Below are positions 1-64,000 of a stretch of 64,000 nucleotides of DNA, piece by piece. Source of the stretch: Leucothrix pacifica (GTDB lineage Bacteria > Pseudomonadota > Gammaproteobacteria > Thiotrichales > Thiotrichaceae); the NCBI RefSeq assembly GCF_003172875.1, contig NZ_QGKM01000002.1, forward strand, positions 1-64,000. Reading direction: 5' to 3'. Both the position numbers and the translations under genes were made by a program. The notes beneath the pieces were generated by a model. It ran no database searches, was not told the origin of the DNA, and was given only the letters and a program-made list of their open reading frames with translations. How positions within the stretch are numbered: the first letter of the stretch is position 1; every line of letters starts with the position of its first letter.

Positions 1-1
1 C

Positions 2-292
2 TCACCTCAGGTCGATGCGGCATGTGAAGGCGACTGGTCAGTTGAGAAACTGCTGGAAGTGGGTGAGCGCATCTGGAATATGGAACGTGACTTCAATATC
101 AAAGCGGGCATTACTGGTGAGCAAGACACCCTGCCTAAGCGCCTGTTAAAAGAAGCCGCTAAAGTTGGTCCGGCGACTGGTCGTGTGGCCGATCTGGATC
201 AAATGCTTCCGGAGTATTACTCCTTGCGCGGTTGGACAGCTGATGGCGTTCCGACTGATGAAACGCGGTCGCGCCTAAACCTGCCTGCTTAA
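2..292 (+). CDS. aor: Aldehyde:ferredoxin oxidoreductase, C-terminal fragment (5' end outside window)
   Basis: The reading frame is open from the window edge and ends in TAA. The C-terminal motifs RIWNMERDFN, DTLPKRLL and YYSLRGW followed by GVPT are the usual end of the tungsten-pterin aldehyde:ferredoxin oxidoreductase family, which oxidises aldehydes to carboxylates (or the reverse) with a bis-pterin W cofactor and a 4Fe-4S cluster. Only about 96 residues are visible, so the cofactor-binding domain cannot be checked. The genes downstream (FAD oxidoreductase, MoaD-like and ThiF-like proteins) are typical partners of bacterial AOR loci and support the call. A terminator follows the stop codon. 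Confidence 0.85.
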   Translation, partial: SPQVDAACEGDWSVEKLLEVGERIWNMERDFNIKAGITGEQDTLPKRLLKEAAKVGPATGRVADLDQMLPEYYSLRGWTADGVPTDETRSRLNLPA

Positions 293-304
293 ATCTAACC
301 TAAT

Positions 305-336
305 GGGGCGGCTATTTCGGCTGCCCCTTTCCTTTC
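305..336 (+). terminator. Rho-independent terminator after the AOR gene
   Basis: Arms GGGGCGGC (305-312) and GCTGCCCC (320-327) form an 8-bp stem with one G.U pair and a 7-nt loop, followed by the T-rich run TTTCCTTTCT. It lies 13 nt after the AOR stop codon and 33 nt before the next start, so AOR and the downstream accessory operon are probably separated or attenuated here. Confidence 0.7.
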
Positions 337-368
337 TACTTATATATCGTGTTATCTGAGGCCTCATA

Positions 369-2129
369 ATGAATCTGTTTCAAGCAATCGCGTGGTTGTT
401 CGGGGGCGCTCGCCCAAGCTCAACAAATTCAACGGTTCGTTCTACAACCACCGTGATACATCACCCGGCTGATACCAATACCAATACCAATACCAATACC
501 AATACCAATACCAATACCAATACCAATACCAATACCAATACCAATACCAATAGTGTTGCGGATGCCCCCGTGGAAACAACTTCTGCCGCGCGAAATAGTG
601 AAGAGACAACTGCAAGCACAGCTACTAAGGTTGCTGCAGGTGTTGGTGGCGCAAGTGCTGTGGGTATTGCACAATACTTAAATAATACATCGGATGACGG
701 TAATCAGTCAGAACCCGAAGGCGATCAGCGACAACAAATTACAGAGCTAAAAGAAGAAGCTGAAACGCTACTGGCAGAAAACTTTAGTGAGACAGAAGAA
801 GCTGCAAGTTATGAAACCGCAGCAGCCAATACAAACACGAGTACATCTAGCAGCAGAACAGCGACTAACGCAAAAAATAGCACCCAACACATTATTATAG
901 GTGCAGGCCCGGCAGGTGTTGTAGCGGCAGAAACCATAAGAAAGTTAGATAAAAACGCCACGATCACAATCATCGGTGATGAACCCGAAGCGCCCTACTC
1001 ACGGATGGCAATCCCCTATTTCCTTGAAGAAAATATTGAAGCCGAAGGCACGCACCTACGCAAAACCAACAACCACTTTGCTGATGCCAATATTAATGTC
1101 ATTCAGCAACATGTGACGCGGGTTGATCCGGTCAATAATGTGGTGGAGTTGCAAAACGGACAAACGCTGCCCTGGGATAAACTGCTCATCGCTACCGGCT
1201 CCCACCCGATTAAGCCACCCATTCCAGGACTAGACAATCCCAAAGTTGCTAATTGCTGGACACTGGCGGATTCACGAAAAATTATCGATCACGTTAAGAA
1301 AGGCTCACACGTCGTGCAAATCGGTGCAGGCTTTATCGGCTGTATTATTCTCGAAGCACTGGTCAGACGTGGGGCTGATTTAACGGTGGTAGAAATGGAC
1401 AACCGCATGGTACCTCGTATGTTAGATGAACAATGCGGTGGCATGCTGAAAAGCTGGTGTGAATCCAAAGGCGTAACCGTGCTGACTGAAACGCAGGTGA
1501 CCAGTATTGAAGACAATGGTGATGGCTTGAAAATCCAGCTATCCCATGGTGAAGCGCTGGATGCTGACTTTGTGATTTCAGCAACGGGTGTTCGCAGTAA
1601 TACTGAATTCCTTGAAGGTAGTGGCATTAAAATGGATCAGGGTATTTTGGTGGATGTGCATCTGGAATCAAATTTACCGGGTATATATGCTGCGGGCGAC
1701 GTGGCTCAAGGTGTGGACTTCACCACTGGCGGCTACAGCGTCCATGCGATACAGCCGACAGCTGCTGATCACGGCATTATCTGTGCGAAAAATATGGTTC
1801 AGGGCAACTCAACCCGACATAAAGGGAGCCTGCAGATGAATGTGCTATCCACGCTAGACTTAGTGTCTACCTCGTATGGTGCATGGGAAGGCGTAGCAGG
1901 TGGTGAAAGCTCGGAGCTAATTGATAGCGACCGCTACCGCTACATTCGACTGCAATTTAGCGGCGATAAATTAATCGGTGCGAACACCCTCGGCATCACG
2001 CAAAACATCGGCGCACTCCGTGGCCTTATTCAAAGTGAAAGTCATTTGGGTGTCTGGAAAGATCGCTTAATGGAAAATCCACTAAACTTTATGGACGCTT
2101 ATGTCTCAATCACCGGAAACCATGCATGA
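369..2129 (+). CDS. NAD(P)/FAD-dependent oxidoreductase with long low-complexity N-terminus, AOR-associated
   Basis: A 586-residue flavoprotein. Residues 1-171 are low complexity: a short hydrophobic start (MNLFQAIAWLFGG), a perfect (Thr-Asn)13 tract at residues 36-61, an Ala/Gly/Val stretch and an acidic region. From residue 172 it is an ordinary pyridine-nucleotide-disulfide oxidoreductase: FAD motif IIIGAGPAG, central NAD motif VVQIGAGFIGC, and second FAD motif GIYAAGDVA. The start is supported by GAGG 7 nt upstream and by the lack of any internal ATG before the FAD domain. It overlaps the MoaD-like gene by 4 bases (ATGA), so translation is coupled. It probably passes electrons between AOR and NAD(P)H; that role is inferred from the neighbourhood. 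The N-terminal extension is not a family feature and its function is unknown. Confidence 0.85.
   Translation: MNLFQAIAWLFGGARPSSTNSTVRSTTTVIHHPADTNTNTNTNTNTNTNTNTNTNTNTNTNSVADAPVETTSAARNSEETTASTATKVAAGVGGASAVGIAQYLNNTSDDGNQSEPEGDQRQQITELKEEAETLLAENFSETEEAASYETAAANTNTSTSSSRTATNAKNSTQHIIIGAGPAGVVAAETIRKLDKNATITIIGDEPEAPYSRMAIPYFLEENIEAEGTHLRKTNNHFADANINVIQQHVTRVDPVNNVVELQNGQTLPWDKLLIATGSHPIKPPIPGLDNPKVANCWTLADSRKIIDHVKKGSHVVQIGAGFIGCIILEALVRRGADLTVVEMDNRMVPRMLDEQCGGMLKSWCESKGVTVLTETQVTSIEDNGDGLKIQLSHGEALDADFVISATGVRSNTEFLEGSGIKMDQGILVDVHLESNLPGIYAAGDVAQGVDFTTGGYSVHAIQPTAADHGIICAKNMVQGNSTRHKGSLQMNVLSTLDLVSTSYGAWEGVAGGESSELIDSDRYRYIRLQFSGDKLIGANTLGITQNIGALRGLIQSESHLGVWKDRLMENPLNFMDAYVSITGNHA
474..551 (+). 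repeat. Hexanucleotide tandem repeat (ACCAAT)13 inside the FAD oxidoreductase gene
   Basis: Thirteen perfect consecutive copies of ACCAAT encode (Thr-Asn)13. The 6-bp unit means that gain or loss of copies keeps the frame, so the tract should change protein length by two residues per unit rather than switch the gene off. Confidence 0.97.
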
Positions 2130-2374
2130 AGGTAACCTTTAAATTATTCGCAACATTAATGTGTCACTTACCGCCGGAAGCTGATGGCCATGCCGTGGAC
2201 TTAGAGGTAAGTGATGACACATCGGCCTATGATATTATCGACCGCTACGGCGTATCCCGCGAAGACGCCTATTTGGTGTTGGTCAACGGGGTATATTTAC
2301 AGTTACATGAACGCTTCGAGCCGCTAAAAGAAAACGATGTATTAGCGGTTTGGCCACCAGTCGCGGGAGGATAA
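2126..2374 (+). CDS. MoaD/ThiS-family sulfur carrier protein, AOR-associated
   Basis: An 82-residue beta-grasp protein ending in the diagnostic Gly-Gly (WPPVAGG), the residue adenylated and thiocarboxylated in MoaD/ThiS proteins. Start ATG overlaps the upstream stop (ATGA) and the TAA overlaps the next start (TAATG). It is followed two genes later by a ThiF/MoeB-like enzyme, the family that activates such carriers. This suggests a dedicated sulfur-transfer pair for the pterin dithiolene of the neighbouring AOR; that assignment is inference from context. General molybdopterin synthase small subunits look the same, so housekeeping MoaD is the alternative. Confidence 0.85.
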   Translation: MKVTFKLFATLMCHLPPEADGHAVDLEVSDDTSAYDIIDRYGVSREDAYLVLVNGVYLQLHERFEPLKENDVLAVWPPVAGG

Positions 2375-2670
2375 TGGTGAATGAATCCACCACGATTGAG
2401 TTAGAGATGGGATTGTCGGAAAAAGAGTTTGGCAGAGCCTTACCCAATGCGGTGAAACCCTACCAACTCACCACACAGAGTTATGGCTATTTACTAGACT
2501 CTGATGACCAGCAAATCCAAATCGAAACGACGGCTTTGCCACCACGTGCTATCGCTTCCGCACGTATTCCCCGCACGATGGTTGTTCTGAAGTTTTCAGA
2601 GCAAAGCAAAGCGCAGGTCGATGAGTTCATGCAACGCTTCAATCGATATATGCACCGCGGAGGTGGCTAA
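2374..2670 (+). CDS. Small unknown protein in the AOR accessory operon
   Basis: 98 residues from ATG 2374, which overlaps the MoaD-like stop (TAATG) and has GGAGG 3 nt upstream; an in-frame GTG lies one codon later. The protein has no signal peptide or membrane segment. The middle (residues 35-70) looks beta-rich and the end helical, finishing in HRGGG. I do not recognise the family. Its tight packing between the MoaD-like and ThiF-like genes points to a role in cofactor maturation or AOR assembly, but nothing in the sequence proves it. Confidence 0.75.
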   Translation: MVNESTTIELEMGLSEKEFGRALPNAVKPYQLTTQSYGYLLDSDDQQIQIETTALPPRAIASARIPRTMVVLKFSEQSKAQVDEFMQRFNRYMHRGGG

Positions 2671-2673
2671 CTG

Positions 2674-3423
2674 ATGACCCCTGAACAACGGGATCGTTAC
2701 GACAGACAAATACGCTTGCCGGCAATCACCGAATCAGGCCAACAAAGCCTGTTGGATGCGCGCGTGTTAATCATCGGTATGGGTGGACTCGGCTCGCCGG
2801 TTGCCATGTATCTGGCCGCTGCCGGTGTCGGTCATTTGGTGTTGAGTGACTTTGACATCGTCGAGCGCTCCAATCTGCAGCGACAAGTCATTCACACCGA
2901 GCAAACCATTGGCCAGCTCAAAGTGGATTCGGCGAAAGTCTTTATTGAATCGCTCAACACAGACACGCAAGTCACGCCTCTTGCGCGTCAATTAAGTGAT
3001 GATGACTTGATGGAGCAAATACAACTGGCCGATGCTGTTGTGGATTGCACCGATAATTTTCCCAGTCGTTTTGAATTAAACCGTTGTTGTATTAAAGCGG
3101 GAAAGCCATTGGTTTCCGGTGCAGCGATTCGTCAGGAAGGGCAAATTAGCACTTATGATTTGCGTGTTGAAAACAGTCCCTGTTATCAGTGTTTGTATCC
3201 TGACATTGGCATTGAAAGCGTGACCTGTGCCATGGAAGGTGTACTTGCACCGGTTGTGGGCATCATTGGCACGATGCAGGCGCAGGAAACTATTAACGTA
3301 TTACTCGGCAGACCTGCATTGATTGGAAAACTATTATTACTGGATGCACAGCATTTGGAATGGCAACGCATGCAACTTCCCAAAAACCCAAATTGTCCGG
3401 CTTGTTCAGGAGCTCACTCATGA
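2674..3423 (+). CDS. HesA/MoeB/ThiF-family sulfur-carrier-activating adenylyltransferase
   Basis: 249 residues. The N-terminal RYDRQIRLP motif, the nucleotide-binding loop IIGMGGLGSPVA (about residues 33-44), the SDFDIVERSNLQRQ region and the CTDNFPSRF segment are those of E1-like enzymes that adenylate the C-terminal Gly-Gly of MoaD/ThiS carriers. Zinc-binding pairs CYQC (about 170) and CPAC (near the C-terminus) are present. There is no rhodanese domain, so sulfur must come from elsewhere. It lies 3 nt after the upstream gene and overlaps the next by ATGA. Its likely partner is the MoaD-like protein at 2126-2374. Confidence 0.88.
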   Translation: MTPEQRDRYDRQIRLPAITESGQQSLLDARVLIIGMGGLGSPVAMYLAAAGVGHLVLSDFDIVERSNLQRQVIHTEQTIGQLKVDSAKVFIESLNTDTQVTPLARQLSDDDLMEQIQLADAVVDCTDNFPSRFELNRCCIKAGKPLVSGAAIRQEGQISTYDLRVENSPCYQCLYPDIGIESVTCAMEGVLAPVVGIIGTMQAQETINVLLGRPALIGKLLLLDAQHLEWQRMQLPKNPNCPACSGAHS

Positions 3424-3740
3424 CACCCACTCAGCGTATTCAGGCAGCGGCTGCTTTTCAGGCATATAACGCTATGGAAACCACTAAACAGCGCCATTTG
3501 GATTTAATGTTGGCGATTGATACCCGCACAAAGAAGTTTAATCTGGCAGCAACGGAGGCTGAGAATGCCATGTTTAAACTGCTGTTGGCTGACCATAACG
3601 AACAGGTTCAGCAGTTCAAACTGGAAAGCGACACCTTGAAAGAAACTCACCCGGAGGCACACGCTGCGATGTTTCAGTACTTGGGTGAAGTCCATGCCAT
3701 GTTAGATGCGTTTAAAAGCTCAGCGGATAACGCCCACTAA
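3420..3740 (+). CDS. Small helical unknown protein, last gene of the AOR accessory operon
   Basis: 106 residues starting at ATG 3420, which overlaps the ThiF-like stop codon (ATGA). The sequence is almost wholly alpha-helical and charged with no cysteines, signal peptide or membrane segment, suggesting a coiled-coil or four-helix adaptor. I do not recognise the family. Operon position suggests a function with AOR or its maturation. Confidence 0.7.
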   Translation: MTPTQRIQAAAAFQAYNAMETTKQRHLDLMLAIDTRTKKFNLAATEAENAMFKLLLADHNEQVQQFKLESDTLKETHPEAHAAMFQYLGEVHAMLDAFKSSADNAH

Positions 3741-3764
3741 CAATACCTGACATGAGGACCGGGG

Positions 3765-5225
3765 TTATTTAACCGGCATTCTACCCAGCGCATCCAATGC
3801 AGCAATCTTGTAGGCTTCGGCCAGCGTTGGGTAGTTGAAAGTATTATCGATAAAGAAGTTCAGCTTTCCTTTGTGAGCCATTACTGCCTGACCAATATGT
3901 ACCAGTTCAGTCGCACCCTCACCAACAATATGCACACCCAGTAGTCGACGGGTTTTAATTGAGAAGATACACTTCATCAGGCCCGTTGTCAGACCCATAA
4001 TTTGTCCGCGCGCCGTCTCACGGAAACGCGCCACTCCAACCTCGTAAGGAATATTTCGCTTCTGAACATCTTCCTCAGTCATACCAACCATGGAAATTTC
4101 GGGCACTGAATAAATACCGTATGGGAAGTATTCTGATGTGGTACTCATCGGTTGATTGTAAGCACGACACACCGCGACACGCCCCTGCTCCATGGAAGTC
4201 GACGCCAGACTAGGGAAGCCAATCACATCACCAACCGCGTAGATATTATCCACTGAGGTTTGGAAATCATTATTCACCGTAACACGACCACGCTCATCAA
4301 CGTCTAATCCACAATTTTCCAGACCCAGACTTGATGTGGAACCGACTCTGCCCGCTGCGAACAACACCATTTCAGCTTTAACCAAACGACCACTATGCAG
4401 GTGACATAAATGACGACCACTCACTTCGTCTCGCTCTATGCTCTCGACTTTGTGTCCTAAACGGAAAGTCACACCGCGATCACGCAGCTGATTTACCATG
4501 TACTGAATAATCTCACGATCAACAAAATCCAGAATCTTTGTTCTCGGATCGATCAACGTCACACTGACATCCAGCGCACTAAAGATAGTGGCATACTCCA
4601 GACCGATAACACCGGCACCGACCACCGCCAATGAGCTTGGTATTTTCTCCATACTCAACAGCTCATCACTGTCGATAACGGTTTGGCCATTAAATGGCAC
4701 ATAGTCAGGACGGTACGGCTTAGTCCCTACCGCAATAATGATAGTCTCGCCACGAACGATAACATTTTCACCATGCTCCATTTCAATCTGGATATGATTT
4801 TTGTCCGCAAAACTCGCCATTCCATACAAGGTCTCGACCTGATTGCGCTGGAATTGAATCTCCTGAATTTCTACCTCGTGCGACAGAGTTTTATTGAGTC
4901 GCTCAAGAATGTCTTGCGCCGATATATTCTCTTTCACGCGATAGCTCAAACCGTAGAACTCACGCTCACGCATCCCCGATAAGTTCAGTACAGTTTCACG
5001 CATGGTTTTACTGGGAATCGTACCGGTATGAACAGATACACCGCCGATCTTGTGACCCTTTTCGATCACTAGCACCCGCTTTCCAAGTTTCGCACCCTGA
5101 ATCGCAGCACTACGACCACCCGGCCCACTACCAATAACGATCAGGTCATAATGGTTTTGAGGATTCACTTTAAACTTGGCTTTTTCAGGAAGGACTTGAG
5201 GTTTTTGCTCGGTTTTGGCATTCAT
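3765..5225 (-). CDS. sthA: Soluble pyridine nucleotide transhydrogenase
   Basis: 486 residues. The FAD motif IGSGPGGRSAA and the segment GGVSVHTGTIPSK replace the usual CxxxxC redox pair of this disulfide-reductase superfamily, as in SthA/UdhA, which uses FAD without a redox disulfide. The NAD motif VVGAGVIGLEYA and second FAD motif YAVGDVIG follow, with the dimerisation domain at the C-terminus. It moves hydride between NADPH and NAD+ in the cytoplasm. The membrane-bound transhydrogenase pntAB is also in this window (33218-36181), so the cell has both routes. Convergent with the AOR operon, 24 bases from its last stop codon. Confidence 0.92.
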   Translation of the reverse strand: MNAKTEQKPQVLPEKAKFKVNPQNHYDLIVIGSGPGGRSAAIQGAKLGKRVLVIEKGHKIGGVSVHTGTIPSKTMRETVLNLSGMREREFYGLSYRVKENISAQDILERLNKTLSHEVEIQEIQFQRNQVETLYGMASFADKNHIQIEMEHGENVIVRGETIIIAVGTKPYRPDYVPFNGQTVIDSDELLSMEKIPSSLAVVGAGVIGLEYATIFSALDVSVTLIDPRTKILDFVDREIIQYMVNQLRDRGVTFRLGHKVESIERDEVSGRHLCHLHSGRLVKAEMVLFAAGRVGSTSSLGLENCGLDVDERGRVTVNNDFQTSVDNIYAVGDVIGFPSLASTSMEQGRVAVCRAYNQPMSTTSEYFPYGIYSVPEISMVGMTEEDVQKRNIPYEVGVARFRETARGQIMGLTTGLMKCIFSIKTRRLLGVHIVGEGATELVHIGQAVMAHKGKLNFFIDNTFNYPTLAEAYKIAALDALGRMPVK

Positions 5226-5630
5226 CAGAGAGACTTCCCTTTTTTGACAGTAAGAAGAGATAACATCATTAGCTGCCGTAAGTTACATAAAATAGGCACA
5301 CTAGTCCAACAGCATTCACTTAAGTATTACTTAATAAAGCGTAAGTATTGGTTGGATTTATTAATAAACTCAAAATGACATATCTCAGCGAGCCTATGTT
5401 ATTTTTTATAGCGTTTCTGGCGGGAGCGTGAGAATATTACAGGCATTAAAAAGCCAAAGGGAGGTAGGAGACAAAGTGGCTTAAGTCAACTACCTCCGAT
5501 TGGCTGAGGAGGAGGAAATCATCTTACGGGCTCTATAGTATTAAAAATGTTGCGATGCATCAATTAACAATAAATCAACGCTTCGTTTAAATAAGCTTTT
5601 ACTAATATACTCAACCATGGAAACATAATA
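5226..5630. promoter_or_regulatory. 405-bp divergent intergenic region between sthA and the tlpA-like gene
   Basis: No gene is seen. The region is AT-rich and must carry promoters for sthA (-) and the TlpA-like gene (+). It contains a perfect 8-bp inverted repeat, GGAGGTAG (5460-5467) and CTACCTCC (5490-5497), separated by 22 nt, which could be an operator or a stem-loop. Confidence 0.4.
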
Positions 5631-6146
5631 ATGAAAACAATTCTGCTACTTGCCTTGAGCGCAACGCTATTGATAGCTGGCTGTGACCGTGGCGGACGTG
5701 ACCCCGTTTTTGATGATTCGATCAAAGGGCAAACCGCACCAGACTTTAGCCTGCCCCAATTAGGTAAAGATACGCCTCTCAAACTGTCAGACTATAAAGG
5801 CAAATTGGTATTGCTGAATTTCTGGGCATCATGGTGCCCGCCGTGTCGCGTGGAAGTACCAGACTTTGTGGCGATGCAAAGCAAATACGGTGGCGAGAAA
5901 TTTACTATTATTGGTGTCAGCATTGAAGGTAAGGATGAAATGATGCCATTTGTGACCGCGAATAAAATGAATTATCCACTGACTTATGGACAAGATGCAG
6001 GGAACAAACTTGCTGCCACGTATGGCGACCCTGATGGGGCATTACCTTACAGTGTTTTGATTAGTCCGGAGCAAAAAGTACTGGATATCTATACGGGCAT
6101 TATTAGCAAAGAGAAGTTTGAAAAAATTTTGGCTAAACATCTTTGA
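5631..6146 (+). CDS. TlpA/ResA-like thioredoxin-fold lipoprotein
   Basis: 171 residues. The first 18 residues form a lipoprotein signal ending in the lipobox LIAGC, so the mature protein is anchored on the periplasmic side. A thioredoxin fold follows with active site WASWCPPC (about residues 65-72) and the downstream region typical of the TlpA/ResA/AhpC-TSA group. Such proteins reduce periplasmic disulfides, for example in cytochrome c or copper-site maturation. It is a single-gene unit convergent with ureG. The particular substrate cannot be deduced. Confidence 0.88.
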   Translation: MKTILLLALSATLLIAGCDRGGRDPVFDDSIKGQTAPDFSLPQLGKDTPLKLSDYKGKLVLLNFWASWCPPCRVEVPDFVAMQSKYGGEKFTIIGVSIEGKDEMMPFVTANKMNYPLTYGQDAGNKLAATYGDPDGALPYSVLISPEQKVLDIYTGIISKEKFEKILAKHL

Positions 6147-6232
6147 TGTCACTGCCGCCAGCTCTGGCTGCTGCACTTAAGTAGGCAAACGTGATAAGTC
6201 CTTACTACTTAGCCAAAAATGAATAGTATTTT

Positions 6233-6267
6233 GCGTTGAGTCCAGCCTAGCTCGCTGAACTCAGCGC
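6233..6267. terminator. Possible hairpin between the tlpA-like gene and ureG
   Basis: Fourteen-nt arms GCGTTGAGTCCAGC (6233-6246) and GCTGAACTCAGCGC (6254-6267) pair with one wobble and one mismatch around a 7-nt loop. It lies 10 nt beyond the ureG stop and between convergent genes. No clear U-run follows on either strand, so termination is only suggested. Confidence 0.45.
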
Positions 6268-6276
6268 ATGGCTACC

Positions 6277-6897
6277 TCAGACCTTCGCGTCCAACATTCC
6301 CTGATGCACAATGAAATCAATGATGGTTTGTACACCTTTACCCGTTTTCATATTGGCAAAAACGAACGGCTTGTCACCGCGCATTTTCTTCGCATCCCGA
6401 TCCATTACTTCCAGCGATGCACCGACCATGGGTGCAAGATCGATTTTATTAATCACCAACAGATCTGATTTAGTGATACCCGGCCCACCTTTACGGGGGA
6501 TTTTATCGCCAGCAGACACATCGATCACGTAGATAGTCAGATCCGACAGCTCAGGGCTGAAGGTCGCACTTAAGTTGTCACCACCACTTTCGATGACCAC
6601 GAAATCGAGATCCGGAAACTTGGCATACAAATCATCAACCGCCGCCAGATTGACCGACGCATCTTCACGGATAGCCGTATGAGGGCAGCCACCGGTTTCA
6701 ACACCGACAATCCGGTCTGGTTCCATCGCCTCATTGCGCAATAAAAACTCCGCATCTTCGCGTGTGTAAATATCATTGGTGACCACTGCCATTTCGTAAG
6801 GGTCTTTCATTTCCTTACACAGCTGCGTTAACAAAGCGGTTTTTCCTGAACCAACCGGTCCACCGACACCAACGCGAAGTAATTTACTATCTGCCAT
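6277..6897 (-). CDS. ureG: Urease accessory GTPase UreG
   Basis: 206 residues. P-loop [12 protein letters not shown] (about 12-23), the [16 protein letters not shown] segment and the NKIDLAP guanine-specificity motif are those of UreG, the SIMIBI GTPase that hydrolyses GTP while nickel is loaded into urease with UreF, UreD and UreE. Last gene of the ureDABCEFG operon, 11 bases after ureF. Confidence 0.95.
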
Positions 6898-6908
6898 ACA
6901 AAAATCTC

Positions 6909-7583
6909 TTAAGATCGAAATAAACGTGAATATTGTGTTTCATGCTGCGCGCTTAAAATAGCCAGCATGGGAAGGCCGGAGCCAATGGCCTCATCAGTGA
7001 TATTGGCGGAATGCTCAACTAATGCCGGAATCTCCTGCAACAGCTCACCCATCAGTCGTTGCCCGTCGGTTTGCCCCAATGGCACTAATTTAATTGCTGC
7101 TGCGACCTGATTCTCCATCCAGGACCACACCAGTCCGGTTGCCGCCTGTGTCGCTTGAATGTCCCAACGCACCGAGGCCAAGGCAAACATGGTGGTAAAA
7201 CTCACTGCCTCTCCACGCTCCCAATACTCAGTGCCAACCATCCCTAAGTCCCTCAGTAAGCGCGATAAAGCCACGCCCATATGAGAGTCTTCAGCGAATA
7301 ATTCGGCAGCCTCGCGCTGCGCAAATAGCTGCTCATTCAACAGACGCAACTGCTCCTTATCATCCTGCTGCCATGCTTGATACAGACGAAAGAACATCGG
7401 TACTTCCAGGCGACTGAGACCACTGTGCATAATGCTGCGAATCCACTGCACAGCGGATTGATAGTCTTTCAACAAGCCCATCTCAACCGCAGACTCCAAC
7501 CCCTGTGAATAGGCAAACGCCCCCACTGGTAAACTTGGACTGGTCAGCTGCATCAAGCGCATATAAGCCATCGACTCAGCCAT
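6909..7583 (-). CDS. ureF: Urease accessory protein UreF
   Basis: 224 residues from ATG 7583, which overlaps the ureE stop by 8 bases and is preceded by GGTGGG within the His-rich ureE 3' end. The frame stays open further upstream but there it lies inside ureE. The [20 protein letters not shown] opening and overall length match UreF, the scaffold that binds UreD and UreG and gates nickel insertion. An ATG four codons later (7571) is an alternative start. Confidence 0.93.
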
Positions 7584-8070
7584 GAGAATGCCCACCATGA
7601 TGGTCATGACTATGCCCGTGGCTGTGCGCGCCGTGCGAATGTCCCGCACCACTTTTATACGCACCACCTTCTGGTTCAAATGGCACTGACTCAACAGTAA
7701 CTGACAACCCAAAACCCTGAATCATGTCATCCAGTACATGGTCATGCTGGTAGCGCAATAAGCCAGCTTCGATCTGTAAGGGAATGTGACGATTCCCCAA
7801 ATGGTAGGCAGCTTTGGCTAAAGCCAGGCCATCCTCAACATACACACTGGAAACCGTTTCATCCGCAGCGATAATCTCAACCACTAAACCTTCTTCGGAT
7901 TTCAACTTTTCACCACCGCGCAGGATTGCACCCTTTTCCAGAAAGATACCGGCATCTTCCCCAGAATCTAAAGTGACCCGTTGGCGGGTTTTAATCCTCA
8001 GATCCAAGGGTAAGGTCACGCTTGCGGCGGCTGGGGTGGCTGCATCAATTTTTTCAGTTAATTTAATCAT
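7576..8070 (-). CDS. ureE: Urease nickel metallochaperone UreE
   Basis: 164 residues. An N-terminal peptide-binding domain is followed by the metal-binding domain (YHLGNRHIPLQIE) and a histidine-rich tail with repeated HSHG/HGHSHDHH units (residues 143-164), which binds nickel in many UreE proteins. Start ATG overlaps the last base of ureC. Confidence 0.94.
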   Translation of the reverse strand: MIKLTEKIDAATPAAASVTLPLDLRIKTRQRVTLDSGEDAGIFLEKGAILRGGEKLKSEEGLVVEIIAADETVSSVYVEDGLALAKAAYHLGNRHIPLQIEAGLLRYQHDHVLDDMIQGFGLSVTVESVPFEPEGGAYKSGAGHSHGAHSHGHSHDHHGGHSHG

Positions 8071-9773
8071 CAGAACAAGAAATACCGTTGCGCCAATGGA
8101 AGTTCTTTTGCTGGCTCACAGGTCAACAGCACACCATCGGCTTTTACTTCATAAGTCTGCGAATCCACTTCGATTTTAGGCTGATAGTCATTCAGCAGCA
8201 TGTCCGCCTTTTTGACGCGACGACAGCCATGCACCGAACCAATCATACTTTGCAAACCAATCGACTCTGCAACTTGCTGATCAATCGAGGCTTCCGACAT
8301 AAAGGTCATGCGAGTGGCGTGCATGGCAGCCCCCAGCGCACCAAACATCGGGCGATAATGCACTGGCTGTGGCGTTGGAATCGAGGCATTCGGATCCCCC
8401 ATTGGCGCATAGGCAATCATTCCACCTTTAATAATCAGGCTCGGCTTAGTCCCGAAGAAGGCAGGCTTCCACATCACCAAGTCCGCTAATTTACCCACTT
8501 CCACAGAGCCCACTTCGTGTGAGATGCCGTGAGTGATTGCGGGATTTATGGTGTATTTTGCGATGTAGCGTTTGGCACGGTTGTTGTCATTGCGCGACGG
8601 ATCGCCTTCCAGACTGCCGCGCTGCACTTTCATTTTGTGGGCAGTTTGCCATGTGCGGGTAATGACTTCACCAACACGACCCATGGCTTGCGAGTCTGAG
8701 GCAATCATCGAGAATGCACCAAGATCGTGCAGTATATCTTCCGCGGCGATGGTTTCGCGACGAATTCGAGACTCTGCAAAGGCCACATCTTCGGCAATAC
8801 TCGGGTCAAGGTGATGACAAACCATCAACATGTCCAGATGCTCATCCACCGTATTCACAGTATAAGGGCGCGTTGGATTGGTTGATGAAGGCAAAACATT
8901 GTCCTCACCCGCTGCACGAATGATATCCGGCGCATGACCACCACCGGCACCTTCTGTGTGGTAGGTGTGAATGGTACGACCTTTGAATGCGGCCATGGTG
9001 TCTTCAACAAAGCCAGACTCATTCAAAGTGTCCGTGTGAATTGCCACCTGAATATCGTAGTTTTCGGCAACGCTCAGGCAGTTGTCGATGGCTGCGGGCG
9101 TGGTTCCCCAGTCTTCGTGAAGCTTCAGTCCCATGGCACCGGCTTCGATTTGCTCATTCAGCGCTTGCGGCAAGCTGGCGTTACCTTTACCCAAGAACCC
9201 TAGATTCATTGGCAAAGAGTCCGCGGCTTGCAACATGCGATGCATATTCCAGATGCCCGGTGTACAGGTCGTGGCGTTGGTGCCGGTTGCAGGGCCCGTT
9301 CCGCCACCCAGCATGGTGGTGACACCGGAGCTTAAGGCTTCTTCGACCTGTTGTGGACAAATAAAGTGAATGTGTGAATCCACACCGCCTGCCGTGATAA
9401 TCGAGCCTTCACCCGCAATGGCTTCGGTACCGGGGCCAACGATGATATTCACACCATCCTGCACATCCGGATTACCTGCTTTACCAATACCGCTGATACG
9501 ACCATGCTTGATACCGATATCTGCTTTAACCACGCCCCAGTGATCCAGAATCAGTGCATTGGTAATGACGACATCAGCGACATCTGCATCGGCACGTTGG
9601 CTTTGCCCCATGCCGTCACGAATAACTTTGCCACCACCGAATTTCACTTCATCGCCGTAAGTGGTGTAGTCTTTTTCGACTTCAATCAGTAGCTCCGTAT
9701 CCCCCAGTCGCACGCGGTCGCCGGTGGTTGGGCCGTACATTTCCGCATAGGCACGTCGATCTATTTTGCTCAT
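8070..9773 (-). CDS. ureC: Urease alpha subunit
   Basis: 567 residues, the normal length. Nickel and catalytic signatures are present: [11 protein letters not shown], the carbamylated-lysine region [18 protein letters not shown], the mobile-flap Cys/His in MVCHHLDP, and the Asp region ASDSQAMGR. It hydrolyses urea to ammonia and carbamate in the cytoplasm. Start overlaps the ureB stop by 4 bases. Confidence 0.97.
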
Positions 9774-10096
9774 GACGTCGCTCCTTTTGTATCCAATGGT
9801 CCCATGACAGAGCCGGTAAATCCGTACACTTCGCGTATGCCGACATAATTGACCAGCGTGACTTCGCGGGTTTGACCGGGTTCAAAACGCACTGCCGTTC
9901 CCGCTGCAATGTCGAGACGAAAGCCTTTGGTGGCTTCACGATCAAACTGCAAGGCGCTATTGGTTTCATAAAAATGATAATGCGAACCAACCTGAATCGG
10001 ACGATCGCCAGTATTTGCTACAGAGACGGTGACAGTGTCACGCCCTTCGTTTAGTACGATGTCGCCATCATCCACAAAAATTTCACCTGGTTTCAT
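9770..10096 (-). CDS. ureB: Urease beta subunit
   Basis: 108 residues. The MKPGEI opening, [17 protein letters not shown] and [15 protein letters not shown] motifs are diagnostic of urease beta. It is a separate polypeptide, as in most bacteria, between ureA (12 bases upstream) and ureC (4-base overlap). Confidence 0.96.
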
Positions 10097-10108
10097 GCGT
10101 CACCTGCC

Positions 10109-10411
10109 TTATACGATGGGGTCATGAACGGTCACCAGCTTGGTGCCGTCAGGAAAGGTTGCTTCAACTTGCACGTCATGAATCATTTCCGGAATACCGT
10201 CCATGACCTGATCAGCCGTCAACAGCGTTCGACCGTAATCCATTAACTCAGCGACACTTTTGCCGTCGCGCGCACCTTCCAGAATCGCAGCACTAATGTA
10301 GGCCACTGACTCCGGATAGTTGAGTTTTAAACCACGCGCCAAACGGCGCTCTGCCAATAATCCGGCAGTAAATAGCATTAATTTATCTTTTTCACGGGGT
10401 GTTAAATCCAT
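10109..10411 (-). CDS. ureA: Urease gamma subunit
   Basis: 100 residues from ATG 10411, chosen because it has AGGAGGAACC directly upstream and matches the family start [12 protein letters not shown]; an in-frame upstream extension would overlap ure[17 protein letters not shown] and [21 protein letters not shown] are family hallmarks. Second gene of the urease operon. Confidence 0.96.
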
Positions 10412-10419
10412 GGTTCCTC

Positions 10420-11289
10420 CTAAGTGGACCAAATACGCGGTGGGACAGCCTTCAGGCCATTCACCAATGGCCGAATGCTCAGCCACGTGGTTCGGAATAA
10501 GTTATGTGCTTGCTCGGTACTGTGCCCCAGGTAGCGCACCACGAGCACGTCATGCAATAAAGTAGCTCCTGCCAATCCATCGACTCCCTTGGTTTTGGCA
10601 TCATCCATAAAGTCCTGACAATGTTGGCGTGCCAGCGTCAGAGCTTCTTTTGTCGCAGGCAATGCAATCAGCGTTGCGGTGACCGGATAACCATTGAGTC
10701 CGGCAGGTGTGTTTAAATCATTATCGCTGAGAATCGGCAGACGCTCTTTATATAAAGGCTTGCCGTCACGCTCCAACTCAGTTGAGAATAATAATTGTCC
10801 TGACTCAAACACTTCATTATTCGTGGGACGACCCAGACAATGTACTTCCCAGCCAATGTATTTGGCTTGCGCATCTAATTCGATTTTTGTACTGAGCGCA
10901 GCATTCGCGCCGGGAAAGAAAATAGTTTCTTGCGGCAGCCACTCCAGACATGCCTGCTCTGCAATCGTAAAATGTTGCACCTGATGTGCTTGTTGGCCCA
11001 GCGAGCGATAGAATTTTGTTGCACCGGGTGTGGTGAGTAAGGCCTGAGCATTCTGAGCTACATCGACATTAATCAGTAGCTCGTCACCGCCGACTACGCC
11101 ACCGGGTGGGTGAAGGATATACGAGTGACAAACCGAGCCTTCGGGGTAGAAAGCACGCTGCACGGCTAATGGGCCGCGGCGACTGCGGTGGGCTAAAACG
11201 GTGCGCTCGCTACGTGCTATGTAACCTAACTCTAGTTTTGCTTTCCAACCGGAAGGCACATCCGCGTGTGTTAGTGGGTTTGCACTCAA
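10420..11289 (-). CDS. ureD: Urease accessory protein UreD (UreH)
   Basis: 289 residues. The segments [19 protein letters not shown] and [12 protein letters not shown] are conserved in UreD, the scaffold that binds apo-urease and conducts nickel from UreFG. First gene of the ureDABCEFG operon; the promoter should lie in the region just right of 11289. Confidence 0.94.
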
Positions 11290-11963
11290 TAGTACTATCC
11301 TTGCTTGTATTAATTTTATCTCTCAAAACCAAATGCAAAAGCTATGCCAAAAAGGATATGCACTACTATAGGGCCAAGAATACTCAGGTGTCGATTTTAA
11401 ACGCACCATATTCGTGCTTTATTAACTAGTTTCACTAAAACAGTGCATGATTAGCGCGTAGTTTTGGTGAGTACTGGAGTGCAGCGAAAAATAATTTCAA
11501 AAAAATCACATTATTTTTGAACTAAAACGGAGCAGCCGTGTTTTTTGAATACAAGAAAGTTGTTGTTATAACAAGAAAAATCATCGTTTTTTTTCAGTCA
11601 CACAATCTCTAATAATTAGAAAGTAGCTGCAAAAATAGCACTTAAAAATTGGATTTATACCCCATAGCATATTAAACCCAAACAGGTAGTTATATATACA
11701 CAATAAGCTATAGTATATTATATATGGCTTATTCTATAAGATCATTCAGGTAATCTTCAGTTTCGCGGCCCTATGATAAATCCAACTTCAGAGGTATTCC
11801 CCACCAGCTTCTGAAGCAGCATGAAGAGTACAGGATCGGGATCATTAAAAATTATAAATAATTTATTGATCACCACTTATCAGGCCTCCCCCTAAGTTCA
11901 CTGTCACAGCCTGAATAACCCATTGGTTAATCATTATTGGCCAATCAATCTAGGTACAACAAC
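11290..11963. promoter_or_regulatory. 674-bp AT-rich region between ureD (-) and the curli-like cluster (+)
   Basis: No credible gene is seen. It separates divergent transcription units and should hold both promoters. Notable elements are a perfect 12-bp palindrome TTGTTATAACAA (11563-11574) and an inverted repeat CTTCAGA (11786-11792) / TCTGAAG (11810-11816). The AT content is markedly higher than in the urease genes, marking the left edge of the accessory island. Confidence 0.5.
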
Positions 11964-13342
11964 ATGAAAAAAATACAATCTCACTAGCAACTGCTATCAC
12001 TGCCGCATTTATTTCATCAGCCGCTCAAGCTGACTCTTGGAACGTTACTCAAACGACAACACCGGCCAGCGACACCACAATCACACAGTACGGCAGCGCT
12101 CAAGGTAGTGCTATTCAGTCAATGAATGCTGTCAACTCGACTACTGCAACGGTCACTGGTAGCCAGGCAGTTGCTTCAGGCGCTTTTGAATTAGAGTTAG
12201 AGCAAAAAGAACAAACAAGCGATTCAACCCAGTCCGTTAATTACCTCAAAGCTGAAACAATCGGTACACTAGGCAGCTCCATGAAACAGGATTACTCAAG
12301 TAGTGGAAACACCCTTATGAAGCAGAACGAAGCAAACCTGGTCAATAACCACCAAGCTGTGAATACAGCCAGTGCTGCGACAATTTCCGAGCTGTCACAA
12401 GCGGCCAATGCATCAAACCTAAACCTTGATCAAGCGAGTGCCAGTGCAAGCTCGCAGGTAGTGAATAGCGCTGTTGCAACAAATGTGTCTGACCTTACAC
12501 AGAGTGCCCAGTCTGACTACACCCACTCATATCAATCAGGAGCGACGGAAGGCAGTATACAGGCCACAAATAACCTGACCGCTGAGAAAGCATCGAATGT
12601 GAAACAGAGTACGCAAACGAGCTCTTTTGCACTTCACCAAAGTGGAGGCGGCAACAATACTCAGACCGTCAATAATATAGCGGTTCACACTGCGTTAGAA
12701 CAAGCTAACCAAAGCACTTCAGCCGACTACTTTCACTTGGATCAACATGGCTCAGGGAACCAGATACAGGCAGTCAATCGGGTGTCTAGTGGCACAAGCG
12801 CTGTAGGCAGTGTCAATCAAAGCACTAGTGGTCATAGCGACATGTGGCAGATGGGCTGGACATCTCAAGATAGCACTCAGGCATTGAATATGATCGATGG
12901 TAAAGGTGTCGGCATCGCATCAAAACAAACTGTATCAGGCAGCGGAGTACATATGCACTCTGACGGTGGCGGCACCCAAGCTGGCAATTACCTCAAATCT
13001 TCTAGCGATGGTGTTGTTGCTTCAGCAGATCAAGATGTTAATGCCGACCACGTTGATATCAAACAACATTCATACGGTGCGGCAACCGTTCAGGCAGCTA
13101 ACCTAATGGATATCGGTGGTGAGTTATCAGCGGGCAAACAAACGATTAACACTAATAGCTTGTATCTACATCAGTATGCATCTGACTCAGGGCTCAATGC
13201 AGGTAATGCTGTTCTTACTAGCAGTGCCGGCATCGGTGGTACTGTCACACAAGCCGCATCAGCAACTACTCTATCAATGCATCAATACAGCGGCAACGGC
13301 GCTATCCAAGCAGTTAACTACGTAGGAAATGCACCACAGTAA
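11964..13342 (+). CDS. Curlin/HfaD-like secreted repeat protein, signal peptide out of frame by one base
   Basis: The long frame ending at 13342 is open from 11954, but its only in-frame ATG (12122) lies after a good signal peptide. ATG 11964 is followed by seven A residues (11967-11973) and soon meets TAG. With one more A it would read MKKNTISLATAI... ending AAQA|DSWNVTQ, a canonical Sec signal. The mature part (about 430 residues) has about eleven units around QAxN (QSVNY, QAVNT, QTVNN, QAVNR, QAGNY, QAVNY), often in the form LxQxGxxNxxQAxN, which resembles curlin repeats. It is rich in Ser, Gln, Asn and Ala with no cysteine seen. The downstream CsgG/HfaB-like lipoprotein suggests a surface fibre or adhesin. 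Either the gene is off in this read (homopolymer slippage) or there is a sequencing error. Confidence 0.7.
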
Positions 13343-13355
13343 AACCTCGGGCTAA

Positions 13356-13395
13356 GACTATCGAATACACCTCCTGATATGTGTCTTCGATAGTC
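13356..13395 (+). promoter_or_regulatory. Strong intercistronic hairpin after the first curli-like gene
   Basis: Fifteen-nt arms (13356-13370 and 13381-13395) pair at 14 of 15 positions around a 10-nt loop. It lies 13 nt after the stop codon of the fibre-like gene. No U-run follows, so it is more likely an attenuator or mRNA 3'-end stabiliser than a full terminator. Confidence 0.7.
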
Positions 13396-13434
13396 CTTCA
13401 AAATAACAATACTCTCACTAATGAGGCCCACATC

Positions 13435-13794
13435 ATGCACAAGTACACTTCTCTTCTTTTAAAAACGATTCTGACGATTAGTTTCGCACCAGCCTTAGCA
13501 GACAGCCCGACGACGCCCTCTTACCCAAGCATTCCAGCTAGCTACGAAGTACTTCAGGCATCTAAGCTTGTTGCTTCTGCCGCTGTTCATTTCAAGGCTT
13601 ACAAAGTGGACTGGACCAATGGTTACAAAGTTACGTCTCCGGACGGCAGCGAGTTCATAGTAGACAGCCTGGCTCAACCAAAGTGCGCTTTCTATGCCAC
13701 TTACGTCAGTCAAGACGACAATGGTTTTCTAGGGAGTACCCAGGTTGTTAGTAACGTGCATATTGGGGAGGTGAACTTTGAAAACTGTCAGTAA
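13435..13794 (+). CDS. Small secreted protein of the curli/Hfa-like cluster
   Basis: 119 residues from ATG 13435, chosen because the sequence from this Met is a clear signal peptide (MHKYTSLLLKTILTISFAPALA|DS). The mature part is about 95 residues with two cysteines (CAFYATYV and the penultimate residue) that could form a disulfide, and the pattern WTNGYKVTSPDGSEFIVDSL. Position directly before a CsgG/HfaB-like lipoprotein suggests a role like HfaA or CsgE/F, that is, an accessory or anchoring factor, but I do not recognise the family with confidence. Its stop overlaps the next start. Confidence 0.75.
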   Translation: MHKYTSLLLKTILTISFAPALADSPTTPSYPSIPASYEVLQASKLVASAAVHFKAYKVDWTNGYKVTSPDGSEFIVDSLAQPKCAFYATYVSQDDNGFLGSTQVVSNVHIGEVNFENCQ

Positions 13795-14722
13795 ACTACT
13801 TATTCTCTTGAGCTTGTCGCGGCTAACCGCTTGCAGCAATAACACAGTTCGTATCTCTAAAACATTAACTGAAACACCAGAGTTAACACGCACTAACATG
13901 ACCGATGCTATTGGCTGCATGGGTGGCGCGTTAAAAAAGCATAGTGAAAATAATGCTTATCTGTTTTTAGCCAGAAACATCAAAGACGGCACGGTAAAAG
14001 ACAGCGTCTATCAGGATAGCCCACTTGCAGATTCGGGCCGCATCCAACTCATCAACGTACTTAGTGAGCACCTATATCCACACGCTGGTTTAGTCATGGA
14101 TCAGTTCCCGTTGATGTTTAGCCCGATGTCTAAAGAAGGCCTAGGACTCAACCGATTTGGGCTACCTTCTCGCAGTAATATAACGGTCTTTATGGCGAAT
14201 TATAATGGAATCATTCAGGGCGCCAGAAAAGCTAAACAACTACCACTAGCTTCCAACGTGGCTCCCCTTGTCATTAGTGGTGCATTTACCCGGTTTGACT
14301 CGGATAATCTATTTCAGGCAGGCTCTGGGCAAAATGCAGGGTCTCGCACAAAAACACTCGCGGATAACGAAGAAGATAGCCGCTGGAGAAAAGTCAGCGG
14401 TCAGGTAGATATTGGTAAAACCTCATCGGCTAAAGCGATCTCTTTGGTACTTAACCTCATTGATCCAAGAAATAATCTGGTGGTTGCCTCACAATCGTTT
14501 GATCTAATCTTTTATAGAAACAATCGAACATTCCGCCTACGCGTTGCTGCTGGTGACGGCTACTACGGCATTTCTAGAAATAAAGTCACTGTTGAAGGCG
14601 TCCACAGCGCACAAAAAACACTGGTTGATGCAGCCGCTTTTTGGCTACTAAACAAAGCGTATGGTGGACAAACCAGCTTTAAGTCATGCTTCGAAACCGA
14701 GCCACAGCGTAGACTGACATGA
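13778..14722 (+). CDS. CsgG/HfaB-like outer-membrane lipoprotein (secretion channel candidate)
   Basis: 314 residues from a TTG start at 13778, supported by GGGGAGG six nt upstream; it overlaps the preceding gene by 17 bases. A lipoprotein signal ends in LTAC. The order of features follows the CsgG family: an early segment like YLFLARNIKDG, the central APLVISGAFTRFD (compare the family's 'I-V-x-G-A-I' strand), the strand SLVLNLIDPRNNLVVASQSF, and a C-terminal helix AAFWLLNKAYG. CsgG forms a nonameric outer-membrane pore for curlin export, and HfaB anchors the Caulobacter holdfast. Function here is inferred from these similarities and the repeat-protein neighbours. Confidence 0.65.
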   Translation: MKTVSKLLILLSLSRLTACSNNTVRISKTLTETPELTRTNMTDAIGCMGGALKKHSENNAYLFLARNIKDGTVKDSVYQDSPLADSGRIQLINVLSEHLYPHAGLVMDQFPLMFSPMSKEGLGLNRFGLPSRSNITVFMANYNGIIQGARKAKQLPLASNVAPLVISGAFTRFDSDNLFQAGSGQNAGSRTKTLADNEEDSRWRKVSGQVDIGKTSSAKAISLVLNLIDPRNNLVVASQSFDLIFYRNNRTFRLRVAAGDGYYGISRNKVTVEGVHSAQKTLVDAAAFWLLNKAYGGQTSFKSCFETEPQRRLT

Positions 14723-14792
14723 CTCCGGCTAAAGTAGGTCAGCTCGACAAAGCCAAGCCGGCAACTGAAACAGCTAAAGCGGAGTAATAACG

Positions 14793-15541
14793 ATGTCACT
14801 GACACTTACTATCAATACAGCTTTATTGGCGACACTGGTCAGCGGCAGTGCGTTCGCTGATAGTTGGACAATCACCCAAAATGTAAGCGTCAGTGCCCCA
14901 TTATCAATCTCTCAAGGCAATATGACTAACTCCGCTCAGGCTATCAATAGCATTCAATTACGTAATGGAGGCAGCTCAGTCACTAACACACAGCAGACGC
15001 TAAATCTGGGAAGTGGTGATTTAACGCTGTTACAAAGTGGTGGAGATAACAATCATCAGGCTGTGAATTATCTCCTCTCCCCAGAGATTCATTCAGCCGC
15101 TCAAACCTTGAACCAAGCAGGGAATGTGGCGCTCAAGCAACAAGGCGGCGATAACAATATTCAAGCCTTGAACTACGCCAAAGCAACGGGTGACGCCCCA
15201 CTGCAAAGCTTGAAACAAAACGTTCAAGCGCAGCACATCACCCTTAAATTCGAAGGTATTGGTTCTGGGAATATCCAGGCAGGGAATTATATTGAAGCGG
15301 ATGGACTGCCAACCACATCCGGCGATGTAGTGCAGAATTTGACGACAACATCGCTCCACTACATACAGTCTGGCACTCATAATCTTCAAGCAGGTAATGT
15401 GGTGGTTAACAACAGCCACACAGCTACGGGGCAGTTACGCAAAACTTTTCGGCTGGTAATGTGAGTGTTGATTTTGGATCGGTGGCTGCGGGTGCTCAGT
15501 CGGTAACTGCGGCGAACCTTACTATTTATAATCAACAGTAA
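14793..15541 (+). CDS. Second curlin/HfaD-like secreted repeat protein, frameshifted near the 3' end
   Basis: ATG 14793 has GGAG upstream and opens a signal peptide ending AFA|DSWTITQ, so the mature protein starts almost as in the paralogue at 11964 (DSWNVTQ). Units such as LLQSGGDNNHQAVN, LKQQGGDNNIQALN and YIQSGTHNLQAGN repeat about every 35 residues. The frame as written stops at 15464 after a non-family tail. If the G run at 15428-15431 had five instead of four bases, translation would continue as AVTQNFSAGNVSVDFG and on to TAA 15539-15541, adding about 35 family-like residues. This is a second single-base homopolymer deletion in the same cluster. Confidence 0.7.
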
Positions 15542-15578
15542 GGCTTATCTGATTTCACAACAAACGTGATAAATCTAA

Positions 15579-16256
15579 TTAAGGCTTTCTACTTGGTAAT
15601 ACACCCACATGGCCATCTTTAATTGCTAAAGGATGACACACCCCAATCTGTACAGGAATCAGAGGTAGCTTGAGGACTTGCGCGATCGCTAGCCGATAAC
15701 ACCCTGCTCCACTAAACACCAAGCGCCCATCCCGACCGATATGAATAACAGACCCACCATACTCTCGAAAACTATTGGGATTAAGCTCACCCATCGTCTT
15801 AAAACGAGCACCTTGCTTCAGCTCGTTAAACAGCACATCAAGCTTCTCATAACGCGCGTCCACAACCGCTCGGTTACGACAGCCATCAAACTGACCACGC
15901 TTTTCTATCTCATCCAACATCAGATCAACAATGCCGGATTCTTCCCAAGACACGCCTGATGTGAATTTATATCAACAAAATTTCACTTTTTGAATGGTAT
16001 CAATCGGCTTGGCATTGATATCCCAATCACCACCGATCACCCTGCCACTAGAGCGACGCCGAAACCAATGAGTGTGCTGCACTTCATTGGGATCAATGCA
16101 TAGTCTTTCAAAGCTACGTGGGACGTTGAATTTTCCGTAACGACCGTATCGAATTGAATTGAACAGGTCGCGAAAAAAGAACTGTATTTGTCTTTCTTTG
16201 CCTTTAATTGACTTGTAAAAAACAGACTCTTTAAAGGACTTAACAGTAGCGGGCAT
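15579..16256 (-). pseudogene. ParB/sulfiredoxin-like domain protein interrupted by an in-frame TGA
   Basis: One continuous frame of 226 codons is broken only by TGA at 15972-15974. The first part (YGRYGKFNVP, then RRRSSGRVIGGDWDIN) and the second part (SGVSWEESG, FDGC, ELNPNSFREYGG, VIHIGRDGRL, CYRLAIAQVL, IPVQIGVCHP) together match a family of about 220-residue proteins with a ParB-nuclease-like fold often found in surface-polysaccharide regions. The TGA sits where family members usually have W or a similar residue in a K-x-x-W-x-x-G-x-x-WEE region, so TGG to TGA is the simplest explanation. GTG 15953 could restart translation of the second half. Function is unknown. Confidence 0.75.
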
Positions 16257-16384
16257 ATTGGTAGCTTAGGGTATTTTTCGATGTATCGACTATATACAAT
16301 TTACACTTTTAACATATAGCCAGAATACCTATACCGTGTGATTTATGTATTCCGGCAGACCACTAGTGTTCCAGAATTAGCAAG

Positions 16385-16990
16385 TTAAACAGTATCGTCC
16401 ATATACCCAAGCAGCGCCTCAACCTTAGATAACGACAACCGCTTAATCGGCTTCCTATCAACACTACTGCGCGTAGCCTTCCGTATCTCTAACGTTGGAT
16501 AAACTGACAACTCAATCGGATAATCCAACCACAGATACACATGTTGATAATCATTCAACACGCCATTTTGCTGGATGCTCACCAAACTTGTCTCGTAGCG
16601 CCAACCCAAGTGATCAAGAAAGATGAGTAGCGACTCAATATGATCGACGAATACATGAATATCAATATCACTGGACTCACGAATACGCCCAGTGCTGACA
16701 GAGCCAATTAAACGCGGTGAAAAGTCACTTAACTCGCGCATGACATTAATCGCAATTTGCCGCATTTCATGCAACTGCTGATCAAGCGCTTCAGCATTGA
16801 GTAAGTGAGTCATTTGATATACTGCATCCGCGACTTCTTTGTTGCTTAGCAGGTTTTTGAGTGGTTTTCTGAATAAGCGTTTTGCCGCTAACTTCTTTGC
16901 GTCGAGGTACTGCGTTACATTTTCTTCGACCATTAACCTAGCTGCCTCTCGAATCAGAAGCATACGGATTTGTTGCTGTTTTTTACTCAT
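16385..16990 (-). CDS. Nucleotidyltransferase-fold protein
   Basis: 201 residues. The Pol-beta-type nucleotidyltransferase motif GSVSTGRIRESSDIDIHVF (about residues 97-115) has the G-S and D-x-D metal-binding residues. An N-terminal helical region of about 90 residues precedes it. It lies 16 bases downstream of an HD-domain gene on the same strand, so the two are probably co-transcribed. The pairing of a nucleotidyltransferase with an HD protein recalls split tRNA-nucleotidyltransferase or Rel-like arrangements, but the substrate cannot be deduced. A copy of 87 bp of this gene lies at 18390-18476. Confidence 0.75.
   Translation of the reverse strand: MSKKQQQIRMLLIREAARLMVEENVTQYLDAKKLAAKRLFRKPLKNLLSNKEVADAVYQMTHLLNAEALDQQLHEMRQIAINVMRELSDFSPRLIGSVSTGRIRESSDIDIHVFVDHIESLLIFLDHLGWRYETSLVSIQQNGVLNDYQHVYLWLDYPIELSVYPTLEIRKATRSSVDRKPIKRLSLSKVEALLGYMDDTV
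16749..16835 (-). repeat. 87-bp repeat, copy within the nucleotidyltransferase gene
   Basis: Matches 18390-18476 at 82 of 87 positions without gaps. This copy is part of the intact nucleotidyltransferase gene. Confidence 0.9.
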
Positions 16991-17006
16991 AGTTTTAGGT
17001 GGCAGC

Positions 17007-17453
17007 TTATGCCACGGTTTGAGTGAAGAATGGATCTAGCAAAGCAATCGCCTGTTGTGGGCTGATCACTTCTGCTGTTGGGTCACGACCTGATACGTCC
17101 CAATGCCGCAACTGTTCTAATTGCTTTAATTGGGTAGGTTGTTTTCTGAGTTTTCGTTTTGTTTGCGCGGAGGCAATGAGCAAGTCTAGGTGGTGCTCAA
17201 CTAACCAAACGATCTGATCATTGAGAACACCTTGCAACATCTCTGCACCAACCGCGTCATGGCTTTTCGAACCATTAGCTTTACCGACATCATGAAATAA
17301 GGCTGCCGCCCACATGGTAGGACAATCGCTTTGCTGATGCGCTAACTGGAAAACTTGGAGTGAATGAAAAAGGGCATCGCCTTCGGGGTGGTAGTACGGG
17401 TCTTGCTCAATACCGTCTAGGTCGAGCAGTAAATCTAATAGATAATCTTTCAC
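17007..17453 (-). CDS. HD-domain phosphohydrolase-like protein
   Basis: 148 residues. The metal-binding pattern H...HDxxK...H...D is visible as HPEGDALFHSL, ALFHDVGK and SHDAVGAE. HD proteins hydrolyse phosphate mono- or diesters of nucleotides or tRNA ends. It is directly upstream of the nucleotidyltransferase gene and probably acts with it. The C-terminal 40 residues contain WDVSGRDPTAE. Confidence 0.8.
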   Translation of the reverse strand: MKDYLLDLLLDLDGIEQDPYYHPEGDALFHSLQVFQLAHQQSDCPTMWAAALFHDVGKANGSKSHDAVGAEMLQGVLNDQIVWLVEHHLDLLIASAQTKRKLRKQPTQLKQLEQLRHWDVSGRDPTAEVISPQQAIALLDPFFTQTVA

Positions 17454-17677
17454 ATAATAGCCAGCCGACTGCTGGTGGTTGCTTGAAATGTACTGTTATC
17501 ACAATACTCAATTAGGTTAACACAATTGCTCAAGTTCACTATCGTAAACTTCCCAGCAAATACTCCGCCAACCCTATACGACTTGCTAAGATAAAACCAC
17601 TAACTAAAGAACCAATTCCAAAACGCTATCGTATATGCTAGCATTATTCACATAAGAACCTACAGAACGGAATACGC

Positions 17678-18109
17678 TTGAAAGTCATAGTTGATACCAA
17701 TATTTTAGTTGCAGCCCTATTGGGAAATGAGTCGGGGGCTGCTCGTAAAATTTTAGAACTATCTATGAGTGATGTTATCTCACCATTAGTAGGGGAGGCA
17801 TTGTTTAATGAATACATGGATATTCTTGACCGTGAAGACGTTATGCAAAAATGCCCGTTAAATGGTGATGAGCGATTAGAATTTTTGTCTGCATTCTTGT
17901 CTTGTTGCCAGTGGTGCAAAATATACTTTGGTTGGCGTCCAAACCTGCGAGATGAAGGCGATAACCATTTAATCGAGCTAGCGATAGCAGGTGGAGCACA
18001 GTACATTATTACCAGTAATGTGCGTGATTTAAAAAACGGGGAATTGGCTTTCGATGGACTTAGCGTCGTAACACCCCAGCAATTTATGAAGGAGTCCCCA
18101 TGGGTATGA
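17678..18109 (+). CDS. PIN-domain toxin of a toxin-antitoxin pair
   Basis: 143 residues from TTG 17678. The PIN fold acidic residues are in KVIVDTNILVAALL near the start, NEY in the middle, and DEGDNHLIELA with TSNVRDL toward the end. Such proteins are Mg-dependent RNases. The stop overlaps the start of the antitoxin gene by 10 bases, and the toxin-first order is that of the 'PIN family toxin / HicB-type antitoxin' modules. Confidence 0.85.
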   Translation: MKVIVDTNILVAALLGNESGAARKILELSMSDVISPLVGEALFNEYMDILDREDVMQKCPLNGDERLEFLSAFLSCCQWCKIYFGWRPNLRDEGDNHLIELAIAGGAQYIITSNVRDLKNGELAFDGLSVVTPQQFMKESPWV

Positions 18110-18324
18110 TTACTGTTAGACTGCCTGAAGATACTCACCTAAGAGTAAAAGCATTGGCAGCATCCAGAAGCATCAGCATCAACAAGCTGTATGAGGAGTT
18201 TACTGTTATGGCACTCACAGAGTTTGATGCAGAAAACCGATTTAAAGTACTCGCTAGTCGAGGCAGCAAGCCACGTGGACTAGCGCTACTTAAAAAGTTA
18301 AAAACGCATTATGGTGACGAGTAG
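18100..18324 (+). CDS. Ribbon-helix-helix/HicB-type antitoxin
   Basis: 74 residues. ITVRLPEDTHLRVKALA is a ribbon-helix-helix strand and first helix; SISINKLYEEF is the second helix. The C-terminal half probably wraps the PIN toxin. RHH antitoxins usually repress their own operon; here the toxin comes first, so the operator should lie upstream of 17678. Confidence 0.82.
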   Translation: MGMITVRLPEDTHLRVKALAASRSISINKLYEEFTVMALTEFDAENRFKVLASRGSKPRGLALLKKLKTHYGDE

Positions 18325-18389
18325 CACTTCACTCAAACAACTGACCAAGGTATAGATAAGAAGTGCCCTGTGTTAACCGTTTTATGCTG

Positions 18390-18476
18390 ATCGCAATTTG
18401 CCGCATTTCATGCAACTGGTGATCAAGCGTTTCAGTATTGAGTAAGTGAGTCATTTGATATGCTGCATCCTCGACT
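18390..18476 (-). pseudogene. Fragment of the nucleotidyltransferase gene (87-bp duplicate)
   Basis: Matches 16749-16835 with 5 mismatches and no gaps, in the same orientation and exactly 1641 bp away. Nothing else of the gene is present, so it is a decayed duplicate. The PIN/HicB module lies between the two copies. Confidence 0.85.
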
Positions 18477-18557
18477 GCTGGTCGTTAGTTTTTTGGTTGT
18501 GCTAAAGTAGCGCATGTATTTAATGCGCTTTTAGAATAGCGCAACAGCCACACAGTG

Positions 18558-19067
18558 TTATTTATTTTGGATATTCACCTCAGCTAGAAGTGTCGAAAGC
18601 GCAGAAATATTCAAAACCAAGCGCCTGCTACTCCCTTGAAGCCTTACAAAACCAAAGCCCTCATAAAAACTAGCAGCACTTTCATCTTTTGCATCAACAA
18701 TTATTCCTAAAATACCCACTCTTTCAGCAGCTTCCTGTGTCGTTTTAAACGCATGAAAAATCAATGCATCACCAAAACCTTGCCCCTGATACTTTACGTC
18801 TACTGCAAGCCGTCCCAACAACAAAAACGGAATATCCTGATAACCACCAAGCTTAATATCTTCAGGTAAATTTTCACGAGAAACTGAGTGGGCACTAAGT
18901 GAGTAATAACCAACTATGGTTTCACCTTCTGCAAGCACGTAGACCTTACTCAGGTTACGCTTTTGATCCTGCCCTGCAATCTGCTTCACATATCGATTTA
19001 ATGCTTCAACCCCACAATCAAAACCTTTGCGGTTATGAAACTTGGGGTCTAAAGCACTAAACTTCAT
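18558..19067 (-). CDS. GNAT acetyltransferase toxin (TacT/AtaT-like)
   Basis: 169 residues. The opening FHNRKGFDCGVEALNRYV, the strand GYYSLSAHSVSR, and the acetyl-CoA loop LLGRLAVDVKYQGQGFGDAL (Q/RxxGxG/A) are those of GNAT toxins that acetylate the amino group of charged tRNAs. The ASFYEGFGFV motif follows. The start overlaps the 3' end of the DUF1778-type gene, the normal operon arrangement. Confidence 0.87.
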   Translation of the reverse strand: MKFSALDPKFHNRKGFDCGVEALNRYVKQIAGQDQKRNLSKVYVLAEGETIVGYYSLSAHSVSRENLPEDIKLGGYQDIPFLLLGRLAVDVKYQGQGFGDALIFHAFKTTQEAAERVGILGIIVDAKDESAASFYEGFGFVRLQGSSRRLVLNISALSTLLAEVNIQNK

Positions 19068-19347
19068 CAGAGTTTACGATTTGGCTATATCGCTGAGCGG
19101 CTTTCTTCATTCGCTCTGTTGGCTCTGCTGGTTTATCTAACGAGTCAAAAAATAGATGCCAGTCATTCTCATTAAATCGAGTCTGATCATGCTCAGCAAT
19201 GACAGCCTCAGCCTTTTCTCGAATGCTTTGCCGAATGAATTTACTTCTGTTGATTTCTACATAGCTTTGCGCCTGATCTAAAAGCTTGAGCGTCAGATCA
19301 TCAATGCGGAATTTTAAGGTTTGGTCTTTTCTGGTTTCAGTATTCAT
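19057..19347 (-). CDS. DUF1778-type antitoxin (TacA/AtaR-like)
   Basis: 96 residues from ATG 19347. An N-terminal ribbon-helix-helix (LKFRIDDLTLKLLDQA, then RSKFIRQSIREKAEAVI) is followed by a toxin-neutralising tail with the family motif FNENDWHLFFDSLDKP. It precedes and overlaps the GNAT toxin gene by 11 bases. Confidence 0.87.
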   Translation of the reverse strand: MNTETRKDQTLKFRIDDLTLKLLDQAQSYVEINRSKFIRQSIREKAEAVIAEHDQTRFNENDWHLFFDSLDKPAEPTERMKKAAQRYSQIVNSDEV

Positions 19348-19523
19348 GGATGCCACTAAGTACAAAGATATTTACACCCACAAATGTACCCACAAAATTT
19401 ATTATTATCAAGTCCTGTTATTCCATCGTCAGTTAATTACTCAACCAAACCCACTGTCCACTTCCCCTAAACTGAGACACTCATAACTAGAATTTTCTGA
19501 GAGAATAACCTCAGGAGATTGTT

Positions 19524-19793
19524 ATGAAAAAATCAAAATTTACAGAAACTCAGATTATCGCGATTCTTAAGGAAGCGGATGCCGGGATGAAAGTGGAAGC
19601 GCTCTGCCGTCAGCATAGTATTAGCTCAGCGACGTACTACAACTGGAAAAAGAAGTACGGCGGCATGGACGCTTCTGAACTCAAACGAATACGTGAGCTG
19701 GAAGATGAAAATGCACGTCTTAAGCGGATGTATGCTGACCAGAGTCTGCAACTGCAGGCCGTTAAGGATTTAATCGCAAAAAAGGGTTGGTGA
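19524..19793 (+). CDS. IS3-family OrfA
   Basis: 89 residues with the Tnp_1 helix-turn-helix (KFTETQIIAILKEADAGMKV, then CRQHSISSATYYNWKKKYGG) and a C-terminal leucine-zipper-like helix (ELEDENARLKRMYADQSL). The frame is intact. The A6G run at 19778-19784 gives A AAA AAG, the usual -1 slippery site that fuses OrfA to OrfB. Confidence 0.93.
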   Translation: MKKSKFTETQIIAILKEADAGMKVEALCRQHSISSATYYNWKKKYGGMDASELKRIRELEDENARLKRMYADQSLQLQAVKDLIAKKGW

Positions 19794-20631
19794 CAGCAGA
19801 GAAACGAGAAGCGGCTCAGCAATTGACACAATCAGGACTTGCTGTGAAAACGGCATGCACCTTATCAGGCTTGAATCGGGCCAGCTTCTATCGTCAGCCA
19901 ATGGACTGGCGAGAAGTGGACTCTGCTGTCATCACTGCAATCAATGATGTACTTGCTAATGCACCGCGTTCCGGGTTTTGGAAATGCTTTAAGCGGCTGC
20001 GTCGATTGGGTTATAGCTTCAACCACAAACGGGTGTATCGCGTGTACTGCCGTTTGGGGCTCAATCTACTCAGGCGTATTAAACGGAAACTACCAAAACG
20101 TGAGCCAAAGCCACTGAGCATGCAGCAATCGGTCAACCATCAATGGGCGTTAGACTTTATGCATGACACACTGTATTGCGGAAAGCGTTTCCGTACGTTA
20201 AACGTGATTGATGAGGGTACTCGTAAGTGCTTAGTATCGAGGTCGATACTTCCTCGCCCTCAGAACGAGTCATTCGTGTGCTTGAGCAACTGAACGAGGA
20301 ACGAGTGCTGCCACAGCAGATACGCCTTGATAATAGTCCGGAGCTAATCTCTGGCGTGTTTACTGATTGGTGTCACGATCGCGGAATTGACTTGGCTTAT
20401 ACTGAAAAAGGCAAACCGCAACCGAACGGTTTTGCAGAACGATTTAATGGCTCAATGCGCCGTGAGTCTCTCGACGCTTATTTATTTGAAAGTCTCAGCC
20501 AAGTACGAGAAATGGCATAGCAGTGGCGACTGGACTACAACGACGAACGACCACATGAAAGCTTAGGGTATTTACCACCTAGTGAATACCGCAGAAAACT
20601 GGAAAATTCTAGTTTAGAAGTGTCTCACTAA
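19787..20631 (+). pseudogene. IS3-family OrfB transposase, broken by a frameshift and a stop
   Basis: The DDE transposase is readable from the N-terminal HTH region through WALDFMHDTL (first Asp) to NVIDEGTRKCL. There a one-base deletion near 20232 moves the frame; the rest continues as SIEVDTSSPSERVIRVL, then LDNSPEL (second Asp; the usual Gly is Ser), and FAERFNGSMRRE (catalytic Glu). A TAG at 20518-20520 then interrupts REMA*QWRLDYND before the natural end SLGYLPPSEYRR at TAA 20631. Confidence 0.9.
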
Positions 20632-20795
20632 TGGGGAAGTGGACATGTTGATGCAGGACTCAATCAAAGGTTTTCATTGACACGCCAGCAGCATGGGAGA
20701 GCTGTAGCTTCAGTCGTTGTTCAGTGTTCTAATGATTAACCGAGGTAGTTACCGTTACTGGAAATAAGGCCTGTAAAGTTATTTCGCCACAACGC

Positions 20796-20987
20796 CTTAA
20801 ACTCGCCACAAAACTTAAGCGACGGTTTGGCCTAATTGGTAGCTCAGCAGATCAACGAACCTTGGTAACACTGCTCGCTTATGCTGGCTATAATGCTAAC
20901 CGATGATTTGTTAGAAAACTCATGAAGAAAGCTAGATGAGTGAGCCGCCAACAACCGACGCATCGCTATGTAGTCGACCCTGAATAA
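20796..20987 (+). pseudogene. Remnant of a second IS3-family transposase (OrfB middle part)
   Basis: One frame reads GSSADQRTLVTLLAYAGYNA, stop, FVRKLMKKAR, stop, VSRQQPTHRYVVDPE. This resembles the 'GSAGARTL..GY..GR..V.KLM...LVS.Q.PTHRYK' block before the DDE domain of another IS3 subgroup. No ends or catalytic residues remain. Confidence 0.55.
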
Positions 20988-21025
20988 TATTTAACTCATT
21001 GATATTGTTTGATAAAATAATACAC

Positions 21026-21730
21026 TTAAACCGTCAAATACCTCTCAACCAACTCATCACTCAACTCAGCAATCTCCCCCTGCGCCACAGACCGTCCCCG
21101 ATCCAAAATACAAAACGTATCCGCAACCCGTCTAGCAAACGGCAACTTCTGCTCAACCAACAACACGGTCAACCCAAGCTCATCATTCAACTGCGTAATA
21201 ATATCCCCAATTTGCCTGACAATATTCGGCTGAATCCCTTCCGTAGGCTCATCCAATATCAACATTTTAGGATCAATCATCAGCGCCCGCGCAATAGCCA
21301 ATTGCTGCTGCTGACCACCGGATAAATCACCACCCCGACGCTTCAACATGTCTTTCAGCACAGGGAATAAGTCATACACGAACTGCGGCACTGTTTTAAC
21401 GCCATCAGTACGTGCCAGCAGCCCTACCTCCAGATTCTCCTGCACGGTCAGCAATGGAAATATCTGTCGCCCCTGAGGGACATAACCAATTCCCAGCTCA
21501 GCACGTTGCTCAGCTTTTACCGACTGAATTTCCTGATCATCAAATTTGATCGCGCCAGACTCGGTCGCCAGCAAGCCCATAATGACCTGCAACAACGTAG
21601 TTTTACCCACCCCGTTACGCCCCATTAAGCAGGTGCATTTGCCGCTCGGCACGTCCAACATGACATCCCAAAGCGTGTGACTTTCGCCATAATATTGGTT
21701 TAAACCCTGAATACTTAATAAATTACTCAC
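21026..21730 (-). CDS. urtE: Urea ABC transporter ATP-binding protein UrtE
   Basis: 234 residues from GTG 21730, overlapping the urtD stop. Walker A is GRNGVGKTTLL, signature LSGGQQQQLAIARAL, Walker B LILDEPTEGIQP. The TEGIQP form and the LLTVQENLEVGL segment are typical of UrtE in the HAAT (LivF-like) family. Last gene of urtABCDE; powers high-affinity urea uptake with UrtD. Confidence 0.93.
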   Translation of the reverse strand: MSNLLSIQGLNQYYGESHTLWDVMLDVPSGKCTCLMGRNGVGKTTLLQVIMGLLATESGAIKFDDQEIQSVKAEQRAELGIGYVPQGRQIFPLLTVQENLEVGLLARTDGVKTVPQFVYDLFPVLKDMLKRRGGDLSGGQQQQLAIARALMIDPKMLILDEPTEGIQPNIVRQIGDIITQLNDELGLTVLLVEQKLPFARRVADTFCILDRGRSVAQGEIAELSDELVERYLTV

Positions 21731-22553
21731 CGAGATATACCTCAATTACGCGTTGATCTTGTTGCACGTCGTCCATGGTTCCTTCTGCCAACACATGCCC
21801 TTGGTGCAGCACGGTGACGCGTCGGGCGATGGAACGCACGAAGTCCATATCGTGCTCGACTACCACGACCGTGTGATCACCGGCTAAGGCATTGAGCAGT
21901 TCCGTGGTTTTATCCATTTCCTGGTGGGTCATGCCAGCAGCTGGCTCATCGACCAACAAAACATGAGGTCGCTGCATCAGCAACATACCGATTTCTAACC
22001 ACTGCTTTTGACCATGAGAGAGTGATCCGGCCTGGCCTTTTGCACCTTCCTGCAGGCCAATGGTAGTAAGTACTTTATCCAGATGATCCTGCTGCTCACC
22101 GCTCAGTGTGGCTCTAAAAGTTGCCCACACCGACTTATCGCCGTGCATGGCTAATTCCAGGTTCTCGGCAACTGTCAGGCATTCAAAAACGGTCGGCTTC
22201 TGGAACTTACGACCAATGCCCGCCTGTGCAATTTCAGGCTCTGACATGCCCAGCAGATTCATGGTTTGACCAAAACGCACGCGTCCGGTATCTGGTACGG
22301 TTTTGCCGGTAATGATATCCATCATGGTGGTTTTACCCGCGCCATTCGGCCCGATAATGCAGCGCAGTTCACCCGCATCAATCGCCATATTCAGATCATT
22401 GATAGCCTTGAATCCATCGAAGGATTTATTGACCCCTTCCAGACTCAGAATCACCCCGCGGTCGGTAATTGGCTCCAAGCCTTTTTGACTATGAACGAAG
22501 GGAAATACTTCATCTGGTCGCATTATTTCACGGAGCGTATCAAGCTGTTTCAT
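21723..22553 (-). CDS. urtD: Urea ABC transporter ATP-binding protein UrtD
   Basis: 276 residues from ATG 22553, which has AGGAG 7 nt upstream. LivG-like ATPase with Walker A GPNGAGKTTMMD, signature LSHGQKQWLEIGMLL and Walker B VLLVDEPAAGMT. The segment IGRKFQKPTVFECLTV is characteristic of UrtD. Overlaps urtC by 14 bases. Confidence 0.93.
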   Translation of the reverse strand: MKQLDTLREIMRPDEVFPFVHSQKGLEPITDRGVILSLEGVNKSFDGFKAINDLNMAIDAGELRCIIGPNGAGKTTMMDIITGKTVPDTGRVRFGQTMNLLGMSEPEIAQAGIGRKFQKPTVFECLTVAENLELAMHGDKSVWATFRATLSGEQQDHLDKVLTTIGLQEGAKGQAGSLSHGQKQWLEIGMLLMQRPHVLLVDEPAAGMTHQEMDKTTELLNALAGDHTVVVVEHDMDFVRSIARRVTVLHQGHVLAEGTMDDVQQDQRVIEVYLGE

Positions 22554-23637
22554 GACCAATCTCCTTTTGTCTGCGACGCATTAAGCCGACGATACCTTGC
22601 GGTAGATACAGTGTGACTAATACAAATAAACTACCCAGTGCGAACAACCATACTTCAGGTAATGCCCCGGTTAAATAAGTCTTGGCATAGTTCACCACAA
22701 TCGCGCCCAAGGCTGCACCATACAGTGTTCCACGACCACCAACGGCCACCCAAATTACTAATTCAATAGAGTTCAGTGGTGAGAATTCACCGGGGTTGAT
22801 AATACCCACTTGTGGCACATACAAAGCACCGGCGACGCCCGCCAATACCGCTGAGAAGGTAAAAATCGCCAGTTTCACTTTATCCACACGATAGCCGATA
22901 AAACGCACACGGTCTTCTGAGTCACGTACCGCCATCGCCACACGTCCTAAACGTGAAGCTACGATAGCCCGACAACTGAGGTAACCCAAAATCAGCGCAA
23001 TCCCAGAGGCAATAAACAAACCAATCCGCGTGGCATCGGATTGCAAATTAAAGCCGAGAATATCCTTAAAGTCAGTCAGTCCGTTATTACCACCAAAACC
23101 CATCTCATTACGGAAGAAAGCCAGCAATAAGGCGTAAGTCAGTGCTTGTGTGATAATCGATAAATACACACCGGTCACACGCGAGCGGAAGGCTAAATAA
23201 CCAAATACATACGCCAATAAACCCGGCACAAACAGCACCATCAACATGGCAAACCAGAACATATCAAAGCCCTGCCAGAACCATGGCAGCGCATCCCAGT
23301 TCAGGAACACCATAAAGTCCGGCAGTTCAGGGTTTCCGTACACCCCGCGATCACCAATCTGACGCATCAGGTACATACCCATGGCATAGCCACCGAGTGC
23401 AAAAAATGCGCCGTGACCTAAGCTGAGTATCCCCAGATAACCCCACACCAAATCCACCGACAAGGCTAACAAAGCATAGGTCAGGTATTTGCCCAACAGC
23501 GTCACGGTAAAGGTCGATAAGTGAAACGGGCTACTGGCTGGCACGTATAAATTCAAATACGGCACAAGTGCGCAAGCGGCAATAACAATCGCAATTAAGA
23601 TCTGGCCGCCGTAGTCGCCTTTTAAAATTCTAAACAT
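22540..23637 (-). CDS. urtC: Urea ABC transporter permease UrtC
   Basis: 365 residues with about ten membrane segments and the LivM-type motif LVWGYLGILSLGHGAFFALGG. The RDSEDRVRFIGYRVDKVKL segment is the cytoplasmic coupling loop. It pairs with UrtB to form the urea channel in the inner membrane. Confidence 0.93.
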   Translation of the reverse strand: MFRILKGDYGGQILIAIVIAACALVPYLNLYVPASSPFHLSTFTVTLLGKYLTYALLALSVDLVWGYLGILSLGHGAFFALGGYAMGMYLMRQIGDRGVYGNPELPDFMVFLNWDALPWFWQGFDMFWFAMLMVLFVPGLLAYVFGYLAFRSRVTGVYLSIITQALTYALLLAFFRNEMGFGGNNGLTDFKDILGFNLQSDATRIGLFIASGIALILGYLSCRAIVASRLGRVAMAVRDSEDRVRFIGYRVDKVKLAIFTFSAVLAGVAGALYVPQVGIINPGEFSPLNSIELVIWVAVGGRGTLYGAALGAIVVNYAKTYLTGALPEVWLFALGSLFVLVTLYLPQGIVGLMRRRQKEIGHETA

Positions 23638-23648
23638 CTGATGGCTCC

Positions 23649-25271
23649 TTAATTGTCAGCGGCTCGCCCTTTTTGCGGGAACAATCCGCGCGGGTGTTTC
23701 TGAATAAACAGAATGATGAAAACCAGTACCAGTATTTTGGCCAATACTGCACCGGCCCACGGCTCTAAGAACTTGTTGGCAATACCGAGAGAGAAGCCTG
23801 CGATCAACGTGCCCCACAAGTTTCCAACGCCACCAAATACCACGACCATGAAAGAGTCGATAATGTAGCTTTGTCCCAGATTCGGCCCAACATTAGTGAG
23901 CTGGGATAAGGCAACACCCGCCACCCCAGCAATACCTGCACCTAAGCCAAAAGTCATGGCATCGACCCGTGAGGCTTTTACCCCCATGGCACGCGCCATG
24001 CCACGGTTTTGTGACACCGCTCTCACCTGTAAACCGAGGGAGGTTTTCTTCAGCACCATAAACAACAGTGCAAACACCACTAAACAGAAGGCAATCACGT
24101 ATAAGCGATTCAGCGTGAGTGACAGCACCTCATTGATTTGAATCGAGCCAGACATCCACTCCGGTGTTTCAACCGAGCGATTCAGTGGCGAGAAGATGGT
24201 TCTCACTGCTTGCTGCAGGATCAAACTAATACCGAATGTGGCCAGCAATGTTTCCAGTGGGCGTCCGTATAAATGACGAATCACTGTTTTCTCAATGAGC
24301 ACACCCACCAAACCAGACACCACGAAAGCGGCCGGAATGGACACAATCAGCGAGACACCGGGGAAGTTAGGCAAGACATAAGTTTGGATGGTGTAAGTGG
24401 TATATGCGCCCAGCATAATCAGCTCACCATGCGCCATATTGATCACACCCATTACACCGAAGGTGATCGCCAAACCGATTGCCGCAAGTACCAGAACCGA
24501 GCCCAGACTCAAACCAAAAAACAGCGTTTCAAGATGGCCATACCACGTCACTTTATTATCAATTTCAACTAAAGTCTGCGTGGCAGCCGCAGCAATGGAT
24601 GCATCATCTGATTCGGTCAGTGCCTGCAACGTGGGGCGCACTTGTTGATTCAGATTACCCGCTAGACCAGCAATCGCGGCTTTAACCACATCAGCATCAT
24701 CTGACTTCAGCTCTGCCAGTTGTACCAGCGTTTGCATCTCTTTTTTAATGTCGGGATTGGCTTCTTTTTCAGCCAGAGTACGGATACTGTCAACCTGATC
24801 AGGCGACACATTCCCAACCATCGCTTTGACCGCAGCCAGACGCATCGCATCATCAGGATTCATCAACTGAATACTGGCAAGCAACTGTTTAATTTGCCCA
24901 CGCATGCGGTTATTGGTACGAATGCGGGAAAGATCTTTGGCAGATGCTACCGCAACCGGTTCACCTGTAAGTACTTGTTTAGCCTGCGCCTCATCGGTCT
25001 TCTTGTCGTAGAACACCAGAGTATTATCAGCTTTAACGGAGAAGAGTTGCTTGTCGAGCAACGCTTGTAGAATTTGTTCAGCACGTGGATCGCCGCTCTC
25101 GACAATCTGATTCACGCCTTCAATTTTTTGCGAAAAACCTTTCGCTAAGAGATTTTGAATGCCAGCCTGAAGCGTTGAGTCATCAGCATGTGTCGCTGCC
25201 GAGAAGCTCATAGTCAGACTTAGAAGCAACATCCAAACCCAATGCTGGATGGCAAATCTGGTTCGTTGCAT
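23649..25271 (-). CDS. urtB: Urea ABC transporter permease UrtB
   Basis: 540 residues from ATG 25271. This start gives a signal peptide (MQRTRFAIQHWVWMLLLSLT...AATHA|DDS); the longer frame would begin inside a terminator-like hairpin. As usual for UrtB, a periplasmic helical domain of about 230 residues precedes the LivH-like membrane domain (AIGLAITFGVMGVINMAHGE). RAVSQNRGMARAMGVKASRV is the coupling loop. Confidence 0.92.
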   Translation of the reverse strand: MQRTRFAIQHWVWMLLLSLTMSFSAATHADDSTLQAGIQNLLAKGFSQKIEGVNQIVESGDPRAEQILQALLDKQLFSVKADNTLVFYDKKTDEAQAKQVLTGEPVAVASAKDLSRIRTNNRMRGQIKQLLASIQLMNPDDAMRLAAVKAMVGNVSPDQVDSIRTLAEKEANPDIKKEMQTLVQLAELKSDDADVVKAAIAGLAGNLNQQVRPTLQALTESDDASIAAAATQTLVEIDNKVTWYGHLETLFFGLSLGSVLVLAAIGLAITFGVMGVINMAHGELIMLGAYTTYTIQTYVLPNFPGVSLIVSIPAAFVVSGLVGVLIEKTVIRHLYGRPLETLLATFGISLILQQAVRTIFSPLNRSVETPEWMSGSIQINEVLSLTLNRLYVIAFCLVVFALLFMVLKKTSLGLQVRAVSQNRGMARAMGVKASRVDAMTFGLGAGIAGVAGVALSQLTNVGPNLGQSYIIDSFMVVVFGGVGNLWGTLIAGFSLGIANKFLEPWAGAVLAKILVLVFIILFIQKHPRGLFPQKGRAADN

Positions 25272-25290
25272 GGAGACCCCACAATGATGG

Positions 25291-25329
25291 AAAAAGCCCA
25301 CGCCTGCCATGTCGGTGACAGGCGCGGGC
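25291..25329 (-). terminator. Attenuator/terminator hairpin between urtA and urtB
   Basis: Arms at 25297-25309 and 25316-25328 pair completely in the minus-strand RNA, with two G.U pairs that would be A.C mismatches on the other strand. A T5 run follows in the minus direction. It should reduce transcription past urtA, giving excess binding protein over permease. Confidence 0.7.
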
Positions 25330-25366
25330 CAATAGTGCTATTGGAACTTAAGGTGTTGCTTAGTTC

Positions 25367-26677
25367 TTAGTTAACTGCACCAACACACTTCTTCTCGACA
25401 GTGTTGTAGTTTCCGCAGTTCTTAGCATCAGTCCAGTCAGACACTAAATCCTTAGAACCTTCAAGATAGTCAGACCATGCATCGCCCGGTACTGTACCGT
25501 CAGTTTCAGAAACAACTTCGAACTGACCGTCTTCCTGGATTTCACCAATCAGAACAGGCTTAGTGATGTGGTGGTTAGGTAGCATCTTCGCGATACCGCC
25601 AGTCAGGTTTGGCGTCTCAAGACCGATGATTGCTTTACCCACTGCATCAACGTCTGTAGTACCAGCTTTTTCAACAGCCTGTACCCAAAGGTTGAAACCG
25701 ATGACGTGTGCTTCCATAGGATCGTTCGTTACACGCTTATCGTTTTTAGTAAATGCCTGCCACTTCTTGATGAAGTCAGCATTAGCATCGTTCTCAACAC
25801 TCATGAAGTAATTCCATGCTGCCAAGTGACCAACCAAAGGCTTAGTATCAAAACCAGAAAGCTCTTCTTCACCAACAGAGAATGCAACAACAGGGATAGA
25901 CTCAGCATCTACGCCTTGGTTACCCAATTCTTTATAGAATGGAACGTTAGCGTCACCGTTGATAGTCGATACAACCGCTGTCTTCTTGCCTTCGCTACCG
26001 AACTTCTTGATATCAGCAACGATTGACTGCCAGTCAGAATGACCGAAAGGCGTGTAGTTGATCATGATGTCTTTCTCATCAACGCCTTTACTCTTAAGGA
26101 ATGCTTCAAGGATTTTGTTTGTAGTACGTGGGTAAACGTAGTCAGTACCTGCAAGCACCCAACGCTCAACACCTTCGTCCATTAGGTATTCAACTGCTGG
26201 AATCGCTTGCTGGTTTGGTGCAGCACCTGTGTAGAATACGTTCTTAGATGACTCTTCACCTTCGTACTGAACAGGGTAGAACAGTAAGCCGTTTAGCTCT
26301 TCAATAACAGGTAGTACTGATTTACGAGAAACTGAAGTCCAGCAACCGAAAATAGACGAAACGCCGTCTTTGGTGATCAGCTCACGTGTCTTTTCAGCAA
26401 ATAGTGGCCAGTCAGAAGCCGGGTCAACAACCACTGCTTCCAGTTGCTTGCCTAGCAGACCACCTTTTTTGTTTTGCTCTTCGATGAGCATCAACATAGT
26501 GTCTTTAAGTGTGGTTTCACTGATTGCCATAGTACCGGACAGAGAGTGCAGTACACCGACCTTGATAGTCTCTTTCTCACTGTGGCTATCGGCCATTGCA
26601 ATCGCTGAACCAAATACCAAGCCCGCCGTCATCACTGACGCTAGCAATCCTTTGATTTGTTTTTTCATTCGCTTCAT
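25367..26677 (-). CDS. urtA: Urea ABC transporter substrate-binding protein UrtA
   Basis: 436 residues. Signal peptide MKRMKKQIKGLLASVMTAGL... ends at AMA|DS. IKVGVLHSLSGTMAISE, NGLLFYPVQYEGEESSKNVF and AGTDYVYPRT are typical of UrtA, the periplasmic urea receptor related to FmdD and LivJ. First gene of the operon; in-frame ATG 26668 is an alternative start. Confidence 0.94.
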   Translation of the reverse strand: MKRMKKQIKGLLASVMTAGLVFGSAIAMADSHSEKETIKVGVLHSLSGTMAISETTLKDTMLMLIEEQNKKGGLLGKQLEAVVVDPASDWPLFAEKTRELITKDGVSSIFGCWTSVSRKSVLPVIEELNGLLFYPVQYEGEESSKNVFYTGAAPNQQAIPAVEYLMDEGVERWVLAGTDYVYPRTTNKILEAFLKSKGVDEKDIMINYTPFGHSDWQSIVADIKKFGSEGKKTAVVSTINGDANVPFYKELGNQGVDAESIPVVAFSVGEEELSGFDTKPLVGHLAAWNYFMSVENDANADFIKKWQAFTKNDKRVTNDPMEAHVIGFNLWVQAVEKAGTTDVDAVGKAIIGLETPNLTGGIAKMLPNHHITKPVLIGEIQEDGQFEVVSETDGTVPGDAWSDYLEGSKDLVSDWTDAKNCGNYNTVEKKCVGAVN

Positions 26678-26943
26678 CTCAGGTTAATAAACTCAGTATC
26701 AACCTAGCAAATGACGTGCCAAAAATTATTTCGCTAAAAATATATGCAGTGACATAAGAAACGGGGCGCCTCAAAAGACACCCCGCACCAAAACAAACCA
26801 TTAGGAAACAGACTGCACCAGAACAGTAAGCTCAGGTGACTGACATTTCCCCGCTCACAGATCAGGCCATTTTTCAGACTTTCTCCAAAAGGCAGTGAGC
26901 TTTAAAAAACGGTTCAGAGTCCAGTAATATAGTTAAAACTTAC

Positions 26944-28392
26944 CTACACATCATAACTAGTACTGGAGACATCCCCACCGGTACCCGTCCAATTCGTATG
27001 AAATCGCTCACCTTCCGGCTTATCGATACGCTCATAAGTATGCGCCCCAAAGTAGTCGCGCTGAGCCTGCAGCATATTGGCTGGCAAGGTTTCTGTGCGG
27101 TAGCCATCATAAAATGCCAATGCACTACTCATCGCGGGTGTCGGTACACCGGCTTCAATGGCCTTAGCTAACACTTTGCGCCATCCGGACTGTGCTGCCG
27201 CAATTTTATTTGTGAAATATTCATCAACCAGCAGATTATCCAACTGCGGGTTCTTATCATAAGCCGCTTTGATATCATCTAAAAATACCGAACGGATTAT
27301 ACAGCCACCACGCCACAGCTGTGCAATAGAACCGTATTGTAAATCCCATTCGAAATGCTCAGATGCCTCACGCATTAACATAAAGCCCTGCGCGTATGAA
27401 ACAATCTTAGATGCCAGCAAAGCATCACCCAATGCCTCAATAAGCTCAGTTTTTTCAGCAGAATAATCTTGTGCTTGCGGTGCAGCGAGTATTTTAGAGG
27501 CCGCCACACGCTCCTGTTTAAGTGCAGACAAACACCGTGCGAATACCGCCTCACCAATCAACGATACCGGCATACCAAACTCCAGCGCATTGATCGCCGT
27601 CCATTTACCGGTTCCTTTCTGTCCAGCCTTATCAAGAATGGTATCTAGCACATAAGTGCCATCTTCCTGATAACCCAGAATGTCAGTTGTGATTTCGATA
27701 AGATAACTATCCAGATCGCCCTTATCCCATTCTGCAAACACCTGCTGCATCTCGTCATTACTCATATGCAGCTGGTCTTTCATAAATTGATAGGCTTCGC
27801 AGATTAACTGCATGTCACCGTACTCGATACCGTTGTGCACCATTTTGACGAAATGCCCTGCACCATTTGCGCCGACCCAGTCGCAGCAGGGATCACCATT
27901 CTCCGTTTTGGCGCTAATCGCCTGAAAGATCTCTTTAACCAGCGGCCATGCCTCAAGGTTTCCACCCGGCATGATGGACGGTCCGAAACGTGCCCCCTCT
28001 TCTCCGCCAGACACACCTGCACCGATAAAGCGGAAACCTTTTTCTTTTAAATCAATCGCTCTGCGCTGTGAGTCCGGGTAGTTCGCGTTACCACCATCGA
28101 TAATCACATCACCCTCATCCAACAGCGGTAATAAAGACTCAATAACGGTATCAACCACCTCTCCGGCTTTTACCATCAACATGACTTTTCGTGGCACACT
28201 TAATTTTGAAATCATCTCTTCCAGCGTTTCAGCACCAATAATATCGGTACCTTTAGCAGCGCCTTGCAAGAAATCATGAGTGACTGAGGTGGTTCGGTTG
28301 TAGGCAACAACCTTGTAACCGTTATCATTCATGTTCAATGCAAGGTTTTGTCCCATTACCGCAAGACCAATTAAGGCGATATCATAATTCAT
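26944..28392 (-). CDS. gnd: 6-phosphogluconate dehydrogenase, decarboxylating
   Basis: 482 residues. N-terminal NADP fold (ALIGLAVMGQNLALNM), IIDGGNANYPDSQRR, the signature GVSGGEEGARFGPSIMPGG and catalytic-lysine region GAGHFVKMVHNGIEYGDMQ are all present; the C-terminal helical domain is complete. It makes ribulose-5-phosphate and NADPH. It is monocistronic, 266 bases from urtA; no clear motif was seen in that gap. Confidence 0.96.
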   Translation of the reverse strand: MNYDIALIGLAVMGQNLALNMNDNGYKVVAYNRTTSVTHDFLQGAAKGTDIIGAETLEEMISKLSVPRKVMLMVKAGEVVDTVIESLLPLLDEGDVIIDGGNANYPDSQRRAIDLKEKGFRFIGAGVSGGEEGARFGPSIMPGGNLEAWPLVKEIFQAISAKTENGDPCCDWVGANGAGHFVKMVHNGIEYGDMQLICEAYQFMKDQLHMSNDEMQQVFAEWDKGDLDSYLIEITTDILGYQEDGTYVLDTILDKAGQKGTGKWTAINALEFGMPVSLIGEAVFARCLSALKQERVAASKILAAPQAQDYSAEKTELIEALGDALLASKIVSYAQGFMLMREASEHFEWDLQYGSIAQLWRGGCIIRSVFLDDIKAAYDKNPQLDNLLVDEYFTNKIAAAQSGWRKVLAKAIEAGVPTPAMSSALAFYDGYRTETLPANMLQAQRDYFGAHTYERIDKPEGERFHTNWTGTGGDVSSTSYDV

Positions 28393-28611
28393 AGAAGCTT
28401 CCAGTCTGGTATTTGAGTAAGTGTGTTATCGATAACAATACTGCACAGTGGGTATCTCATGCAAGGCGGGCACCTTACCGACTTCGCGACACAATTTAAA
28501 GTGTATGGCGTTGATTTTTACAATGCGATGGAACTACAACTAAATGAGTGTTTCAAACGTAACTAACTCACGCAATAATATTCGAACTAAATTAAAAACA
28601 GGCTTACAGGC

Positions 28612-29109
28612 ATGCAATTTATAAAGACAATCAGCATCATGACATTATTCCTTTTTTCAGCGATCGCTCAGGCTGAAATCATCCACATCGACACGGCAAA
28701 AACGCAGTCACTCATCGATGAGGGCATCCCTATTATTGACATCAGAACAAAGTCAGAATGGAAACAAACCGGCATTGTCGAAGGGAGTCACTTACTTACC
28801 TTGTTTGATGAGCGAGGTAGATTTGATATCGAGAAATGGATGTCTGATCTGGATAAAATTGCCGGTAAGGATAAACCGTTTATGCTGATCTGTGCGGTGG
28901 GTGGGCGTACTGCAATGCTAAGTCAGTACTTAGACAGTAAAGCTGGCTATACCCAAGTGCATAATGTCCATCGTGGTATTGTTCAATGGATTGGAGAGAA
29001 TAAGCCGGTGGTCGCTTATGATGAACATGCCGCTGCTGACATGTCCGGACAATCCGGTAACAGTGAGAACATGTCAGTCAGTACCACTACTGAAGGCAGC
29101 ACTAAGTAA
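28612..29109 (+). CDS. Periplasmic rhodanese-domain protein
   Basis: 165 residues. Signal peptide ends at AIAQA|EI. The rhodanese fold follows with IIDIRTKSEWKQTGIVEGS and active-site Cys in LICAVGGRT (about residue 96). The last 30 residues are a flexible Ser/Thr-rich tail. It may transfer sulfane sulfur in the periplasm, in keeping with a sulfur-oxidising lifestyle, but the substrate is unknown. Divergent from gnd. Confidence 0.88.
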   Translation: MQFIKTISIMTLFLFSAIAQAEIIHIDTAKTQSLIDEGIPIIDIRTKSEWKQTGIVEGSHLLTLFDERGRFDIEKWMSDLDKIAGKDKPFMLICAVGGRTAMLSQYLDSKAGYTQVHNVHRGIVQWIGENKPVVAYDEHAAADMSGQSGNSENMSVSTTTEGSTK

Positions 29110-29130
29110 CGATCAGCACCGTGGCGGGGA

Positions 29131-29784
29131 TTAGTGGGTCCTCCTAAGTAATCCCGCCTCTTCTGCTGCTCGCACGCAGCGAATTCTATCGTTCACCTGA
29201 AAGGCACTATATAAATTCCTGACGTGCGTTCTGACCGTCTCGATTGAGATGTAGAGGATTTTTGAGATATCTTTATTGTTGTATCCCTGCCGGATTAAAC
29301 GCAACACTTCCAGCTGACGCTCAGTAATGTGGTAGTGAGCCATAGCCTGCTTGACACCATCTTCAGGCTTGATCTGTGGCAAGTGAGCAATACCCGCTTC
29401 AATATTCTCAGGCAAATAAATCTCACCCTGCATGACACGCTCAAGGATTGAAACAATCTCTTCGGTATTGGCTGTTTTTGGAATAAAACCAGCTGCACCA
29501 GCATTCATTACTTTACGAATTTCCCATAAATCTTCACTGGCTGAAATCACTACAACCGGCACTAACAAGCCTCTCCGCTCGATAGCCTCAATCATCGAGA
29601 TACCGTTCATTTCCGGCATTTGCAAATCCACTAGCAACAAGTCAACTTCGCCTATTTCATCAAGCAATGTTAGTGCCTCACGCGCACTGGTCAGGCTTAT
29701 AACATCAAACGCTGTACGCATCGTCAGCATGGCCTTGAAGCCTTCTGCAAACAGTACATGGTCATCCACATGGATTACCTTCAT
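29131..29784 (-). CDS. LuxR/NarL-family response regulator
   Basis: 217 residues. Receiver domain with phosphoacceptor Asp in DLLLVDLQMPEMNG and Lys in GFIPKTANTEE; C-terminal LuxR helix-turn-helix ITERQLEVLRLIRQGYNNKD with IETVRTHVRNLY. It is divergent from the molybdopterin-fold/histidine-kinase operon at 29893-32159, its probable partner. Confidence 0.92.
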   Translation of the reverse strand: MKVIHVDDHVLFAEGFKAMLTMRTAFDVISLTSAREALTLLDEIGEVDLLLVDLQMPEMNGISMIEAIERRGLLVPVVVISASEDLWEIRKVMNAGAAGFIPKTANTEEIVSILERVMQGEIYLPENIEAGIAHLPQIKPEDGVKQAMAHYHITERQLEVLRLIRQGYNNKDISKILYISIETVRTHVRNLYSAFQVNDRIRCVRAAEEAGLLRRTH

Positions 29785-29892
29785 AAACCCTCACACAGTT
29801 AAAATTACGCCATAATTGCTAGCATTATAATACCATCAACACTACACTAATGTAGACTATCGCTAAAAAGCAACCATACACGAGGTAAACTG

Positions 29893-30402
29893 ATGTCTAT
29901 AGTTGTTCGAATATTGACCTGCTTCGCAATACTTGTAATGTCCATTATGTCAGCTAATGCTGATATCCTCAAAGCCCCGGAAGGTAAAGTAATACTCACG
30001 ATTACCGGCAATATCAAACATACCAACGCACCAGGCGAAGCGCGTTTTGATCGCGAAATGCTTGAAGCGCTCGGCATGGTGAGCATTGATACTGAAACCT
30101 ACTGGACCGATGGTGTACAGAAATTTGAAGGTGTCCCGGGTAAATTACTGATGGAAGCGGTCGGTGTCACTGAAGGTAAATTACAAATTCATGCGCTAGA
30201 TAAATACAAGGCAAAAGTGCCGGTTGAGGATTTAATCAAACACCGCGCCACCATCATGCTAAAAAACATGGGCGAGTATTTAACGGTCGCTAAGAAAGGC
30301 CCGCTCTGGTTGATCTACCCCATAGATGACGAGCAGAAGCTATTAAAAAAGCAGATTAATAGCCGTTCAGTCTGGCAAATTCAGACGATTGAAGTTCTAT
30401 GA
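29893..30402 (+). CDS. Secreted molybdopterin-oxidoreductase-fold protein, probable sensor partner
   Basis: 169 residues with a signal peptide ending SANA|DI. The mature part has the pattern VILTITGNI, YWTDGVQKFEGVPG, LQIHALDKYKAKVPVEDL and GPLWLIYPIDDE, typical of small SUOX/Mo-binding-domain proteins encoded beside histidine kinases. The mature protein has no cysteine, so the Mo-ligating Cys of sulfite oxidases is missing and it is unlikely to be an enzyme of that type. It overlaps the kinase gene by ATGA, suggesting a periplasmic ligand- or redox-sensing subunit. Confidence 0.8.
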   Translation: MSIVVRILTCFAILVMSIMSANADILKAPEGKVILTITGNIKHTNAPGEARFDREMLEALGMVSIDTETYWTDGVQKFEGVPGKLLMEAVGVTEGKLQIHALDKYKAKVPVEDLIKHRATIMLKNMGEYLTVAKKGPLWLIYPIDDEQKLLKKQINSRSVWQIQTIEVL

Positions 30403-32159
30403 TCCGACAGAATGACCGGATCAAATACATTATTATCTTCATCGCTTTTTTAGCTTTGAGTGCGCTGCTTGCTCATGCTTACCTAAAGAATACCGATGAG
30501 GAAACAGAATATACACGTCGCGTTCGTCATGTAGTGGTTAATGCGTATGAGCTCGAACTGAAAATGAAAGAGCTTCAAAATGTGTATAACAGCTTTGTCA
30601 TGGGTCACCCCTCTTACAGCAAAGATGACCTCGACTTAGCCTATGCTATCACCCACTCCAAGTATGAGACTTTAATGATGGGCGATACTTATGATCTCAT
30701 TAAGCCTCTGAAAGAAGGCCAGGTTGTTGCGTTAATCACTACTAACTTTAATACGTTTCTATCACTTAAACCTGATATCGACGAAGCTCGTGTTGGTGAT
30801 AAAAATCTTACCCGGATAGATGACTGTATTAAGGATAAATTACTCCCTGACATAATGGGCATTGTCAAAGCTACCCGAATAGGAACGAACTGGAAGTCAG
30901 CTGCCTGGGAGGATGCCACTAAAGAATCACGCCTGCAAATGCAATTTGCCATGCTTGGATTACTGATGTTGTCGATCGGCTTATTCTCGCTGTTGCTCCT
31001 ACAGGTCCGCGCCACACGGGACGCACTCATTAAAGCAGAGCAAGCCAAAGTCACTAAGGCGAAATTCCTGACGGTTGCCGGCCATGATTTACGCCAGCCT
31101 CTGCAAGCATCCAGCCTATTACTTAGCACCTTGCAGTCACAGTCACAAACCCCTGAGAACGCCAGGCTGTTCAAGGGTATTCACTACTCCCTCGACAGTA
31201 TTACTGAACTACTCAATGGCATGCTGGATATTTCACGGTTGGATGCAGATTTACTCACCGTTAACAGAGAACCGATTCCGGTGACAGCTCTGGTTAACAG
31301 AATGCTTGACCGCTATGAAGAGCAAGCTCTTAGTAAAAACCTTAGACTATCGCTGATCAATCCCAACGACTTCTATATCAACAGTGATCAGTTATTACTA
31401 GAGCGGATCATTTCTAACTTATTGAGCAATGCAATCCGCTATACCCAGAAGGGCAAAGTTCAATTAATCGTCAGCTCTGAAGATAATAATGTCTGCATTA
31501 CTATTCGAGACAGCGGCCCCGGTATTTCAGAGGACGACTTAAAGCTGATATTCAAAGAGTTTGTACAACTAGACAGCCCTTCCAACGAGGATCACAAAGG
31601 ACTTGGTCTTGGTCTTTCCATCGTGAAACGGCTCTGTAACTTACTAGGCCACGAGCTGACAGTCACCTCTAAGCCGGGCATCGGTAGTGAGTTTAAAATC
31701 AGCCTCCCCAAAGCAAGCGCAGCGCCCATTGGCTTACCCAATAAGGCCAGAGATCAGTGGTCATTAGTTGGCGTGACGATTATCGTAGTCGAGGACAATG
31801 AAGATATCCTCTCTTCGTTTGACCTGTTGTTAAGCACTTGGGGATGTAAAGTGGTCACGGCTTCTAATATGGAGGAGGCCATCCAACTTGCCGAAAAACT
31901 AAAGAACTCGCACCCGGACGACGATAACGACTTGTTAATAATCAGTGACTATTACTTAAATAAAGACTATAATGGTTGCGATGTAATCAAAAAAATCCAA
32001 ACCATAATAGCTAGAGACCTCCCTGCTATGGTTATTACGGCGGAAACAGATCCTGAAAGACTGGAAGAAATACGACAAACAGGTAATAGTGTTTTTCGTA
32101 AACCATTAAAGCCTGCAACGCTTCGTGTAGCTATCCAAAGGTTACTGCGACAGGTCTGA
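30399..32159 (+). CDS. Hybrid sensor histidine kinase
   Basis: 586 residues. Two membrane segments (about 10-28 and 185-202) flank a helical periplasmic sensor domain. The HisKA box is VAGHDLRQPLQASS; the ATPase has NLLSNAIRYT, IRDSGPGIS and GLGLGLSIVKRL. A C-terminal receiver (IIVVEDNEDI, Asp in IISDYYLN, Lys in FRKPL) makes it hybrid. Such kinases pair with LuxR-type regulators, here the divergent gene at 29131-29784. Confidence 0.93.
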   Translation: MIRQNDRIKYIIIFIAFLALSALLAHAYLKNTDEETEYTRRVRHVVVNAYELELKMKELQNVYNSFVMGHPSYSKDDLDLAYAITHSKYETLMMGDTYDLIKPLKEGQVVALITTNFNTFLSLKPDIDEARVGDKNLTRIDDCIKDKLLPDIMGIVKATRIGTNWKSAAWEDATKESRLQMQFAMLGLLMLSIGLFSLLLLQVRATRDALIKAEQAKVTKAKFLTVAGHDLRQPLQASSLLLSTLQSQSQTPENARLFKGIHYSLDSITELLNGMLDISRLDADLLTVNREPIPVTALVNRMLDRYEEQALSKNLRLSLINPNDFYINSDQLLLERIISNLLSNAIRYTQKGKVQLIVSSEDNNVCITIRDSGPGISEDDLKLIFKEFVQLDSPSNEDHKGLGLGLSIVKRLCNLLGHELTVTSKPGIGSEFKISLPKASAAPIGLPNKARDQWSLVGVTIIVVEDNEDILSSFDLLLSTWGCKVVTASNMEEAIQLAEKLKNSHPDDDNDLLIISDYYLNKDYNGCDVIKKIQTIIARDLPAMVITAETDPERLEEIRQTGNSVFRKPLKPATLRVAIQRLLRQV

Positions 32160-32178
32160 TTGTCACTTATACATCTCA

Positions 32179-32198
32179 AATCACCCTATAGGGTGATT
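32179..32198. promoter_or_regulatory. 20-bp perfect palindrome upstream of the Sel1-repeat gene
   Basis: AATCACCCTATAGGGTGATT is a perfect 20-nt palindrome starting 20 nt after the histidine-kinase stop and about 90 nt before the Sel1 gene start. It could be an operator for a dimeric regulator; no U-run follows, so it is not an obvious terminator. Confidence 0.5.
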
Positions 32199-32284
32199 AC
32201 AACCTCCTGCGCTATCTCTATCATGAACACCAAGTGAATACACGAAAGTATTCCATTGGTCGTGCGGGGAGGCACATCCATAAA

Positions 32285-33067
32285 ATGAGTAACGTAAACA
32301 ACGCACGCGTGTGCGAATTATATCTGGAGTATGACGACTCAAACATTGAGCATGCAAAAGCTCAGCTTGATACGAAGTATTTCTTTGCAAACCACCACTA
32401 TCACAAAGTTCTCGATGTTTTCATGGAGCTGGCCGAAAAAGGAGATCGGACTTTCCAGCATAATGTCGGTGTTCTATACCACTGCATTGAAGATGTCAGG
32501 GACTACCAGCAGGCCTTCAACTGGTATAAAAAAGCAGTGGCTCAGGATTTTGCACCTGCTAAAGAGCGCTTAGCTTGCATGTATGAGTTTGGCGATGGCG
32601 GTATGCCAGTAGACCTTCAGGCAGCGGTTCAACTTTATAAAGAGTCTTCTGACCAAGGCAATTTACACAGCACTTATAACCTCGGCATGATTCTGGCCAC
32701 AGGAAGTAATTGTGTAGAGAAGAACCTTCCACTAGCCCTGTCTTTGCTGCAAACCGCGGCTGAAAAGGGACATGCGCTAATGAAATTTAACCTTGGCATC
32801 ATCTACCTTGAACAGTGCCACAATACGGTTGCCGCTAATGACTGTTTCAAGCTTGCTTTTGAGCAGGAGCATATCGTCTCTGTTGATTTAGGCCATTATT
32901 ACCTTGAGCGATACAATGGCGGGATTGATTGTGAACATAGCTCAGCATTAAGCCACTACTGGTTTGCAACAGCGATTGCTTACGGTCATCAGGATCAGGT
33001 TTTAGAGATTTTTAACGGTGATCACTCCGTGTTAAATGCTTTTCAATTTAAGGGGCGCTTTCACTAA
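32285..33067 (+). CDS. Sel1/TPR-repeat protein
   Basis: 260 residues from ATG 32285 (GGGGAGG lies 12 nt upstream; an in-frame GTG at 32234 is an alternative start). Several Sel1-like repeats are visible, for example AFNWYKKAVAQDFAPAKERL, AVQLYKESSDQGNLHSTYNL and ALSLLQTAAEKGHALMKFNL. There is no signal peptide. Such repeats make protein-protein contacts. Downstream of the sensor kinase it may act in the same signalling route, but no function can be assigned. Confidence 0.8.
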   Translation: MSNVNNARVCELYLEYDDSNIEHAKAQLDTKYFFANHHYHKVLDVFMELAEKGDRTFQHNVGVLYHCIEDVRDYQQAFNWYKKAVAQDFAPAKERLACMYEFGDGGMPVDLQAAVQLYKESSDQGNLHSTYNLGMILATGSNCVEKNLPLALSLLQTAAEKGHALMKFNLGIIYLEQCHNTVAANDCFKLAFEQEHIVSVDLGHYYLERYNGGIDCEHSSALSHYWFATAIAYGHQDQVLEIFNGDHSVLNAFQFKGRFH

Positions 33068-33124
33068 GCCTGTGCTACAAGCCGTGCTCGCAATAACCTC
33101 CTAATCGCACGCTTATATAAACAC

Positions 33125-33158
33125 AAAAGCCACCCTCATTTCTGAAGGTGGCTTTTTT
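33125..33158. terminator. Bidirectional terminator between the Sel1 gene and pntB
   Basis: AAAAGCCACC (33125-33134) and GGTGGCTTTT (33147-33156) form a 10-bp perfect stem with a T6 run on the right and an A-run on the left, so it can stop transcription from both convergent genes. Confidence 0.9.
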
Positions 33159-33217
33159 ATTGGGACTTAGTTTAGGACGGTACAGACTATCTATCCCGTA
33201 CCGAGATAAACCAAAAA

Positions 33218-34606
33218 CTACAGTTGTTTCAGGATATCCTCAACAGTTGCCTTGGCATCACCAAACAACATGCGTGAGTTCTCTTTATAGAACAATGGAT
33301 TATCAACACCCGCATAACCTGACGCCATTGAACGCTTAGACACAATCGTGGTTTTAGCATTCCACACCTCAAGTACCGGCATGCCTGCAATCGGACTGTT
33401 CGGATTATCCAAGGCTGACGGATTCACGATATCGTTTGCACCAATCACCATCACCACATCAACATCAGGGAAGTCTTCATTGATTTCATCCATTTCCAGT
33501 ACGATGTCATAAGGCACTTTCGCCTCAGCCAGCAGTACATTCATATGACCGGGCATACGACCTGCCACCGGATGAATTGCAAAGCGCACGTTGGTGCCGT
33601 TAGCACGTAGTTTCTTAGTCATTTCTGACACCGGATGCTGCGCATGAGCAACCGCCATACCGTAGCCTGGTACGATGACCACTTCCTTAGCGTCCTTCAG
33701 TAACTCAGCCGTTTCATCCGCCTTAATCTCGGTATGAACACCCGCTTCTTCATCGCCACCCGCGGATGTTTCGGTATTACCAAAACCACCCAGAATAACG
33801 CTAAGAAACTTACGGTTCATGGCGCGGCACATGATCACACTGAGAATCGCACCACTGGAACCTACCAGCGCACCCACCACAATCAGCAGGTCATTTGCCA
33901 GCATAAATCCAGTCGCTGCTGCGGCCCAGCCTGAATAACTGTTTAGCATCGAAATAACCACCGGCATATCCGCGCCACCGATCGCCATTACCAGCAATGC
34001 ACCAAAAATAAAGGCCAGTAACATCACCACAAGCAATGCAGTGACCGCAACACCCGTGCTATCTGCACTTAGGAAAACACCACCTAAGATAATGGATACA
34101 ATCACCAAACCCAGATTCAGCGCGTGACGCCCCGGCAATGCCAATGGCTTGCTCGACATAATGCCCTTGAGCTTACCGAAGGCAACCACCGAACCGGTAA
34201 AGGTCACAGCACCGATAAACACACCCAGCACGATTTCAACATTGTGGATGGTTTTTTCAGCACCTTCAAAGTGCATATTCGGGTCCAGATAGCTGGCAAT
34301 ACCAACCAAAACAGCGGCCATACCCACAAAGCTATGCAGCATCGCTACCAGCTCGGGCATAGAGGTCATCTCAACCCGCTTAGCCATGTATGCACCGATA
34401 CCACCACCGATTAGCATCATGACAATTAGCACGCCATAGCTGTTCACGTTATCGCTCAATACAGTCGCCAGAATAGCCAAGGCCATCCCCGCCATACCGT
34501 ACAAGTTTCCGCGTTTAGCCGTTTCTTGCTTACTCAGTCCGCTCAGACTCAGAATAAATAAAATACTCGCACCGATATAAGATGCAACAACAATACCATT
34601 CATCAT
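33218..34606 (-). CDS. pntB: Proton-translocating NAD(P) transhydrogenase beta subunit
   Basis: 462 residues. About nine membrane segments are followed by the NADP-binding domain III ([56 protein letters not shown]). It forms the inner-membrane enzyme with PntA that drives NADPH formation with the proton gradient. Four bases from the pntA stop codon. Confidence 0.96.
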
Positions 34607-34609
34607 GAC

Positions 34610-36181
34610 TTAGTCCTCTTCACGACTGAACATACGCAGCATGCGCTGAGTTACTAAGAAACCACCGGCAATGTTAATACTGGCGATGAGCACGGCGATG
34701 GCCGCTAATATCACGACTATTCCGGACGGCGAACCAATCTGCAAAATGGCACCAATGACAATAATGCCAGAGATGGCGTTGGTCACACTCATCAGCGGTG
34801 TATGCAGCGAGGGCGAGACATTCCAGATGACCTGCCAACCAACAAAAATTGCCAATACAAATACGATCAAATGTCCCATAAACGCAGGCGGCGCAACCGA
34901 ACCAATCCACAGAATAAAGGCAATCAAACCAAACACTGTAGCCAGCGTGATAGTTGCTTTTTTCTTTGCCTCAGCACGTAATTCTTCTTTAGTAGGTTCA
35001 GGCTTTGGCTCAACCGCAGGCTTGGCAGCCGCTGGTGGTGCCGCCGATACGCTGATTTGTGGTGGCGGCCAAGTAATCTTGCCTTCCTTAGTCACCGTCG
35101 CCCCACGGATAACATCGTCTTCCATATCGATATTGATCTTGCCATCTTTTTCCGGCGTGAGATCCGTTAGCATGTGGCGAAGGTTTGTGCCGTATAACTG
35201 ACTCGATTGTGTCGCTAGGCGGCTGGTTAGATCGGTGTAACCAATCAACGTTACATCATGCTTGACCGCAACTTCACCCGGTACCGTTAACTCACAGTTA
35301 CCACCTTGCTGCGCAGCCAGATCGACAATCACACTACCCGGCTTCATCATCTCAACCATATCGGCCAGAATCAGCTTCGGTGCCGGACGACCCGGAATCA
35401 ATGCAGTGGTGATAATAATATCGACCTCTTTAGCCTGCTCACGGAACAGCGCCATTTCAGCATCGATGAATTCTTTACTCATGGTTTTGGCGTAACCGCC
35501 TTCGGTACCACCCGCTTCATCTTCTTCGAATTCCAATAGCAGGAACTCAGCACCCATACTTTCGACTTGCTCTTTTACTTCAGGGCGCGTATCGAAAGAA
35601 CGCACAATCGCACCCATGCTAGTCGCTGCACCAATTGCCGACAGACCTGCAACACCGGCACCGATAATCAACACCTTCGCCGGAGGAATCTTACCCGCCG
35701 CCGTAATCTGGCCAGTAAAGAAACGACCAAAATGATTCGAAGCTTCAACCACCGCGCGATAACCCGCGATATTCGCCATCGAACTCAAGGCATCCATCTT
35801 CTGTGCTCTGGAAATACGTGGCACCGCATCCATCGCAATCACATTCACCTTCTTCTCAGCGAATCGGGCTAACTGCTCTTCATTCTGCGCAGGCCAGAAG
35901 AAACTAATCAGCGTTTGACCTTCATGCATCAAGGCTTCTTCAGCTTCCGTCGGCTGGTTTACCTTTAGAATAATATCGCCATTATCCCAGCAACTCTTAG
36001 TATCCGGCGCAATACTTGCTCCAGCCGCTTCATAAGCCTCATCGCTGAAATTAGCAGGCTCACCGGCTTTGGTTTCCACCTCAACACTGTAGCCAAGCTT
36101 CAGTAGCTGAGTGACCACGTCCGGGGTGGTGGCAACACGGCGTTCGCCGCTCGTCACCTCCTTAGGTACTGATATCTTCAT
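34610..36181 (-). CDS. pntA: Proton-translocating NAD(P) transhydrogenase alpha subunit
   Basis: 523 residues, the fused form with NAD-binding domain I ([59 protein letters not shown]) and four C-terminal membrane segments after a Pro/Ala/Lys linker. First gene of pntAB. Confidence 0.96.
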
Positions 36182-36217
36182 ATTCGATTTCTCCTTTATT
36201 TTAGTGTTTTTTCAGCT

Positions 36218-36285
36218 GTGTTTGGGTGTTTGCTCCGGAAATGTCACCTTCGGTGCGAACATTTCCTACGCAAACACCCAAACAC
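36218..36285. repeat. 68-bp nested palindrome upstream of pntA
   Basis: Outer perfect 16-bp arms GTGTTTGGGTGTTTGC (36218-36233) and GCAAACACCCAAACAC (36270-36285). After 3-nt gaps, inner arms GGAAATGT (36237-36244) and ACATTTCC (36259-36266), then CACC/GGTG around TTC. It would form one long hairpin in RNA or a cruciform in DNA. It lies 37 nt before the pntA start. Confidence 0.85.
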
Positions 36286-36453
36286 GGCAATGTGCTAACT
36301 CTAAAAGCTGCGTTGACTGCGAGATTTACTTGCTTTGAACTCATCTAAGCATCGCAATCTCCAAATCTTTTTTTGATGGCACAGTCACTGCAAATTACGC
36401 TAGCTCAAACATTGGCGGCCAACTCAACACCTCACCATCACAACCACACAGTA

Positions 36454-36523
36454 GGTCTTCAGTATTTGCTGCGGCGAATCGATTCAAGCGCAGCTTGTGT
36501 GAGCAAAGCAAATACTGAAGACC
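36454..36523. repeat. 70-bp inverted repeat between lysR and pntA
   Basis: Perfect 17-bp arms GGTCTTCAGTATTTGCT (36454-36470) and AGCAAATACTGAAGACC (36507-36523) enclose 36 nt that contain a smaller GCTGCG/CGCAGC pair. The sequence is unrelated to the palindrome at 36218-36285. It could be a terminator, a miniature mobile element or a regulatory hairpin; no U-run follows on the minus strand. Confidence 0.85.
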
Positions 36524-36586
36524 GATCCACTACTATTAAGTCAAACTTACACTAACTATAGTAGACACCCCATACATTGGGAAATA

Positions 36587-37528
36587 TCACTCTTGTCGGT
36601 ATTTGGGCAGAAAATCTACCCCTGATTCGATAAAGAAATTAAACAAAGCCTCTGCCGCAGGGGCTAGGTCTATATTCTTATGGCGTACCACCAGCCACTT
36701 ACGAATCACTGGTAAACCTTCGATATCAAACTCTTTAAGTCGCCCGTCTTTTAACTCATCAGCCACGGTATGTGCCGATATCAAAGCGATACCCAAACCA
36801 GCCATCACTGCCTGCTTAATCGACTCGTTATTACCCACTTCCATACCTGGACCCGGGTTAATCCCAGCCTCTTCAAACAGTTTCAGCATCACCAGTCGGG
36901 TACCTGAGCCTTCCTCCCGAACCAAAAAAGTTTCGTCTGAAAACTCTTTAAAACCTAGCTTCTTCTGATTAATCAACGGATGATCAGGCGGCCCGATAAT
37001 GATGTGCGGATGATCACCAATCACCACACTTTCCATATCCATATCTTCCGGTGGACGACCGACTACCAGAAAATCAAATTCGTAATTCCGAAACGCTTTA
37101 AACACACTCTCCCGGTTACCAATGCGTATTCTGACATCCACATTCGGGTGCGATTTTTTAAACTCCGCAATCAATCTTGGCGCAAAATAATTTGCCGAAT
37201 TGAAGATCCCCAACGACACCCGGCCACTGGTTCTGTCACCCAATTTTTGCAATGAGGTCTGGCACATTTCCAGTACATTTTCGATACGCGAAGCCGCCAG
37301 CAAAATTTCTTGCCCGAAGTCAGAAGGCTGGACACCATCCGGCCTTTTCACCACCATCGATGTGCCCACATTATCTTGTAATAAGCTCAACTGTTGAGAC
37401 ACCGCAGGGGGTGAAATATGCAGGATATTAGCCGCTCCTTTGATCGTTCCAGCGCGCACATAAGCCGTGTAAGCACGAAATTGCTTGAGGGTAATGCGAT
37501 CCAATTTGGGCGTTATATTTTTTTTCAT
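36587..37528 (-). CDS. LysR-family regulator (CbbR/CcmR-like), at the downstream end of the carboxysome operon
   Basis: 313 residues. N-terminal winged HTH (LKQFRAYTAYVRAGTIKGAA, ISPPAVSQQLSLLQ) and a periplasmic-binding-like effector domain with VGRPPED, IIIGPPDHPL, REEGSGTRLVMLKLFEEAG and IKQAVMAGLGIALISAHTV, all typical of the CbbR group. It lies downstream of the sulP gene on the same strand. It probably controls carbon-fixation or inorganic-carbon uptake genes. A perfect palindrome lies 21 nt before its start. Confidence 0.88.
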   Translation of the reverse strand: MKKNITPKLDRITLKQFRAYTAYVRAGTIKGAANILHISPPAVSQQLSLLQDNVGTSMVVKRPDGVQPSDFGQEILLAASRIENVLEMCQTSLQKLGDRTSGRVSLGIFNSANYFAPRLIAEFKKSHPNVDVRIRIGNRESVFKAFRNYEFDFLVVGRPPEDMDMESVVIGDHPHIIIGPPDHPLINQKKLGFKEFSDETFLVREEGSGTRLVMLKLFEEAGINPGPGMEVGNNESIKQAVMAGLGIALISAHTVADELKDGRLKEFDIEGLPVIRKWLVVRHKNIDLAPAAEALFNFFIESGVDFLPKYRQE

Positions 37529-37548
37529 GACTGCACTCCTCCTTCAGT

Positions 37549-37564
37549 AGCAGAATATTCTGCT
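37549..37564. promoter_or_regulatory. Perfect 16-bp palindrome upstream of the LysR gene
   Basis: AGCAGAATATTCTGCT is centred about 28 nt before the LysR start codon and could be an autoregulatory operator. This is a position-based inference. Confidence 0.5.
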
Positions 37565-37722
37565 CAGGTGATTGACTGCTTGGTTTCGATAACGATTTAC
37601 ATGGCCAATCACCGTAAAATTGTTAGCTCAAATGATCACCTACATAGTCTTCCTCATTAGTGATCAGGGTCAAGCAGTAGCGCATCATCCTTTGGCTATA
37701 TAGCTATCCCGCCATATTTTTG

Positions 37723-39390
37723 CTATGCCTTCGGCTTGTCTTGCTTAACCTTTAACAACGCGCCTTCAAGCGCCACCTCCCGGCTATCTTTAATACTATC
37801 AACACCAAGTTGATCTAATAATCCTAAATTTTTCAAACGTTTAATCGACTGTTCACAGGCACCGGCAATAAATACCGAGCGCCCTGCTCTCACCATATCT
37901 AAGATGGCTTCCTCCAAAGCCAAAGCCGCAGAAACGCCCAAATAACTCACATCCGTCATATCCACTACCAACGAGCGGTAGCCCTCAACTTCTGAATTTT
38001 TACGACTAATCACCCGCGATGTACCGAAGATCATTTTGCCGCGCATATAAAACAACAGAATGTGATTCTCGGCCTCTTTCATTAAGGCGTATTCGCGCTC
38101 GTTGAGTTCTAAATCCGACTCATCCGGATTGGTCACTGCTTTAACATCATCGGCCTGTAATTTTGACAACCGCGTAATAGTAATAACATTGGCCACAAAC
38201 AAACCGATTCCCACGGCCACAATCAAATCAACAAAGACGGTCAGCATAATCACGCCATAGGTAATCACCGTACCTTTACTGGATACTCTGTGCGCACGTT
38301 TTAGATAACCCCAATCGATAATATTGATGCCGACTTTAAGTGCGATGCCAGCCAGCACCGCTAGCGGAATAACCTCTGTCAGTCCTGATGCCCAGAACAC
38401 CACAATCACTAGTAGGGCGACTCTGACCAGTCCGGCAAGTGCTGATCGTGACCCCGCCTGAATCCCCACCACCGTGCCCATGGTTGCACCAGCACCCGGC
38501 AATCCACCAAACAGACCAGACATAACATTTCCCAAACCCTGGCCGATCAACTCCTTATCAGAATTATGCTGCTTATGCGTCAGGCTATCTGCCACCACTG
38601 AAGTTAATAAGGCATCAATACAGCCCAATACACCCAGCACAATGGCATCGACAAACATAATCTGCCATTGCTCGATACTAAACACAGGCATTCTGAACTC
38701 TGGAATGCCGGATGGGACCTCACCAATACGGCGCACATCATCATTTGCCAACAACAATACTGAAATCAGCGTCACCACCACCAGCGCCAATAACTGCGGC
38801 GGAATGTAACGGTTAATTCTGGCTGGCATCAAAAACAAAATGGCAACCGTCAGACCGCCCAACAACAACTCACTCAACTTGATGTCAGCAAACTGCGCTG
38901 GCAGATTTTGCAAAATCGTAATCACACCACCCGCAGGATTTGCATGCCCAAGTAAAGGCCCGATTTGCAGGATAATCAGAATAATACCAATGCCAGACAT
39001 AAACCCTGACACCACACTGTAGGGCATCATGGTCACAAACTTTCCCAGACGCATTACGCCAAAGAACATCTGAAACAATCCCGCCATCACCACCACGGTA
39101 AATGCCATGGCCATGCCCTGCTCAGGATTGGCTGCAATCAGCTCTGCAATCACCGCAGTAAACACCACGGTCATCGGGCCGGTAGGCTCTGACATTAAGG
39201 TCGGCGAACCACCAAATAAGGAGGCAAAAAGCCCCACCAAAATAGCACCGTACAGACCTGCTTCCGCACCCGCACCAGAAGCCACACCAAAGGCCAATGC
39301 CATGGGCAGCGCAACAACGGCGGCAGTCATCCCGCCAAAAACATCACCTCGAATATTGCGAAAATTGATTTCATTTAATATACGCATCAT
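37723..39390 (-). CDS. SulP-family anion transporter with STAS domain, probable bicarbonate transporter
   Basis: 555 residues. About eleven membrane segments carry SulP motifs (ALPMALAFGVASGAG, EPTGPMTVVFTAV, GLFGGLPGAGATMGT), followed by a cytoplasmic STAS domain from about residue 430 (VVDMTDVSYLGVSAALALEE). SulP proteins exchange or co-transport sulfate, bicarbonate and other anions. Its place at the end of the carboxysome operon, after csoS1D, makes bicarbonate import the likely role. No carbonic-anhydrase domain is fused to it. Confidence 0.88.
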   Translation of the reverse strand: MMRILNEINFRNIRGDVFGGMTAAVVALPMALAFGVASGAGAEAGLYGAILVGLFASLFGGSPTLMSEPTGPMTVVFTAVIAELIAANPEQGMAMAFTVVVMAGLFQMFFGVMRLGKFVTMMPYSVVSGFMSGIGIILIILQIGPLLGHANPAGGVITILQNLPAQFADIKLSELLLGGLTVAILFLMPARINRYIPPQLLALVVVTLISVLLLANDDVRRIGEVPSGIPEFRMPVFSIEQWQIMFVDAIVLGVLGCIDALLTSVVADSLTHKQHNSDKELIGQGLGNVMSGLFGGLPGAGATMGTVVGIQAGSRSALAGLVRVALLVIVVFWASGLTEVIPLAVLAGIALKVGINIIDWGYLKRAHRVSSKGTVITYGVIMLTVFVDLIVAVGIGLFVANVITITRLSKLQADDVKAVTNPDESDLELNEREYALMKEAENHILLFYMRGKMIFGTSRVISRKNSEVEGYRSLVVDMTDVSYLGVSAALALEEAILDMVRAGRSVFIAGACEQSIKRLKNLGLLDQLGVDSIKDSREVALEGALLKVKQDKPKA

Positions 39391-39406
39391 GCTTAACCGC
39401 TATTGA

Positions 39407-40036
39407 TTAATACCCTGACTGTTGGTTTAAGTTAGCAATTGCCCGCTCTGCCGCGAACATCGCTTGCTGTGTTTCGGCTTCGCTGCCCATCATGATCAAA
39501 CGACCAAATGAGCCGAAGGCTTTCATATCCACCAGCGTCACATGCGCGCCCTTTTCCGCTTCATTCGCGGCGTAAACAATATATCCGGCTGGCTCTGTTT
39601 CTAAAATAAACATGCTCTTGCCCGGTATCATCATCGAGCCCATGCGCACCTGACGATTAATCAGAGTTGCGTGATCCGGTGTAATCGCACTAATGATTTC
39701 CTTCCAGGCGATTTTGCATTGGTCACGCTGAGAAATATCCTGTCGTATTTCCTGTAAAATTGCGCCGCCTGCCGCTTGCACTTCACTCTGGTTGGAGTAA
39801 TGAATCTCCATCGAACCAAAAGCACGCTCAACCACCTGCTGGCCAAGTCGAACATTGGTTTGTTTCAGGGCGATATCACTCAGGCGATGCACTGCCATAC
39901 TGGGCGACACTTCAATCCACAAACAAGCATCCCCCGGAATCGGCAGGAACCCTTGCGAAGACGTACCAAGGTACGACGCTAACTGTGGTTGCAGCGAGTC
40001 AATAAATGAATAAACCCGCAGATTGACGTTATCCAT
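39407..40036 (-). CDS. csoS1D: Carboxysome tandem-BMC shell protein CsoS1D
   Basis: 209 residues with two BMC domains. The first has [19 protein letters not shown] and [13 protein letters not shown]; the second has [20 protein letters not shown] and [14 protein letters not shown]. These are close to CsoS1D of cyanobacterial and proteobacterial alpha-carboxysomes, a pseudohexamer with a large gated pore thought to pass metabolites such as RuBP. Located just after cbbO. Confidence 0.9.
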
Positions 40037-40052
40037 GCATAAAGCCCATGTG

Positions 40053-42419
40053 TTATTTCGTTAACCCCAAATACAGGGAAGGTAGTTTTTCAGGCAGCCG
40101 CGACACATGATCCAGCACCAGATAATTCTTTTGTCCGAAGATATTCGAGACGTAATCGTCGGCATAAGGATCAAGGCTCAGGCAGAAGGTTCTGACGCCA
40201 TTTCGGGCCAAATCTTCCACCGCTTTTTTTGTGTCGTAGCGCAGGTATTGCGGGTCGCGTACATCGTTATCGGCTGGCTCACCATCGGTCAGCAATAACA
40301 CCATTTTCTTTTCACTGGCGCGTTCATTCAGTAATGATCCGGCATGACGTAATGCAGCGCCCATGCGCGTTGAAAGCTGCCCCGTCATACCTGCCAAACG
40401 GCCTTTCACGGTATCGTTATACGGTGAGTCAAAATCCTTGATGCGGTAATACTCCACATCGTGGCGTCCATTGGAATCAAAGCCATGGATGGCAAATGGG
40501 TCTCCCACTTTATCCAATGCTTCGGCCAGTAATGCAGCAGCATCCCGCGCTAAATCCAAGACCGTCACGCCTTCTTCATCGGCATCGCGCACTTCATCAT
40601 TGGTCGATTCAGACAGGTCAATCAACAGCACAACAGACAAGTCACGTATTTGCAGATGTGTGCGAATATTGATGCGTGGGTCAGGCTGTATTCCCATGCG
40701 AATATCAACCATGGCATTCACCGCAGCATTGATATCGATGGTATCGCCGTCTTCCATTTTTCGTTCGCGCACCACACCTTGTGGTTGCACCGCTTCAATC
40801 ATGTGTTTGATACGTTGGATAATGTGTTTGTTGTCTTCAACCGCATTATCAACCTCAACCGGATCTCCCATTTTCGGGCGCTTCTCCAGCAGCGTGACCC
40901 AGTTAGGTCGCTCCAACTGCGTTTGATAATCCCACTCAGGATAATTCACTGGAGAAGATACCGGCGGCTTGCCTTCCCGCTCGTTTAGCGACGTCCCGTC
41001 ATCATGGAAAAACTCAGTCGCTAGCACCCAGATTTCCTGCGCATCGTCCGTCGCTTCCTGCACATCGAGATTATTCAACATCTCCATCACGCTAACATAT
41101 TTTCTAACCTGCTTAACCTGACCCGGAAGGAGTATCTGGTCTATCTCGCTTTCCTGATCCTCCCACAAATAGCGGTTGTCATCGCGGTATGGATTGCTAG
41201 GTTTGTCCTTGTTTACATTGAAATTAATGCCCAATGAAATCGCCTTATCCGCTAATACCACACCTATTTCATGAGCCAGCCTGTCATCTTCCAAACGATC
41301 TTCCGCTGAGTAAAACAGCTCTCTCGCAGCGAGTACTAATGGATGGGAATCATTGTAATTTTCATCCAATAAAGCGCGGACGATTCGATCCAATAATACA
41401 GAGCGGTCATCACTATCTGTCTGTGGAGTGGTTTGTGAATTGACCGGCAATAAACTCAACCAAAGCTGCTTCAACCCCGGAAATTTTTGTACAGCCAATG
41501 CCTCGATACGTGCATCTTCAACCAAGCCAATCAGCATTTTTTGCACTGGATTAAACGTGCTGGGAATATCATCAACTTGCGGTTCGCAGCGCGAATGAAC
41601 GAAGTGCGCAGCAACATGTGCGGCAGCAGCCCGATAGATTTCTAAGCCACCGACTTTATCGCCACCATCCAGCCCAAAATCATCAAAGGCGTCCGGCAAG
41701 TGAATAAAATAATGCTCGATGTAGGGTCGATAACCTTCGCGCGTTTCAAAGTCTCCTGAAGTCGGACGTAAGAAGAAATCCTGCCCCCAAAGAGCGCGTA
41801 AATACATGATCAAACGACGTTGCACATCCACAAATAAGGTGCCACGCTGCTCCTTTTTCATGATGGCCATAGCCTCATCGCTATCTAAACCAAAGTACGC
41901 AACCTGCGCTTCAAAATCATTTTTATAAGCAGATACACCCCACATCGCCCAGCGGCGTAAACCACCCAAAGTGAGATAGCCCAGTAGCACTTCCAGCTTA
42001 CCTAACATAGGACGTAATGAGCGCGGAGCCTGTGCCAACATATTATTAAGCAGCATGAGATAGCCTTTGAATAAGCCTATTTCACCCATGCGGGCAGCGG
42101 CAGAAGGCGCAGTCGAAAACAACAACACCAACACTTCAGCACTGGTTCGGGAGTACATTTTGATGGCAGAGGAAAGTAGCTCCGCGACCGCATCTTCACC
42201 GATTTCCCGCGCCACTTGCGGCGCACTTTCAATAAATGAAACCACCAGATCCGTGCCACGACCAAGTGATTTTAGACCGGATGCACCACGCAGATAGGTA
42301 TCAAGCCCACGAGGAGAGAAGACACGCGCGGCTTCATGCCAATTAGCCTCCAGGACTTCATTGGCTGTTTCACCCAATTCATCAAGTACATCTTGATAGT
42401 CGCTGAGTTGAATTGCCAT
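40053..42419 (-). CDS. cbbO: Rubisco activase subunit CbbO (von Willebrand A domain)
   Basis: 788 residues. The C-terminal VWA domain (about 590-785) has the MIDAS motif DLSES and the segments MGAALRHAG and [12 protein letters not shown]. CbbO binds a CbbQ hexamer and remodels inhibited Rubisco. Its partner cbbQ is not adjacent but lies at 59629-60444, more than 17 kb away. Confidence 0.93.
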
Positions 42420-42485
42420 TTATTCGATATCTCCACTTGATGTCTCGTGTGCCGCAACGTTATTTCTTTTGCACGCTCCGCGAGA

Positions 42486-42995
42486 TTAATCTGGCCAGAT
42501 TCGGTCTGGATGTGTGGGTAACTTGTCGTTATTCAGATCGATGGTTTGCTCCAAACCGGAGTCTGTCACCATGCTTTCTAGCTTTGCTTTAGGCGTTTTT
42601 TTAGCAGCTGGCTTTTTCACCGCCACTTTCTTTGGTGCTGCCTTTTTTGGCGTTGTTGTTTTCTTTGCTACCGGCTTTTTAGCTGAAGCTGTTTTCGCTG
42701 TTGACGTCGTTTTTTTAGCACTAGCAGCCGTGGCAGTCTTTTTAGCTGCCGTCGTTTTACTGACAGGCTTAGTTGCAGCTTTGGCCTTACTCGCTGCTGT
42801 TGTTTTCTGTGCAGCCGGTGCTTTTGGCTTAGCTGGTGGCTTTTTGATTGCAGCTGTTTTTCCTGCTGGTTTAGTAGCAGCTGTCGTCTTTTTTACCGCT
42901 GGCTTAGCAGCAGTTTTAGCCGTCGTCGCACCGGCTGTCTTCGCACTGGATGTCTTAGCCGTATCAGCCGCTTTTTTATCATCAGAATCATTCAT
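42486..42995 (-). CDS. Lys/Ala-rich histone-H1-like protein inside the carboxysome operon
   Basis: 169 residues. Residues 10-135 are almost only Lys, Ala, Thr, Pro and Ser, with AKKT/AAKK/KKPA repeats as in eukaryotic H1 tails, AlgP and other bacterial H1-like proteins; the net charge is strongly positive. The last 30 residues differ: acidic and ending THPDRIWPD with one Trp. Other alpha-carboxysome operons often carry mcdA/mcdB here; McdB proteins are disordered with a C-terminal Trp, but no ParA/McdA gene is seen in the window. It may bind nucleoid DNA or bridge it to carboxysomes. The operon position is clear; the function is inference. Confidence 0.8.
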   Translation of the reverse strand: MNDSDDKKAADTAKTSSAKTAGATTAKTAAKPAVKKTTAATKPAGKTAAIKKPPAKPKAPAAQKTTAASKAKAATKPVSKTTAAKKTATAASAKKTTSTAKTASAKKPVAKKTTTPKKAAPKKVAVKKPAAKKTPKAKLESMVTDSGLEQTIDLNNDKLPTHPDRIWPD

Positions 42996-43007
42996 GCCAA
43001 ACGCTCC

Positions 43008-43277
43008 TTAAGCTGCCTGCTGCGTTAGCAAGGCGTCGGTTTGCTCAGCAAACTGATATTCCCGACTACCCAGCTCATCCGCATCACTTTCAATACTCAC
43101 ATTCACCTGAGTACGGGTAAAATTGAGATTCGGGTAATAACCTGCTTTCTCTGAAACATCCGCGAGATCATCCAAAAACTGACGCAACGCATCATAAGTC
43201 TCAAACTGGAAGCTACGGCTAATATTGGCGGGACGCTTACTGACTTTCCACGCCTGATCAAGGTTTTCAGCACTCAT
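43008..43277 (-). CDS. Alpha-carboxysome Rubisco assembly factor (acRAF, PCD-like)
   Basis: 89 residues with a pterin-4a-carbinolamine-dehydratase-like fold: SRSFQFETYDALRQFLDDLA, KAGYYPNLNFTRTQVNVSI. This degenerate PCD-like protein is a Rubisco chaperone found in alpha-carboxysome operons. It lies between the csoS1 genes and the H1-like gene. Confidence 0.87.
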   Translation of the reverse strand: MSAENLDQAWKVSKRPANISRSFQFETYDALRQFLDDLADVSEKAGYYPNLNFTRTQVNVSIESDADELGSREYQFAEQTDALLTQQAA

Positions 43278-43300
43278 AGTCTACTCTCCACTATTATTAA

Positions 43301-43339
43301 AAGAGGATGCGCTACGTCTGCTTGTGTCGCAGCACATCC
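43301..43339 (-). terminator. Attenuator hairpin between csoS1 and acRAF
   Basis: Arms at 43305-43316 and 43328-43339 form 12 pairs in the minus-strand RNA, two of them G.U (these would be mismatches on the plus strand), followed by CUCUUUUAAU. It should lower transcription past the abundant shell genes. Confidence 0.65.
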
Positions 43340-43360
43340 CATTTAAACCGATAGGAATCA

Positions 43361-43648
43361 TTACGAGCCAGGCAGAATGCTTTCCACTTCAGAATGTACA
43401 CGTGCAATGATGTGCGCAGCGACGATACCATCACCTACTCGCTCACATGCATCCGCACCAGCACGAACTGCTGCATTGACCGCGCCGGTTTCACCACGGA
43501 CTAAAACAGTCACGTAACCACCGCCAACAAACTGACGGCCAACCAACTTTACTTCTGCCGCCTTAGTCATTGCGTCTGCCGCTTCGATAGCCGGAACCAG
43601 ACCGCGGGTTTCAATCATACCTAAGGCAATACCTGTTACATCTGCCAT
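43361..43648 (-). CDS. csoS1: Carboxysome hexameric shell protein CsoS1 (second copy)
   Basis: 95 residues, single BMC domain: [57 protein letters not shown]. Forms hexamers tiling the shell facets. Nearly identical to its upstream paralogue apart from the C-terminus. Confidence 0.96.
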
Positions 43649-43689
43649 TTTCTTTCTCCTTGAGATAATTAATAATTAACCAACCGTCG

Positions 43690-44007
43690 TTAACCAACAG
43701 CTGCCTGGTCTGCAAGCTCACCTGCTTTCGGCAATATACTTTCAACTTCTGAATGCACACGCGCAATGATGTGTGCCGCAACGATACCGTCACCCACTCG
43801 CTCACAAGCATCTGCACCGGCACGAACCGCTGCGTTTACCGCACCTGTCTCGCCACGTACCAGAACCGTCACATAGCCACCGCCAACAAACTGACGACCA
43901 ACCAGCGATACCTCTGCTGCCTTTGTCATTGCATCCGCCGCTTCGATGGCGGGCACTAAACCACGTGTTTCAATCATTCCAAGGGCTACGCCCGTCACTT
44001 CTGCCAT
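43690..44007 (-). CDS. csoS1: Carboxysome hexameric shell protein CsoS1 (first copy, with C-terminal extension)
   Basis: 105 residues. The same BMC core as the 43361-43648 protein, plus about ten extra C-terminal residues ([12 protein letters not shown]). It probably arose by tandem duplication. The assignment to the A, B or C type is not attempted. Confidence 0.95.
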
Positions 44008-44096
44008 TTCATGCTCCTTAAACAGTTATTTCGCTGATTTACTTCTTCTATTGTTCTTTTTGCCTGACCCTTTTTAGATCAAACAAAAACCAATGC

Positions 44097-44354
44097 TTAA
44101 TCCCACTCCGCAGGATTCCAAAAATCGATAATGCCGAGAATCGTGAGATCGGTATGAATCTCAGGATCTCCCGTTCCAAATCGTGCCGCTGAGCCGCTAG
44201 AGGTAAACACCCACTTCCCCGCGGGTACTCCAATCGGGTCCGTTGCCACACTCAGTTTTCCGGCTCTGTCCGTCAGCACTCGCAGCGACATTTGTTTCAG
44301 TCCTGCGGTGCGTCGTGTTGCCACTAACTCATCAACCACCTGAAGAATTTCCAT
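44097..44354 (-). CDS. csoS4B: Carboxysome pentameric vertex protein CsoS4B
   Basis: 85 residues from ATG 44354, which follows the csoS4A stop within 2 bases and has GGAGCC upstream. The EutN/CcmL fold is marked by MEILQVVDELVATRR, DPIGVPAGKWVFTSSGSAAR and DLTILGIIDFWN. It forms pentamers that cap shell vertices. Confidence 0.94.
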   Translation of the reverse strand: MEILQVVDELVATRRTAGLKQMSLRVLTDRAGKLSVATDPIGVPAGKWVFTSSGSAARFGTGDPEIHTDLTILGIIDFWNPAEWD

Positions 44355-44355
44355 C

Positions 44356-44625
44356 TCAGGCTCCAGCCGGTGCGTCTTCCGGATTCCAGTGATCAATAAT
44401 TCCAACAATCGTCAGATCTGATGGAAAAGACTTGCTACCCGCCGCTTCACGCGCCGCTGATGAACTCACACAAATCACCCAATCCCCCGGCACACAACCG
44501 ATGGCATCAACCGCCACCAATGGCGTTGCACCAGCCTTATCACGCACCACGAGTAGCGGCTTATGCCCAAGCTCTGCCTGTCGATTGGTGGAAACCAAGG
44601 TTTTTTCGACCTTCATGATTCTCAT
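44356..44625 (-). CDS. csoS4A: Carboxysome pentameric vertex protein CsoS4A
   Basis: 89 residues. VEKTLVSTNRQAELGHKPLL, DAIGCVPGDWVICVSSSAAR and DLTIVGIIDHWN are diagnostic. The start overlaps the csoSCA stop (ATGA). Confidence 0.95.
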   Translation of the reverse strand: MRIMKVEKTLVSTNRQAELGHKPLLVVRDKAGATPLVAVDAIGCVPGDWVICVSSSAAREAAGSKSFPSDLTIVGIIDHWNPEDAPAGA

Positions 44626-46208
44626 GCTGACGCTCCTACCGTTTCTATGGCACTACCAGTGGGACGATCCTGAACCGAGAGATGGCAGACCAACAAACCT
44701 TTGCCATCCAAATCGGCATAACGCTCACGAATCGCCGCTTCCACTCGTTTCGCCTTCACCACCGTACGCTCACGCGACCCCGGTACTTTGGCGTTGTAGC
44801 GGTAATGAATCGCCACCGGAATCGGCAGTCCACGCGTCACATTCAAGCCCGTAAATATCTTGATACCAACATCCATATCCGCCACACCCTCTTCCAGGGT
44901 ATGCAGATGTGCGTAGTAGGCAATATTGCGCATTTGCACTTCATCAAAGCCATCACCAACACTGATATAACGCTCGGCATGCCCGATATCTGGGTAGCAG
45001 CCGTCATACAAATCTTCCACGTATTCAATCTGCGACAGATTGTTAATCAGCAAATTAGCGATCAACTTGCGCATTCCCTCGTGAGGTTGACCTTCACCTG
45101 CGCCCCAACCCGGAGATTGCTGATTCGGCTTGCTAATCGCTTCGTAAATCGCAACCCGCGCCTGATCCGCGCTGAGATTAATGGTGTCGCGGTATAACTG
45201 CGCATTATCAACCACCCGATGCTGCGACAAATCACCCTTGCTATCCGGTACATGTACCTTGATCGCATCGCTGTCCGTATCCACACCGATTAACAAAATA
45301 TCGGTACTCGCGCCGCAGCAGAATGTATTTTCAATCGCTTCACGGAACTGATTTAAACGCTCCAATGCTCCGTCCAATGCTGCGTGTTCATTGCTACCGT
45401 GAGCCGCACAACCCTGATGACTGGGATCACTGGAACTGGTGTGATACACCGCAATTTTCAGATAACGCGTTCCGGACTCCGGAGGCGTTGGCACACCCTC
45501 ACGGAACCGTCGTAACTCTGTTTCTTCCCAGTGGTGCACATCGGTTTCAACATCAAACAGTGCACCGGCATAAGCCTTGCGCCTCGTAAATGAGGACAAT
45601 GGCAAACGCAGAATATAGCGGGTTAAGCCTTTAAGACGACCATCCGCACAAGGACTGATATCCACCGCATGAAAGCCACAATCCAAAAAGAAATTCCGCG
45701 TATCTTCAACGGTCTCCAGCTGCTGATTCAGATCCTCAACAAACTGTGCCGCTGCCGCCTGAAGCGCTGAGAATGAGCACTGCGCATACAGCGCCTTCAT
45801 ATCCGCGCCACCAACCCAGGCCTTATCCAACAACTCTTCAGACAGATCAAAATCAAGCGTTTGTCTGGCAATACGCTGGGCGCTCTCAACAAAATCAGGG
45901 CCATAAGACAGGCCGGCAACTCGCTTCAGTGTCGGTAAAATAGCGTCAAATCTGCCTTTTACCGAATCCTCACAATGTGCCAAACGCGCATTGGTGTAAC
46001 CATCCGTTAAAAGATGCTGTGAGCGTCTTGCAGGCATTCCTGCTTTTTTCTGAAACACTCCGTCAGATGGCGAGGCATTGTTTTCAGAAACCGGCATAGG
46101 ATTTGCCAAACTCACCGGAGCGATCTGTCCGCCGCGTGGCTGTGTTTTGCCACGACGGCGTTCTGCTGCCTTCTGTGCTCTTAACTGATATGCGCCACGG
46201 GTATTCAT
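44622..46208 (-). CDS. csoSCA: Carboxysome shell carbonic anhydrase CsoSCA (CsoS3)
   Basis: 528 residues, the epsilon (divergent beta) carbonic anhydrase of alpha-carboxysomes. After a basic, disordered N-terminus come a helical domain (KRVAGLSYGPDFVESAQRIA), the catalytic domain (AVYHTSSSDPSHQGCAAHGS, ENTFCCGASTDILLIGVDTD) with Cys/His zinc ligands, and the C-terminal domain. It converts bicarbonate to CO2 for Rubisco in the lumen. Confidence 0.95.
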   Translation of the reverse strand: MNTRGAYQLRAQKAAERRRGKTQPRGGQIAPVSLANPMPVSENNASPSDGVFQKKAGMPARRSQHLLTDGYTNARLAHCEDSVKGRFDAILPTLKRVAGLSYGPDFVESAQRIARQTLDFDLSEELLDKAWVGGADMKALYAQCSFSALQAAAAQFVEDLNQQLETVEDTRNFFLDCGFHAVDISPCADGRLKGLTRYILRLPLSSFTRRKAYAGALFDVETDVHHWEETELRRFREGVPTPPESGTRYLKIAVYHTSSSDPSHQGCAAHGSNEHAALDGALERLNQFREAIENTFCCGASTDILLIGVDTDSDAIKVHVPDSKGDLSQHRVVDNAQLYRDTINLSADQARVAIYEAISKPNQQSPGWGAGEGQPHEGMRKLIANLLINNLSQIEYVEDLYDGCYPDIGHAERYISVGDGFDEVQMRNIAYYAHLHTLEEGVADMDVGIKIFTGLNVTRGLPIPVAIHYRYNAKVPGSRERTVVKAKRVEAAIRERYADLDGKGLLVCHLSVQDRPTGSAIETVGASA

Positions 46209-46213
46209 AAGCC

Positions 46214-48694
46214 TTAGCCTCTTGCCCCGCCAGATACTGTAATCACAGCACCTTCCGCACTATTACCACTACTGCCAGTCACTCGCGCTGCCGGCACTTC
46301 CGGACGCTCCATGCCTTTGTTGTGGTAGGCGTTATTCACCGGTTGCTGCATCTCACCAACACGTAACGTTGGATTACGGCCTTGAGCAACATGACCTTCT
46401 GTCCCTGTCATTCCCGGCGCACGTCCCCAGTTATCACCAGATACAGTAAAACCACCTTCGCGACCTTCACCGGTAATCCGCTGTGAATGCATCGCTGGTG
46501 CTTGCTCCACTGGCATCATTACTTGCTGCTGTGGTTGAGCCATCGCTTGCTGAGGCATCGGCGCTGGTTCAGCAGGTGCAAAATTCGCTTGCTGAACAGG
46601 AAGCTGAGCCGGTGCAGCCATAATCGGTGCAGGCGCAGGCGCGGCCATTTGGCGAGTATCCGGATAACGGAACTCCGGTGTTCCTGAAACTCGATTCGTC
46701 GCTAAATCACCAGGACCAGTCACCCGACCTGTATCGTGATAACCACCATGACTACCCGTAATTTGTGCAGCACGCGCTGGTGACACAATACTAAAGTCCT
46801 GAGGTGCTACTGGTGGGGCAGCCTGAACTGCTTGTTGTACCGGGTACTGCTGTGCTGGCACAGACGATGGCTGTTGCGCATAAGCTTGCGTGGCTTGTGG
46901 CTGTGACACCTGAGCTGCATGATGATGGGTTGGCGCGACGAGTCCCGCTGCTGCCGCTGCATCACGAACCGCACAAGAATCACAACATGAGCCATGATGC
47001 TGCGGAGCCTGAATACCTGCATAAGGCGTGCCACTCACCGGTAACTGAGCGCCATGCTCATTACCCGTGACATTGCCAACCGCACCGAGCATCGTTCCTG
47101 ATACATGCTCACCTTTCGGTGTGTGGTCCACTCCTACTTTAGCCGGAGCTGCCACTGGGGTGCTGGGACAGTGAGCGAACTGCTCTTGTCCGTAATAACC
47201 GGTGACGGGAAGACACCCACCCTGCTCGTCACCTGTCATCTTTGGGGAAAGATCAATACTATTCCCGGTTAAATGACCTCCATTTAAGGTGTGCATATTA
47301 TTAACTTTAGGCGCTGCGCCACCGCACAGCTTGCTCTCGCCATACTGCGTACCGGTCAGATGTGTGCATGAGCCAGGTTCATTACCCGTCACCTTTTCCG
47401 TGCGATCAACTAATGCACCCGTAATACGCTGCCCCTGAAGGCTATTATCAACGCCTACTTTGGCAGGATGTGGCGCTGCAATCGTTCCACAGACCGACGC
47501 AAACTGCTCATTAGAGATGTACTCCGTCCCCGTCACCGGACGACAACTACCGTACTCATCACCGGTCACAGCCGCTGAACGACCAACCTCTGTACCCGTT
47601 ATCGCCTGACCTGCAATTGTGTGCGTGAGTGCAACTTTTGATGGCCCGTTGATGGTCATCTTAGCTGCCCCCATATCCGCATACTGCGAACCAGTGATAC
47701 GATTGTTTGCACCGGCTTCACTGCCCGTTGCATTCATACGAGCCTCATCAACGCCGGTAATTCGGGTATCTGTTTTTTCCGAACGACCACTCATGACTTT
47801 GGCAGGCTTCGCAGACGGTTGAACACCGCAAAAGTTAGCCATTTTGTCCGCACCAATATACTCAGATCCGGTCACGCTCACACAACTGCCTTGCTCATCA
47901 CCCGTCACTTTATGGGAACGTCCGACCTCAGTACCACTCACAGCATTTCCACCACCCGTAATACTCAAGGCAACTTTCGGTGTATTCGGCTCCGGCTTAG
48001 TGCCGCAGAAACTGGCAAACTGCTCAGTTCCCACATACTCCGTGCCAGTGATCGCGCGGCAAGTTCCTTGCTCGTTACCCGTCACAGCCGTCGTGCGCTC
48101 AACTTGCGTGCCCGATACTTCATGACCTGCCAGCGTCGTACCCACCTCAACTTTCGGTGGAGCAACCGTTGGCCTTACCCGACCACTCGGGCGAGACACC
48201 GGCGCATCACCACGGCCCTTACTGGCCATTTCACTACGACGTAATTTAGCCAAGTCACGGCCATTGATTTGACCTGCTGCAAAAGCCATTGCTCTTGCAG
48301 CATTTCCACCACGACCCAAAGCGCTACTTTTGCTCGGAACTGCAGCTTTGCCTTTTGATGACAATGCCTTACGACGGTTACGACACAGTTGGCGCACATT
48401 GTTCAGGTCAGACCCCAACGCGGTCGGATTTGACTCCACGATCTCGCATAACTCATCCACCTCGCTACTGCCCGCATCACTCAGCTCAACACTCATGCTG
48501 GCCGGTGCAGAAAGAACAGTATCGGCAAGGGTTTCAGCGGCAGGAGCACTTTCCGGCTTCGCCGCTGGCTGGCTTTGGGTCTGAACAGCCGCTGGTCTTT
48601 CACGCCTACGACGATTCTGAGCACTCTTCAGTGCCGCCTGACGTCTGGCTTCATGCGCCTGTTGCTTTTTGTCAGCACTACTTAATGCAGGCAT
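46214..48694 (-). CDS. csoS2: Carboxysome scaffold protein CsoS2
   Basis: 826 residues, disordered. The N-terminal basic region has the Rubisco-binding repeats (RRQAALKSAQNRRRRERPA, LCRNRRKALSSKGKAA). Residues about 190-550 are M-repeats around VTGNEQGTC, ITGTEYVGTEQF and FCGT. The C-terminus ends with GAVITVSGGARG, which anchors to the shell. Unusually, residues about 560-740 include a His/Cys patch (HHGSCCDSC) and long Gln/Pro/Ala linkers between the M-repeats and the C-terminal repeats. Confidence 0.96.
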   Translation of the reverse strand: MPALSSADKKQQAHEARRQAALKSAQNRRRRERPAAVQTQSQPAAKPESAPAAETLADTVLSAPASMSVELSDAGSSEVDELCEIVESNPTALGSDLNNVRQLCRNRRKALSSKGKAAVPSKSSALGRGGNAARAMAFAAGQINGRDLAKLRRSEMASKGRGDAPVSRPSGRVRPTVAPPKVEVGTTLAGHEVSGTQVERTTAVTGNEQGTCRAITGTEYVGTEQFASFCGTKPEPNTPKVALSITGGGNAVSGTEVGRSHKVTGDEQGSCVSVTGSEYIGADKMANFCGVQPSAKPAKVMSGRSEKTDTRITGVDEARMNATGSEAGANNRITGSQYADMGAAKMTINGPSKVALTHTIAGQAITGTEVGRSAAVTGDEYGSCRPVTGTEYISNEQFASVCGTIAAPHPAKVGVDNSLQGQRITGALVDRTEKVTGNEPGSCTHLTGTQYGESKLCGGAAPKVNNMHTLNGGHLTGNSIDLSPKMTGDEQGGCLPVTGYYGQEQFAHCPSTPVAAPAKVGVDHTPKGEHVSGTMLGAVGNVTGNEHGAQLPVSGTPYAGIQAPQHHGSCCDSCAVRDAAAAAGLVAPTHHHAAQVSQPQATQAYAQQPSSVPAQQYPVQQAVQAAPPVAPQDFSIVSPARAAQITGSHGGYHDTGRVTGPGDLATNRVSGTPEFRYPDTRQMAAPAPAPIMAAPAQLPVQQANFAPAEPAPMPQQAMAQPQQQVMMPVEQAPAMHSQRITGEGREGGFTVSGDNWGRAPGMTGTEGHVAQGRNPTLRVGEMQQPVNNAYHNKGMERPEVPAARVTGSSGNSAEGAVITVSGGARG

Positions 48695-48721
48695 AGCAAT
48701 TCCTCACTCCGGTGAATAAAA

Positions 48722-49051
48722 TTACCCTCTGTATACAACGAAGGCCGTTCCCTGACTTTGGGTGTAGTTGTCGTAACCGATCAAACGAATATGATGATCC
48801 GGATACTCACGATGACAGGCTTCAACCTCTGCCAGCACAGAGTCAACACTCTGCTCACCGAAAAACGGAAGCTTCCACATAAACCAGTAATTACGCATCG
48901 CGCCTGACGGCTCAACGTGTTCTACCGCCGGGTTCCAGCCTTGAGAAATGACGTACTGAATTTGCGCACGTATTTCATCCGATGTAAGCGGTGGGAGATA
49001 AGAAAAAGTCTCAAACCGCATTTCCTGCTTATAATCTGCTACAGATGACAT
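48722..49051 (-). CDS. cbbS: Ribulose-bisphosphate carboxylase small subunit, form IA
   Basis: 109 residues. [31 protein letters not shown] and [20 protein letters not shown] are diagnostic. AAGGAG lies upstream of ATG 49051. It caps the Rubisco octamer. Confidence 0.97.
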
Positions 49052-49070
49052 CCTATTAACTCCTTATCAA

Positions 49071-50489
49071 TTAGCGATTCTGAACATCAAGCTTGTCGAC
49101 TGTATCGAACTCAAACTTGATCTCTTTCCATGTCTCCATGGCGATTTTCAATTCAGGGCTGGACTGAGCCGCTTTGGTGAGAATTTCCTTACCATTTCGC
49201 TCCAACTCAACACCGCGATTACGCGCTTCAACACAGGCTTCCAGCGCCACACGATTGGCCGCTGCACCCGCTGCATTACCCCAAGGATGTCCCAAAGTAC
49301 CGCCACCAAACTGCAGTACAGAATCATCACCAAAAATGCTCACCAAGGCAGGCATGTGCCATACGTGGATACCACCAGACGCCACTGCGAATACACCAGG
49401 CATTGAACCCCAGTCCTGATCAAAGAAAATACCGCGTGAACGATCTTCAGGAATGTAAGACTCACGCAACAGATCAATCCAACCAAGCGTGGACTCACGG
49501 TCACCTTCCAACTTACCCACAACCGTACCGGTATGTAGATGGTCACCACCTGATAAACGAAGGGCTTTTGTCAGTACGCGGAAATGAATACCGTGATGCG
49601 GGTTACGGTCCAGTACTGCGTGCATAGCACGGTGAATGTGCAGCAACATGCCGTTCTTACGACACCAGCGCGCCAAACCTGTATTTGCAGTCAAGCCACC
49701 CGTTAGGTAGTCATGCATAATGATTGGCGAACCAATCTCTTTTGCAAACTCAGCACGCTCATACATCTCTTCCGGAGATGCTGCTGTTACGTTGAGGTAA
49801 TGACCTTTACGCTCACCTGTCTGCGCTTGTGCTGTCTCAATTGCATCCTGCACAAATAAGAAACGATCTCTCCAACGCATAAACGGCTGTGAGTTGATAT
49901 TCTCATCATCCTTTGAGAAATCCAGACCACCACGAAGTACTTCATAAACCGCACGGCCATAGTTCTTTGCAGACAGACCCAGCTTAGGCTTGATGGTACA
50001 ACCCAGCATCGGACGGCCATATTTATTCATATGGTCACGCTCAACCTGAATACCATGCGGTGGGCCATTACAGGTCTTTACAAAGGCAATCGGGAAGCGA
50101 ACATCTTCAAGACGCAGTGCACGAACCGCTTTAAATCCGAATACATTACCCACCAATGAGGTGAATACGTTTACAACCGAACCTTCCTCAAACAGGTCAA
50201 TAGGATAGGCAATAAAGGCGTAGTAACATGAATCATCACCCGGTACATCTTCGATTCGGTAACAACGTCCACGGTAGTAATCCATGTCGGTTAATAAATC
50301 AGTCCATACTGTTGTCCAAGTACCTGTTGATGACTCAGCTGCAACCGCTGCTGCTGCCTCTTCGCGGTCAATACCGGGTTGCGGTGTGATTTTGAAGCAG
50401 GCCAGTAGATCGGTATCCAATGGGACATAATCTGGCTGCCAGTAGGTTTGCCGGTAATCCTGAACACCAGCGTTGTATTGCTTCGCCAT
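49071..50489 (-). CDS. cbbL: Ribulose-bisphosphate carboxylase large subunit, form IA
   Basis: 472 residues. Active-site segments are complete: [19 protein letters not shown] (catalytic Lys), [20 protein letters not shown] (carbamylated Lys with Asp and Glu), HIHRAMHAV and [19 protein letters not shown]. First gene of the carboxysome operon, divergent from cbbR. Confidence 0.98.
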
Positions 50490-50662
50490 TGATTTCTCCT
50501 TCCTTTTATTCAGTTGGGAATACTTGCCCGAATGAGGCTTATTTCGACTGTGTTTGATACTAAAAAATCGCTAGTCAAACTAAAAGTTAATAGTTATGAT
50601 GGGAATCATTAACTAAAGTAAATATAAGTATTTTCTAATATTATAACTCTCTACTTAAGCTT
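50490..50662. promoter_or_regulatory. Divergent cbbL-cbbR control region
   Basis: 173 bp, AT-rich, between the cbbL and cbbR starts. It contains a dyad AGTTATGAT (50592-50600) / ATCATTAACT (50605-50614). LysR regulators typically bind such dyads in the region between their gene and the target. The carboxysome operon promoter must be here or nearby. Confidence 0.55.
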
Positions 50663-51586
50663 ATGAATTTAAAGCACATAACCATCCATCAAATGCGTTT
50701 ATTTCACAGTTTGGCGAAACATTTATCCTTCACCGCCGTAGCAAATGAATTGCATCTTTCTCAATCCGGTGTGTCGATTCAGATAAAACGCCTATCAGAA
50801 ACCGTCGGAATTCCACTCATTGAAAAGATTGGAAAGAAGATTTACCTGACCGATGCGGGCAAAGAATTGTTCTACGCAACCGATGATGTGCTGACGCGTT
50901 TGGAACTGTTTAACGAAGACATTCAGGACATGGAACGCACCATAAGCGGCCCCTTGAGAATATCGGCGATCACCAGTTCCAAGTATTTTATGCCGCATTT
51001 GCTGGGGCGTTTTTTGAAGATGTACCCTGACGTTGAGCCATCGCTAACCATCACCAATCAATCCAAAGTTAAGACCCGACTCGCCGAAAATCTTGATGAC
51101 ATTTTCATAATGGGAAGCTACCCGGAGCACATGTCACTAGAGGCCAATTACTTTCTGGATAACCCACTGGTGTTTGTCGCACCGGTCGATCACCCATTGG
51201 CAAAAAAGAAAAACATACCGCTCTCTGCCATCGCTAATGAACGGTTTATCTCACGTGAGGAAGGCTCAGGCACCCGCGCCTTTAGAAATCGCTTGTTTGA
51301 GGAGAGTGGATTAAAGGCTAATACCTATATGGAAATTGGTAGTGCCGAGGCGATTAAGCAGGCGGTGATGGCGGGCTTGGGGATTTCGGTATTGTCGCTT
51401 TATAACCTGAAAATTGAGTTGGAAGCGGGGTTGCTGACGGTGCTGGATGTGCAGCATTTTCCGGTGCAACGGAAATGGTATGCGGTGCATCGGAAGGAAA
51501 AAAGGCTGTCGCGGACGGCTCAGAAGTTTTTGGAGTTTTTGTTGGATGAAGGGGGGAATGCGCTGCAGGAGGAGATGCTTAGGTAG
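50663..51586 (+). CDS. cbbR: LysR-family regulator CbbR
   Basis: 307 residues. HTH (MRLFHSLAKHLSFTAVANEL, LSQSGVSIQIKRL) and effector domain (SREEGSGTRAFRNRLFEESG, IKQAVMAGLGISVLSLYNL). It is transcribed divergently from cbbL, the classic position of CbbR, which activates the operon in response to metabolites such as RuBP or NADPH. A second CbbR-like protein is at 36587-37528. Confidence 0.93.
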   Translation: MNLKHITIHQMRLFHSLAKHLSFTAVANELHLSQSGVSIQIKRLSETVGIPLIEKIGKKIYLTDAGKELFYATDDVLTRLELFNEDIQDMERTISGPLRISAITSSKYFMPHLLGRFLKMYPDVEPSLTITNQSKVKTRLAENLDDIFIMGSYPEHMSLEANYFLDNPLVFVAPVDHPLAKKKNIPLSAIANERFISREEGSGTRAFRNRLFEESGLKANTYMEIGSAEAIKQAVMAGLGISVLSLYNLKIELEAGLLTVLDVQHFPVQRKWYAVHRKEKRLSRTAQKFLEFLLDEGGNALQEEMLR

Positions 51587-51595
51587 TGTTAGTAG

Positions 51596-52015
51596 CTACG
51601 GGCGAGGTAGATCCGCCATAGCTTGTTCAGTCAATTTAATCACGCCACTCTGCTTGCTAAGCTTCCGGTCAAAAGTCCATAGCTCAACATTTTCAAATTG
51701 GCTTTCAACCGCTATCAAAGAATCTGCAAATCCGGCATTTCCTGTCTGAAACCGTTCTAGCGCCAGTTTGAAACTTTCTTCTCGCTGTAGTCGATAAAAA
51801 CTACTTGTGAGCAAATATTGCAATGCACCGACGACGTCGGTTTTTTCAAACTTATACGCTGCCTCTAATACCCACACCAGCTCAACTTGCACCATTTGAG
51901 GTACAAAGACTGCTCCTGACTTTTTGACCAACTCCTGCGCCAACTCTGTTTGCTTCTGTTGCTCGGTGTCTTGTACCAGAATTCGAACTAGTACATTAGT
52001 ATCGACAGCAATCAA
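51596..52015 (-). CDS. PIN-domain toxin (VapC-like)
   Basis: 139 residues. MIAVDTNVLVRILVQD gives the first acidic residue, VELVWVLEAAY the second and GFADSLIAVESQF the C-terminal acid cluster, with TFDRKLSK near the end. Probable RNase. The start overlaps the antitoxin stop by 4 bases. Confidence 0.88.
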   Translation of the reverse strand: MIAVDTNVLVRILVQDTEQQKQTELAQELVKKSGAVFVPQMVQVELVWVLEAAYKFEKTDVVGALQYLLTSSFYRLQREESFKLALERFQTGNAGFADSLIAVESQFENVELWTFDRKLSKQSGVIKLTEQAMADLPRP

Positions 52016-52233
52016 AGCTTTCCTCCTTCAGTTTCAACAGCCATATCCATCTCATCTAATGTGACAGTTCTGCTTGCCTTCAAAAGCCCAAAAGAATCCT
52101 CAATGCTTGAGGTCTTATTCTCTGACTTAGTTTTTTGGTAACGGGCTTTCATAAACTCAATGAAGTCTATGACTTGCCGCTGCGCCTCGGTGGGCAGTGT
52201 TTCGTAATCTTGTAATACTTCTGCTGGTAGCAT
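52012..52233 (-). CDS. DUF2281-type antitoxin (VapB-like)
   Basis: 73 residues from ATG 52233, with AGGAAAC upstream. The opening MLPAEVLQDYETLPTEAQRQ and VIDFIEFMKARYQ are typical of the DUF2281 group paired with PIN toxins. The C-terminal DSFGLLKASRTVTLDEMD is the toxin-binding part. Marks the left edge of the defence-type island. Confidence 0.82.
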   Translation of the reverse strand: MLPAEVLQDYETLPTEAQRQVIDFIEFMKARYQKTKSENKTSSIEDSFGLLKASRTVTLDEMDMAVETEGGKL

Positions 52234-52362
52234 GCTTGTTTCCTCAAAATATTTTTTACTAACATAGCACCCAATTTGATAGAAAAAAACAACGCTTAGT
52301 TCAAAGGGTAGGTATCTCAAGCTTCTCAGTAATTTTTTTATCCATCAACCACCAGCTGCTTT

Positions 52363-52669
52363 TCAATGATCACCGCTTTGAGCGATCAGGTAACAGGCAT
52401 AGCGTGTAAGCATGATATCAGGTATCTCTTTCTCAGCTCCTTTAGGCATTGCGATCATTTTGTTAACATCAACAAAATGATCGAGAGTGGCGTGACCAGT
52501 GACTTCATAGGCAGTTTTAGCTTTGCTAATAACTAGAGTGAAATTGCGCTATTCGGCACAACCCAGCAAGTGTTGCAGGTCACGAGCCAGCCAGAATTCC
52601 ATCTCACTTTCAGTAGTTTGCGCATGCACTTCAAATGTTGAAGTTAGTTCATATAACTGCTTTTTTCAT
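52363..52669 (-). pseudogene. dinD-like (DNA-damage-inducible protein D) remnant
   Basis: One frame reads KKQLYELTSTFEVHA, EMEFWLARDLQHLLGCAE, TAG (52549-52551), then RNFTLVISKAKTAYEVTGHA, TLDHFVDVNKMIAMPKGAEK and IPDIMLTRYACYLIAQSGD before TGA (52363-52365). This is the N-terminal half of DinD/BRO-type proteins with an internal stop; the C-terminal half is missing. Confidence 0.75.
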
Positions 52670-52755
52670 GGCCTTACCCTGATTTTTAAAATCATCATCA
52701 AATTGATTAGATAACATAATCGATTAGCTTGTATTCTAAAACATAGAAAAGCATA

Positions 52756-53688
52756 ATGTTGTACATGAAACAGTCAACTACCAACACTTCATCTGAAAAA
52801 ATAAGCAACTCCAGTTTAGCGCAACGGGAACGCTTGGCTTATATCGAGTTTCGATTATTTTTTCTCGGTGACATACGCAGACAAGATCTCATGGAGCGCT
52901 TCAGTGTTGCACCAGCCGCAGCAACCCGTGACTTCACACTGTACCGTGAGCAATGTCCTAACAATATTGATTTTGAAGGCAGCCGTAAAACCTACATATT
53001 AGGGAAAGCGTTTAAGCCCGTATTTGAACACAACATTGAACGCGTATTAATGATGTTATCGCGTGGCTTTGGGGGTGGTATCGGTCAGACGCAAGATGCT
53101 TTGTTATCATGTGAACTTCCTCCGGTGTCGAATCGCCCTTCGGCGGATATTCTGGCTCCAGTGACTCGGGCGATACACCAGCATAAAGCAGTGAAGATGC
53201 GCTACTTCTCACATTCTAGCGGACTATCAAAACGAGAAATTGTGCCATTTGCTTTAGCCAATGACGGTCTGCGTTGGCATGTTCGTGCTTTTGACCGTAA
53301 GTCTGGGGAGTTTCGGGACTTTGTGTTTACGCGTATGGAGTCTACGGAGCTATTGGCAGACAGCTTGCTGGCCAAGAACGAGTTGTCGGAACAGGATCAT
53401 CAATGGAATCGTGTTGTGGAGCTGGATATTGTTGCGCATCCTGATCGTGCCCATCCAGAGATTATTGAGCGGGATTATGGGATGGTGAATGGGGTATTGC
53501 ACTTGAAAATGCGAGCGGCAATGGCGGGGTATGTGTTGCGGCAGTGGCAGGTAGATTGTTCAAGTGACCACCGTATTGAGGATCTTGGGTGCCGATTGTG
53601 GCTGCGGGATGTGTTGGCGCTTTATGGGGTTAATAGTGCGGTGTTGGCGTTGGGTTACAAGAGCTCAAAACTTGGAAGGACAGAATGA
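52756..53688 (+). CDS. WYL-domain transcriptional regulator (BrxR/CapW-like)
   Basis: 310 residues. An N-terminal winged HTH (RERLAYIEFRLFFLGDIRRQ, RFSVAPAAATRDFTLYRE) is followed by a WYL domain (REIVPFALANDGLRWHVRAF, DFVFTRMESTELL) and a C-terminal WCX-like extension. This is the layout of BrxR and CapW, dimeric repressors found upstream of BREX, CBASS and other phage-defence operons. Its TGA overlaps the next start (ATGA), so it is the first gene of the operon. ATG 52765 is an alternative start. Confidence 0.87.
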   Translation: MLYMKQSTTNTSSEKISNSSLAQRERLAYIEFRLFFLGDIRRQDLMERFSVAPAAATRDFTLYREQCPNNIDFEGSRKTYILGKAFKPVFEHNIERVLMMLSRGFGGGIGQTQDALLSCELPPVSNRPSADILAPVTRAIHQHKAVKMRYFSHSSGLSKREIVPFALANDGLRWHVRAFDRKSGEFRDFVFTRMESTELLADSLLAKNELSEQDHQWNRVVELDIVAHPDRAHPEIIERDYGMVNGVLHLKMRAAMAGYVLRQWQVDCSSDHRIEDLGCRLWLRDVLALYGVNSAVLALGYKSSKLGRTE

Positions 53689-55421
53689 AAGAGTTGGATG
53701 AAAAACTACTGGACAGCTATAAAAATGGCTCATTTCTGGATGTGGTATATAAGTTATATCTAGAAGACCATGGTGAGGAGAGTACTCTGAATACTTCGTT
53801 AATAGGTATGCACAACGAAGGCCTGTTGGATGTGATCTCTGAGTTCAATAAGCTTAGAGCAAAAGATGAAGGTAAAGATTTTTTCTTACTCAGGGGCGTG
53901 TTGGAAAATGTCTTACCAGAAATTAATGCTCCGACTTCCCAGGTTATGTCTTGTGTAAAGCATTTAACCTTGGAAGCGGGTAAAGACATGACATCACACA
54001 CTCTTATGAGACCATTCAGAGAGTTTTGCCAATCTGACCCTGAAAGACCGATAGAGGTACTGACACTCGCTACAGATATAATTGATGAAGAATTTGATTT
54101 TATTTCATCCGCGATTATATCTGGAGCAACAATTGATATTCAGGAATATGTCGAAAAGGCCGTTTCCTTAGGGGGAAGTAAAAACAGTACCATTTCACAA
54201 AGAGCTATTTTTGCGTTAGGCCAAGTTGATTACAAAGATCAAAAAAAACTGATTGGAGCCGCTGTGGAAATTATTGTCTCAGCGCCCAATGCACATAAAG
54301 ATAATCCGTTCTTTTCAGTTTCTTTGAGATCCTTATCTTTGCTTGCTCAACAAGATGAAGATTGCGAGGCTGCGCTGTTATCTTTCATTCAAAACCATCA
54401 AGAAGTAGCTGATGATCATCTGATACATGCCGCTGCTGAAATCCTATTCTTCGAAAGAGGAAAAATACCAGGTGAAATTGAAAATAGTCTTTTTTTGCTT
54501 GCTTGCAAAGTCAAACCACAGAACAAAGGCACGCTCAATAAACTTGACTATGCCTTCACTAATGTTTTGAAACGAGGAGAATCCTGCAGAGTTATTGAGC
54601 TTATAGAAAAGCTATTTGAGCAATCTAAATATGAAATATCTATTGCTGATTTTAGTAGCTTAGTTGGCGAGCTTTTCCGAAACAAGGATACCTATTTGTC
54701 AGAACTTGTCACAAGATGGCTTCTATCAAGAAATGCAGCACTTGGACGATTCTGTTGTGACTTATTTGATATTAGCCGCACGAGAGAGGTTGCCATTCAG
54801 TGCGATTTGTCACAGTTGTCAGGGGAGAATACTAATGCTCATCTCTTTCTCACGAAAAAAGCTTGCGGGTGGCTTTTTATTAAGCAGTTTTCTGCAATTA
54901 GTTTTATTGCTTCCTTAATCGACTCCGCTCCAGAAGAACAGCTAGAAGAAATATCTGGCATTGTTTTTGATCCGTTGCTCATTAGTTATCCCGGTGGTGT
55001 AAAAGAATATCTGGAGAATATGCCAAGTGACTCATCAGAAAAAATGCAAAACTTTACTGCTTCAGTGCTAGAAAAACTCGATGAGTATCATGATGGTTTA
55101 GATCAAGTTTCAGGAATTAAGGAAATGAGGACTAGTGAAGCTCAACGCCATGCGTATAGCCGACATTATCATAAAATGATGAGTGAAATGCATGACGGAG
55201 TACGAGAAGAGTCGGCTTTCCTTTCCATGATAAAAGAGTCCGTCCTTTTGTATGGCACCAACTCGATTCATTATATGTATCACAGTGGTGAGAAGCACCG
55301 ACAGGAATCTCAAATGCAAAAAGTTTCCACCAAATTTGAATTTCCGTCGCTTGAGCTTATTGACCCTCACGGATTAAATTTTCAAATACGCAGATTTCGT
55401 TTGGAGGGGTGCACTAAATGA
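53685..55421 (+). CDS. Large helical-repeat protein of unknown family in a WYL-controlled operon
   Basis: 578 residues, overlapped by ATGA at both ends. It is almost wholly alpha-helical with a HEAT/ARM-like feel (ISQRAIFALGQVDYKDQKKL, LRSLSLLAQQDEDCEAALLS, HLIHAAAEILFFERG). There is no signal peptide, membrane segment, P-loop or recognisable nuclease motif. The last 80 residues change character (HAYSRHYHKMMSEM, then FPSLELIDPHGLNFQIRRF) and may be a separate domain. I do not recognise the family. Between a defence-type WYL regulator and a nuclease-like protein, it may be a sensor or scaffold; that is inference. Confidence 0.8.
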   Translation: MKELDEKLLDSYKNGSFLDVVYKLYLEDHGEESTLNTSLIGMHNEGLLDVISEFNKLRAKDEGKDFFLLRGVLENVLPEINAPTSQVMSCVKHLTLEAGKDMTSHTLMRPFREFCQSDPERPIEVLTLATDIIDEEFDFISSAIISGATIDIQEYVEKAVSLGGSKNSTISQRAIFALGQVDYKDQKKLIGAAVEIIVSAPNAHKDNPFFSVSLRSLSLLAQQDEDCEAALLSFIQNHQEVADDHLIHAAAEILFFERGKIPGEIENSLFLLACKVKPQNKGTLNKLDYAFTNVLKRGESCRVIELIEKLFEQSKYEISIADFSSLVGELFRNKDTYLSELVTRWLLSRNAALGRFCCDLFDISRTREVAIQCDLSQLSGENTNAHLFLTKKACGWLFIKQFSAISFIASLIDSAPEEQLEEISGIVFDPLLISYPGGVKEYLENMPSDSSEKMQNFTASVLEKLDEYHDGLDQVSGIKEMRTSEAQRHAYSRHYHKMMSEMHDGVREESAFLSMIKESVLLYGTNSIHYMYHSGEKHRQESQMQKVSTKFEFPSLELIDPHGLNFQIRRFRLEGCTK

Positions 55422-57139
55422 AGCTTTTAATCAAAGAGTACCTTGCTTCGCTTAGAGAGCGTGATGAACTGGATGCTATCCTGCCTGATTTGCTTAGTCA
55501 GATGGGATTGAATGTCTTCATATCACCCAGTCGAGGGACAAAAGAGTACGGCGTTGATATTGCAGCCGTAGGGAGCATAGAAGGTGGAGAGGAAACGGTT
55601 TACCTTTTTTCAGTTAAATCGGGAAACCTTACTCGAAGCACCTGGAATGGCTCATCTGATCAAGCGTTACTTCCGTCACTGGATGATATTATTTACGGAT
55701 TCATTCCTTCAAGAATTCCCTCGGAGCACGCTAATAAACCGATTGAAATCTGCTTATGCTTTGGTGGTGACATTGAATCGAAAATAAGGCAAGAAGTATC
55801 TGGTTATACCAAAAGTAGGAGTGAGAGAAATAACGTGACATTCAGTGAGTGGAATGGGGATAAGCTAGCTGAATATATTGAGCATCACCTGCTGCAAGAA
55901 GATTTTGTCCCAGAGTATTTGCGTAGTCAACTTAGAAAGTCGCTGGCAATGATAGATGAACCTGAGGTGTCATTTAAACACTTCAGCCATTTGATTCACC
56001 TGCTGACTAAAGCGGGGGACCGAACAGCAAAAGATGATCTTACATCAATAAGGCAGCTCTATATTTCTCTGTGGATTCTCTATGCCTGGTGCCGAGAAGA
56101 AAATAACTTAGAGAGTGCGTACCTATCATCTGAATCAGTTCTCCTTCATGCTTGGGATTTGTCGAAATCAAGCTTTGGTCAAAAGAACAAGATCCCACGG
56201 TCGATACAAGAAACCTTGGATGCAATTTTGAAGCTGCATATTGAAATAGCAAATCATTATTTGGAAGTAGTCGTGCTTCCGTACACTGACAAGCTCCATG
56301 CGCTATCTTCAGCTATCAACCCTGCCTGTCCTGTTGATACCAATTTAAAGTTGTTTGATATCCTTGGTCGCCTTTCGATGGCAGGGATTTGGGCCGACTG
56401 GCTCTCAACTCAGGTTACCGATAGCAATAGTGAAGCTAATGAAAAGCTGTATGCAGTGACCCACTCATATCACTCATCTTTGAAGCAGCTTATTACAAAT
56501 AACCCAATACTGTTTAGCCCCTACAAAGACGAGCAAGCAATAGACATCATGTTGGCTCTGTATTTTTTGGGTTTAGACGGAAATAATCAAGGTCATATTA
56601 ATAACTGGTTATCTATAATGACTGACGGCTGTTATTTCTTTTTTCAGACAAACAACACATATCCATCAACAATTGAAAACTATGCGGAGCTTATCGAGCA
56701 CCCCGTTGATGACACCAAAAGCTACAGAGAATCAGTGACTAAAGGGTCAATTCTCTATCCATACATTTCAGTTTTCTCTGCTATTTTTGGTTTTGATCAA
56801 CCATACCGGTTTGTTCAAAGACTAAAGGCAGACTTCCTTGAGCATTGTAATTTTCAAGTTTGGTATCCGGGAGATTCCTCAGAAGAGTACTTCTATAAAA
56901 ATGATGCGAATCATGGTGGAACACTATCTGATGTGAGTATTGATAAAGAGCCATCAGATCTACTTAAGGAAGTATTTGATGAATGTGACGAGTCAAGTCA
57001 ATTTAGAGAATTGTCCGCGATCAAGTATCCGTTTTGGCCAATTATATTTTTAGCTTGTCGCCATTATAGGCAACCTATACCGATGCACTTTTTGCAAGAT
57101 ATTCACAGACAGGTGCAGCGTTCAGTAAATGTTAAATAG
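55418..57139 (+). CDS. PD-(D/E)XK/Mrr-like N-terminal domain protein in a WYL-controlled operon
   Basis: 573 residues. The first 100 resemble a restriction-endonuclease fold: LDAILPDLLSQMGLNVFISP, then KEYGVDIAAVG (catalytic Asp candidate) and VYLFSVKSGNL (the x-x-K strand, S-V-K). Residues about 110-160 continue the fold (IEICLCFGGDIESKI, NNVTFSEWNGDKLAEYIE). The rest, about 400 residues, is helical and unrecognised. It starts in an ATGA overlap with the helical-repeat gene and ends the operon. A nuclease effector of a defence system is the best reading, but catalytic activity is inferred. Confidence 0.75.
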   Translation: MKLLIKEYLASLRERDELDAILPDLLSQMGLNVFISPSRGTKEYGVDIAAVGSIEGGEETVYLFSVKSGNLTRSTWNGSSDQALLPSLDDIIYGFIPSRIPSEHANKPIEICLCFGGDIESKIRQEVSGYTKSRSERNNVTFSEWNGDKLAEYIEHHLLQEDFVPEYLRSQLRKSLAMIDEPEVSFKHFSHLIHLLTKAGDRTAKDDLTSIRQLYISLWILYAWCREENNLESAYLSSESVLLHAWDLSKSSFGQKNKIPRSIQETLDAILKLHIEIANHYLEVVVLPYTDKLHALSSAINPACPVDTNLKLFDILGRLSMAGIWADWLSTQVTDSNSEANEKLYAVTHSYHSSLKQLITNNPILFSPYKDEQAIDIMLALYFLGLDGNNQGHINNWLSIMTDGCYFFFQTNNTYPSTIENYAELIEHPVDDTKSYRESVTKGSILYPYISVFSAIFGFDQPYRFVQRLKADFLEHCNFQVWYPGDSSEEYFYKNDANHGGTLSDVSIDKEPSDLLKEVFDECDESSQFRELSAIKYPFWPIIFLACRHYRQPIPMHFLQDIHRQVQRSVNVK

Positions 57140-57257
57140 ATTAGTTTTATCCACAAGACATATCAAATTAAGTTGTCCGAACAACAGCTACTTAAGTCGG
57201 TCCCAGATAAAATCTAAAACATGCTAAACTTCAATTAAATCAATCAGTAATCTCAGT

Positions 57258-58805
57258 ATGAAACAAAGAAAAAAGCTCCCTATCGGCATACAGACTTTTC
57301 GTGACATACGAGAAAACGATTACTACTACGTCGATAAGACACAGATGCTGATCGACCTGATTGAAGAAGGTAAGCATTACTTTCTTTCGCGGCCCCGTCG
57401 TTTTGGTAAGAGCTTATTTCTCGATACGTTGAAAGAGCTTTTTGAAGGGAATCAACCCCTCTTTACCGGCTTAGCCGCCCACGAACAATGGGACTGGACA
57501 ACAAAATACCCTGTGCTGCGTCTCAGCTTTGGTGGAGGCCAATACACAGAACCCAATGAGCTTCAAAAAAACATCACAGAGCAATTGGATCATCTGGACA
57601 AGCAATTTGGCCATTCTACAACTCACACAACACTATCCGGCCGTTTTAGATCCCTAATCCGTTATGCGCAAGAAAAGAGCGGTCAACAGGTCGCGATTTT
57701 GGTTGATGAATACGATAAACCAGTATTAGATGTACTTCATAAACCCGAGCTAGCTAAGGCAAATCGTGATTTGTTACTTGGCTTTTACGGCACGGTTAAA
57801 GACAGCGATGCGCATATTAAATTTAGCTTTTTTACTGGTGTTAGCAACTTTACAAAAGCCAGTATTTTTTCAGGTCTGAACAACCTAACCGATATTTCGC
57901 TTGATCCCAATTTTTCCACGGTTTGTGGCTACACCGACCATGACATTGATACCGTTTTTGAACCCGAGCTGGATGGACTTGACCGGAATGAAATCCGCGA
58001 TTGGTACAATGGCTATAACTGGTTAGGTGAAGGGGTTTACAATCCATTTGATGTGTTGCAGCTATTCCGTCGCCGTAAGTACAGTGACTATTGGTTTGAA
58101 ACCGGTACACCTACCTTTTTGGTCAACTGGCTAATTGAAAATAAAGTCCCTACACCATCGCTGGAAAAAATGCTTAGCACTAGCGACATGATGAATAGTT
58201 TTGACATTGAGAAGATTGGCACCGAAGCACTGCTGTTTCAAACGGGTTATCTAACGATAAAAAAAGAAGAAAACCTTGGCGGAAATTACTTCTACACACT
58301 GGGTTACCCAAACCGCGAAGTTGAGCAAAGTTTAAACCAACATTTATTATCCAGTCTTGTACAAAACAACTCAGAGCAAGCCCGAAACAGCACTCAGCTT
58401 TACCAGCTATTGCTAGCGAATGATTTTGATGGTCTAAGCGCCCTATTCCAACGCTTTTATGCAAGCATTCCTCACCAATGGTATAGCAACAACGAGATTC
58501 AAAATTACGAAGGCTACTATGCCTCCGTGTTTTACTCTTATTTCGCGTCGCTAGGTTTAAAGGTCACCGTTGAGGACAGTACCAATCTTGGGCGGATCGA
58601 TATGACGCTGACCTTTAATCAGTCTGTTTATATCTTCGAGTTTAAGGTGGTTGAGCTAAGCCCTGAGGGCAAAGCGCTCCAGCAAATTAAAGACAAAGCT
58701 TATGCCGATAAATTTGTAGGCAATGGTCAGCCGGTTTATTTGCTTGGGGTTGAATTTAGTAAGGATCAACGAAACATTGTAGGATTTGATGTCGAGCGCG
58801 TATAG
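57258..58805 (+). CDS. AAA-ATPase-like protein with C-terminal PD-(D/E)XK nuclease domain
   Basis: 515 residues. LPIGIQTFRDIRENDYYYVD, YFLSRPRRFGKSLFLDTLKE (P-loop variant), AILVDEYDKPVLD (Walker B) and FSFFTGVSNFTKASIFSGLN are typical of the AAA-ATPase_like family (PF09820). The C-terminal PDDEXK_9 region includes GRIDMTLTFNQSVYIFEFKV (D...ExK). Proteins of this type are widespread in accessory regions and probably act in mobile-element or defence functions; the real role is unknown. It is separated from the upstream operon by 118 bases. Confidence 0.9.
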   Translation: MKQRKKLPIGIQTFRDIRENDYYYVDKTQMLIDLIEEGKHYFLSRPRRFGKSLFLDTLKELFEGNQPLFTGLAAHEQWDWTTKYPVLRLSFGGGQYTEPNELQKNITEQLDHLDKQFGHSTTHTTLSGRFRSLIRYAQEKSGQQVAILVDEYDKPVLDVLHKPELAKANRDLLLGFYGTVKDSDAHIKFSFFTGVSNFTKASIFSGLNNLTDISLDPNFSTVCGYTDHDIDTVFEPELDGLDRNEIRDWYNGYNWLGEGVYNPFDVLQLFRRRKYSDYWFETGTPTFLVNWLIENKVPTPSLEKMLSTSDMMNSFDIEKIGTEALLFQTGYLTIKKEENLGGNYFYTLGYPNREVEQSLNQHLLSSLVQNNSEQARNSTQLYQLLLANDFDGLSALFQRFYASIPHQWYSNNEIQNYEGYYASVFYSYFASLGLKVTVEDSTNLGRIDMTLTFNQSVYIFEFKVVELSPEGKALQQIKDKAYADKFVGNGQPVYLLGVEFSKDQRNIVGFDVERV

Positions 58806-58886
58806 CGGAGTGATTTGGAATAAGAAAGCCACCGATCCTAAGCTCACTTAATCATCGCTTTTATATACTAAGACGTACTGCTAAAA

Positions 58887-59618
58887 ATGAAAATAAACAA
58901 CCTGGTCTTAGCCGCCATCAATAGAATGACACCCGCAGTACGCATTTTAATCATCATGAATGTTGCCCTATTCTTACTGGACCGTGTAGTACCGTATAAG
59001 ATGACCGAAGTATTCGGGTTGTATTTACTGGTCAATGAGAAATACGCGGTTTGGCAATATCTCACCAGCATGTTTATGCATCATGGGCCGATGCATCTCA
59101 TCATTAATATGGTGGGGTTATTTTTCTTTGGCTGTATTGTAGAGCGTGCGCTTGGTAGCAAACGATTTATCATACTTTACATGTTGGCGGGTATTGGGTC
59201 AGGTGTCATGTACACCCTGCTGCAGGGCCACGAATACGCCACCGGGCGCGCATTAGTCAGTGCGTTTGAAGCCCTCGAAAACAGTTCTCAAACCCTCTCA
59301 GGGAATGAAATTTATCAAAAAACGGTTTATGCCTTATCGCGAATGTACCGCAGAGAAGTTGTCGGGGCTTCGGGCGCGTTATATGGCTTAATCGTTGCAG
59401 TTGCTGTGCTTTTTCCAAATGAGAAAATGTCTTTTAAATATATCCCATTCCCAATAGTGGCGAAGTATTTTGCTCTCGGGTTAATCAGTATCGACTTAGT
59501 ACTTCAGCTAACCAGTTTTTCGCAGTTTGGCCGCTTTATCATGGCGCACTCAGTCCATTTAGGTGGCGCGTTAACTGGATTGCTAGTGATGCTTTACTGG
59601 CGCTACAGGTCACAATAG
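58887..59618 (+). CDS. Rhomboid-family intramembrane serine protease
   Basis: 243 residues with about six membrane segments. The catalytic Ser is in VGASGALYGLIVA and the His in MAHSVHLGGALTG; YLTSMFMHHGPMHLIINMVG is the conserved loop. An insertion of about 50 soluble residues (about 113-165) lies before the catalytic helix. Cuts transmembrane proteins in the inner membrane; substrates unknown. Convergent with cbbQ. Confidence 0.9.
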   Translation: MKINNLVLAAINRMTPAVRILIIMNVALFLLDRVVPYKMTEVFGLYLLVNEKYAVWQYLTSMFMHHGPMHLIINMVGLFFFGCIVERALGSKRFIILYMLAGIGSGVMYTLLQGHEYATGRALVSAFEALENSSQTLSGNEIYQKTVYALSRMYRREVVGASGALYGLIVAVAVLFPNEKMSFKYIPFPIVAKYFALGLISIDLVLQLTSFSQFGRFIMAHSVHLGGALTGLLVMLYWRYRSQ

Positions 59619-59628
59619 CGAATTATCT

Positions 59629-60444
59629 TCACCCAAAAAACGTCTGCACCGCCGCATTCAGCGTATCGCGCATATCTGGATCATCAGTCAGTGGCGTTAC
59701 CATGGTCATCGTACAAGCCGCTTCAGGATTCACCCCTTTACTAATTAACTGCCCTGCATAAACCAACAGTCGGGTAGATATCCCCTCATCCAAACCATGC
59801 CCTTTCAGGTTTCTGGCGCGGTGTGCTATTTGCACTAACTTCCCTGCGGTATCCGCATCCACACCAGACTCTTTTGACACAATCGAGACTTCCGTCTGCT
59901 CGGTTGGATAGTCAAAATCCATCGCTCCAAAACGCTGTTTAGTGGATTGTTTGAGATCTTTCATCATGCTCTGGTAGCCGGGATTGTAAGAAATCACCAG
60001 CTGAAAATCAGGATGCGCTTCGATCAATTCACCTTTCTTATCCAGCGGCAATGTGCGTCGGTGATCCGTCAAAGGGTGGATAGCAACCGTGGTATCCTGA
60101 CGTGCTTCAACCACTTCATCCAGATAGCAAATCGCACCGATACGTGCCGAGGTCGCCAGTGGCCCGTCCTGCCATTTCGTGCCGTCTTTATCTAACAGGA
60201 ATCGCCCCACCAAATCTGAAGCAGTCATGTCTTCATTACACGCCACGGTGATCAATGGACGCTTTAATTTCCACACCATGTACTCAACAAAACGCGACTT
60301 TCCGCACCCTGTCGGGCCTTTTAACATCATTGGCATGCGCGCACTGTAGGCCGCTTCATATAGCGCAACCTCGTCCCCGACCAATTCGTAATAAGGCTCA
60401 TCTTTTACCAAGTACTGATCATGTCCTGCGGGCTTGTCAAACAT
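59629..60444 (-). CDS. cbbQ: Rubisco activase AAA+ subunit CbbQ
   Basis: 271 residues. Walker A is GPTGCGKSRFVEYM, Walker B AICYLDEVVEA, sensor region QLVISYNPGYQSM, and the C-terminal STRLLVYAGQLI segment is typical of CbbQ/NorQ. CbbQ hexamers with CbbO (40053-42419) release tight-binding inhibitors from Rubisco. Here it is linked to rpe, fba and tkt, not to cbbO. Confidence 0.92.
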   Translation of the reverse strand: MFDKPAGHDQYLVKDEPYYELVGDEVALYEAAYSARMPMMLKGPTGCGKSRFVEYMVWKLKRPLITVACNEDMTASDLVGRFLLDKDGTKWQDGPLATSARIGAICYLDEVVEARQDTTVAIHPLTDHRRTLPLDKKGELIEAHPDFQLVISYNPGYQSMMKDLKQSTKQRFGAMDFDYPTEQTEVSIVSKESGVDADTAGKLVQIAHRARNLKGHGLDEGISTRLLVYAGQLISKGVNPEAACTMTMVTPLTDDPDMRDTLNAAVQTFFG

Positions 60445-60455
60445 GTAATTCCCCT

Positions 60456-60767
60456 TTATCCTTCGTCAGACGTTTCAGACTCACCAGACCATCCGGCAGC
60501 GCGCGCATGTTCGATGGCGGCACTGTGAATACGGTTATGGCGCTCTGCCAGAGCAACCGGTAATCGACTCACCAGACAGCCGTATTTATCCCACTCGCGA
60601 TTGACCTCGTCTAACAGTAGATTGACCCGGCCCAAATCCCAGCCTTCGCAGGTCTCCTCTTCCGGCAATATTTCAAATACCCAAGCGTCACGCACCAGTT
60701 TGGCGATAGGCGTCATGCCGCCGTTTATTTCATTTTGTACACCGACATAGGTTGATGGTCTGGTCAT
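60456..60767 (-). CDS. Small unknown protein upstream of cbbQ
   Basis: 103 residues with no signal peptide. MTPIAKLVRDAWVFEILPEE, CEGWDLGRVNLLLDEVNREW and YGCLVSRLPVAL are visible; the protein seems helical and acidic at the end. Lies 11 bases before cbbQ and 32 bases after rpe, so it is co-transcribed. I do not recognise the family; location suggests a function in Rubisco activation or Calvin-cycle control. Confidence 0.78.
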   Translation of the reverse strand: MTRPSTYVGVQNEINGGMTPIAKLVRDAWVFEILPEEETCEGWDLGRVNLLLDEVNREWDKYGCLVSRLPVALAERHNRIHSAAIEHARAAGWSGESETSDEG

Positions 60768-60799
60768 AATGATGATCTCCGAAAGAAACTAATAAATCG

Positions 60800-61471
60800 T
60801 TAAGCACCATCAGCTGCTTGGCGAATCGCAGCGATATTGGCTTCGTAATGATCCGGCGTGCCGCCTTTAAACACGGCAGAACCCGCAACCAGCACATCCG
60901 CTCCGGCACCCGCCACGGCTGCTGCATTAGCAGGCGTAACACCACCATCCACTTCAATCAAAATGTCACGATCACCAATCATTTTGCGAATGCGCTCGAT
61001 TTTCTGTAACTGTGATTCGATAAACGACTGCCCACCAAATCCTGGGTTGACCGACATCACCAACACTAGATCAATCTTATCGATGACATATTCCAACACC
61101 GTTTCTGGCGTCGCCGGATTCAACGACACACCCGCCTTTTTACCCAATTGACGGATCGCTTGTAGGGAACGATCAAGGTGTGTCGTTGCTTCAGCATGCA
61201 CGGTTATATAATCGGCTCCGGCATTGGCAAAGGCTTCCAAATACGCGTCGCACGGTGAAATCATCAGGTGTACATCAAACACCTTTTCAGAGTGCGGGCG
61301 TAATGCCTTAACCACATCCGGCCCGATGGTGATGTTTGGCACAAAATGCCCATCCATCACATCCACATGAATCCAATCGGCCCCGCGCTCGTCAATCGCA
61401 CGAACCTCTTCACCAAGTCGTGCAAAATCTGCCGATAGAATCGATGGTGAAATTAATGTTTTATTAGCCAT
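60800..61471 (-). CDS. rpe: Ribulose-phosphate 3-epimerase
   Basis: 223 residues from ATG 61471 (AAGGAC upstream), which gives the family start [56 protein letters not shown] and [10 protein letters not shown] are diagnostic of the TIM-barrel epimerase interconverting ribulose- and xylulose-5-phosphate. Confidence 0.96.
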
Positions 61472-61607
61472 ATTGAAGTCCTTGTTATATTTGATCACCT
61501 AAGCCACACATGTAACGCTGCTCATTGCTGCTGTCTGAACGACCAAGCTATATCGCTCGGAGGCGGTAGCCTGAAACAGCAGCTTGAGTGGCATATCTAA
61601 AAACGCA

Positions 61608-62696
61608 TTAAGCTGCTGCTGCCGTTTTCATATCGGCAATTTTCGGGTCCAGATCACCGCGTAAATAGCTTGCCGCCATATCCGCCACTGAAATCACCTG
61701 AATTTTTGAAGCATTACCCGCACAACCGAAGCGCTCAAAACGATCCAGACACAGCTTCTGCATTTCATCCAACGCAGGCTGCATAAACTTACGAGGATCA
61801 AACTGAGCGGCATTTGAAATCGCGACACCGCGCATCGCTGCAGTCATCGCCAAGCGGCAATCGGTATCGATATTGACTTTGCGCACACCAAACTTAATAC
61901 CACGCTCAATTTCTTCAACCGGCACGCCATAGGTCTGCGGCATCTCGCCACCATTGGCATTAAACATATCCTGCAATTCCTGAGGCACGCTGGAAGAACC
62001 ATGCATAACCAGGTGAACACCCGGCAGACGCTCATTAATCGCCTGCACCACATTCATCGCCAGAATATCGCCATCCGGCTTGCGGCTAAATTTGTAAGCA
62101 CCGTGAGACGTTCCCATCGCGATAGCCAATGCATCGACTTTGGTCTTGGAAACAAAATCAACCGCCTGATCAGGATCTGTGAGTAGCTGATCCATTTCCA
62201 ACTTACCGTCGAATCCGTGACCGTCTTCCTTCTCACCTTCTCCAGTCTCAAGTGAGCCGAGACAACCCAGCTCACCCTCCACCGAGACACCCACTCTGTG
62301 CGCCATGTCAGTAACACGACCTGTGATATCACAGTTATATTCGTAACTTGCCGGTGTTGAAGCATCTGCCTCCAAGGACCCATCCATCATCACCGAGGTA
62401 AAACCGTTCTGGATTGCTGAGAAACAGGTCGTTTCATCGTTACCGTGATCCTGATGCAAACACACCGGAATAGTCGGATACATTTCCTCAGCTGCCTCCA
62501 CCATCTTGCGGATCATGATATCGCCCGCGTAACCACGTGCACCGCGACTCGCTTGCAGGATTACCGGAGAATCACATGCCTTCGCCGCCTCCATGATCGC
62601 AATCATTTGCTCCATGTTGTTGATGTTAAATGCCGGTACTGCGTAACCACGCTCTGATGCGTGATCTAATAATTGTCGTAATGTAATTCGTGCCAT
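61608..62696 (-). CDS. fba: Fructose-bisphosphate aldolase, class II (Calvin type)
   Basis: 362 residues. Zinc- and substrate-binding motifs are complete: [40 protein letters not shown] and [11 protein letters not shown]. The subclass with this start ([20 protein letters not shown]) acts on FBP and SBP in autotrophs. Between tkt and rpe on the same strand. Confidence 0.95.
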
Positions 62697-62706
62697 CCTA
62701 TCCTCT

Positions 62707-64000
62707 CTAATTCGTTTGTGTTTCAGCGGCCTTCACTATGTTCGCCGTAGTAATGCCGAAGTGCTCGTATAATTGCGGAGCAGGCGCTGACGCCCCAAAT
62801 CCCGGCATGCCAATAAACTCATCGCCATCTCTCAACCACTGATCCCAGCCAAACCGCGCCGCTGCTTCAACCGCAATACGTGGCGTATCACCCAATACCT
62901 GCTGCTGATACTCCGCCGTTTGCTGTTCGAATAGCTCCCAGCAAGGCATGGAAACTACTGCCGCCTGAATACCTTTTTCTGCCAATTGATTCGCGGCATC
63001 CACCGCTATTTCAACTTCGGAACCAGTCGCCATAATCGTTACCTGACGCTCACCATCGCAGTCTTGAATCACATAAGCGCCTTTCGCAACTTGGTTTTCA
63101 GACTGATGTTCATTACGCAAATTGCGCATGCCCTGACGGGATAAACACATCACCGATGGCGTGGATTTTTGTGACAGGGCACTTTGCCAGGACTCTGCTA
63201 CTTCCACCGCATCACCCGGACGGAAAACCAATACATTCGGCATCGCTCGCAATGAGGCGATGTGCTCAACTGGCTGATGCGTCGGGCCGTCTTCACCCAA
63301 GCCGATTGAGTCGTGTGTCATTACGTGGACAACACGCTGCTCCATTAATGCACCCAAGCGAATCGCGCCGCGACTGTAATCAGCAAAGGCTAAGAAGGTT
63401 CCACTGAAAGGCACATAACCTTTGTGCAAAGCGATACCATTCATGGCCGCTGCCATGCCGTGTTCGCGCACGCCGTAGTGGATGTAATTACCACCAAAAT
63501 CTTCGGCATTGACCGGACGGTAGGTACTGGTTTTTGTGCCGTTCGAGCCACTCAAATCCGCCGAACCACTGACCAACTCAGGGCTTGCCTGAATCAGCGC
63601 ATCCAACACTTTTTGTGATGACTGACGGGTTGCGAGTTTAGGCTGTTCATCGCTGAAGGTTTTCTTCACCTGCTCTACTGTTGCCGCTAATTGCTCATCC
63701 AAATCACCGGCGATTGAGAATTCAAATGCAGCACGCGTTTCCGCATCTGCTGAGTCAAAACGCTGTGTCCAAACCTGATGCGCTGCACTTCGCTCAGCCG
63801 CTGCAGTGCGCCAGTTTTGCAAAATATGCTCTGGAATTTCGAATGACGGATAAGGCCAATTCAGGGCTTCACGTGTGGCTGCGGTTTCATCCGGCCCAAG
63901 CGGTGCACCGTGTGTGGCGGATGTGCCTTGCTTGTTCGGTGAGCCATAACCAATGGTCGTTTTACAGGCAATCAGTGATGGCTTGTCAGACGCTTTTGCC
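62707..64000 (-). CDS. tkt: Transketolase, C-terminal two-thirds (5' end outside window)
   Basis: About 431 residues are visible; the frame stays open to the window edge. The Pyr domain ([40 protein letters not shown]) and C-terminal domain ([20 protein letters not shown]) are complete, and the part near the edge reads [20 protein letters not shown], the end of the thiamine-pyrophosphate-binding domain. It moves two-carbon units in RuBP regeneration. It probably opens the tkt-fba-rpe-cbbQ unit. Confidence 0.96.

Follow-up and report, generated by a model that had tools for sequence, protein, structure and literature searches.

The closest described counterparts of the gene studied here are the α-McdBs, adaptors that work with the partner ATPase McdA, as in the McdAB system of H. 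neapolitanus. According to PMC11321042, α-McdBs share the C-terminal consensus R(V/I)WPD, in which WPD is invariant, and the C-terminal 10 residues of the H. neapolitanus protein are enough for association with the carboxysome. At the other end of that protein, McdA binding requires the first 20 residues, which are also sufficient for it, and carboxysomes are excluded from the nucleoid when residues 2–20 are deleted (PMC12204374). Type 2 α-McdBs are orphans encoded in the cso operon, with mcdAB elsewhere in the genome (PMC8262871). A different group of proteins, PhaF, PhaM and AlgP, organizes granules with Lys/Ala/Pro-rich tails, and KPAA-type peptides bind DNA in vitro (PMC9239181 and PMC13052382). 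The cargo of these proteins consists of PHA and polyphosphate granules, and in PhaF and PhaM the cargo-binding part is N-terminal.

We analysed a window of 64,000 nucleotides from Leucothrix pacifica (Thiotrichaceae; contig NZ_QGKM01000002.1, positions 1 to 64,000), which carries an operon of the α-carboxysome type in the order cbbL-cbbS-csoS2-csoSCA-csoS4A-csoS4B-csoS1-csoS1-acRAF-mcdB-cbbO-csoS1D-bicA (Table 1). The names acRAF and cbbO are ones that we assume from the Pterin_4a and VWA domain matches of these genes. Strand and spacing suggest that the cso genes share one transcript: 12 nt separate the acRAF stop codon from the mcdB gene and 66 nt separate mcdB from cbbO, all on the same strand. 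A scan of positions 37500–51000 returned nine promoter-like sites (15.1 in shuffles) and 25 terminator-like sites (12.7 in shuffles). On the minus strand, no terminator-like site fell in the interval from acRAF to cbbO; one, at 43681–43703, is located at the end of a csoS1 gene.

Table 1. Features of the carboxysome locus and its surroundings in the window
Feature	Coordinates	Strand	Evidence and remarks
BicA-like SulP transporter	37723..39390	-	NCBIfam NF050096, 821 bits, under the cut-off of 880
csoS1D/CcmP-like BMC shell protein	39407..40036	-	Pfam PF00936; NCBIfam CcmP 221 bits, below the cut-off of 340
cbbO-like gene (presumed cbbO), VWA domain	40053..42419	-	Pfam PF00092
Orphan α-mcdB (probable)	42486..42995	-	169 aa, Lys/Ala/Thr/Pro-rich, ATG start
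C-terminal motif DLNNDKLPTHPDRIWPD and stop codon	42486..42539	-	putative carboxysome docking, by analogy; P, HP, R and WPD positions invariant
Basic, predicted disordered tract, residues 21–140	42576..42935	-	net charge +4 to +7 per 20 residues; weak Pfam HC2 match
Pterin-4a-carbinolamine dehydratase-like Rubisco assembly factor (presumed acRAF)	43008..43277	-	Pfam PF01329
csoS1 shell protein	43361..43648	-	NCBIfam NF053791, over cut-off
csoS1 shell protein, second copy	43690..44007	-	nearly identical to the first copy by eye
csoS4B	44097..44408	-	TIGR02704, over cut-off; called start probably too far upstream
csoS4A	44356..44625	-	TIGR02703, over cut-off
csoSCA carboxysomal carbonic anhydrase	44622..46208	-	TIGR02701, over cut-off
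csoS2	46214..48694	-	Pfam PF12288
cbbS	48722..49051	-	Pfam PF00101
cbbL	49071..50489	-	Pfam PF00016, NF003252
cbbR-like LysR regulator, divergent	50663..51586	+	Pfam PF03466 and PF00126; best NCBIfam match is CbbR, under cut-off
cbbQ	59629..60444	-	Pfam PF08406

The sole CbbQ_C match of the genome (E 0.001) is the cbbQ listed above, at a distance of about 17 kb from cbbO, with which it is usually paired. Between cbbR and cbbQ sits an anti-phage defence module (52756–57139, plus strand) consisting of a gene for a WYL-domain regulator and, after it, matches to OloA and OloB that are close to full length (PADLOC, 358 and 661 bits), presumably an Olokun system. It is adjoined by a gene for a protein with AAA-ATPase_like and PD-(D/E)XK nuclease matches (57258–58805, plus strand).

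The putative mcdB gene is preceded by an AAGGAG located 8 nt 5′ of its ATG. A preliminary description, made from the sequence of the window alone, had reported a Lys/Ala/Pro/Thr-rich protein with an acidic end bearing a single Trp, and the composition confirms it: K 39, R 1, A 40, T 28, P 15, D 9 and E 2 in 169 residues, no F, Y or C, and W167 as the sole aromatic residue. Residues 21–140 are strongly basic, residues 141–169 are acidic and the protein ends in HPDRIWPD. Its charge–hydropathy value falls on the disordered side, and disorder, biased composition and low hydrophobicity are those of α-McdBs. AlphaFold2, run on the single sequence without an alignment, gave a mean pLDDT of 57.3 and a pTM of 0.13, with 14 of the 169 residues at pLDDT 70–90 and none above 90. 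Neither Pfam nor NCBIfam assigned a family at E 0.001. The abundance of K, A and P gives the protein the kind of tail found in PhaF/AlgP-type tethers, with which it shares no domain over cut-off. The histone H1-like nucleoprotein HC2 (PF07382) has a similar composition and matches residues 14–135 weakly (E 0.0019; 18.8 bits against a curated cut-off of 40); no phasin or HC2 model scored over its cut-off. An opposite-strand ORF (42514–43011, plus strand) mirrors the Lys/Ala codons of the gene. Recent expansion of the tail by slippage was dropped as an explanation after a repeat scan of the gene returned a single short 15-bp array of 2.3 copies. A protein search for a second copy in the genome retrieved only the gene itself and a noise match (E 0.31) containing stops, and no relative was found in the viral contigs searched.

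The preliminary description had suggested a relation to McdB, and the protein is almost certainly an α-McdB, judging from its C-terminus, its place in the operon, its co-occurrence with cso genes and the published consensus. Its end, RIWPD, fits R(V/I)WPD, and its gene occupies the interval between acRAF and cbbO. The order is represented by 63 genomes of a single family, Thiotrichaceae, 15 of which contain csoS4A. For the family, we listed operon-strand ORFs of 50 aa or more located in the acRAF–cbbO gap without selecting for the motif; 13 of the 14 other cso loci had one ending P.HP.R[IV]WPD. Considering that the listing ignored the motif, its presence in the gap exceeds chance. The P, HP, R, W, P and D positions are invariant in all 14 family McdBs, the window protein included, which bears out the expectation that the C-terminal Trp would be conserved. 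The exception, locus L039 of genome G061 (one contig), has an acRAF–cbbO gap of 41 bp without any ORF, and neither an R.WPD-stop match nor a clear α-McdA was found in that genome. An extra gene lies between mcdB and cbbO in six cso operons (L040–L045) of g8, the genus to which Thiothrix caldifontis belongs; the only one scanned (L043, 7720–8220, plus strand) gave SnoaL/CaMKII-association-domain matches.

The R.WPD pattern lies inside the operon in 14 of the 15 cso-positive genomes of the order, belonging to five genera, and matches in two of the 48 cso-negative genomes, one of these two matches not being stop-ended; a reversed control pattern matched in three of the 63. The preliminary description had proposed a link to carboxysomes and had named homologues free of cso operons as the evidence that would speak against it. 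The distribution is the opposite (14/15 cso-positive genomes against 1/48 cso-negative ones for stop-ended matches).

This association extends to the class, for which we searched 369 genomes. Seventy were cso-positive, including that of L. pacifica, and 70 further loci came from the 69 others. In these loci, R(V/I)WPD is the usual ending of the ORF that directly follows the ParA-type gene of the operon. acRAF was present in 77 of the 85 cso loci examined, 74 of the 77 with an R.WPD-ended ORF (exceptions L039, L107 and L116), and in 42 loci such an ORF directly followed a ParA/McdA gene (39, plus three after start correction). A scan of named genomes with an HPxR[IVM]WPD-stop DNA pattern retrieved at least 118 matches; among those listed, 102 were in a cso context (69/80 and 33/38), and the 16 that were not approach the number expected by chance (about 15 for the whole collection, by hand arithmetic assuming even base composition). 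In the genome of L. pacifica, the R.WPD-stop pattern, which is blind to AGA/AGG arginine codons, occurs once, in the mcdB gene. The same blindness applies to the DNA patterns in general, as in G264, which gave no match though its operon has an R.WPD-ended ORF, and they also miss other McdB ends, for example the STVWPD of G047, found beside its distant McdA. A third RIWPD-stop match in G018 (C26:45589–45606) lies outside the cso and mcdA loci and is possibly due to chance. In a phylum-wide sample, csoS4A was detected in two of 398 genomes, that of L. pacifica and G629. For comparisons across the class we assembled 77 McdBs, which, unlike the family set, were picked by their R.WPD end, so that the invariance of these letters within the 77 is circular. 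Seven of them (L088, L089, L101, L102, L125, L126 and L129) had over-long called starts, which were trimmed by eye, and alignment A2 and its Pfam scan cover the remaining 70.

No McdA had been noticed in the window by the preliminary description, and a genome-wide search extends this result. A profile built from 30 α-McdAs was run on 36 genomes (15 cso-positive genomes of the family, 19 of the class without operonic McdA and two positive controls). Scores split into 17 genomes with at least 275 bits and the rest with at most 113 bits. In the L. pacifica assembly (100% complete, 2.28% contamination, 146 contigs), the profile search found no α-McdA, the best match being Soj with 46 bits. The other ParA-family matches were, by eye, MinD, an Mrp-like gene, three large kinase-like ORFs and a contig-end ParA-like gene. 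ParA-like pieces with unknown genes adjacent are found at the ends of contigs C18 and C48 (L054 and L057), perhaps parts of one split gene; by eye, the McdA signature LPSPxDLW is absent from the C48 piece. A low score by itself leaves some room for a strongly diverged McdA, since in G115 a ParA of 96 bits, which may be a divergent McdA, precedes an RVWPD-ended ORF. This pair (L179) lies away from the cso locus of G115, in which no R.WPD ORF was found.

Within the family, clear α-McdAs were detected only in G018 and G047, in both cases away from the cso operon, and none was found in the other 12 of the 14 McdB-bearing genomes, of which 11 are at least 95% complete (G052 and G055 being single contigs) and one, G043, is only 74% complete. 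The McdAs of G018 and G047 are sisters (support 99, starred), in a McdA clade distinct from that of the McdAs encoded in the operons of the family's nearest relatives. Among cso operons outside the family, the nearest ones have mcdA–mcdB between acRAF and cbbO, a region that the preliminary description had named as the place of mcdA/mcdB in many α-carboxysome operons. A quick CsoSCA tree of 81 loci recovered 14 family operons as one group (SH-aLRT 91, not starred), that of G043 being too partial to place, with L095 adjacent to the group (82). They are nested in a set of 23 rows (98, starred) in which the eight other readable operons (L088–L095) have the order acRAF-mcdA-mcdB-cbbO and L100 is cut. 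As the family groups beside operons of this order, loss of mcdA in place from an operonic mcdAB would be the simplest history.

We built a profile from the first 30 residues of McdA-partnered McdBs and added the bias correction back to the scores. Among 42 held-out McdA-partnered McdBs, the median was 32.7 bits and the minimum 7.2 bits, two of the 42 lying within background. The window McdB scored 10.8 bits, and the internal background (25 stretches) reached 13.1 bits. The McdA-binding helix of type 1 α-McdBs is thus not recognizable by profile at its N-terminus, nor does the gene lie 3′ of an α-mcdA as those of type 1 do. Near-background scores were also obtained for 18 orphan McdBs whose McdA is encoded elsewhere or further along.

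The histone-like tail, which the preliminary description had treated as the defining feature, proved to be variable. Ranked by body net charge, the four most basic of the 77 α-McdBs (+37, +31 for the window protein, +29 and +24) all come from McdA-less genomes, three of them in the family; a hypergeometric value computed by hand for these four (about 0.002) takes no account of relatedness, and we place no weight on it. The window protein ranks second in length, fifth in Lys fraction and 16th in charge per residue, and 13 other McdA-less McdBs of the set are unremarkable. In the family, whole-protein net charge ranges from −5 to +34, with strongly basic tails in four genera and ORFs of up to 195 aa. 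One subclade of g8 contains seven McdBs, six of them from McdA-less genomes, with body net charges of only −2 to +1 and the C-terminus conserved, and G018 combines a basic orphan McdB (+16) with a distant McdA. Basic tails also occur together with McdA: Thioalkalivibrio McdBs encoded beside McdA reach a body net charge of +21, the Guyparkeria McdB L093, likewise beside McdA, matches HC2 with 25.8 bits (18.8 in the window protein), and the McdB of MAG BH20 (L248; 79 aa, net +19) has a McdA by eye. At about 7030–7550 of this BH20 locus, mcdA precedes a tandem pair of nearly identical mcdB genes, whose products appear by eye to combine an McdA-binding start with a histone-like tail. HC2 matched four of 70 McdBs at E 0.1, and the strongly basic family McdBs L047, L049 and L051 gave no match at E 1. 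The CsoSCA tree, on which 72 of the 77 McdBs could be used (the other five are second copies or come from loci lacking a long csoSCA), yields only six independent pairs with support whose members differ in McdA. With net charge of at least 20 as the cut-off, the McdA-less member was the more basic in 1.9 of the six on average, the reverse was seen in none and 4.1 were equal. With these numbers the test cannot reach significance, and none was obtained for an association of McdA loss with a basic tail at any of seven cut-offs.

What might such a protein do? In the reading that we favour, the adaptor was kept when its ATPase McdA was lost. Its last residues, HPDRIWPD, would dock it on the carboxysome, which by analogy with H. 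neapolitanus McdB is very likely. The 120-residue Lys-rich disordered tract would make non-specific, multivalent contacts with the nucleoid, and these contacts would hold carboxysomes passively on the DNA, as is thought for the granules of PhaF, PhaM and AlgP. A direct DNA tether had already been put forward in the preliminary description. We regard passive tethering by the tail as the most likely single function, although we give it somewhat less than even weight, and the same tentative standing applies to the whole chain of orphan α-McdB, C-terminal docking and DNA-tethering tail. That the ATPase-binding helix was exchanged for an H1-like tail, giving a putative one-protein, ATP-independent tether and ParA-free positioning, a PhaF-like solution derived from McdB, is a more doubtful proposal. 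The four highest body net charges, all from McdA-less genomes, and the precedents of PhaF and AlgP speak for tethering. Against it stand the window protein's rank of only 16th in charge per residue, the histone-like or strongly basic tails of the McdA-partnered McdBs of Guyparkeria, Thioalkalivibrio and MAG BH20, and the lack of a significant link in the six independent pairs; the neutral to acidic McdA-less McdBs of the g8 subclade argue against a simple replacement. The nucleoid exclusion seen after deletion of residues 2–20 in H. neapolitanus does not settle what a +31 tail does, because a Halothiobacillus McdB with the same landmarks (K7, K13, K17 and W94; L309) has a net charge of only +5.

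The explanation that ranks next after the nucleoid tether, possible though rather doubtful, is that the tail acts without DNA: a coat of McdB would separate carboxysomes or tune their assembly through charge or condensates, possibly with acidic cargo or shell partners. Condensate formation by McdB correlates with carboxysome association (PMC11321042). A bulk or condensate role would also suit a conserved disorder and C-terminus combined with a charge that varies freely within one family, and the near-background N-termini of the 18 orphan McdBs that do have a McdA in the genome. The strongly basic tails of four family genera, on the other hand, would suit an anionic polymer such as DNA. Those same differences among genera, up to a flip in the sign of charge, could instead reflect drift in a relic that retained only its docking peptide after McdA was lost, or in a gene that is disappearing, as the empty 41-bp gap of G061 and its lack of a pattern match genome-wide might suggest. 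We consider this improbable: 14 of 15 genomes, from five genera, retain both the C-terminus and the position in the operon, reading frames of up to 195 aa have remained open, and the repeat scan of the window gene showed just the one short array.

Replacement of McdA by another ParA-like ATPase appears less probable still. The candidates present in the genome are Soj, MinD and a ParA-like gene cut at contig ends (C18/C48). Next to them, inspection by eye showed ParB, MinC and unrelated genes; none scores within the α-McdA range, the C48 piece has no McdA signature by eye and no N-terminal helix is recognizable in the window McdB. Finally, the preliminary description had offered as its alternative an ordinary AlgP/H1-like nucleoid protein, which would be in the operon by chance. 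Composition and the HC2 match speak for it; the α-McdB signature at the C-terminus, the tight co-occurrence with cso genes and the lack of a second copy in the genome make it highly improbable, and it was dropped.

Features shared by the H. neapolitanus α-McdB and the window protein are an R(V/I)WPD terminus, whose Trp is the third residue from the end, a disordered chain of biased composition and a gene in the cso operon; the window protein differs in that no McdA was found in its genome and no McdA-binding helix is recognizable. It is also larger and more basic (169 aa and net +29, against 96 aa and +5 in L309). Like α-McdB type 2, it is an orphan inside the cso operon without a charged N-terminus, but type 2 was described as a second copy beside a genome's distant mcdAB, and no distant mcdAB was found in L. 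pacifica. Its likeness to PhaF, PhaM and AlgP would be one of working only, in that a cargo-binding part is joined to a Lys/Ala/Pro-rich tail. The window protein is best described as a variant, without McdA, of an adaptor already known: orphan α-McdBs as a class are in the literature, and the McdA-free state and histone-like tail constitute the variant. The protein itself may already be in the α-McdB list of PMC11321042, since its length equals the maximum of that set, which spans 51 to 169 residues. In the literature searched, mostly outside subscription journals, we found no report of an McdA-independent or DNA-tethering McdB.

These observations bear on the distribution of carboxysomes in bacteria that possess them but lack McdA, and on the role of an McdB that does not meet McdA, a question raised in a review (PMC8262871). 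Thiotrichaceae offer a natural series of McdA-less McdBs with tails from acidic to strongly basic, in which both questions can be tested with one protein and no ATPase. The McdB of L. pacifica could thereby show how carboxysomes stay in place without a motor.
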